Below are positions 1-33,017 of a DNA stretch of 33,017 nt, in pieces. Source of the DNA: Bacteroidales bacterium. GTDB lineage: Bacteria > Bacteroidota > Bacteroidia > Bacteroidales > UBA12077. A program made the translations under genes and the position numbers. Below the pieces are notes generated by a model. It was given only the letters and a program-made list of their open reading frames with translations, was not told the origin of the DNA and searched no databases. Where the stretch lies: positions 1-33,017 of the forward strand of contig JAQIBH010000059.1 of assembly GCA_027859205.1 (NCBI GenBank), given 5' to 3'. Position 1 is the stretch's first letter; each line of letters starts with the position of its first letter.

Positions 1-1086
1 GGTCTTACTGGTATAATTGAACGTCCAGATTTAAAGGGGAAATTAAAACGTCGTCAGCGAATAGGATTGGCTGAAGAAGGAGAATATGCTTATGTTGCTA
101 CCCTTGAAGCTTTAGATCAAGCAAAAATTGATAATTATTTTCTTGATAATAACGATGTTGGAATACTTTATGGAAACGATAGTTCAGCTAAATCAGTTAT
201 TGATTCTTATGATGTACTAAAAGAAAAAAAGGATACTGCCCTTTTAGGATCGGGAGCTATTTTCCAATCGATGAATTCAACAATCACGATGAATTTATCC
301 ACTATTTTCAGATTAAAAGGAATAAATCTTACCGTAAGTGCTGCTTGTGCAAGTGGTTCGCATTCTATTGGATTGGGTTATCATTTAATTAAAAGTGGTT
401 TGCAAAACACTATAATTTGTGGAGGTGGACAAGAAATTAACTATCAATCAATGGGTAGCTTTGATGGCTTAAGCGCATTTTCTATTCGTGAAGACGAACC
501 CACAAAAGCTAGCAGACCATTTGATCGTGATAGAGATGGATTGGTTCCAAGCGGTGGTGCAGCTACGGTTATCTTAGAAAGTTATGAGTCTGCAATAAAA
601 AGAGGTGCACATATTATTGCAGAAGTAATTGGTTATGGATTCTCTTCAAACGGAAATCACATATCAGTCCCTAATGTTGAGGGGCCTGCTAAGTCACTTG
701 AAGCAGCCTTAAAAGATGCACAAGTTAAAGCTGCGCAAATAGATTATATTAACGCACATGCAACTGCAACACCTGTTGGCGATTTAAATGAAGCACAGGC
801 AATAAGCAAGGTGTTTGGTGCCAAGACCCCTTATGTTAGTTCAACAAAATCAATGACAGGACATGAAATGTGGATGGGCGGTGCAAGCGAAATCATTTAT
901 TCGGTATTAATGATGCAAAACTCCTATGTAGCACCAAATATTAATTTTGAAAACCCCGATGAATATTCGGCAAAATTAAATATTGCAACAGAAACTATTA
1001 AAAATCATAATATTGATATATTTTTGTCAAACTCGTTTGGATTTGGTGGCACAAATTCAACTTTAATTGTTAAAAAGATACAATAA
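1..1086 (+). CDS. Beta-ketoacyl-ACP synthase (FabF-like KS), 5' end cut by window edge
   Basis: The reading frame is open from base 1, so the start codon lies outside the window. The TTG at 67 is only the first possible start inside and would remove conserved N-terminal sequence. This is the main body of a condensing enzyme that extends an acyl chain with malonyl-ACP. The nucleophile Cys sits in SAACASGS (codon 346-348), the first His in NAHATATPVGD, the second in STKSMTGHE, and the glycine-rich NSFGFGGTNS loop closes the fold, so the Cys-His-His triad is intact. It is followed 28 bp later by an ACP, its likely partner. The family is certain. The exact role in an aryl-polyene-like pathway is inferred from its neighbours. 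Confidence 0.93.
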   Translation, partial: GLTGIIERPDLKGKLKRRQRIGLAEEGEYAYVATLEALDQAKIDNYFLDNNDVGILYGNDSSAKSVIDSYDVLKEKKDTALLGSGAIFQSMNSTITMNLSTIFRLKGINLTVSAACASGSHSIGLGYHLIKSGLQNTIICGGGQEINYQSMGSFDGLSAFSIREDEPTKASRPFDRDRDGLVPSGGAATVILESYESAIKRGAHIIAEVIGYGFSSNGNHISVPNVEGPAKSLEAALKDAQVKAAQIDYINAHATATPVGDLNEAQAISKVFGAKTPYVSSTKSMTGHEMWMGGASEIIYSVLMMQNSYVAPNINFENPDEYSAKLNIATETIKNHNIDIFLSNSFGFGGTNSTLIVKKIQ

Positions 1087-1114
1087 TTTTAATAATCGCG
1101 TGATAGAATAAAAA

Positions 1115-1363
1115 ATGGAGAATACGGAAATTATTATTAAGGTAAATGATTTTTTAATTGATGAATTTGAACTTGAAGAAAGTCAACTTGTCCCGGAAGC
1201 AAGCTTAAAAAACACTTTAGAAATTGATAGTCTTGACTATGTTGACCTTGTAGTTATAATAGAAAAAAACTTTGGATTTAAAGTAAAAGGTGAAGATTTT
1301 GCAGGCATTAAAACACTCCAGGATTTTTATGATTATATCATAAAACACGCTCAAGCCAATTAA
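1115..1363 (+). CDS. Acyl carrier protein
   Basis: This 82-aa acidic protein has the size and helical pattern of an ACP. Ser39 in the motif IDSLDYVDLV is the expected 4'-phosphopantetheine attachment site, and hydrophobic residues follow it at the usual recognition-helix positions. It carries growing acyl chains as thioesters in the cytoplasm. It lies between a ketosynthase and an LpxL-like acyltransferase and is one of two ACPs in the locus; the other starts at 10382. The two are clearly different in sequence, which suggests separate jobs such as starter versus extender loading. That division is inference. Confidence 0.93.
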   Translation: MENTEIIIKVNDFLIDEFELEESQLVPEASLKNTLEIDSLDYVDLVVIIEKNFGFKVKGEDFAGIKTLQDFYDYIIKHAQAN

Positions 1364-1383
1364 CCCACATTTAGAAAGTTTTC

Positions 1384-1390
1384 GGAGGTG
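1384..1390 (+). promoter_or_regulatory. Strong Shine-Dalgarno site before the LpxL-like gene
   Basis: GGAGGTG lies five bases before the ATG at 1396. Good Shine-Dalgarno sequences are rare in Bacteroidota and in this window, so this one stands out and supports the chosen start. It may raise translation of the acyltransferase relative to neighbouring genes (inference). Confidence 0.6.
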
Positions 1391-1395
1391 TATAA

Positions 1396-2292
1396 ATGCC
1401 ATCATGGAAAGGTCAATCTCGAGGTAATTTATTAGGTTATAAGATATTTATTTTTACCCTAAAATATTTAGGGCTTTCATTTGCATATTTTATATTGTTT
1501 TTTGTTTCCTTTTACTTCTTTATTTTTTCTCGATCCAGTTCAAAAATTACATTTCAATATTTTAGAAAAATACTGAAATATTCCAGGGCTAAAGCGCGTT
1601 GGAGTATCTATTTAAACTATTTGGTATTTGGTAAAGTTATACTTGACAAATTTGCTATTCTGGGTGGTTTAAAAAGTAAATTTACTTATAATTTTGATGG
1701 TGAACATCACTTACGCGAAATGGCTGAAAACAAGACCGGCGGTATAATTGTTAATGCTCATATCGGAAATTTTGAGATCGCTGGACAGTTACTAGAAAGA
1801 TTAAATACCAGGATTAATATTCTAATGCTCGATGCTGAACATCAAAAAATAAAAAAATATTTAACAGAAATATTAACAAATAAAGAAGTAAATATTATTC
1901 CTATACAGAGCGATTTTTCTCACATTGTACCTATTAGTAAAGCTCTAATTGACAAAGAACTAATTGCAATGGCTGGCGATAGATTTATACAGGATAGTAA
2001 AGTTTGCGAGGTCGATTTTATGGGTCAAAAAGCGTTCTTCCCTACGGGTCCATTTTATTTAGCCGCAAGATTTGGAGTTCCTGTTACCTTTGCTTTTGCA
2101 ATGAAAGAGTCTAAAACGCATTATCATTTTTTTGCAACAGCACCCGAAAAAGTAAAAAGGTTTAAAGATCCAGAAGAACAAGAACAAGAGCTCGTAAGAT
2201 TTGTAGGGAAATATGCGAAAGAGTTTGAAAGAATTTTAAGAATGTATCCTTTACAATGGTTTAATTATTACCATTTTTGGAAAACGAAATAA
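1396..2292 (+). CDS. LpxL/HtrB-family lysophospholipid/lipid A-type acyltransferase
   Basis: A 298-aa protein with a hydrophobic N-terminal membrane segment (about residues 18-46), followed by the catalytic HX4E motif in NAHIGNFEIAG (His122, Glu127), as in lauroyl/myristoyl acyltransferases of lipid A synthesis. GDRF near residue 195 and FPTGPFYLAARFGVPV further on fit the later conserved blocks of the family. It should transfer an acyl group from an ACP to a lipid or sugar acceptor at the inner membrane. Homologues occur in aryl-polyene clusters, where they are thought to attach the polyene to a lipid anchor. The acceptor cannot be read from sequence. A strong Shine-Dalgarno precedes the start. 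Confidence 0.85.
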   Translation: MPSWKGQSRGNLLGYKIFIFTLKYLGLSFAYFILFFVSFYFFIFSRSSSKITFQYFRKILKYSRAKARWSIYLNYLVFGKVILDKFAILGGLKSKFTYNFDGEHHLREMAENKTGGIIVNAHIGNFEIAGQLLERLNTRINILMLDAEHQKIKKYLTEILTNKEVNIIPIQSDFSHIVPISKALIDKELIAMAGDRFIQDSKVCEVDFMGQKAFFPTGPFYLAARFGVPVTFAFAMKESKTHYHFFATAPEKVKRFKDPEEQEQELVRFVGKYAKEFERILRMYPLQWFNYYHFWKTK

Positions 2293-2294
2293 TC

Positions 2295-3653
2295 ATGATC
2301 GAAAATAAAATATTATTTATATCAGCAAACCAGCATACAGTACCTTATCCTGTTTATCCAATAGGGCTATCATATATTTCCACGTATTTACAGGAAAAAT
2401 TACCAAATTATGAAAGTAAAATAGTTGACTTAAATTTTAACTCCATTGAAGAATTAAAAACAATAACTAAAGATTACAATCCTAAATATATTGGAGTTTC
2501 ATTCAGAAATATTGATGATGTTAACTCATACAACCGCGAAGAATTTGTTACGCATTACAAAAATGTAATAGACAATCTACGTACTGTATCAAAGGCCAAA
2601 ATTATTGTTGGAGGTTCCGGATTTTCAATATTTCCCGAACTAATGTTTAATCGAATAAATCCAGATTTTGGTGTTTATGGCGAAGGGGAAGAAACTATTT
2701 TAAAACTAATTAATAGTCTCGATAAAAATGAAGATTATACCGGGTTAAATCGACTGGTTTATAAAAAGAATGGACAATGTGTATTTAATAAAAACGAAAG
2801 TTATTTTAGTGATTTAAATTTAGATTTTGATAAAGATTTAATTGATTTTTATTGGGAGAAAAGCGGAATGTTAAACATTCAAACAAAACGTGGATGTCCA
2901 TATAATTGTATTTACTGTACTTATCCCCTAATTGAAGGGAAAAAGGTTCGTACTTTAAATCCAGATAAAATTGTTGATACTTTAAAAAGACTTTATTATC
3001 AGAAAGGAATTGATTATGTATTTTTTACCGATTCTGTTTTTAACATTAATAATAAATACAATTACGAATTAGCTGAAAAGATTATTTCCAGCGGAATAAA
3101 AATTCATTGGGGCGGATATTTTACACATAAAAATTTAGATGAAGATCTTCTAAAGATTTTAAAAAAATCCGGATTACAACACGTTGAATTTGGCACCGAA
3201 GCAATTTCTGAGAAAACACTGAAGACATACGGAAAAAATTTTACTGTAAATGAGGTTCTTGAAAAATCAGCATTATGTAATAAATTAGATATTGATTTTG
3301 CACATTTTCTTATTACCGGAGGATATGGGGAAACCGATGAAACAGTTAATGAAACTTTTGAGAACTCAAAGTTAATTGACAATACCGTCTTTTTTACTTT
3401 TGTTGGGATGCGTATTTATCCTGGAACTAAGCTTCAAGCGCATGCAATTCGGGAGGGTGTTATAGATAAGAATGATGATCTTTTAGCTCCAAAATATTAT
3501 CTTTCGAAAGAAGTAAATTACGATACTTTAAAAGAAAGGGCTTTAAAAACTCGCAAAAGATGGGTATTTCCAGATGAGGATACTGCTACTATTACAAATA
3601 AATTACGGCAAAGAAATAAAAAAGGACCGCTATGGGAATATATGACAATGTAA
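2295..3653 (+). CDS. B12-binding-domain radical SAM enzyme of lipid biosynthesis type
   Basis: The N-terminal ~130 residues have the Rossmann-like layout of cobalamin-binding domains (PVYPIGLSYISTYLQ, then IIVGGSGFSIFPE). A radical SAM core follows, with the [4Fe-4S] motif RGCPYNCIYC (Cys201, Cys205, Cys208 from this start). The classic DxHxxG cobalamin-histidine motif is not seen, as in many class B-like members. Such enzymes catalyse radical methylation or rearrangement. The substrate here is unknown but is presumably an acyl chain on ACP or a lipid. I chose ATG 2295, two bases after the previous stop. ATG 2277 is possible, overlaps the previous gene and adds MENEII. The 3' end overlaps the next gene by 22 bp, suggesting translational coupling. 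Confidence 0.85.
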   Translation: MIENKILFISANQHTVPYPVYPIGLSYISTYLQEKLPNYESKIVDLNFNSIEELKTITKDYNPKYIGVSFRNIDDVNSYNREEFVTHYKNVIDNLRTVSKAKIIVGGSGFSIFPELMFNRINPDFGVYGEGEETILKLINSLDKNEDYTGLNRLVYKKNGQCVFNKNESYFSDLNLDFDKDLIDFYWEKSGMLNIQTKRGCPYNCIYCTYPLIEGKKVRTLNPDKIVDTLKRLYYQKGIDYVFFTDSVFNINNKYNYELAEKIISSGIKIHWGGYFTHKNLDEDLLKILKKSGLQHVEFGTEAISEKTLKTYGKNFTVNEVLEKSALCNKLDIDFAHFLITGGYGETDETVNETFENSKLIDNTVFFTFVGMRIYPGTKLQAHAIREGVIDKNDDLLAPKYYLSKEVNYDTLKERALKTRKRWVFPDEDTATITNKLRQRNKKGPLWEYMTM

Positions 3654-4069
3654 TTGCAGATAGCAAGACAATTCAGCTGTTTATTCCACAACGTGCACCT
3701 ATGGTTATGGTCGAAAAATTACATAAAGCCGAAGGCGGACAAACAATAAGTAGTTTAGATATTTCGGAAAGTAATATTTTTTGTAAAGATGGATATTTAC
3801 AAGAGCCCGGACTAATTGAAAATATTGCACAAACAGCAGCTGTTGGAGTTGGTTTTGAATATAGAAATGAGGATAAAAAGGTCCCAACAGGATATATTGG
3901 TGCAGTTCAAAAGTTGACAATTCATAATTTACCAAAAATTGGTAAAACAATAATTACTGAGGTTAATGTTGAACATAAAGTATTTAACACAACCTTAATA
4001 AACGGAAAAATTACTTGTGAAAATCAGTTAATTGCTGATTGCTCAATGAAAATATTTTTAAACGAATAA
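3632..4069 (+). CDS. Hot-dog-fold 3-hydroxyacyl-ACP dehydratase subunit (ApeP-like)
   Basis: A 145-aa hot-dog protein starting inside the end of the radical SAM gene. IPQRAPMVMVEKL (residues 18-30) is the hallmark opening of the FabZ/ApeP-type dehydratases. The helix that carries the acidic catalytic residue is present as EPGLIENIAQTAA, with Glu63 in the ExxAQ arrangement. The HFPG histidine expected about 14 residues earlier is missing; no His lies in that stretch. So this subunit appears able to donate the acid but not the base. A second hot-dog gene at 15312 shows the reverse pattern. It probably dehydrates 3-hydroxyacyl-ACP in a heteromer. The family assignment is good; the heteromer is inference. 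Confidence 0.82.
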   Translation: MGIYDNVIADSKTIQLFIPQRAPMVMVEKLHKAEGGQTISSLDISESNIFCKDGYLQEPGLIENIAQTAAVGVGFEYRNEDKKVPTGYIGAVQKLTIHNLPKIGKTIITEVNVEHKVFNTTLINGKITCENQLIADCSMKIFLNE

Positions 4070-4100
4070 AAGTTTACATTGACAACCTAAATTTATCGTT

Positions 4101-4505
4101 ATGGAAAAAGATCAAGTACCACAAGATATAGGCATAACCGGAGGTGTTACGCGCGAAGTACAATATGCAGTTGACAAAGATGGTAAATATGTAAAAGTGT
4201 TGAGTAAAGGGTGGGAACCTAAGAATATAGTAAATGAGCTTGCCTGGGATGATATTCAAGAAAGTATCGATATTGCTAATGAAAAAATCATGGACGAAAA
4301 AGCAAGCCCCTTATTATACTTTATGGAGAAAAGCATAATGGATGTTTCTTTGTTAGCAAATTATATTGAACTCCCAACATGGAAAGTAAAAAAACACTTA
4401 AAACCTAAAGGATTTAAAAAACTTAATCAACAACGATTAGATAATTACGCAAAAATCTTTGAAATTAGCGTAGACGAATTAATAAATTACAAACCTGAAA
4501 ATTAA
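4101..4505 (+). CDS. Unknown protein with a C-terminal helix-turn-helix-like segment
   Basis: I do not recognise a named family. The 134-aa product has an N-terminal part with GITGGVTREVQYAVD and GWEPKNIVNELAWDDI, then a helical linker. Its C-terminal segment (about residues 80-134) runs DVSLLANYIELPTWKVKKHL...LDNYAKIFEISVDEL. That segment resembles a small XRE/Cro-like helix-turn-helix, with the pattern LA-x-hydrophobic turn, basic recognition helix and ISVDEL. No signal peptide or membrane segment is visible. It lies 31 bp after the dehydratase and 2 bp before the BtrH-like gene, so it is probably co-translated with it. It could be a scaffold or regulator, and no enzymatic motif was seen. 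Confidence 0.75.
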   Translation: MEKDQVPQDIGITGGVTREVQYAVDKDGKYVKVLSKGWEPKNIVNELAWDDIQESIDIANEKIMDEKASPLLYFMEKSIMDVSLLANYIELPTWKVKKHLKPKGFKKLNQQRLDNYAKIFEISVDELINYKPEN

Positions 4506-4507
4506 AA

Positions 4508-5512
4508 ATGAAACTTGAATTCGAACATATACCTGCAGGCCATTGTGAAAATGGTGTTATTTCTAGCTTATTAAAATATCATGGACTTAATATAAGCGAA
4601 GCCATGGTTTTTGGAATTGGCAGTGGTTACTTTTTTGCATATATGCCTTTTGTTAAGCTTAACGGAATACCGTTGGCTTCTTTTCGTCCTGTTCCAGGAA
4701 TGATATTTGCAAAAGCAGCAAAACGGCTTGGAATAAAAATGAAAAAGCAAACATTCAGAAAGCAACCAAAAAGAGCTATGGATGAATTGGATAGAGTTCT
4801 TGAAAAGAAACTTCCTGTTGGAATCCAATCTGGAGTTTTTCATTTAACATACTTCCCTCCTGCTTATCGTTTTCATTTTAACGCACATAATTTAACTGTT
4901 TATGGTAAAGAGGATAATACTTATTTTATAAGTGATCCTGTAATGGAATATGCCACGACACTTACTTACGATGAACTTAAAAAAGCACGGTTTGCAAAAG
5001 GACCATTAAGTCCGAATGGTAAAATGTATTATCCAATTGAAATACCTGAAGAAATTGATCTTAAATCAGCAATTCGAAAAGGGATTAAACAAACAACTGA
5101 CTGGATGTTAACTATTCCGGTTCCATTATTTGGAGTAAAAGGAATTAGATATCTATCAAAAAGAATAAGGAAATGGCCCAATAAACTTGGGACTAAAAGA
5201 GCAGCTGCTTACTTAGCACAATTGGTGCGAATGCTTGAGGAAATTGGAACTGGAGGAGCTGGATTTAGATTTATTTATGCTGCATTTTTGCAGGAAGTTG
5301 CTGGCGTAATGCAAGACGACAGATACAACGATATGTCCACCGAAATGACAAAAATTGGTGATAAATGGAGAAATGTTTCATCATTGGCAGCCCAAACATG
5401 TAAAGGTCGATCATCTGATCCAGACGGATATAATACTGTGGCTAATTTAATGCTTGAAATAGCAGATGATGAAGAAAGATTTTTCACTGAATTAAAAAAA
5501 CTATTAAAATAA
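4508..5512 (+). CDS. BtrH-like acyl-ACP-dependent acyltransferase
   Basis: The 334-aa protein matches the BtrH N-terminal domain plus its usual C-terminal companion domain (DUF4872 type). The papain-like catalytic set is visible: Cys13 in AGHCENGVISSLL, His127 in FNAHNLTVYG and Asp143 in YFISDPV. In butirosin synthesis BtrH moves an acyl group from an ACP to an amine. By analogy this enzyme would release an ACP-bound chain onto an amino group of an unknown acceptor. It follows the unknown 134-aa gene by 2 bp, and its stop overlaps the ATG of the ABC ATPase by one base. The family call is confident; the acceptor is unknown. Confidence 0.83.
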   Translation: MKLEFEHIPAGHCENGVISSLLKYHGLNISEAMVFGIGSGYFFAYMPFVKLNGIPLASFRPVPGMIFAKAAKRLGIKMKKQTFRKQPKRAMDELDRVLEKKLPVGIQSGVFHLTYFPPAYRFHFNAHNLTVYGKEDNTYFISDPVMEYATTLTYDELKKARFAKGPLSPNGKMYYPIEIPEEIDLKSAIRKGIKQTTDWMLTIPVPLFGVKGIRYLSKRIRKWPNKLGTKRAAAYLAQLVRMLEEIGTGGAGFRFIYAAFLQEVAGVMQDDRYNDMSTEMTKIGDKWRNVSSLAAQTCKGRSSDPDGYNTVANLMLEIADDEERFFTELKKLLK

Positions 5513-6270
5513 TGCAGGAAAATCAACATATAATTGAATTAAAATATCTTACAAAATATTATAAAGGTTCAAATATTCCTGCTATTGATAATATTAGCCT
5601 TAACATAGATAAAGGCGAAATATACGGTTTGCTAGGACCTAATGGAGCAGGAAAAACAACAACAATTTCAATATTATGCGGTTTATTTGGACCTACATCT
5701 GGCAATGTTTTCATTGACGGTTTGGAATACAAACATTCATCTGAAAAAATTAAGAATATAATTGGTGTTGTTCCCCAGGAAATTGCTCTTTATCCATCAC
5801 TTACAGCAAAAGAAAATCTTAATTTCTTTGGGCATATGTATGGTTTAAAAGGCAAACAATTAAAAAATAGAATTGATGAATGCCTTGAATTATTTGGATT
5901 AGAAAAAAATGCAAATCGTCGAATTAAAACGTTCTCTGGTGGAATGAAACGTCGTATCAATATAATTGCAGGTATACTTCATAAACCAAAAATTTTATAT
6001 TTAGACGAACCAACCGTTGGTGTTGACGTACAATCAAGAAATGTTATTCTGGATCATCTCCGAGATTTAAATAGGGATGGAACAACAATAATATATACTT
6101 CACACTATATGGAAGAAGCTGAGAATTTATGTTCTAGAGTTGCTATTATTGACATGGGCAAAATTATTACAGAAGGTAAGCCTAAAGAATTAATTAACAG
6201 CAAGGAAGAGTACTCCGATTTAGAAAGCATCTTTTTAAACATAACAGGCAGAGCTTTACGCGACGAATAA
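5512..6270 (+). CDS. ABC transporter ATP-binding protein (ABC-2 type)
   Basis: A complete 252-aa nucleotide-binding domain. Walker A is GPNGAGKTT (residues 42-50), the signature is FSGGM (141-145), Walker B is ILYLDE (161-166) and the switch His is His198 in TSHYMEEAE. The VPQE Q-loop lies near residue 89. It powers export with the permease encoded 11 bp downstream. Its ATG overlaps the stop of the BtrH-like gene, so the pair is in the biosynthetic operon and most likely exports the product or a lipid-linked form of it (inference). Confidence 0.95.
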   Translation: MQENQHIIELKYLTKYYKGSNIPAIDNISLNIDKGEIYGLLGPNGAGKTTTISILCGLFGPTSGNVFIDGLEYKHSSEKIKNIIGVVPQEIALYPSLTAKENLNFFGHMYGLKGKQLKNRIDECLELFGLEKNANRRIKTFSGGMKRRINIIAGILHKPKILYLDEPTVGVDVQSRNVILDHLRDLNRDGTTIIYTSHYMEEAENLCSRVAIIDMGKIITEGKPKELINSKEEYSDLESIFLNITGRALRDE

Positions 6271-6281
6271 AATATTAAGAT

Positions 6282-7565
6282 ATGCGCAGATTATTATCAT
6301 CAATATATAAAGAATTTTTAGTTCTTATTAGAGACAGAGCAGGTTTGGCAATATTATTTATTATGCCTTTAGTTCTTATTTTAATAATGACTGTAATACA
6401 AGATGCAACCTTTAAAACTGTTAAAGAAGTTGATATTTCAATGATTTTAGTAAATAACGATAAAGACAATTTGGGCGAAGCAATCAGTAAAGGTTTATAC
6501 TCTTCCAATTTTTTTAAAATTGTTGAAGAAATAGATGGAGTAAAAATTACTGAAGAATTAGCTGAAGAATTAGTTGCAAAGGGTGAATATAAAATTGGAA
6601 TTATTATCCCAGAGAGAGCAACCGAAGCTATCCGAGGAAATGTAAATGCTTTAATTAACAAATCGTTTAAATCTTTTAATATTCCGGGAGTTAAAAAAAG
6701 AACAAAGAAAAGCACCATTGATGTTACTATTTATATTGACCCAGTAACCAGCCCTTCATTTAGAAATATGGTAATGAGCTCCTTAAAGGAATTTACATCA
6801 CAACTTGAAATAGAAATGTTTTTTAAGAATTTTTCTGAGGCTTTAACTCAACTAATGCCTGATCAAAAACCTATTAAATTTGAAAGTTTCGAGACAATTA
6901 AATATCAGGAAATAAATGCATCGACAACCGGAGTTACTAAATTACCAAATTCAGTTCAGCATAATGTACCTGCATGGACTATGTTTGCAATGTTTTTTAT
7001 CGTTTTACCAATGGCAGGAAACATAATAAAAGAACGAGAAGATGGAAGTGCCTTTAGATTAAAAACAATGCCCGGTTCTTTTGTTACAGTTATGTTCAGT
7101 AAAATTTTTGTTTTTCTGGGGGTTGCTTTTTTACAATTCATTTTAATGTTGCTAGTGGGTGTTTATATTATGCCTTTGTTAGGGTTGCCTCAATTGGAAA
7201 TTGGACCACATAAAATTGCATTAGCAGTTATGGCTTTAGCATCAGGATTGGCAGCAACCGGTTATGGTGTTGCGATTGGAACAATTGCAACTACACATGA
7301 ACAAGCAGCTACTTTCGGCGCAGTTTCTATTATTATTTTTGCTGCACTTGGTGGTATTTGGGTACCTGTTTATATTATGCCTCCTGCTATGCGAATTTTA
7401 AGCCAATTTTCTCCATTGCAATGGGGTCTGAACGGCTTTTATGATATTCTATTACGCGGAGGAGATTTGTTTGTTGTATTGGCAGAAACGGGAAAACTCT
7501 TATTCTTTTTTATACTAATGCTTATTATAGCAATAGTTTATAATAATTATAACAAAACGAAATAA
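6282..7565 (+). CDS. ABC-2 type transporter permease
   Basis: A 427-aa membrane protein. One helix near residues 20-40 is followed by a large extracytoplasmic domain (about 45-225). Five further helices come after it, including VPAWTMFAMFFIVLPMAGNII, VFLGVAFLQFILMLLVG, LAVMALASGLAATGYGVAIG, SIIIFAALGGIWVPV and LLFFFILMLIIAIVYNN. The KEREDGSAFRLKTMP loop is typical of ABC-2 permeases coupling to the ATPase. It forms the exporter with the upstream ATPase. After this gene the operon is interrupted by a four-helix-bundle gene. Confidence 0.93.
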   Translation: MRRLLSSIYKEFLVLIRDRAGLAILFIMPLVLILIMTVIQDATFKTVKEVDISMILVNNDKDNLGEAISKGLYSSNFFKIVEEIDGVKITEELAEELVAKGEYKIGIIIPERATEAIRGNVNALINKSFKSFNIPGVKKRTKKSTIDVTIYIDPVTSPSFRNMVMSSLKEFTSQLEIEMFFKNFSEALTQLMPDQKPIKFESFETIKYQEINASTTGVTKLPNSVQHNVPAWTMFAMFFIVLPMAGNIIKEREDGSAFRLKTMPGSFVTVMFSKIFVFLGVAFLQFILMLLVGVYIMPLLGLPQLEIGPHKIALAVMALASGLAATGYGVAIGTIATTHEQAATFGAVSIIIFAALGGIWVPVYIMPPAMRILSQFSPLQWGLNGFYDILLRGGDLFVVLAETGKLLFFFILMLIIAIVYNNYNKTK

Positions 7566-7570
7566 AAGAT

Positions 7571-7588
7571 AGTTTCAAGTACAAAGTT
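7571..7588 (+). repeat. Left arm of imperfect inverted repeat around the four-helix-bundle gene
   Basis: The 18-nt segment AGTTTCAAGTACAAAGTT matches the reverse complement of 8033-8050 at 15 of 18 positions. The two arms bracket the four-helix-bundle gene 7603-7992, which suggests that the gene and its flanks entered as a unit. Confidence 0.5.
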
Positions 7589-7602
7589 AAAAGTACTCAG
7601 AT

Positions 7603-7992
7603 ATGGCAGGATTTACAAAATTTGAAGAAATAGAAGCTTGGAAAAGAGCAAGAGAATTATGTAAATTAATTTATAAAATAACTCTAAATGCTAATTTTTC
7701 AAGAGATTTCTCTTTAAAAGATCAAATCAGAAGATCTTCTGGTTCTGTAATGGATAATATTGCTGAGGGTTTTGAAAGAGGAGGGAAAAAGGAATTTATA
7801 CAATTCTTGTATATCTCAAAATCATCATCCGCTGAAACTAAATCAAAACTTTATAGAGCCCTAGATTATGAATATATCAACAAAGAAGAATTTGAGAGTT
7901 GTTATGAAAAATGTAATGAATGTTCAAAAATATTAGCAGGACTTATTAATTATTTAAAATCATCTGAAATTAAAGGGCCTAAATACCTATAA
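7603..7992 (+). CDS. Four helix bundle protein (23S rRNA intervening-sequence/Avd-like family)
   Basis: A 129-aa helical protein with family hallmarks: FEEIEAWKRARELCKLIY at the start, the central DQIRRSSGSVMDNIAEGFERG block, and EFIQFLYISKSSSAETKSKLYRALD. Relatives are found in intervening sequences of 23S rRNA genes, as stand-alone genes scattered in Bacteroidota, and as the Avd accessory protein of diversity-generating retroelements. No reverse transcriptase or template/variable repeat is seen nearby, so a retroelement role is not supported. It is unrelated to the pathway and sits between exporter and thioesterase genes. Imperfect inverted repeats flank it (7571-7588 and 8033-8050), which fits insertion as a small cassette. 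Confidence 0.88.
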   Translation: MAGFTKFEEIEAWKRARELCKLIYKITLNANFSRDFSLKDQIRRSSGSVMDNIAEGFERGGKKEFIQFLYISKSSSAETKSKLYRALDYEYINKEEFESCYEKCNECSKILAGLINYLKSSEIKGPKYL

Positions 7993-8032
7993 CTACGTAT
8001 TAGTTACTGTGTACTCAATATTGGGTGCTAGA

Positions 8033-8050
8033 AACTAAGTACTTTAAACT
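8033..8050 (+). repeat. Right arm of imperfect inverted repeat around the four-helix-bundle gene
   Basis: Reverse complement of 7571-7588 at 15 of 18 positions. It lies between the four-helix-bundle gene and the TTG start of the thioesterase, so it overlaps the region where the thioesterase start signals must lie. Confidence 0.5.
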
Positions 8051-8059
8051 TATTTAAAA

Positions 8060-8488
8060 TTGAAAAAAAAGAACTTAATACATCGTACTGAAATTGTCGT
8101 ACGGTTCAGTGAAGTAGATTCAATGGGCATTGTATGGCATGGGAATTATGCAAAATACTTTGAAGATGGTCGAGAAGCATTCGGTAAAGCTTTAGGCTTA
8201 AGTTATCTTGATGTTTATGCTAACAAGCATTTAACACCACTCGTAAAGCTACATTTTGAATATAAAACTCCACTTGAATATGGTGATTCTGCTATAATTG
8301 AAACGAGATATACTGATCATGATGCTGCAAAAATTCATTTTGAGTATACAATTTTTAATAAAAAGAATAACAAAGTTACAGCCACAGGTGAAAGCATTCA
8401 GGTTTTCTTAAATCTTGATCGCGAATTAGTACTTTTAAGCCCGGATTTTTTTATTGATTGGAAAAGAAAAATGGGATTAATTAAATAA
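8060..8488 (+). CDS. Acyl-ACP/CoA thioesterase of the YbgC/4HBT hot-dog family
   Basis: A 142-aa hot-dog protein with the 4HBT opening VRFSEVDSMGIVWHGNYAKYFEDGREA. The catalytic Asp20 and the HGNY motif (His27) are in place. It hydrolyses acyl thioesters, so it could release or proofread chains on the ACPs. The start is TTG at 8060; no ATG lies upstream in frame near it, and the next in-frame ATG (at SMGIV) would remove the catalytic Asp. The upstream flank belongs to the inserted four-helix-bundle unit, so normal coupling to the ABC genes may have been lost. Alternative: one of the FcoT/FabZ-like branches, but the motif fits YbgC best. Confidence 0.87.
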   Translation: MKKKNLIHRTEIVVRFSEVDSMGIVWHGNYAKYFEDGREAFGKALGLSYLDVYANKHLTPLVKLHFEYKTPLEYGDSAIIETRYTDHDAAKIHFEYTIFNKKNNKVTATGESIQVFLNLDRELVLLSPDFFIDWKRKMGLIK

Positions 8489-8559
8489 ATACTTTAAATA
8501 TTATTTCTAAGAAAGCTGTACAAAATCACAAAAACTTTTAAGAATAGATCTTCGTAGAA

Positions 8560-9720
8560 ATGAACAAAATATACACAATTGCTGATAATATTATAACATC
8601 ATTGGGCTTTACCAGCAATGAGAATTTTAGTGCTTTAAAAAATAGTAAATCAGGGATAGCAAAAACCGAAGATCCCAAAATTACTCAGGTTCCAATGTAT
8701 GCTTCTATTGTTGATTCAGAAAAACTTATCTCTAAATTTTCTGTAATTGGTAATCCTAATGATTATACTCGTCTTGAACAGATGATGATCCTTTCAATTA
8801 CTGAATCCTTAAAACAAACAAATATTGATCCTTCAAACGAAGATACATTATTCGTTTTTTCATCAGTAAAAGGAAATATAAATCTTATTGAAGATGAAAA
8901 TCATCCTTTCGAAAAAGAAAGAATTAACCTCTGGGCAATATCCGATCAAGTTTGTGATTTTTTCAAATCAACAGTTAAACCAATTTTTGTTTCAAACGCA
9001 TGTATTTCAGGAATTTCTGCAATTATAACAGGTGCTCAATCTTTAAAAAATCAAAAATATAAAAATGTAATTGTTTGCGGAGGTGATATTATATCTGAAT
9101 TCACTCCATCTGGATTTCAATCATTTAAAGCAGTTAGCGAAGAGCCTTGTAAACCATATGATGCAAACCGAACCGGTATAACTCTTGGAGAAGGCGTTGG
9201 TTCTATTATCTTAACTACTAATGCAGAATTAGTAAAAGAACAAAAACCAATAATTTTTAGGGGTGGCTCAAATTCAAATGATGCGAACCATATTTCTGGC
9301 CCTTCTCGCACTGGCGATGGGCTTTATTTTGCTATTAGTAATACACTAAAGGAAGCTAATAAAACAAATACTGATATTGATTATATATCGGGTCATGGAA
9401 CAGCTACACCATACAACGACGAAATGGAAGCAAAAGCCATTAGTTGGGCGGGACTAAATAGCGTTCCGGTGAATAGTTTAAAATCTTATTGGGGACATAC
9501 TTTAGGTGCTGCTGGGATAATAGAATGTATTGCGGGAATTCATTCTATTAAAGAAAACTGCTTAATAAAATCTCTTGGATATAATAAACATGGTGTTAGT
9601 GAACCTATTAATATAATTAAAGATTTTCAAGAAATCGAAGTAAAAAAATTTTTGAAAACAGCATCCGGTTTTGGAGGAAGCAATGCAGCTGTATATTTTT
9701 CTGAACTTGATTCAGATTAA
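8560..9720 (+). CDS. Beta-ketoacyl-ACP synthase
   Basis: A 386-aa condensing enzyme with an intact triad: Cys148 in VSNACISGISA, His279 in SGHGTATPYND and His313 in LKSYWGHTLGAAG. The SGFGGSNAAV loop is near the C-terminus. It is shorter and more divergent than housekeeping FabF, like KS paralogues of aryl-polyene clusters. It is followed by a short KS-like protein, an ACP, a third KS and a chain-length-factor-like KS, forming the elongation core of the locus. Which KS handles the starter is not evident from sequence. Confidence 0.92.
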   Translation: MNKIYTIADNIITSLGFTSNENFSALKNSKSGIAKTEDPKITQVPMYASIVDSEKLISKFSVIGNPNDYTRLEQMMILSITESLKQTNIDPSNEDTLFVFSSVKGNINLIEDENHPFEKERINLWAISDQVCDFFKSTVKPIFVSNACISGISAIITGAQSLKNQKYKNVIVCGGDIISEFTPSGFQSFKAVSEEPCKPYDANRTGITLGEGVGSIILTTNAELVKEQKPIIFRGGSNSNDANHISGPSRTGDGLYFAISNTLKEANKTNTDIDYISGHGTATPYNDEMEAKAISWAGLNSVPVNSLKSYWGHTLGAAGIIECIAGIHSIKENCLIKSLGYNKHGVSEPINIIKDFQEIEVKKFLKTASGFGGSNAAVYFSELDSD

Positions 9721-9749
9721 AATCTACGACTGAAATAAATTCAAATTAA

Positions 9750-10379
9750 ATGAAAAACTTTATAAGTAAATATTGCATTATTAAACCGAATGAAGTTTTT
9801 GTTAACGGGAAACTTGAATTCTCAAATATAGAACAAAATGGATTTGGTGCTTTTATGAAATCTATTTACAAACACAACGAAATCAAATATCCAAAATATT
9901 TTAAAATGGATAATCTTTGTAAAGTTGCTTTCATAGCGTCAGAAATTATTTTAAAAGGAAACGATCATATAAAAAAACTTGACCCAACCAAAGTTGGAAT
10001 AATAATACAAAATTCACATTCATCAATTGATACTGATATTAAATACAATGAAACGATAAAAGATAAATCAAATTATTTTCCTAGTCCTGCAGTATTTGTT
10101 TATACTTTACCTAATGTAATGATTGGTGAAATATGCATTCGCAACAAGTTTCAAGGAGAAAATACATGTTTTATTGCCAAAGAATTTAATCCAGAATTTG
10201 TATGCGATTATGTAAGCAACTTATTAGATTCAAATAAATTAGATGCGTGCATAACAGGATGGGCTGATTATGTTGATGAAGAATATAGTGCAAAGTTATT
10301 TTTAGTTGAAAAAAACGAGGAAAATAAGAAAGATAATATTAGTTTTAAACCCGAAATTATAAATCAATTAAGCAGATAG
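9750..10379 (+). CDS. Short KS-like protein lacking the catalytic cysteine
   Basis: A 209-aa product resembling only the N-terminal half of a ketosynthase. VGIIIQNSHSSIDTD fits the first thiolase-fold strand, SPAVFVYTLPNVMIGEI the conserved 'P..f...lpN' block, and ACITGWADYVDEE the strand near the active site. Where the nucleophile-elbow Cys is expected, the sequence reads FQGENTCFIAKEF, which does not align as a catalytic elbow, and no C-terminal His-containing half follows. It is probably a structural or chain-length partner of a neighbouring KS, not an enzyme alone. It is two bases upstream of the ACP gene, and similar truncated KS-like genes occur in flexirubin-type loci. Moderate confidence. 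Confidence 0.72.
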   Translation: MKNFISKYCIIKPNEVFVNGKLEFSNIEQNGFGAFMKSIYKHNEIKYPKYFKMDNLCKVAFIASEIILKGNDHIKKLDPTKVGIIIQNSHSSIDTDIKYNETIKDKSNYFPSPAVFVYTLPNVMIGEICIRNKFQGENTCFIAKEFNPEFVCDYVSNLLDSNKLDACITGWADYVDEEYSAKLFLVEKNEENKKDNISFKPEIINQLSR

Positions 10380-10381
10380 AA

Positions 10382-10639
10382 ATGGAAGAGTTAATATTAA
10401 AGATTAAAGAACAAGTTATTGAAGTTTTAAACTTAGAAGATGTTGAAGTTACTGATATTGATTCGGATGCTGCACTTTTTGGAGATGGATTAGGACTTGA
10501 TTCAATTGATGCTTTAGAACTAATTGTTTTGCTCGAAAAACAATATGGTATAAAAATTGAAGATCCAAAAGATGGAAAAAAGATTTTTCAAACAATAAGA
10601 ACTATAGCAGAATTTATAGAAGAAGAAAAAAAGAAATAA
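10382..10639 (+). CDS. Acyl carrier protein (second)
   Basis: An 85-aa acidic protein with the phosphopantetheine site Ser41 in GLGLDSIDALELIVLLEKQYG, closely following ACPs of aryl-polyene systems. It lies two bases after the short KS-like gene and 30 bp before the next KS, inside the elongation cassette. It presumably carries the polyene chain during extension. The ACP at 1115 differs in its N-terminal half and helix II region. Confidence 0.93.
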   Translation: MEELILKIKEQVIEVLNLEDVEVTDIDSDAALFGDGLGLDSIDALELIVLLEKQYGIKIEDPKDGKKIFQTIRTIAEFIEEEKKK

Positions 10640-10656
10640 TTCATTTTTAGTTGAAC

Positions 10657-10662
10657 GAGGGA
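10657..10662 (+). promoter_or_regulatory. Possible Shine-Dalgarno before the KS at 10670
   Basis: GAGGGA lies seven bases before ATG 10670. It is one of very few purine-rich sites in the window at proper spacing and supports the start chosen for the following ketosynthase. Confidence 0.4.
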
Positions 10663-10669
10663 TTTTTAC

Positions 10670-11869
10670 ATGTCAAAAAGGATTTTTGTTACCGGCATAG
10701 GTATAATATCAGGGATTGGGAATAATGTTGATGAAACATTTGAGTCAATTAAGCAGAAAAAGTCGGGTGTAACTGAAATAAAATATCTAAAGACAAATCA
10801 TAAAGGCGAAATTCCTGTTTCTGAAGTTAAACTTTCAGAAGAGGAATTAATTAAGCTTGCTGGTCTGGATAAAAATGGATCTTTTACACGATCAACATTA
10901 ATTGGTATTATTGCAGCAAACGAAGCTGTAAAAAATGCTAATATCAATGATATAGGAGAATGTAAAACCGGATTAATTTCTGGAACTACCGTTGGTGGAA
11001 TGGACAAAAGTGAACTTCACTATAAAGACCTTTTAACAACAACAAATAACATTGAATTTATTGAAAGTCACGATTGTGGCGACAGTACCGAAAAAATTGC
11101 AGACTCCATTGGAGTTAAAGATTTTGTTTCTACTACAAGTACAGCTTGTTCATCGGCTGCAAATTCAATGATTTTAGGTTCTCGAATGATAAAAAATGGT
11201 TTGCTCGACAGAGTAGTTGCCGGTGGAATTGAGTCACTTACTCGTTATCATATGAATGGATTTAATACCTTAATGATTCTTGATCACGAGCCTTGTAAAC
11301 CTTTCGATGAAAATCGTCAAGGATTAAATTTAGGTGAAGGTGCGGCTTTTCTTGTTTTAGAATCGGAAGAGCTTGTCAAAAAAAATGGCAGTAAAGTTCT
11401 TGCAGAATTAACCGGATATGGTAATTCATGTGAAGCATTTCATCAAACAGCATCAACTCCTGAAGGAAAAGGTGCGTATAGCGCGATGAAAGAAGCTCTG
11501 GAAAGAAGTGGTCTAAAACCTGAACAAATTGACTATATAAATGCTCACGGAACAGGAACAGATAATAATGATTTATCGGAAGGAAGAGCAATAGATAAAC
11601 TTTTTGGGCCGAACCATCCGAAAATAAGTTCCACTAAAGCATATACAGGACATACAACTAGTGCTGCAGGTGGCGTTGAAGCAGTTCTTTCAATATTGTG
11701 TATTCAGAATAATATGATTTTCCCAAATCTGAATTTTAAGGAGCAGATGAAAGAATTAAACTTTAAACCTGTTACCGAACTATTGGAAAATGTAAAGGTT
11801 GATCATGTATTATCGAATTCATTTGGTTTTGGCGGAAATAATTCTGCATTAATTTTTTCAAGATATTAA
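10670..11869 (+). CDS. Beta-ketoacyl-ACP synthase (FabF-like)
   Basis: A 399-aa full-length KS with Cys160 in TTSTACSSAANS, His293 in INAHGTGTDNND, His328 in STKAYTGHTTSAAGG and the C-terminal NSFGFGGNNSAL loop. All catalytic residues are present. It ends one base before the chain-length-factor-like gene, the arrangement of KSalpha/KSbeta pairs in type II polyketide and aryl-polyene systems. It is therefore likely the main elongating enzyme, acting as a heterodimer with the next gene product on the ACP encoded just upstream. The pairing is inferred from position. Confidence 0.94.
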   Translation: MSKRIFVTGIGIISGIGNNVDETFESIKQKKSGVTEIKYLKTNHKGEIPVSEVKLSEEELIKLAGLDKNGSFTRSTLIGIIAANEAVKNANINDIGECKTGLISGTTVGGMDKSELHYKDLLTTTNNIEFIESHDCGDSTEKIADSIGVKDFVSTTSTACSSAANSMILGSRMIKNGLLDRVVAGGIESLTRYHMNGFNTLMILDHEPCKPFDENRQGLNLGEGAAFLVLESEELVKKNGSKVLAELTGYGNSCEAFHQTASTPEGKGAYSAMKEALERSGLKPEQIDYINAHGTGTDNNDLSEGRAIDKLFGPNHPKISSTKAYTGHTTSAAGGVEAVLSILCIQNNMIFPNLNFKEQMKELNFKPVTELLENVKVDHVLSNSFGFGGNNSALIFSRY

Positions 11870-11870
11870 T

Positions 11871-12935
11871 ATGGATGTTTATATAAAAGGTATAGGTAAT
11901 ATATCTCCTCAAAATACTATTGACAGCAATATTTTCTTAGATGAAATTGTAAATCACGATACCGATTTTCTTTCATGTATAGCACCTAATTATAAAGAAT
12001 TTATAAATCCTATTCAACTTCGCCGTATGAGTAAGTTGATAAAAATGGGAATTAGTGCTTCTAAATTATGTTTAACAGATGCTGGAATTGAAAATCCAGG
12101 TGCAATTATTACAGGAACGGGACTTGGATTAGTTGGTGATACCGAGAAATTTCTCAATCAAATGCTTGATAATAATGAAGAGTTTCTTGCTCCTACTGCA
12201 TTTATTCAGTCAACACATAATACTATAAGTGGGCAGGTTGCAATTGCATTAAAATGTTTTAACTATAATAATACATACTCTCATCGTGGATTTTCATTTG
12301 AAAGTGCCCTTTTAGATGGGATGCTTTTGATAAAAGATAAAGATGCTGAAAATGTTTTGGTCGGAGGTTTCGATGAGATTACTCCAGAGCATTATTCCAT
12401 AGTAAAGAAAACGCGTTGGGTTAAGAAAGAAACAATAAAAAGCTTGGATCTTTTAGATCATAAAACACCAGGAACAATTGTTGGTGAAGGTGTTGGTTTC
12501 TTTTCTTTAACTGGCAAAAAAGATGAAAGTAACTACGCTAAAATCAAAGATATTAAAACCATTTACAAACCCGATAACAAAGAAGAAATTGAAACAAAAA
12601 TAAATCAATTCTTAACTGAAAATGATTTAACTAAAAATGATATTGATTTAGTAGTTCTTGGAATTAATGGTAATGTTGATACCGATGATATTTATTATCA
12701 TTTAGCAGATAATTTTTTCAATACCAACTATGCGTATTTCAAGCATCTTTCGGGTGATTATCATACGGTTGGTACATTTGCTTTATGGTTTGCAGCTAAT
12801 ACTATTAAACATCAGAAAGTACCCGAAGTCACTCGTTTCAGAAAAGAAAACTTTACTGAAAAGCCAATAAAAAACGTATTGGTATATAATCATTTTAGAG
12901 AAGTTGATCACTCAATATTGTTATTAACCCAATGA
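11871..12935 (+). CDS. Chain-length-factor-like ketosynthase, catalytically incomplete
   Basis: A 354-aa thiolase-fold protein. FIQSTHNTISGQVAIALKC (residues 111-129) is the conserved pre-elbow region. The elbow itself reads YSHRGFSFES (136-145), with no cysteine where KS enzymes have TACASG. The NAHGTGT and KSxxGH histidine motifs are replaced too (VVLGINGN and YFKHLSGDYHT). It should therefore not condense but pair with the KS immediately upstream to set chain length. It is one base downstream of that KS and overlaps the deacetylase gene by 4 bp (ATGA). Confidence 0.85.
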   Translation: MDVYIKGIGNISPQNTIDSNIFLDEIVNHDTDFLSCIAPNYKEFINPIQLRRMSKLIKMGISASKLCLTDAGIENPGAIITGTGLGLVGDTEKFLNQMLDNNEEFLAPTAFIQSTHNTISGQVAIALKCFNYNNTYSHRGFSFESALLDGMLLIKDKDAENVLVGGFDEITPEHYSIVKKTRWVKKETIKSLDLLDHKTPGTIVGEGVGFFSLTGKKDESNYAKIKDIKTIYKPDNKEEIETKINQFLTENDLTKNDIDLVVLGINGNVDTDDIYYHLADNFFNTNYAYFKHLSGDYHTVGTFALWFAANTIKHQKVPEVTRFRKENFTEKPIKNVLVYNHFREVDHSILLLTQ

Positions 12936-13702
12936 TAAAACCAAGAACCACTTTTGTTCTTTACATCATTGTATTAATCCTGGTTTATCTCTTTCTTCCA
13001 TGGCAAGGGATATTTTTTATTATAACAAGTCTGTTATTTCTAAGTCATTTAGTTTATTGCTCTGCTAACATTTGTTCCCAAGCATATATCAAAACATTAT
13101 GTAAAGCGATAATATCTGAAAAAAAAATAGCCATTACATTTGATGACGGTCCCGATTCAGAAATCACTCCAAAAGTTTTGGAAATACTCGATCAATACAA
13201 TGCAAAAGCCACATTCTTTTGTGTTGGTAAGCACATTGAGAATAACAAAGATTTATTAAAATTGATTGATAAAAAAGGTCATTTAATTGGCAATCACACT
13301 TGGTCGCACGATCGATGGTTCGATATATTTTCATCAAAAAAAATGAAAATTGAAATTGAAAAAACATCTGACGTAATAACTGCAATCATAAATAGAAAAT
13401 TAAATTTATTTCGTCCTCCATATGGAGTTACCAATCCAAATTTAAAAAGAGCTATAAAAGATTTAAATTTTCGAACAATTGGATGGAGTTTACGGTCTTT
13501 CGATACAGTAAAAAGTACGGAAAAAACATTAAAAAGATTAAAGAACAAATTATCGCCTGGTGATATTATCTTATTTCATGATAATAGAGAACATATTGTT
13601 GAAATACTAAAAGCATTTTTAGAATATTCTAATGATGAAGGTTATGAAATTATTCCTGTTGATCAATTATTAAATATTAAAGCATATGAAACTTACATGT
13701 AA
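12932..13702 (+). CDS. Membrane-anchored NodB-type polysaccharide deacetylase
   Basis: A 256-aa protein with two hydrophobic N-terminal stretches (about residues 8-24 and 26-45), followed by a NodB homology domain. The motif TFDDGPD has the base Asp71 and metal ligand Asp72; His122 and His126 in NHTWSH are the other metal ligands. RPPYG (161-165) and LFHDN near the C-terminus complete the active site. It removes N- or O-acetyl groups from a sugar or related amide. In this locus it could deacetylate a glycan acceptor or product precursor, freeing an amine for the acyltransferases (inference). Its ATG overlaps the preceding stop, so it is translationally coupled to the KS pair. Confidence 0.9.
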   Translation: MIKPRTTFVLYIIVLILVYLFLPWQGIFFIITSLLFLSHLVYCSANICSQAYIKTLCKAIISEKKIAITFDDGPDSEITPKVLEILDQYNAKATFFCVGKHIENNKDLLKLIDKKGHLIGNHTWSHDRWFDIFSSKKMKIEIEKTSDVITAIINRKLNLFRPPYGVTNPNLKRAIKDLNFRTIGWSLRSFDTVKSTEKTLKRLKNKLSPGDIILFHDNREHIVEILKAFLEYSNDEGYEIIPVDQLLNIKAYETYM

Positions 13703-13844
13703 TAATTTTGTTTAAATAGGTCATCAAATCTTGTCATATGATAGAAATATCAAAAGTTTAAGACATGTAAGTTCACGAGCAGAATGTGTGTTGGATTTGA
13801 GGGTGCGAGTAACAAAAGATAGCATTTTATTAGTTAAGAAATAA

Positions 13845-13852
13845 TAAATTTG
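13845..13852 (+). promoter_or_regulatory. Possible -7 box (TAnnTTTG) before the LolA-like gene
   Basis: TAAATTTG fits the Bacteroidota -7 consensus and falls in a 158-bp gap, but it lies only eight bases before the ATG at 13861. Transcription from it would give an almost leaderless message. No convincing -33 TTG was found. Weak call. Confidence 0.25.
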
Positions 13853-13860
13853 AAACTAAA

Positions 13861-14514
13861 ATGAAAATACTAATAACATTAATAGTAAGCATTTTTGTAG
13901 CTATAGCAACATTTGCTCAAGAAAATAATTTTAAAGAAGTAACAGATATTGAAAAAGTCAAAGTAGAACTTGGTAAACTTTCAGAGAATACTTCCACAAT
14001 TCATAGTCAATTTATACAGGAAAAACATCTAAGTTTTCTAACCGAAAATATTATTTCTAAAGGTGAGTTTTATTTCAAAGGCCCTAACCAGCTACGTTGG
14101 GAATACTCTGAACCATTCGAATATATCATAGTATTTAATGATAAAAATATACTCATTGAAGATGAAGACAAAATCAGCACCTATGATACAGAATCAAATA
14201 AAATGTTTAGTGAAATTAATAATATGATGATTGGTTCAATACAAGGAAACCTATTTACAGATAGCGAACGTTTTGCAGTAAAATATTTTGAAAATAAAAC
14301 TCAATACCTATTGGAGTTAGAGCCTAAATTACCCGAAATGAAGAATATGCTTAAAACTATTAAAATCTATGTGGATAAATCAAATATTTCAGTTGCGAAA
14401 ATAGTAATGTTAGAAAGTTCCGACGACTATACAAGCATTAATTTCACAAACAGAGAGCTGAATAAGCAAATTGATAATGAAAAGTTTAATATTAAATCAG
14501 ATATTTTGGACTAA
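13861..14514 (+). CDS. LolA-like outer membrane lipoprotein carrier
   Basis: A 217-aa protein with a clear signal peptide (hydrophobic residues 3-17, cleavage likely after ATFA near residue 19). A LolA-like body follows: STIHSQFIQEKHLSFLTENIISKGEFYFKGPNQLRWEY is the family's beta-strand signature. LolA carries acylated molecules across the periplasm. A cluster-encoded copy, beside a lipoprotein and an MMPL exporter, suggests transport of the lipid product to the outer membrane, as proposed for aryl polyenes. Housekeeping lolA is expected elsewhere. A small palindrome overlaps the stop codon. Confidence 0.88.
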   Translation: MKILITLIVSIFVAIATFAQENNFKEVTDIEKVKVELGKLSENTSTIHSQFIQEKHLSFLTENIISKGEFYFKGPNQLRWEYSEPFEYIIVFNDKNILIEDEDKISTYDTESNKMFSEINNMMIGSIQGNLFTDSERFAVKYFENKTQYLLELEPKLPEMKNMLKTIKIYVDKSNISVAKIVMLESSDDYTSINFTNRELNKQIDNEKFNIKSDILD

Positions 14515-14595
14515 AGTCCTAGAATTAATTCAGATCAATAACCCCAGGCTTAAGCCTGGGGTTACTAGAACAATCTTCCACATGGGCTTTAGCCC
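14508..14595 (+). repeat. Cluster of three palindromes after the LolA-like gene
   Basis: Three GC-richer palindromes lie in a row: GGACTAAAGTCC (14508-14519, spanning the LolA stop), a perfect 26-nt palindrome at 14539-14564 centred on CTTAAG with CCCCAGG/CCTGGGG arms, and GGGCTTTAGCCC (14584-14595). A related set lies after the C45 gene at 24162-24217. They look like a dispersed intergenic repeat family. They could fold in RNA and affect message ends, but no T-tract follows. Confidence 0.75.
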
Positions 14596-14617
14596 AAACT
14601 TGTAAAACAAAACAATA

Positions 14618-15310
14618 ATGAATAAAGAGCATCGAATAATGAATAATGACATAAATCTGTCACTTCTAAATTCTAAATTCAATATTCGATATTCAATATT
14701 AATTTTCTTGTTAATAACATCAGCTTGTTCTAATCCATATAAAGATCTTACAAAAACTGAATATTCTGTAAGCGATATTCAACAAATACCCTTTACCCTT
14801 CCCTTTTCCGAAAAAGTTTTGATTTTTAAAACCAATATCAATTTTTATAAAAATGATATTAGCGGATTATTAATAATTAAAAAAACCAAGGACAATATTT
14901 ACCGAATTGTGCTAACAACGCAATTTGGATTAAAAATTTTTGATTTTGAATTAAACCATGGCGTTCTAAACGTAAATCATTGCATTGAATATCTTAATAA
15001 AAAAGTAATCATTAATACATTACAAACTGATTTCAATTTACTTTTAATGCAAAATAAAACTGAGGCAATTTATTTCATTGAAAATATAGATCTAAACCAA
15101 AATATCTGGAAATTTACATCAGGAAAAATCAACCATTATTATATACAAGATACAGAATCAGGAAAGATTGAAAACATTAGTTCTAAGAAACGAAATTCAG
15201 AAAAAATATCAATAGATTTGTATAATTACAAAGAGAATATTCCTGGGAATATCATTTTGGAGCATCGCAATATTAAGCTAAAAATGAACTTAAAATTGAT
15301 CCAACAATAA
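14618..15310 (+). CDS. Cluster-associated lipoprotein, function unknown
   Basis: A 230-aa product with a lipobox-like ITSAC (Cys37) after the hydrophobic stretch YSILIFLLITSA, so it is probably a lipoprotein. The mature part is rich in beta-strand pattern (GLLIIKKTKDNIYRIVLTTQFGLKIFDFEL), as in periplasmic LolB/DUF3261-like lipoproteins of aryl-polyene loci. The first ~25 residues are unusually long for a signal peptide and look like translated low-complexity intergenic sequence. ATG 14639 is an alternative start and the true start may be later still. Its place between the LolA-like gene and a dehydratase suggests a role in delivering the product to the outer membrane. Confidence 0.7.
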   Translation: MNKEHRIMNNDINLSLLNSKFNIRYSILIFLLITSACSNPYKDLTKTEYSVSDIQQIPFTLPFSEKVLIFKTNINFYKNDISGLLIIKKTKDNIYRIVLTTQFGLKIFDFELNHGVLNVNHCIEYLNKKVIINTLQTDFNLLLMQNKTEAIYFIENIDLNQNIWKFTSGKINHYYIQDTESGKIENISSKKRNSEKISIDLYNYKENIPGNIILEHRNIKLKMNLKLIQQ

Positions 15311-15311
15311 T

Positions 15312-15686
15312 ATGCTTTTAAAAGATTTTTATACCATAGTTGAACTAGACAGTAGCGATAAGGAAAATATTAAAGCAATTATCGACTTAAATAAAAAACA
15401 TGAAATTTATGGAGGACACTTTCCTGGGAACCCTATTGTACCTGGAGTTTGTCTGACTCAACTAATTAAGGAAGTAATAGAAAATGTAGAAAATAAAGCA
15501 CTTCAACTTTCTTATGCTAGTAATATAAAATTTATGGCCGTTGTTAATCCAGAAATAAATACCAGGCTTCAGATCGATTTAAAAATGAAATATGATACTG
15601 AACAAAATCTTATAAAAGTTAACAGTGTCACACACTTTAACGATCAGGTTTTTTATAAATTTAGTGGCAATTTTAAAGCGAAATAA
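15312..15686 (+). CDS. Hot-dog-fold dehydratase subunit (ApeI-like)
   Basis: A 124-aa FabA/FabZ-like hot-dog protein. The catalytic His36 is present in the canonical GGHFPGNPIVPGV motif. The acidic residue that should follow the PG by five positions is Gln50 (PGVCLTQLIKEV), so the Glu/Asp is missing. In FabZ-type dimers the His and the acid of one active site come from different subunits. This protein could therefore pair with the hot-dog protein at 3632, which has the Glu but no His. The likely role is dehydration of 3-hydroxyacyl-ACP to trans-2-enoyl-ACP for polyene formation. It starts one base after the lipoprotein stop. Confidence 0.85.
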   Translation: MLLKDFYTIVELDSSDKENIKAIIDLNKKHEIYGGHFPGNPIVPGVCLTQLIKEVIENVENKALQLSYASNIKFMAVVNPEINTRLQIDLKMKYDTEQNLIKVNSVTHFNDQVFYKFSGNFKAK

Positions 15687-15695
15687 ATTTTGAGC

Positions 15696-16895
15696 ATGAT
15701 TGAATCGCCAAATAAAAATAAAGACTTATTCAAGGAAAAAAAGTGTTGTGTTATTATTCCAACCTACAATAACCATCAAACCATTGAGCAAGTAATTAAT
15801 GATGTACTTAAATATACTGATCAGTTAATTGTTGTAAATGATGGTTCTACAGATACTACAAAAGAACTTCTAAATAAATACAATCAAATTGATATTGTAA
15901 GCTATCCTAAAAATAAAGGTAAAGGATTTGCTTTGCGTAAAGGATTTCGTTTTGCCTGGAGTAAAGGATTTGAATATGCCATTACTATTGATTCTGACGG
16001 ACAGCATTTTGCTACCGATCTTCCGAAATTTGTAGAAGCCATTGAAGAAAATCCTAATGCAATTATTATTGGTAACCGAAATATGGAACAAGAAGGCATT
16101 CCCGAAAAAAGCAGTTTTGGTAATCGATTTTCCAACTTTTGGTTTAAGTTCGAAACAGGCATTAAAATGCCCGATACGCAATCGGGTTACAGATTGTATC
16201 CGATTAAGCCATTAAGTAAAATGATTTTCTTTACCCGTAAATACGAATTCGAAATTGAAGTTATTGTACGTGCAGCATGGAAAGGTGTTAAAGTAACCGA
16301 TATCCCAATTCAAATATATTATGCACCAAAAGAAACGCGAGTTTCTCACTTTAGGCCATTTCGAGATTTCTCGCGCGTGAGTATATTAAATACTTTTCTA
16401 GTGATTTATGCTTTACTTATTGTAAAGCCTTTTGAATTTATCAGGAAACTTAATAAAAAGAGTATTCAAGAATTCTTTCGTACACAAATAACACAAAATA
16501 AAGAACCAAGTATTAATATTACTTTTGCAGTAATGCTTGGATTATTTATGGGAGTTGCACCTGTTTGGGGATACCAAATGCTTATAGCTTTTGGATTAGC
16601 ACATTTCCTAAAATTGAATAAAGTAATAGTTTTAGTTACATCGAATATTAGTATTCCTCCAATGATACCAATAATAATTTTTAGTAGTTTTAAAATAGGT
16701 GGATTATTTATCGAGTCGAATAAACTCAACGTAATATACGACAAGGGTTTAAGCCTTGAATTTATTAAGAATAATATAGTTCAGTATTTTGTTGGAAGTT
16801 TAGTATTTGGAATAGCACTAGCTTTTGTATTCGGTATTATAACATATATTTTACTTTTGATATTCAGAAAACCTGCTTATCAAGAAACAAATTAA
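15696..16895 (+). CDS. Glycosyltransferase family 2 fused to DUF2062 membrane domain
   Basis: About 399 aa. The N-terminal GT-A domain has CCVIIPTYNN, VVNDGSTD and DSDGQH motifs (nucleotide-sugar and metal binding) and the RVSHFRPFRD acceptor region near residue 225. The C-terminal ~130 residues form a membrane domain with FAVMLGLFMGVAPVWGYQMLIAFGLAHFLKLNK, typical of DUF2062. Such fusions occur in aryl-polyene/flexirubin loci and resemble dolichol-phosphate-mannose-type synthases, so it could add a sugar to a lipid carrier or to the product. I chose ATG 15696; TTG 15690 adds two residues. Confidence 0.88.
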   Translation: MIESPNKNKDLFKEKKCCVIIPTYNNHQTIEQVINDVLKYTDQLIVVNDGSTDTTKELLNKYNQIDIVSYPKNKGKGFALRKGFRFAWSKGFEYAITIDSDGQHFATDLPKFVEAIEENPNAIIIGNRNMEQEGIPEKSSFGNRFSNFWFKFETGIKMPDTQSGYRLYPIKPLSKMIFFTRKYEFEIEVIVRAAWKGVKVTDIPIQIYYAPKETRVSHFRPFRDFSRVSILNTFLVIYALLIVKPFEFIRKLNKKSIQEFFRTQITQNKEPSINITFAVMLGLFMGVAPVWGYQMLIAFGLAHFLKLNKVIVLVTSNISIPPMIPIIIFSSFKIGGLFIESNKLNVIYDKGLSLEFIKNNIVQYFVGSLVFGIALAFVFGIITYILLLIFRKPAYQETN

Positions 16896-16962
16896 TGCTT
16901 CGACAAGCTCAGCATGACAAGATGTTGGGATTAATAATGTCATGCTGAGCTTGTCGAAGCAT
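16895..16962 (+). repeat. Perfect 25-bp inverted repeat with 18-nt spacer
   Basis: The left arm at 16895-16919 and the right arm at 16938-16962 are exact reverse complements (core CTTCGACAAGCTCAGCATGA). The left arm begins on the last base of the glycosyltransferase stop codon. A degraded copy of the same element lies at 20917-20978. No T-tract follows, so it is not a classical terminator. It resembles a REP/MITE-like intergenic element that may fold in the transcript. Confidence 0.9.
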
Positions 16963-17036
16963 GGTTATTTCTAAGACTATTTAAACAACATTCAAAATAA
17001 ACAATGCATTGGGAATAGCCCAAAAATTATAAAATT

Positions 17037-20000
17037 ATGTCAAGTATTTTTAATGGCTTGTACGAAATATTTCAAAAGTTTAGAATATCCTTAATTTTTC
17101 TAATACTCTTTATCTTTGGTTTATCGATTTATTTTGCAACAAAAATTAAATTCGAAGAAGATATAACTGGGATGTTACCTTCTGACAAGAATATCCAGAA
17201 AATAAGCTTGGTTTCGCAAAATATCAACTTTATGGATAAGTTGATTATTAACATCTCTTTAAGTGACACAAACCAATCCGCTAATCCACAAAAACTGATT
17301 GAATTTGCCGATCAATTAAATCAGAAACTCTTAAATTTTAAACCCGAATTTATTAGAGATATTAATTATAAGGTTTCCGATAGAATAATATACGATGTAT
17401 ATGATATCTTCTTTGAAAATCTTCCTGTATTTCTCGAAGATAAAGATTATGTGAAAATTGATAGTTTGATTCAGCAATCGTCTATTGATAATTCTGTTAA
17501 GAATAATTTTAAAACTCTGATTTCTCCTGCCAGCATGGTGATGAAACAGTTTATTATGAAAGATCCTCTTCACTTCACTCCTATTATTCTGAATAAACTG
17601 AATACTTTCCAAATTGGAGATAATTACGAAATCTATAATAGTCGGATTTTCACTAAGGATAAGAAAAACCTAAATATATTTATTACGTCAGCCTTTTCAT
17701 CAGGAGAAACTCAAAGTAACGGTAAATTAATTGCATCTCTTAATCAAACAATTGATAGTCTTGAATTACAATTTAACAATGAAATAAACGCGCAATATTA
17801 TGGTGCTGCAGCTGTTGCAGTTGGAAATGCGACACGTATTAAAAAAGATATAAAACTCACTGTTTCTATTGCGCTTATTGTATTGTTGATATTTATGAGC
17901 TTGTTTTTCCGTAAGAAAAGTATATTTCTTATTCTGTTTTTACCAGCTATTTTTGGAGGTAGTTTATCATTAGCAATACTATATTTAATAAAAGGTAATA
18001 TATCGGCTATATCGCTTGGAATAGGCTCCGTGTTATTAGGTATTACAGTTGACTATTCTTTACATCTATTTACGCATCACAGAAGTGTTGGAGATGTAAA
18101 AAAAGTACTAAAAGATATCGCTACACCTGTATTAATGAGTACTCTTACTACAGCATCAGCGTTTTTATGTTTACTGTTTGTTAGCTCAAAAGCACTCCAG
18201 GATTTAGGTTTATTTGCAGCGATAAGTGTTAGTGTTGCTGCCCTTTTCTCTTTAATTGTTTTACCGCATTTCTTGCGTAAAAAAGATTTCGAAAAGAATA
18301 TCCAAAATAAGCGAAAATCAATATTAGAAAAAATTACTTCGTATCCGTACGAAAAAAATAAATATTTAATACTTGGAATTATAGCATTTACAATTGTTTC
18401 GATATTCTTTTCACAAAAGCCATCCTTTGAAGGCGATATGGACAAAATGAGTTACATGTCTAAAGAATTAAAAGAAGCTGAAAATAACTTAAATAAGATT
18501 GCCAATGTAACTCTCAAATCGGTTTATTTAATAAGTACAGGAGATAATTTACAAAAAGCTTTAAAAAATAATGAGAAAGCTATACCAGAACTTAATAGAT
18601 TAAAGCAAAGCGGAATTATTAATCAATATACTTCCATTAGTAAAATACTAATTTCTGATTCACTTCAAAAGGAAAGAATCAAACTGTGGAATGCTTTCTG
18701 GACACCAGAGAAAATAGATCAGTTAAAAATGAATCTAGCTATTTCTGGAGCAAAATATAAGTTTACACCAGATGCCTTTAAATCGTTTTATCAACTTATT
18801 GAAAAAGAGATCAAACCAATTAAAACAGAACAATTAGGCGAATTAAGAGAACTGTTTTTAAATGAATATATTACCGAGCATGATGATATAACTACAGTTG
18901 TAAGTTTGCTAAAAGCTGATGAACTAAACAAACCAATTATTTACGAGGCATTTTCTGAAGAAGATAACTTAGTAGTATTCGATAAAAAATACATGACCGA
19001 TAATTTGGTTCGTGTATTAAAAAATGATTTTAACCTACTGGTAAAGTTATCACTGGTAATTGTTTTTTTGATACTTCTGTTATCATTTGGAAGAATAGAA
19101 ATAGCACTTCTTACTTTCATTCCAATGTCTATTTCATGGATATGGACCTTAGGAATAATGGGTATATTCGGAATTAAATTTACTATTTTCAATATTATTA
19201 TCTCCACTTTTATTTTTGGATTAGGAATAGACTATTCTATTTTTATTATGCGCGGAATGCAACAAGAGTATAAGTATGGTATTAAAAATCTAAACTCATA
19301 TAAAACGTCTATATTACTCTCAGCAATAACTACTATAACTGGAATTGGAGTATTAATTTTTGCCAAGCATCCAGCTTTAAAATCCATGGCATTGCTTTCA
19401 ATAATTGGAATACTTTCTGTAATAATAATTTCGTATACTCTTGAACCTGCTTTATTTAAGTTGTTTATTTTAAATCGCAAGAAAAAAGGGAAAATTGCAT
19501 TTTCTTTTCAGGAGCTTATAAATTCAATTATTGCCTGGAGTATTTTTGTTGCGGGCTCAATTTATATTACTATACTGGGATTCATACTATTTAAAGCACT
19601 TCAAATCAAAAATAAAAAAGTAAAGCGCTTCCTTAATTATTCGATGACTTATTCAACTATTGCTTTATACTATGGAATGTTTAATCTTCGTAAAAAGATT
19701 ATAAATCCAAATAAAGAAAAATTCAAGAAACCCAGTATAATTATTTGCAATCATCAATCGCATATTGATTTGATTTACAATATGTCAATGAGTTCAAAAA
19801 TCATTATTTTAACAAATGATTGGGTTCAAAAAAGTAAGGTTTACGGCCAACTGGTTCAGTTCGCCGATTTTTATCCAGTAACTAATGGTTACGAAGCATT
19901 GCTCCCTAAACTCCAGGAAAAAGTTAATGACGGCTTTTCAATTTTAGTTTACCCGGAAGGAACTCGAAGTACAAATTATAAAATGAAACGATTTCATAAA

Positions 20001-20915
20001 GGAGCATTTTATTTAGCTGAAAAGCTTAATCTTGATATTTTACCGATAGTTATGCATGGTGCAGGTTATTGTATGACAAAAGGCGATGATTTATTAGTTA
20101 AAAATGGTACAATTACGGTTAAATATTTAGATCGAATAACACCGGAAAACAAAGAATTTGGAGATAATTATTCTGAAAGAGCAAAGAAAATTGGTCAATA
20201 TTTCAGAGGCGTGTACAATCAAATGCGATTGGAACTCGAAGACGCAAAATACTATCGAAATCAATTAATTAAAAACTATTTGTACAAAGGACCTGTATTG
20301 GAATGGTATCTTAAAGTTAAACTAAAACTTGAAAACAATTACGAATTATTTAATTCATTAATCCCACGTAAAGGGAAAATTTATGATATTGGTTGTGGAT
20401 ATGGTTATTTATCGTACATGCTCCATTTCGTTTCAGATGAGAGAATTGTAACAGGAATGGATCATGATTCTGAAAAGATTGTAGTTGCGAATAACTGCCC
20501 CTCAAAAAACGAGAAGATAAATTTTGAATGTGCAGATATCACAAAATATAAATTTGAACCGGCTGATGTTTTCTTATTCAGCGATGTGCTACATTATATC
20601 CCTAAAAAAGATCAAGAAGATGTAATTTCAAATTGCATCAAAAATTTAAATGATAATGGAAAAATTATTATTCGCGATGCTAATACAAAATTGAACGATA
20701 GGCATAAAGGGACTCGTTTCACTGAGCTTTTCTCAACTAAAGTGTTTGGATTTAATAAAACAATAAGTGAATCAAAAGAACTTTATTTTGTATCTTCCGA
20801 TGATGTTTTTGAAATATTTAAAAAACACAATATGGAAGTTGAAATTGTAGATCAAACCAAGCGAACTTCTAATGTTGTTTATATAATTAAAAAGAAAAAA
20901 GGAATTAAATTATAA
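17037..20915 (+). CDS. Trifunctional MMPL exporter / PlsC-like acyltransferase / SAM methyltransferase
   Basis: A 1292-aa fusion of three parts. Residues ~1-810 form an RND/MMPL exporter with two sets of membrane helices (about 15-35, 275-410, 440-460 and 665-810) around two large periplasmic loops; TVDYSLHLF and GLGIDYSIFI are the family's repeated motifs. Residues ~850-1085 are a lysophospholipid acyltransferase with NHQSHIDLI (HX4D, near 905) and YPEGTRS (near 971). The C-terminus is a class I SAM methyltransferase with YDIGCGYGYLSYML (near 1115) and DVFLFSDVLHYI. It would lipidate, methylate and flip or export the polyene at the inner membrane. This three-domain fusion is a recognised Bacteroidota architecture, so it is not an assembly artefact. 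Confidence 0.93.
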   Translation: MSSIFNGLYEIFQKFRISLIFLILFIFGLSIYFATKIKFEEDITGMLPSDKNIQKISLVSQNINFMDKLIINISLSDTNQSANPQKLIEFADQLNQKLLNFKPEFIRDINYKVSDRIIYDVYDIFFENLPVFLEDKDYVKIDSLIQQSSIDNSVKNNFKTLISPASMVMKQFIMKDPLHFTPIILNKLNTFQIGDNYEIYNSRIFTKDKKNLNIFITSAFSSGETQSNGKLIASLNQTIDSLELQFNNEINAQYYGAAAVAVGNATRIKKDIKLTVSIALIVLLIFMSLFFRKKSIFLILFLPAIFGGSLSLAILYLIKGNISAISLGIGSVLLGITVDYSLHLFTHHRSVGDVKKVLKDIATPVLMSTLTTASAFLCLLFVSSKALQDLGLFAAISVSVAALFSLIVLPHFLRKKDFEKNIQNKRKSILEKITSYPYEKNKYLILGIIAFTIVSIFFSQKPSFEGDMDKMSYMSKELKEAENNLNKIANVTLKSVYLISTGDNLQKALKNNEKAIPELNRLKQSGIINQYTSISKILISDSLQKERIKLWNAFWTPEKIDQLKMNLAISGAKYKFTPDAFKSFYQLIEKEIKPIKTEQLGELRELFLNEYITEHDDITTVVSLLKADELNKPIIYEAFSEEDNLVVFDKKYMTDNLVRVLKNDFNLLVKLSLVIVFLILLLSFGRIEIALLTFIPMSISWIWTLGIMGIFGIKFTIFNIIISTFIFGLGIDYSIFIMRGMQQEYKYGIKNLNSYKTSILLSAITTITGIGVLIFAKHPALKSMALLSIIGILSVIIISYTLEPALFKLFILNRKKKGKIAFSFQELINSIIAWSIFVAGSIYITILGFILFKALQIKNKKVKRFLNYSMTYSTIALYYGMFNLRKKIINPNKEKFKKPSIIICNHQSHIDLIYNMSMSSKIIILTNDWVQKSKVYGQLVQFADFYPVTNGYEALLPKLQEKVNDGFSILVYPEGTRSTNYKMKRFHKGAFYLAEKLNLDILPIVMHGAGYCMTKGDDLLVKNGTITVKYLDRITPENKEFGDNYSERAKKIGQYFRGVYNQMRLELEDAKYYRNQLIKNYLYKGPVLEWYLKVKLKLENNYELFNSLIPRKGKIYDIGCGYGYLSYMLHFVSDERIVTGMDHDSEKIVVANNCPSKNEKINFECADITKYKFEPADVFLFSDVLHYIPKKDQEDVISNCIKNLNDNGKIIIRDANTKLNDRHKGTRFTELFSTKVFGFNKTISESKELYFVSSDDVFEIFKKHNMEVEIVDQTKRTSNVVYIIKKKKGIKL

Positions 20916-20916
20916 C

Positions 20917-20978
20917 ACACTTCGATTAACTCAGTGTGACAATTCAAAATTATTGTCATCTTGAGCCCGTCGAAAGAT
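20917..20978 (+). repeat. Degenerate copy of the 16895-16962 inverted repeat
   Basis: The left arm 20917-20941 matches the left arm of the intact element at 18 of 25 positions, and the right arm 20954-20978 matches at 19 of 25, with a 12-nt spacer. Like the intact copy it lies directly after a stop codon (20913-20915). The arms have diverged from each other, so pairing is weaker. Confidence 0.7.
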
Positions 20979-21000
20979 AGATAATAATTTTATATTAATT

Positions 21001-22491
21001 ATGCCAAAATACGATGTTGTTATTATAGGTAGTGGACTTGGAGGCTTACTTTGCGGTAATATACTTAGCAAAGAAGGCATGAATGTTTGTATTCTTGAAA
21101 AGCAACATCAGTTTGGTGGTAACTTACAGACTTTTACACGTGATGGAAAAATCTTTGATACAGGAATACATTATGTAGGAGGATTATCTGAGGGACAAAA
21201 CACGCATCAATACTTTAAATATTTTGGCATTGTTGATAAACTAAATCTGAAAAGATTAGATAAAAACGGTTTCGATAAAATCAACTTTGAAGGTAAAACT
21301 TATTCTCATGCACAAGGATTTAATAATTTCATTGAAACTTTAGCGAACGATTTTCCGGCAGAGAGAAATGCTTTAAAAGAATATATTAAGAAGATTAGAG
21401 AAATTAGCAATCATTTTCCATTATATAATTTAAGACCAAATTTAGGATTAGATAATGAGCTGCAATTTTTTGAAACAAGCATAGGAGATCTTTTAAACTC
21501 AATCACTAAAAATAAAACATTGCAAAATGTTTTGGCTGGCAATAATATGCTTTATGCCGGAGTTCAAGATAAAACACCCGTTGGGATTCATGCGTTAATA
21601 ACAAATTCTTTAATTCAAAGCGCCTATCAATTCGTTGATGGCAGTCAACAAATTGTTGATTTATTAATAGAAACTATTAAAAATAATGGTGGTACATTAA
21701 TGAATAACAGCGAAGTACAAACACTGAATGTTCACAACGGGAAAATTGAATCGGCTATTCTAAGTAATGGAGAAGTAATTGAAGCTGATAATTTCATTTC
21801 AACTATTCATCCTGCGCTTACTATGGAAATGACAGATACAAAGATGTTACGGAAATCGTATCGTACAAGAATAAGTGAAATAGACGAAACCATTTCCGTA
21901 TTTGTAGTTTATTTATCACTCAAACCAAATAGTTTTAAATACCAAAATTATAATTACTATCATTTTATTGATGAAAATGTTTGGAGTATTCCAAAGTATA
22001 ATCCAGATAAGTTACTTCAAGATTATCTATTTCTAACATCTCCCACAAACAATTCGAGTGATTATGCCGAAACTGCAATAGCCATGAGACATATGCGCTA
22101 CGATGAAGTTAAACAGTGGGAAAAATCAAATACTGGGAAACGTGATAATGATTATGAAGCTTTCAAAAAACAAAAAGCAGAAGAATTAATTAATCAAATA
22201 GAGATGCAATATCCAAATTTTAGGACGAGTATAAATAAATATTACACCTCTACGCCTCTTACCATTAAGGATTATACAGGAACAAAAAATGGTTCTATGT
22301 ATGGAATTATGCACGATTGTAACAATCCCCTAAAAACAAAAATATCTCCAAAAACAAAAATTCCTAATTTATTATTAAGCGGACAAAATGTTAACATTCA
22401 TGGCCTTTTAGGAGTTACTATTGGTTCAGTTCTAACATGTACTGAATTGCTTGGAATGGAATATTTACTCAAAAAAATAAACAATGCCTAA
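21001..22491 (+). CDS. FAD-dependent oxidoreductase, phytoene desaturase/retinol saturase-like
   Basis: A 496-aa flavoprotein. The N-terminal dinucleotide fold VVIIGSGLGGLLCG (Gly10, Gly12, Gly15) is followed by the acidic end of strand 2 in CILEKQHQFGGNLQTF, as in CrtI-type desaturases and all-trans-retinol 13,14-reductases. FDTGIHYVGG and the C-terminal LLSGQNVNIHGLLGVTIGSV (FAD-binding end) support it. It could desaturate, isomerise or saturate bonds of the polyene. A second, different member lies at 24293. The 3' end overlaps the next gene by 8 bp, indicating coupled translation. Confidence 0.9.
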   Translation: MPKYDVVIIGSGLGGLLCGNILSKEGMNVCILEKQHQFGGNLQTFTRDGKIFDTGIHYVGGLSEGQNTHQYFKYFGIVDKLNLKRLDKNGFDKINFEGKTYSHAQGFNNFIETLANDFPAERNALKEYIKKIREISNHFPLYNLRPNLGLDNELQFFETSIGDLLNSITKNKTLQNVLAGNNMLYAGVQDKTPVGIHALITNSLIQSAYQFVDGSQQIVDLLIETIKNNGGTLMNNSEVQTLNVHNGKIESAILSNGEVIEADNFISTIHPALTMEMTDTKMLRKSYRTRISEIDETISVFVVYLSLKPNSFKYQNYNYYHFIDENVWSIPKYNPDKLLQDYLFLTSPTNNSSDYAETAIAMRHMRYDEVKQWEKSNTGKRDNDYEAFKKQKAEELINQIEMQYPNFRTSINKYYTSTPLTIKDYTGTKNGSMYGIMHDCNNPLKTKISPKTKIPNLLLSGQNVNIHGLLGVTIGSVLTCTELLGMEYLLKKINNA

Positions 22492-24163
22492 GCTTAAGAA
22501 AATATTTAAAGCTCTTTTAAGAATAATTATTATTCTGATTATCATAATTTTAATATTGATAGCTATTTTCAAAATCACGAGCAAAATAAATCCACCAATA
22601 ATTGAGAATCCAGAAATAGAGAATATACAAATTACTCAGATTGATTCGAGTTTTTCATATATAAAAAACAACTGGTTAAAGAAAAATGAGTTTGGATTGT
22701 GGGAAATGTACATTGAAGGTGAAGCTTATGAGCGAGGAATAATTATTGGTAAATTGTCCAAAGATCTTATTTTTAAGCAAGAAAATGCTTTTGTAAATCA
22801 AATCAAAACAATGATTCCATCGGAATCGTATTTAAAATTTTTAAAAAGCTTTATCGGATTTTTTAATAGAAATATCGACAAACATATAATAGATGAATAT
22901 CAGAAGGAAATTTATGGTATCTCTAAATCTGCATCAGAGAAATTTAACTATATAGCACCTAATTATCAACGAATATTGAACTATCATGCAGCACACGATA
23001 TTGGTCATGCTTTACAAAATATGAACTTAGTTGCTTGCACGGCTTTTTCTGGTTGGGATTCCAGATCAACTGACAGTTCATTAATCGTAGGTAGAAACTT
23101 CGACTTTTATGTTGGAGATGAATTTGCCGAAGATAAAATCATTATGTTTTGTGATCCCTATAAAGGATATAAATTTATGATTGTTACCTGGGGCGGGATG
23201 ATTGGTGCAACTTCCGGAATGAATGACCAAGGATTAACAGTTACTTTAAATGCTGCCAAATCGGACATTCCATTTGGTGCAGCAACTCCAATTTCAATAG
23301 TAGCACGTGAGATATTACAATATGCATCAACTATAGATGAAGCTTACAAAATTGCTAAAAAACGTAAAACCTTTGTATCAGAATCATTATTTATAGGATC
23401 AGCAAAAGACGGTAGAACGGCTACAATTGAAAAGTCTCCCGATAATCAAGCACTCTTAGAATCTGATAATGATTACATTATTTGTAGCAATCATTTTCAA
23501 AGCACGGAAATGGAAAAAGATGAATTTGTTAATGCCAAAATTGAGAATTATGCAACAACTTATCGTTTTGCGAGAGTTGAAGAGCTATTAGAACAAAACA
23601 AAAAGCTGGATTTAAATTCAGTTGCTAAAATATTACGTGATCAAAGAGGTTTACAAGATAAAGATATTGGAATGGGAAATGAAAAAGCAATAAATCAACT
23701 CATTGCTCATCATTCAATTATTTTTAAACCCGAAGAATTGAAAGTTTGGGTATCGACCGCACCATTTCAATTGGGTGAATATATATGTTATGATTTAAAT
23801 AAAGTATTCATAAGAGATAAAAGCATTAATAAATCAAGAATTTATTATGAAAATGATTTAACAATTCCGGCCGATACCTTCTTATATTCGAACGATTACA
23901 AAAACTTTAATCTATTTAAAGAAATACGAACTCAGATTCAAACGTCTATTAAAACCGAAACAAGAATCGCTGATGAAGATTATCTTTTTAATGAAATTAT
24001 TGAACTAAATCCTGAATTCTTTGAAACCTATGTTTATCTTGGCGATTATTTTAATCAATTCGATATAAACGACAAAGCTATTTTAGCCTACAAAAAGGCT
24101 TTAAGAAAAGAGATTCCAAATATTTATCAAAGAGAGAAAATATTAGAGCAGATTGAAAATTAA
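22484..24163 (+). CDS. C45/AAT-type Ntn hydrolase or N-acyltransferase with C-terminal TPR
   Basis: A 559-aa protein anchored by one N-terminal helix (residues ~11-30). It contains the acyl-CoA:6-aminopenicillanate acyltransferase (peptidase C45) fold. The predicted self-cleavage site is before Cys185 in NMNLVACTAFSGWD, and GRNFDF (Arg204, Asp207) and GMIGATSGMNDQGLTVTLNA follow as in the family. After cleavage the Cys would be the N-terminal nucleophile that makes or breaks amide bonds. The C-terminus has at least one TPR-like unit (ETYVYLGDYFNQFDINDKAI). The protein probably acts on the outer face of the inner membrane, and could form or hydrolyse an N-acyl link in the product (inference). 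Confidence 0.85.
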   Translation: MPKLKKIFKALLRIIIILIIIILILIAIFKITSKINPPIIENPEIENIQITQIDSSFSYIKNNWLKKNEFGLWEMYIEGEAYERGIIIGKLSKDLIFKQENAFVNQIKTMIPSESYLKFLKSFIGFFNRNIDKHIIDEYQKEIYGISKSASEKFNYIAPNYQRILNYHAAHDIGHALQNMNLVACTAFSGWDSRSTDSSLIVGRNFDFYVGDEFAEDKIIMFCDPYKGYKFMIVTWGGMIGATSGMNDQGLTVTLNAAKSDIPFGAATPISIVAREILQYASTIDEAYKIAKKRKTFVSESLFIGSAKDGRTATIEKSPDNQALLESDNDYIICSNHFQSTEMEKDEFVNAKIENYATTYRFARVEELLEQNKKLDLNSVAKILRDQRGLQDKDIGMGNEKAINQLIAHHSIIFKPEELKVWVSTAPFQLGEYICYDLNKVFIRDKSINKSRIYYENDLTIPADTFLYSNDYKNFNLFKEIRTQIQTSIKTETRIADEDYLFNEIIELNPEFFETYVYLGDYFNQFDINDKAILAYKKALRKEIPNIYQREKILEQIEN

Positions 24164-24217
24164 CCCTAGCCTTAGGCTGGAGTTACAAAATACAAAACCT
24201 AAAGGGACTTTAGTCCC
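24162..24217 (+). repeat. Palindrome pair after the C45 gene, related to 14508-14595
   Basis: An imperfect palindrome at 24162-24184 (arms AACCCTAGCC / GGCTGGAGTT around TTA) and a perfect one, GGGACTTTAGTCCC, at 24204-24217 follow the C45 stop codon. Both resemble the elements after the LolA-like gene in sequence and order, showing a repeated intergenic family. Confidence 0.65.
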
Positions 24218-24292
24218 AATCATATTAAGGAAAAAAATAATTTAATTTTATTAAAAATAGAAAAATAGAATTCCTAAACACTTTTAGCTAAG

Positions 24293-25963
24293 ATGCCCGA
24301 TCAAATAAAAAATATCGAATATGACGTAGCCATTATCGGAGCAGGGATTAGTGGTTTAACTGCTGCTGCCATTGCTGGTAGATTTGGATTAAAATGTTGT
24401 ATTCTGGAAAAAGAACCCAATGCTGGAGGATATTTAGCAGGTTTCAACAGAAAAGATTTTCATTTCGATTCAGCAATACATTGGTTAAATCAATGTAATA
24501 AAAATGAAATGGTCGGCAGAATTTTTAACCTTATTGGTTCGGATAGCCCTAAAATAAAAACTATGGAAAATATCCATCGTTTTAAGGGCGAAACCTATAA
24601 TTATCTTTTAACAAACAATCCGGATAAACTTAAAGAAACCTTAATAAAAGATTTCCCCAACGAAAAAAATGGAATTAAAAAATTCTTTAAAGCTGCAAAA
24701 AAGATTGGAGCAGGATCTCTAAAGTATGCTAATCTTTTTAGAACCGATGAAAGCATGTCTGGCTTTGAAAAAATATTTTTCAAACTCAAACTATTTAAGT
24801 TTATTCTTCCACTTATTAAGTATGTATTTTATAGTGGTGAAAAAGGTGTTACTAAAGGACTTAATAAGTTTTTCAAAAATAAAAATCTTCATAAATTATA
24901 TAGCTCTGAGAAAGATTTACTTTCTTGTTTATTCCCAATTGCATGGGCATATAACAATGGTTATCAATTTCCGGAAAAAGGCGGAGCAAGAGTATTTATA
25001 CAATGGCTAAGTCATGTAAACAAGCAACTTAATAATGATTTAATTCTTAATGCTAAAGTTACAAAGCTCAACATCGTTAATGAATCGTGCGAAAATATTA
25101 TTTTTAAACAGAATGGAAAAGAACATACAATTAAAAGCAAATATGTAATATCTACAAATGATGTAGAGACTTTATACACTAAAATGTTACCGGAAAGTAC
25201 TATATCTCAAAAGTTTATAAAGAAACTTAATGATGCCGTTTTATATAGTTCTGCATTTACAGTTTCTATTGCTTTAGATTGCCCCGCTGAAGATTTAGGT
25301 TTTAATCAAGAGTTAATAAGTATTACCAAAGAAGGTATTAAACGGGATGATCATGATTGTGGTGATCCATTAATTAGTGATATCAGTGTAATAGCTCCAT
25401 CAGCGAGAGATAAATCCCTCACTCCTGAAGGAAAAGGTATGTTATCTTTTTTAATTCCTGCCTATATTGATTATAAAGATTATTGGCAAACGGAAAAAGA
25501 TGAAGCAGGAAATTTTATTCGAGGAGAAAAGTATAAAAAACTAAAAACCGAAGTTGCTGAAATTTTAATTAAGAGAGTAGAAAAAGAATTATCTGTCAAT
25601 ATAAAAAAACATATCCTGTTTTATGATGTTTCAACTCCAATAACTTATTTTCGATATACAGGTAATAAGAACGGAACCATGATGGGCGCTCGACCTGGTA
25701 AAAAAAATATGCAAGCAGGAATAGCGCATCATCAAACACCGATTAAAAATCTTATATTAAGTGGTCATTGGTCAGACTTAGGTGGAGGTGTTCCGATCTC
25801 AGTAAAAGCAGCCATTAATGCGGTTCTTTTGGTTCTTAAAAAAGATAAAAAAAAATCCTTTAAATTGCTATCAAATTATATAGATGGTAAAATCGATGTT
25901 AATAAATTAAATAAATCTTCCCTTGTAAAAGATTATGACAATTCGTGGAAAAACTTATCATAA
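24293..25963 (+). CDS. Second FAD-dependent oxidoreductase, CrtI/phytoene desaturase-like
   Basis: A 556-aa flavoprotein with AIIGAGISGLTAAAIAGRFG (Gly16, Gly18, Gly21) and CILEKEPNAGGYLAGF. FDSAIHWL follows and the C-terminal FAD-binding stretch is LILSGHWSDLGGGVPISVKAAINAVL. It is about 60 residues longer than the gene at 21001. It has an extra helical insertion around residues 145-210 (KLFKFILPLIKYVFYSG), which may bind membrane or a long acyl chain. The role is probably redox tailoring of the polyene or lipid. The 130-bp gap before it holds palindromic repeats and no gene. Confidence 0.9.
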   Translation: MPDQIKNIEYDVAIIGAGISGLTAAAIAGRFGLKCCILEKEPNAGGYLAGFNRKDFHFDSAIHWLNQCNKNEMVGRIFNLIGSDSPKIKTMENIHRFKGETYNYLLTNNPDKLKETLIKDFPNEKNGIKKFFKAAKKIGAGSLKYANLFRTDESMSGFEKIFFKLKLFKFILPLIKYVFYSGEKGVTKGLNKFFKNKNLHKLYSSEKDLLSCLFPIAWAYNNGYQFPEKGGARVFIQWLSHVNKQLNNDLILNAKVTKLNIVNESCENIIFKQNGKEHTIKSKYVISTNDVETLYTKMLPESTISQKFIKKLNDAVLYSSAFTVSIALDCPAEDLGFNQELISITKEGIKRDDHDCGDPLISDISVIAPSARDKSLTPEGKGMLSFLIPAYIDYKDYWQTEKDEAGNFIRGEKYKKLKTEVAEILIKRVEKELSVNIKKHILFYDVSTPITYFRYTGNKNGTMMGARPGKKNMQAGIAHHQTPIKNLILSGHWSDLGGGVPISVKAAINAVLLVLKKDKKKSFKLLSNYIDGKIDVNKLNKSSLVKDYDNSWKNLS

Positions 25964-25993
25964 TTATTGAAATATTAAAGCTTTAATTTAGGG

Positions 25994-26022
25994 TTTGAAT
26001 ATTAAAAAATATCTTACTTTTG
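25994..26022 (+). promoter_or_regulatory. Bacteroidota-type promoter before the TPR lipoprotein gene
   Basis: TACTTTTG at 26015-26022 fits the -7 consensus TAnnTTTG. TTTG at 25994-25997 is placed as the -33 element, with 17 bases between the two boxes, slightly short of the usual spacing. The start codon at 26045 is 22 bases downstream, leaving a short leader. This suggests that the TPR lipoprotein, and perhaps the ligase, have their own transcription start. Confidence 0.6.
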
Positions 26023-26044
26023 CCAACCACAAAATCATACTAAT

Positions 26045-26923
26045 ATGAAAATTTCTAAATTAATTCAAAGATTAATTATTATTCTAGTAATACAGTCGTG
26101 CACTGGCGGTGCTAACTTAACTAAACTTTCTGAGGATGGTGAAGCAGCATATCAAGTTGGAGATTATGAATTAGCTCTTTCTTCCTGGGAACAAATTATC
26201 GACAGCAAAGGTAAAAAAGCAAAAGCTCATGTTTATGTTGGTGCAGGGAAATCTGCTTTGGCTCTGAAACAAGACGATAATGCCAGATACTATCTTGAAA
26301 TAGCCAAAGAGAGTGGATATTCATCTCCAGAAATGTACGAATCTTTAGCCAGGGTCTACAAAAACATTGATAATTTATCGAAAGAAATTACTGCACTCGA
26401 AACCTATCGGGAAAAATATCCAGAGGGCGATAAAATAAGCACTATCACATCCCGCTTGTTTGAAACATATGTAGAAAGCGAAAACTGGGATTTGGGTAAT
26501 GATTTATGGCCGGAAATTGAAATTCAAGCTCAAACAAATCCTAAAATACTTGCCAATTATCTTACTATAAATAAGAACCTTGGTAAAAATATAGAATGCG
26601 ATAAACTTGCAAAACAAATTACCAAGCTGGATGCTAATAACATTACTGTTTTAGAATATTATGCCGAAAAATATTTTTGGAAAGCAGAGAATCTATACGT
26701 ATCAGAGATGAAAGCTTATAAAAACAAAAAAACAAACAGCCAATATAAAAAACTACTTAAAGCATTAGAAGAAGTATGGCCTAATTTTCAAAAATCCCGA
26801 GATTACTTCTTAAAGTTATATAAAATAGATCCTAAACCGGAATATGCTAAATATTTAGGAAATATTTACACTCGTTATGAGGATAAAGAAAAAGCCGCCT
26901 ATTATAATAAAAAGGCAAAGTAA
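26045..26923 (+). CDS. TPR-repeat lipoprotein
   Basis: A 292-aa protein with a short lipoprotein signal peptide (hydrophobic residues 7-17, lipobox VIQSC with Cys19). Helical TPR-type repeats follow, such as GEAAYQVGDYELALSSWEQII, KAHVYVGAGKSALALKQDDNARYYLEIAKES and PEMYESLARVYKNIDNLSKEI. A later motif, PEYAKYLGNIYTRYEDKEKAAYYNKKAK, ends the chain. It probably serves as a periplasmic scaffold for protein contacts. It is preceded by a promoter-like sequence and followed by a 350-bp gap. A role in the polyene locus is suggested by position only. Confidence 0.85.
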   Translation: MKISKLIQRLIIILVIQSCTGGANLTKLSEDGEAAYQVGDYELALSSWEQIIDSKGKKAKAHVYVGAGKSALALKQDDNARYYLEIAKESGYSSPEMYESLARVYKNIDNLSKEITALETYREKYPEGDKISTITSRLFETYVESENWDLGNDLWPEIEIQAQTNPKILANYLTINKNLGKNIECDKLAKQITKLDANNITVLEYYAEKYFWKAENLYVSEMKAYKNKKTNSQYKKLLKALEEVWPNFQKSRDYFLKLYKIDPKPEYAKYLGNIYTRYEDKEKAAYYNKKAK

Positions 26924-27279
26924 TCTTCAGTTTCTTTAAACTTTTAATTTTAAGATGTTCAATTTAGGTGCTTAGCAGATTTGCTAACAAGCTGATAAAA
27001 AGATTGCTAATTTCGAAACGTTTTATAATTAGCCGCTTAGCACCATTTAAACCCGACTCATTAATCAATAGGAATATTGGATTTTTGGATTAATGGATTA
27101 TTAAAAAGTAAATAAACTGCAAATCTATAATCTAGTATTCAATGATTCCATCAATACTTCAATTCATCGCAGGGTATCATTTAAAAAGGCTGATCTCTTA
27201 CACACCAATAAAAATAGTATTCAAATTCTTCCTGCTTTTAAATTTAAGATGTTAAATTTGGGAATTGTAAAATTTATTG
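26924..27279. other. 356-bp intergenic region with an imperfect direct repeat
   Basis: No gene was found in this gap. It holds a 28-nt direct repeat at 26941-26968 and 27235-27262 (25 of 28 identical, core TTAAGATGTT) spaced 294 bp apart, the second copy 17 bp before the ligase start. It also holds a 10-nt inverted repeat with one mismatch (GGTGCTTAGC at 26967-26976 and GCTTAGCACC at 27035-27044). The direct repeats could mark an insertion or be regulatory sites. Confidence 0.6.
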
Positions 27280-28587
27280 ATGATGAAAAAATTTCCGGAA
27301 GATATTGACATTCGTTCAAAAGAAGAAATTAATACATATCAAGAACAAAAATTGAGCGAATTATTACAGTATGTAAATAAAAACTCAAAATTTTATTCTG
27401 ATCTTTTTAAAGAGAATAATATCAATATTAGCGATATTAAAACCATTGATAATCTGCAAAAAATTCCTTTTACAACAAAGGATGACTTATACGAACAAAA
27501 TGATGATTTTATTTGTGTTGATCGCAGAAAAATTGTGGATTATATCACCACTTCCGGAACTCAAGGCGATCCTGTAACTTTCGCTATGACCGATGCCGAT
27601 TTAGAACGATTGGCTTATAATGAATATATATCATTTAAATGTTCAGATGGAAATCCTGATGATATTTACCAATTAATGGTAACGCTTGATCGTCGATTCA
27701 TGGCTGGGTTAGCCTATTTCTTAGGCATTAAAAAAATGGGTGCCGGAATGGTACGTGTAGGAAATGGTATGATAGAATTACAATGGGATACTATTCGAAG
27801 AATTCAACCAAATGCACTAATTGCTGTTCCATCGTTCATTTTAAAACTAATTGAATATGCCGAAGCAAACGGAATAGATTACAAAAACTCCAGTATTAAA
27901 AAAGCTATTTGTATAGGAGAATCATTGCGCAACTCTGATTTTACTCTTAATACGCTCGGACAACGCATAAAAGATAAATGGGATATTAAATTATATTCAA
28001 CATATGCATCAACAGAAATGGGCGCTGCTTTTGCCGATTGTGCTCACGAAAATGGCGGTCATCATCGACCCGAATTGTTAATTGTAGAATTTGTTGATGA
28101 ATGTAATAATCCCGTAGCAGCAGGTGAAGCTGGAGAGTTAGTTATTACAACACTTGGTGTTGAAGGAATGCCATTAATTCGTTTTAAAACTGGCGATGTG
28201 TTACAACATTTTACAGAGCCTTGTGCTTGTGGAAGAAATTCAATGCGTTTAGGTCCTGTAATTGGTCGAAAAAACGAAATGATTAAATATAAAGGTACAA
28301 CCTTATATCCTCCTTCATTGTACGATATTTTAAACGATATGGAGTATGTAGAGAATTATATTATTGAGGTATCAACAAACCAAATTGGAACAGACGATAT
28401 TTTAATTCGAATTGCTACAAACGGACATACACCTGAAAATTTCGAGAAATATATTAAAGATCATTTTAGAGCCAAATTAAGAGTTGCTCCTACTATTCAG
28501 TTCGAATCAAAAGAATCTATCAATAAAGTAAAATTCCCGGAACTAAAGCGGAAACCCGTTGTGTTTATTGATAAAAGGAAGAAATAA
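27280..28587 (+). CDS. PaaK-like acyl-CoA/AMP ligase
   Basis: A ~435-aa member of the phenylacetate-CoA ligase branch of ANL enzymes. The phosphate loop is TTSGTQGDP, the adenine region STYASTEMG, the ribose-binding Asp lies in RFKTGDVL, and GRKNEMIKYKGTTLYP leads to the small C-terminal domain. CACGRNS fits the family's cysteine-containing zinc loop. It activates a carboxylic acid as adenylate and loads it on CoA or ACP. In aryl-polyene pathways a ligase primes the aromatic starter, so this is a good candidate (inference). ATG 27280 is preferred; 27283 and TTG 27277 are alternatives. A duplicate of its last ~37 codons remains at 29504-29614. Confidence 0.9.
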   Translation: MMKKFPEDIDIRSKEEINTYQEQKLSELLQYVNKNSKFYSDLFKENNINISDIKTIDNLQKIPFTTKDDLYEQNDDFICVDRRKIVDYITTSGTQGDPVTFAMTDADLERLAYNEYISFKCSDGNPDDIYQLMVTLDRRFMAGLAYFLGIKKMGAGMVRVGNGMIELQWDTIRRIQPNALIAVPSFILKLIEYAEANGIDYKNSSIKKAICIGESLRNSDFTLNTLGQRIKDKWDIKLYSTYASTEMGAAFADCAHENGGHHRPELLIVEFVDECNNPVAAGEAGELVITTLGVEGMPLIRFKTGDVLQHFTEPCACGRNSMRLGPVIGRKNEMIKYKGTTLYPPSLYDILNDMEYVENYIIEVSTNQIGTDDILIRIATNGHTPENFEKYIKDHFRAKLRVAPTIQFESKESINKVKFPELKRKPVVFIDKRKK

Positions 28588-28602
28588 GATTAATAATATT
28601 TT

Positions 28603-29307
28603 TTAAAACTTATAGCCTATTGATATAGTTATTGGGTAAAATTCATTCTGAAACTCTACATTTTTTTCTTCTTTTAAATAATCAATATAATCATAGACCT
28701 CGTCCTTTCTAATTGGTATTAATCAGCCTACAGTCCAATAGCTTCTCCTTTTTGACGATTTAAAATCAAGCCCAAACCCCACCGTTCCGCCATTGAATTT
28801 TTTATTATAATCAGGTTTGTCATAAATATTAATTCCAGCATTATATCCATACATGGCTTGTAAATATGGATTAATATTTAATCTAGAAGGAATATTTAGT
28901 TTAATACCAACATTATACCCGAAATCCATAAAAGCCCATCCCAATCCCCCAAAAATTCCGACATCTTCAAAAATGTTAAATGTTAATTTAAAACCAACTA
29001 ATCCTCCATAATCCAGGCCTAAACCAATCGCCTTTGTTACAATCTCCTTTTTCTCAATTTCGACTATAGTATCAATTTCGGCGTTAGATTGACCATAAGT
29101 ATAATATTTAATCGAGCTTATTTCTGAAATAGGTAAATGTGTTTCTATTAATTTATTTTTTATAAAAGTTTTAAAATAAATAAATGTACTATCCTCTTTT
29201 TGTATTTTACATTCAATTATATCACCATTTGTTCTAGTTAATACATCCTGTGAATAACAACTAAAACTAATAATTATCAATAATACCAAAACAATAATTT
29301 TTCTCAT
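28603..29307 (-). pseudogene. Outer-membrane beta-barrel-type protein gene broken by an in-frame TGA
   Basis: Read on the minus strand from ATG 29307, this encodes a signal peptide (MRKIIVLVLLIIISFSCYSQ) and a domain rich in beta strands (GVFGGLG-like repeats such as GLGLDYGGLVGFKLTFNIF and GGTVGFGLDF). It then meets TGA at 28723-28725. The same frame stays open for 39 more codons (LIPIRKDEVYDYIDYLK ... YPITISIGYKF) to TAA at 28603. The terminal aromatic Phe and alternating pattern are typical of the last strand of an outer-membrane barrel, so the full protein would be ~234 aa. The TGA is best read as a nonsense mutation, though a sequencing error or readthrough is possible. It converges with the ligase, only 15 bp apart. 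Confidence 0.8.
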
Positions 29308-29503
29308 AATTAGTTTTTTTTTGAAAATCTAATTTACTATAAATTATTGGAATTTGTTATGGAATAGTTACGAAATTGTAAACACTTGTAATGAATAAAA
29401 AATAATTGTTTTGCCAGTCAAGTATAAGAAATTGCTTAAAGAGTGTCATATTTTTGGTAATGAGATAAATAAGAATGAAATTAAAATCTAATTCAGTATT
29501 CAA

Positions 29504-29614
29504 TTATATGTTGAATGTATTTTTCAGTTCGAAACAAAAGAATATATTAATAAAAAGGAATTTCCAGAATTAAAACGTAAACCGGTTGTGTTTATTGATA
29601 AGCGTAAAAAGTAG
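29504..29614 (+). pseudogene. Remnant duplicating the 3' end of the PaaK-like ligase
   Basis: This frame reads QLYVECIFQFETKEYINKKEFPELKRKPVVFIDKRKK and then TAG. It matches the ligase C-terminus (...IQFESKESINKVKFPELKRKPVVFIDKRKK), including the final 17 residues almost exactly. Only ~37 codons survive; a TAA lies a few codons upstream in frame and no start is present. It is the tail of a lost ligase paralogue or a displaced copy, followed by a terminator-like hairpin at 29663-29702. Confidence 0.85.
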
Positions 29615-29951
29615 GTTAGCTTTTGACTGTTAACATTTAGATTTAAGAAATAAACTATTTATAAAGAACAAGCTTTTATCGCCTGTTCTTTTCTTTTTAT
29701 ATTTTAATTATATTTGTTATAACAACAAATTACCTTGAATTAAAACCGATTGGTTCAAAAATCTGTAAAATTAAAACGCATTGTAACAATGTATATAAAA
29801 ACAGACGATATATCAGTAAATTCATGGGTTGTAGCCCACATTAAGTTTGGTGTAATTAGACAGGATAGTAGCCCGCAATCGGCAACTATTCATAGCGCAA
29901 ACGTTATGAGTAAGGCTATTTCAGTCTATGGAATTTAGTTACAATTTTTAT
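29615..29951. other. Gene-poor region with a terminator and small hairpins
   Basis: No supported gene. It contains the terminator-like hairpin described separately and short inverted motifs such as GGGTTGTAGCCC near 29826, which resemble the palindromic repeats found elsewhere in the window. A 62-codon open frame at 29750-29938 has no recognisable pattern. Confidence 0.5.
29663..29702 (+). terminator. Intrinsic terminator-like hairpin
   Basis: AAAGAACA pairs with TGTTCTTT around a short loop (with a G-C/C-G extension and one mismatch). The T-rich tail TTCTTTTTATATTTT follows directly. It lies 48 bp after the stop of the ligase remnant and may be the original end of the operon. It is the best terminator-like structure I found on the + strand. 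Confidence 0.65.
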
Positions 29952-29959
29952 TATCTTTG
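29952..29959 (+). promoter_or_regulatory. -7 box of a Bacteroidota promoter for the toxin-antitoxin pair
   Basis: TATCTTTG matches TAnnTTTG and lies 16 bases before the ATG at 29976. The AT-rich upstream sequence has no clear -33 TTG. The spacing and place support it as the promoter of the toxin-antitoxin operon. Confidence 0.5.
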
Positions 29960-29975
29960 TAAAAAAAAGTAGAAA

Positions 29976-30218
29976 ATGGACTTACAGACTAGAAAAATAC
30001 ATTTCATTCAAGAAATTTTAAGAGTAAAGAATGAAAATATTATCGAGAAACTTGAAAAGATACTACATCAGGAAAGGAAAAAAGTAATTGATAAAGAATT
30101 AAGTCCAATGACAATTGAAGAATTTAATTCTTTTATAGATAGTGCTGAAAGTGATTCAAAAGATGATAGATTGTATAATGCTGGAGAAATCATAAAGGAT
30201 ATTGATACATGGAAATAA
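29976..30218 (+). CDS. Putative antitoxin of a type II toxin-antitoxin pair
   Basis: An 80-aa, mostly helical, charged protein with MDLQTRKIHFIQEILRVKNENIIEKLEKIL at the start, a frequent pattern of Bacteroidota ParE/RelE-linked antitoxins. SPMTIEEFNSFIDSAESDSKDDRLYNAGEI is the flexible toxin-wrapping tail. Its stop overlaps the toxin ATG by 10 bp, as is usual for such pairs. It should neutralise the toxin and may repress its own promoter. The call rests mainly on the linked toxin. Confidence 0.82.
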   Translation: MDLQTRKIHFIQEILRVKNENIIEKLEKILHQERKKVIDKELSPMTIEEFNSFIDSAESDSKDDRLYNAGEIIKDIDTWK

Positions 30219-30517
30219 AAGTCTTTTGGACAGAGACAGCATTAAAAAACCTTGAAGAAGTCTTTGAATATTACAAGTTTAAAGCTTCCTTACGAGTAGC
30301 GAGAAAACTGGTTAAAGGTCTAGTTAAATCAACAATTCAAATTCAAAACTCTCCTAATATAGGTAAGAAAGAAGAACTACTAATTGATAGAAAATTTGTA
30401 TATCGCTTTTTGATTGTTGGAAACTACAAGATAATTTATTGGACTGAAGATAATTATATTAAAATTGCTACTGTCTTTGATTGCAGACAAAATCCTAAAA
30501 AAATAAGAAAAGTATAG
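30209..30517 (+). CDS. ParE/RelE-family toxin
   Basis: A 102-aa protein with the family layout: EIKVFWTETALKNLEEVFEYYK at the N-terminus, SPNIGKKEEL in the middle and YRFLIVGNYKIIYW. It ends with IKIATVFDCRQNPKKI, where the Arg in the last strand is the hallmark 'FD.RqnP'. Such toxins block gyrase (ParE) or cut mRNA on the ribosome (RelE); sequence alone does not separate them here. It is coupled to the antitoxin by a 10-bp overlap and lies in the disturbed region between the biosynthetic locus and the minus-strand lipid genes. Confidence 0.9.
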   Translation: MEIKVFWTETALKNLEEVFEYYKFKASLRVARKLVKGLVKSTIQIQNSPNIGKKEELLIDRKFVYRFLIVGNYKIIYWTEDNYIKIATVFDCRQNPKKIRKV

Positions 30518-30536
30518 TTGACTAACACATAACAAT

Positions 30537-31763
30537 CTAAAATGAATTCAAGTACTTCTTAAACACAAGTGTAGCATTATGCCCGCCAAACGCAAAAGAA
30601 TTGCTTAAAACAATATCTAAATTTTGTTTACGTAGCTTGTTAGGAACATAATCTAAATCTAAATCAGGATCTGCTTCATCAAGACTTATAGTTGGAGGTA
30701 TAACAGAATCTTTTATTGCAAGAACACTAATAATACTTTCAATTGCACCTGCTGCTCCAATGGTATGTCCTGTCATTGATTTTGTAGACGAAACAGGGAT
30801 TTTATAAGCCCGTTCTCCAAAAACTTTTTTAATGGCTTTTGTTTCGTATAGATCATTAAGCATGGTTGATGTACCATGTGCATTTATGTAGCTAACATCA
30901 TTTATTGTAATTCCGGCATTTTTTAAAGCTTGCTCCATTGTATCAGCCATTCCCGCACCATCGGGTTTTGGAGCCATGATATTGTATGATTCATTGGTAA
31001 AAGCGTAATCTACTAATTCGGCGTAAATCTTTGCTCCGCGAGCCTTTGCTGATTCTTCAGATTCAATTATCATAATACCTGCACCTTCGCCTATAACAAA
31101 ACCATCACGGTTTTTTGAGAATGGGCAACTTGCCTTTTCTGGATTTTCATTATTTGTTGCAAGAGCATAAATTTCATTAAACCCGTCTATTTCTTCTTTA
31201 TTAATAATTGAATCGGCGCCACCGACAATCATCATATCTGTTCGTCCAGCTTTTATAGCATCATAACCTAAGGCAATGGCAAAAGCGGATGATGAACAAG
31301 CCGATGATGTAGTAAAATTAGGACCTTCAATATTATATCGCATCCCTATCCAAGCCGACATGGCATTGTTCATGCGTTTTAAAATTAGATTTTTAGATGT
31401 TGTTCCTTCTTCAGTACTTGAATCACCGGTATTAACAACACCTAAAATAACACCAACACGCTTTTTATCTAACTGATCAAAATCAATATTATGTTTCTCA
31501 ATGGCCTCAACGGCGCAAACATATGACATTTGCGTTACACGAGTCATTTGTTTTGAAATCCTTTTTTTGATTATTTCTGACGATTTATCAGAAAATTCAG
31601 GTGAAAGTTCAGCAGCAATTTGTGTTTGATTTTCTGAAGCATCAAATAAAGAAATTTTCTTTACGCCACTTTTCCCTTCTTGAATATTCTTCCAGGTTTC
31701 CTCCCAATCAAGTCCCAATGCAGTAAGCATATTAAACCCTGTAACTACTACTTTCTTCCCCAT
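30537..31763 (-). CDS. Beta-ketoacyl-ACP synthase (FabF family)
   Basis: A 408-aa KS with Cys156 in TTSSACSSSAFAI, His296 in YINAHGTSTMLND, His333 in SSTKSMTGHTIGAAGA and the NSFAFGGHNATL loop. All catalytic residues are present. It is the most FabF-like of the ketosynthases here. It is transcribed toward the toxin gene, 19 bp away, and lies 96 bp downstream of a 3-hydroxyacyl-CoA dehydrogenase gene on the same strand. It may be an extra elongase for the locus or part of general lipid synthesis. Two TAnnTTTG-like boxes lie upstream on the minus strand (31803-31810 and 31812-31819). Confidence 0.94.
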   Translation of the reverse strand: MGKKVVVTGFNMLTALGLDWEETWKNIQEGKSGVKKISLFDASENQTQIAAELSPEFSDKSSEIIKKRISKQMTRVTQMSYVCAVEAIEKHNIDFDQLDKKRVGVILGVVNTGDSSTEEGTTSKNLILKRMNNAMSAWIGMRYNIEGPNFTTSSACSSSAFAIALGYDAIKAGRTDMMIVGGADSIINKEEIDGFNEIYALATNNENPEKASCPFSKNRDGFVIGEGAGIMIIESEESAKARGAKIYAELVDYAFTNESYNIMAPKPDGAGMADTMEQALKNAGITINDVSYINAHGTSTMLNDLYETKAIKKVFGERAYKIPVSSTKSMTGHTIGAAGAIESIISVLAIKDSVIPPTISLDEADPDLDLDYVPNKLRKQNLDIVLSNSFAFGGHNATLVFKKYLNSF

Positions 31764-31802
31764 TTATATTTAAATCATTAACAATTCAGATGAAATAGAC
31801 CT

Positions 31803-31819
31803 CAAAATTAACAAAATTA
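31803..31819 (-). promoter_or_regulatory. Possible tandem -7 boxes for the minus-strand KS
   Basis: On the minus strand TAATTTTG occurs twice (31803-31810 and 31812-31819), matching TAnnTTTG, 40-56 bases before the ATG. A TTTG further upstream could serve as -33 for one of them. In such AT-rich DNA chance matches are common. Confidence 0.35.
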
Positions 31820-31859
31820 ATTACAAATCGAATATTAAGATCAAACGTTCGAAATAATT

Positions 31860-32864
31860 TTACAACATAATCCCACAAAGCTCTTCAAGGCCCTTTTTAA
31901 GATTAAACAAATTCATATGATACTTTTCTGAATATTCTATTAAATATTTATTTGCTGTTTCATTAATCTTGTTTAATATTTTATTCGCATCTTCTTGTGT
32001 GATAGTTTTTAAATCTGTATCCAAATCATAAAATAAATTACTTGCATTGTTACCAGAATCACTATTACTTTTCTTCAGTTCAATTAATAATGGTTCATAT
32101 TTCATTTTATCAGAATCCTTTTTAGAATAATTCATAATAGCATTATACATAGTATTATGTCCAACATGATCCATCATTTCAAATAATCCAAAATCAGGAA
32201 CAAGCTGTTTTGCAATATCATCAAATTGTTTAAAACCTAAACCCAACTCTTTCATTATATCAAAAGCAACTATTTGTATTTGTAGCAATATACGATTTAG
32301 AATAAACGCGCTATCTTCATTTTGTTCCAAATAAAATCTCTTAATATCATCTAAAAATAATTTAGCTTTCTCAAGCGAAATATCATCAGTAAATTCTGAT
32401 GAAATTAATTCCACGACATTTTTAAAAGCGATAGGATAAAAGAAATGCAAACCAAGTACTCGATTTTTTCGCTGAACATTTTCAGATAATTCTGAAGGTA
32501 AAATTGAAGATGAGTTTGATGCTAAAATACATGACGTTTTAACAATTTTGTCCAGTTGATGAAAGATTTCTGATTTAACATCAGGTTCTTCAATAATAGA
32601 TTCAATAATAATATCACATTGAGCAAAATCTGATAAATTATTTGTGATTCTATATTTAAATCTAAGATCAAACACCTCTTGACTAATGATACCGTGCTTT
32701 AGTTGCCTTTTGATTTTTTTATGGTATGTCTTACCAAGAGTCTCTTTATGATCAGGATTTCGGGTAAACCATATTAACTCGTATCTAAAATCAGATAAAT
32801 AATTAAAAATATCTGATCCCATTTTACCACTTCCTATTATACCAACAACTTTAATTTCGTTCAT
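31860..32864 (-). CDS. 3-hydroxyacyl-CoA dehydrogenase family protein
   Basis: A 334-aa protein with the NAD-binding loop GIIGSGKMGSDI (Gly11, Gly13, Gly16). The catalytic His140 in GLHFFYP pairs with Glu152 in NVVELI, twelve residues apart as in the family, and Ser118 lies in ASNSSS. The C-terminal half is helical and more divergent than in typical FadB/HBDH members. It oxidises or reduces 3-hydroxyacyl/3-ketoacyl thioesters. Since no FabG-like ketoreductase is in the window, it could in principle supply 3-keto reduction for the neighbouring KS (speculative). The start ATG 32864 is about 35 bp from the intron-like end. Confidence 0.9.
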   Translation of the reverse strand: MNEIKVVGIIGSGKMGSDIFNYLSDFRYELIWFTRNPDHKETLGKTYHKKIKRQLKHGIISQEVFDLRFKYRITNNLSDFAQCDIIIESIIEEPDVKSEIFHQLDKIVKTSCILASNSSSILPSELSENVQRKNRVLGLHFFYPIAFKNVVELISSEFTDDISLEKAKLFLDDIKRFYLEQNEDSAFILNRILLQIQIVAFDIMKELGLGFKQFDDIAKQLVPDFGLFEMMDHVGHNTMYNAIMNYSKKDSDKMKYEPLLIELKKSNSDSGNNASNLFYDLDTDLKTITQEDANKILNKINETANKYLIEYSEKYHMNLFNLKKGLEELCGIML

Positions 32865-32902
32865 TTCGTCGAATTTTGGTATATAAATTTAATAGTTTTA
32901 AA

Positions 32903-32980
32903 ATCGAGTAGGTAGAGGGATTACTCCCTCGTCCCCTCACACCACCACGCATGCTCTCGCACGTGGCGGTTTCAGTTAAT
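32903..32980 (-). mobile_element. Likely 3' end (domains V-VI) of a group II intron
   Basis: On the minus strand, ACCGCCACG-TGC, a GAGA tetraloop and GCA-TG-CGTGGTGGT fold into a long hairpin with a two-nucleotide bulge, like domain V. It is followed by a second hairpin, GAGGGA-GTAA-TCCCTC, and the tail CTACCTACTCGAT, like domain VI with its branch-point region and 3' end. This matches the ends I recall of reverse-transcriptase-encoding bacterial introns. The maturase gene, if present, would lie beyond the right edge. The upper stem of the domain V-like hairpin is shorter than usual, so a degenerate copy or other structured repeat is possible. Confidence 0.55.
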
Positions 32981-33017
32981 AGTTTAACTTTTCGTAATTT
33001 AATGACAAATTAAACAA

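Follow-up and report, generated by a model that had tools for sequence, protein, structure and literature searches.

How might two dehydratase-like proteins of one gene cluster function, if each of them lacks one residue of the catalytic pair? The question is raised by the window analysed here, the whole 33,017-nt stretch of contig JAQIBH010000059.1 from a Bacteroidales bacterium (assembly GCA_027859205.1). Judged from its sequence, the contig carries an aryl-polyene cluster of the flexirubin type, on which the flexirubin NCBIfam models FlxY, LolA2, LolB2 and DarH all score above their cut-offs (Table 1). It encodes two hot-dog proteins, P0001 and P0002, and the gene order after P0002, where a family 2 glycosyltransferase follows, resembles that of E. 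coli, where a glycosyltransferase likewise comes after ApeI. The flexirubin cluster of Chitinophaga pinensis has been described as containing "a dehydratase (FlxF, FlxS)", that is, two putative dehydratases (PMC3992019), and from the positions of the genes in the cluster, P0001 is probably FlxF and P0002 is probably FlxS; in the part of its text available, that account mentions neither a split site nor a complex. The single other FabA-family match in the genome is a housekeeping FabZ fused to LpxC, in which both catalytic residues are present.

Table 1. Genes and key codons of the putative flexirubin locus, in window coordinates.
Feature	Position	Strand	Remark
P0001, ApeP-type hot-dog subunit	3632..4069	+	carries the acid, without the His loop
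Glu63 codon, retained acid of P0001	3818..3820	+	Glu in 132/132 P0001-family proteins
Gln67 codon of P0001, canonical i+4 partner of Glu63	3830..3832	+	Gln in 132/132
DarG-family protein	4101..4505	+	DarG_fam 155.3 bits (cut-off 70); flexirubin_DarG 158.1, below its cut-off of 170
DarH acyltransferase	4508..5512	+	461.4 bits (cut-off 300)
LolA2 of flexirubin clusters	13861..14514	+	221.2 bits (cut-off 125)
LolB2 of flexirubin clusters	14618..15310	+	141.3 bits (cut-off 60)
P0002, ApeI-type hot-dog subunit	15312..15686	+	carries the His
His36 codon, retained catalytic His of P0002	15417..15419	+	His in 74/74
Gln50 codon (CAA) of P0002, at the catalytic-acid place	15459..15461	+	Gln 65, Glu 10, Asp 2, other 11 (n=88)
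Glu54 codon of P0002, one helix turn past Gln50	15471..15473	+	Glu 77, Asp 1 (n=88)
Glycosyltransferase family 2 with DUF2062	15690..16895	+	directly 3′ of the P0002 gene
FlxY acyl-CoA ligase	27277..28587	+	711.7 bits (cut-off 520)

Both open reading frames begin with ATG at the coordinates given. P0001 (FCKDGYLQEPGLIENIAQ) carries Glu63 within the motif ENIAQ and has no HFPG, and P0002 (GGHFPGNPIVPGVCLTQLIKEV) has His36 together with Gln50. A preliminary description of this DNA had already distributed the residues over the two genes in this way, and the translated frames bear it out. It had also raised the possibility that Gln50 or Glu63 was misaligned; this was ruled out, because residue spacing and profile alignments agree. 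The spacing from His to position 50 of P0002 is 14 residues, as is that from His to Glu in five FabZ-type proteins, which served as yardsticks and were left out of the counts below. In the profile alignments, Gln50 is matched to Asp in ApeI and to Glu in FabZ, and Glu63 is matched to Glu in both ApeP and FabZ. From the place of the His to the acid, P0001 counts 8 residues where the yardsticks have 14, so that the loop is shortened, not merely mutated.

To which families do these proteins belong? The profiles of the two families each match their own proteobacterial counterpart, that of P0001 scoring 89.4 against ApeP versus 62.7 against FabZ, and that of P0002 scoring 94.4 against ApeI versus 90.8 against FabZ. 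The two profiles do not match each other (probability 0.7%), which eliminated the idea that one gene is a recent copy of the other. In fold comparisons, 6qsr_B for P0001 (Z 20.2, rmsd 1.6 over 136) and 6qsr_A for P0002 (Z 15.5, rmsd 2.0 over 112) were tied at the top with FabZ chains, and in the Foldseek E-value order FabZ chains stood above 6qsr_B (rank 20) and 6qsr_A (rank 40). Against the ApeI-like Pfam model PF22818, P0002 scored 19.1 bits, below the cut-off of 28.5, and 24 of 28 relatives matched it at E 0.01 or better. P0001 matched neither the ApeP-like model PF22817, to which E. coli ApeP scores 141.2 bits, nor any other Pfam model, and 2 of 39 relatives matched PF22817 weakly (best E 0.0013). 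The FabA-like superfamily model PF07977 is passed by P0002 (32.9 bits, cut-off 23) and gave no match to P0001. Neither protein passed the NCBIfam FabZ models, the best scores being 32.1 bits for P0001 (cut-off 113) and 31.9 bits for P0002 (cut-off 155.15).

Comparison of both positions in homologues, as the preliminary description had proposed, upheld the split: Glu63 was found in 132 of 132 P0001-family proteins, His36 in 74 of 74 freely aligned P0002-family proteins, and a non-acidic residue at position 50 in 76 of 88, an acid being still present there in the other 12. The His motif failed in none of the P0002 set of 88. In the P0001 family, 131 of 134 proteins have no His at the expected place and three do have one, and a His lies within 14 residues ahead of Glu63 in 10 of 132. 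Where both proteins were found (72 genomes or loci), His36, Glu63 and a His-less P0001 occur in every pair, and position 50 of P0002 is also non-acidic in 60. These counts, whose rows are related and so are not independent events, place the residue split beyond chance and rule out an accident of a single genome. They draw on 80 relatives retained from 576 and on a genome sample that may share species with the named loci, identical ends having been removed and near-copies kept. P0002 was seen in only 21 of the 80 named loci, many flanks stopping short of its gene.

Both proteins occur in 50 of 198 genomes of the order, P0002 alone in one and P0001 alone in none; the 50 include G083, where P0001 is represented by a 32-residue fragment at the end of a contig. 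Four P0002 matches were excluded from this sample, G008 as it aligned as FabZ, and G113, G189 and G090 solely for a long frame and a weak E-value. In the phylum sample, searched with P0002, there was a match in 118 of 198, and the 12 loci other than its own that reached E 5.6e-14 or better entered the counts. Against pairing stands that any two genes sharing a cluster are expected to co-occur.

In FabA and FabZ, the geometry of the active site crosses subunits. P0001 and P0002 share the fold and the residue positions of these enzymes; however, in 5 of 5 yardsticks His and acid lie on the same chain, so that the FabA/FabZ homodimer has two complete sites, whereas P0001 lacks the His and P0002 the acid. 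A composite-site heterodimer is the best reading, because Glu63 and His36 are each invariant in their own family while the counterpart has drifted, and because the genes co-occur and the chains have their relatives in ApeI and ApeP, whose heterocomplex has been solved (PDB 6QSR, by its structure title). We consider it likely that P0001 and P0002 combine into a heterodimeric 3-hydroxyacyl-ACP dehydratase with a single complete site, similar to ApeI:ApeP. In this complete site, His36 of P0002 would face Glu63 and Gln67 of P0001. The other site would receive no His from P0001, where the loop is absent, and Gln50 and Glu54 from P0002, and most likely does not serve in dehydration. Such an enzyme would introduce the double bonds of the flexirubin-type aryl polyene, acting in the manner of ApeI:ApeP with an ApeI-type chain that additionally lacks an acid at the usual place.

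The likeness to ApeI:ApeP extends to the two hot-dog chains, the His in the ApeI-type chain, the Glu in the ApeP-type chain with its shortened His loop, and the kind of cluster. The idea of a composite site is already known, since passages of PMC8041823 call ApeI/ApeP of Acinetobacter baumannii heterodimeric "with a single active site". The clean split of residues that the preliminary description singled out is real, and its heterodimer fits the evidence best, but the singularity claimed for it was overstated. What sets the present pair apart is a more complete split of the two residues, in that the ApeI-type partner of Bacteroidota mostly lacks the canonical acid: ApeI keeps an Asp at His+14 (7 of 7 proteobacterial sequences, and 6QSR chain A), in contrast to Gln50 of P0002, with its Glu one turn on. 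According to the accessible text of PMC4491049, mycobacterial HadAB has a single active site in a heterodimer of double hot-dog fold, and HadB contributes both His and Asp to it, whereas here the His lies on P0002 and the canonical acid on P0001. The ChsH1-ChsH2 steroid hydratase, described in the portion of PMC11321319 at hand as a MaoC-type heterodimer with one active site built from both chains, differs in hot-dog subfamily and substrate, and in that one chain houses the active site and the other supplies the pocket.

The further proposal that homodimers would be dead is not secure, because Glu54, which the preliminary description had passed over, is conserved and the ExxxQ of FabZ is replaced by QxxxE in P0002; this conservation (77 of 88), with an acid at position 50 or 54 in 84 of 88, is more than a simply dead half-site needs. 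P0002 might then be active alone, its acid having shifted by one helix turn to Glu54 and acting with His36 across a P0002 homodimer, and P0001 might have another role, such as chain binding. Gln50 is indeed accompanied by Glu54 in 64 of 65 proteins (Fisher p 0.00028, relatedness disregarded), and the FabZ yardsticks show the opposite order, Glu then Gln. However, the acid of FabZ does not sit at i+4, and the invariance of both Glu63 and Gln67 in P0001 (132 of 132) would be needless in a non-catalytic partner. Moreover, the P0002-family tree, which is poorly resolved (16 of its 96 inner branches are starred), gave three well-supported independent pairs for acid 50 versus acid 54, too few for a test, and we regard activity of P0002 alone as improbable. 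There is a small chance that the second half-site in Bacteroidota is not dead and has been rebuilt by the exchange of ExxxQ for QxxxE, the acid of the His-bearing chain having shifted by one turn. The outcome would be either a P0002 homodimer that suffices by itself or a second site of the heterodimer with another job, for example holding or isomerising the growing polyene.

The housekeeping FabZ enters into two further explanations. As the one other FabA-family match of the genome, and with both residues in place, it might itself dehydrate the chain, with P0001 and P0002 as a scaffold; this is very unlikely, in that invariance of His36 and Glu63 is not expected in a scaffold. It might also replace one of the partners, since a mixed dimer of FabZ with P0001 or P0002 would presumably gain one complete site from the residues of FabZ, but the relatives ApeI and ApeP share one heterocomplex (6QSR) and the genes of P0001 and P0002 co-occur, and we hold such mixed dimers to be highly improbable.

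If the P0001:P0002 heterodimer is correct, the flexirubin dehydratase would be an obligate two-gene enzyme whose sole complete site is shared between chains, and neither gene could be assayed, annotated or moved singly when the flexirubin pathway is rebuilt. The pair would also serve as a natural experiment on catalysis across subunits in hot-dog proteins, in which single-residue losses, one per chain, have both been retained in relatives across many Bacteroidota, and the QxxxE exchange makes it testable what becomes of the half that a split active site no longer uses.

The 11 kb between the two genes, which the preliminary description had found worth remarking, is ordinary: among the 31 same-contig pairs listed, the distance between gene starts ranges from 0.24 to 20 kb with a median of 6.1 kb, and 8 of the 31 lie within 1 kb of each other; on this spread we rejected any meaning in the distance. 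A scan of viral contigs with the P0002 family returned one weak locus.

How might two hot-dog subunits that each lack part of the active site carry out dehydration? In FabA/FabZ enzymes every site combines the His of one chain with the acid of the other. Both ORFs were located where the preliminary description had placed them, and reading the proteins, with a direct check of the key-residue codons at the DNA level, confirmed the complementary losses that it had claimed: the active-site stretch of P0001, DGYLQEPGLIENIAQ, has Glu63 and Gln67 and lacks HFPG, and that of P0002, GGHFPGNPIVPGVCLTQLIKEV, has His36, Gln50 and Glu54. By analogy with ApeP and ApeI, P0001 and P0002 would pair, with a single complete site formed by His36 of P0002 and Glu63 of P0001. 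The pair is most likely a one-site heterodimeric dehydratase of aryl polyene synthesis, which would remove water from the 3-hydroxy intermediates formed as the aryl polyene is extended on a carrier protein.

Among 198 genomes of the order sample, P0002 was matched in 55 and P0001 in 50. Once four FabZ-type or weak P0002 hits had been removed, both occurred in 50 genomes (including G083, whose P0001 is only a piece at a contig end), P0002 alone in one (G129), P0001 alone in 0 of 198 and neither in 147. Glu63, Ala66 and Gln67 are each present in all 132 unique P0001-family proteins (order sample plus 80 named loci); position 55, the His equivalent, is occupied by V, F, L, Y, K, R and others, with His in 3/132. 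His36 is found in 74/74 aligned P0002-family proteins, and position 50, scored in 88 proteins, holds Gln (65), Glu (10), Asp (2) or another residue (11). Five FabZ yardsticks carry His, Glu and Gln in the three corresponding places. All 72 genomes or loci with both genes combine His36 and Glu63 with a non-His residue in the P0001 place, and in 60 of them position 50 also lacks an acid. Thus one residue of each chain is invariant and its counterpart drifts, as predicted by one shared site. Maribacter algarum carries two adjacent P0001-family matches, of which the second (L143:10431 onward), immediately behind the first, is the weaker (E 6.9e-31).

We compared seven proteobacterial ApeI/ApeP pairs (E. 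coli, Moellerella, two Pseudoalteromonas, two Cupriavidus and Caballeronia). ApeI has His and Asp in 7/7, as does chain A of the solved heterocomplex 6QSR, and ApeP has Glu in 7/7. A His eight residues before this Glu occurs in 0/7 ApeP proteins (in three of them a His lies at a distance of nine or ten), whereas 6QSR chain B has it. The A. baumannii ApeI/ApeP is described in PMC8041823 as heterodimeric with a single active site, so that the common core is a His from one chain and a Glu from the other. This sharing is known; what differs here is that the Bacteroidota ApeI-type chain has lost its acid. In HadAB, by contrast, both catalytic residues lie on HadB (PMC4491049). A literature search limited to open-licence papers found no flexirubin pair described as split.

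The most noteworthy part of the finding is an exchange within P0002. FabZ has Glu then Gln, and P0002 has Gln50 then Glu54, so both residues are exchanged (QxxxE). Glu occupies position 54 in 77/88 family members, including 64 of the 65 Gln50 proteins. Twelve members have an acid at 50, and six of these have one at 54 as well; 84/88 retain an acid at one or the other position. Acid at 50 against acid at 54 gave a Fisher p of 0.00028 with rows counted without regard to relatedness, the tree holding too few independent pairs for confirmation. Since an acid is nearly always kept at 50 or 54, the second half-site is not simply in decay. The earlier reading, a heterodimer with one complete site and dead homodimers, had missed Glu54 and is supported in part: the invariance of His36 and Glu63 fits one shared site, but the conserved Glu54 weakens the claim of dead homodimers. 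Glu54 may be structural, may be catalytic in a P0002 homodimer, or may serve another task.

Are these proteins simply FabZ relatives? P0002 passed the Pfam FabA-like domain (32.9 bits, cut-off 23) and fell below ApeI-like (19.1, cut-off 28.5); P0001 matched no Pfam family, and NCBIfam FabZ models matched both far below cut-off. In hhalign comparisons the P0001 family profile is closer to ApeP (score 89.4, E 4.8e-14) than to FabZ (62.7, E 4.2e-10), and the P0002 profile closer to ApeI than to FabZ by a slight margin only (94.4 vs 90.8); the two family profiles did not match each other. Confident AlphaFold single-chain models (mean pLDDT 93.0 for P0001, 94.4 for P0002) place Glu63 of P0001 within helix 58-79, while helix 45-60 of P0002 contains both Gln50 and Glu54. 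With VIA-align 2, the ApeI chain 6qsr_A heads the P0002 ranking at Z 15.5 (rmsd 2.0 over 112), a position that it shares with anammox and other FabZ chains. For P0001 the best row reaches Z 20.7, and the ApeP chain 6qsr_B, at Z 20.2 (rmsd 1.6 over 136), belongs to the group tied at the top. By Foldseek E-value 6qsr_A ranks 40th for P0002 and 6qsr_B 20th for P0001, behind FabZ chains. Because FabZ chains tie with or outrank those of 6QSR, fold alone cannot decide, and the assignment to ApeI/ApeP is made by profiles, residues and cluster.

The window spans a complete contig (G000:C128). The nearest named P0001 relatives (79-86% identity, among 80 of 576 relatives) are from Bacteroidales/Bacteroidetes metagenome genomes. 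The surroundings are of flexirubin type (see table), with two carrier proteins, ketosynthases, ketosynthase-like fragments, a thioesterase, a deacetylase, a glycosyltransferase and an MMPL protein. Two putative dehydratases, FlxF and FlxS, belong to the flexirubin cluster of Chitinophaga pinensis (PMC3992019); from their cluster position, P0001 and P0002 should be the counterparts of these.

Features of the flexirubin-type cluster and a second DarH locus
Feature	Positions	Assignment	Bits (cut-off)
P0001	3632-4069 (+)	ApeP-type subunit, 145 aa	
P0002	15312-15686 (+)	ApeI-type subunit, 124 aa	
Radical SAM protein	2277-3653	B12-binding, TIGR04072; overlaps P0001 start	426 (360)
Genes between DarH and thioesterase	5512-7992	ABC transporter pair; four-helix-bundle protein (TIGR02436, 23S rRNA IVP family)	
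Two ketosynthase-like proteins	9750-10379; 11871-12935	match N-terminal only or weak; one is 209 aa	
Single 1292-aa protein	17037-20915	MMPL transporter, acyltransferase and methyltransferase domains	
FlxY			711.7 (520), passes
LolA2_flexi			221.2 (125), passes
LolB2_flexi			141.3 (60), passes
DarH			461.4 (300), passes
flexirubin_DarG		wider DarG family model passes	158.1 (170), fails
Second DarH	G000:C190:1542-4775	other contig, same genome; adjoins aromatic amino acid lyase	324.4 (300)

TIGR04072 exceeds its cut-off in 18/198 order-sample genomes. P0001 is matched in every one of these 18, and the gene ends at most about 170 bp from that match in 16. In Persicobacter (L220) a class I SAM methyltransferase occupies this slot, and the radical SAM protein may therefore be a methyltransferase replacement. 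There and in Aureispira (L219) the thioesterase directly follows the P0001 homologue. The two ketosynthase-like proteins are probably chain-length-factor-like; PMC12664062 describes a chain length factor of 211 residues for X. doucetiae. The second DarH locus is perhaps the other end of the flexirubin-type cluster, or a second cluster.
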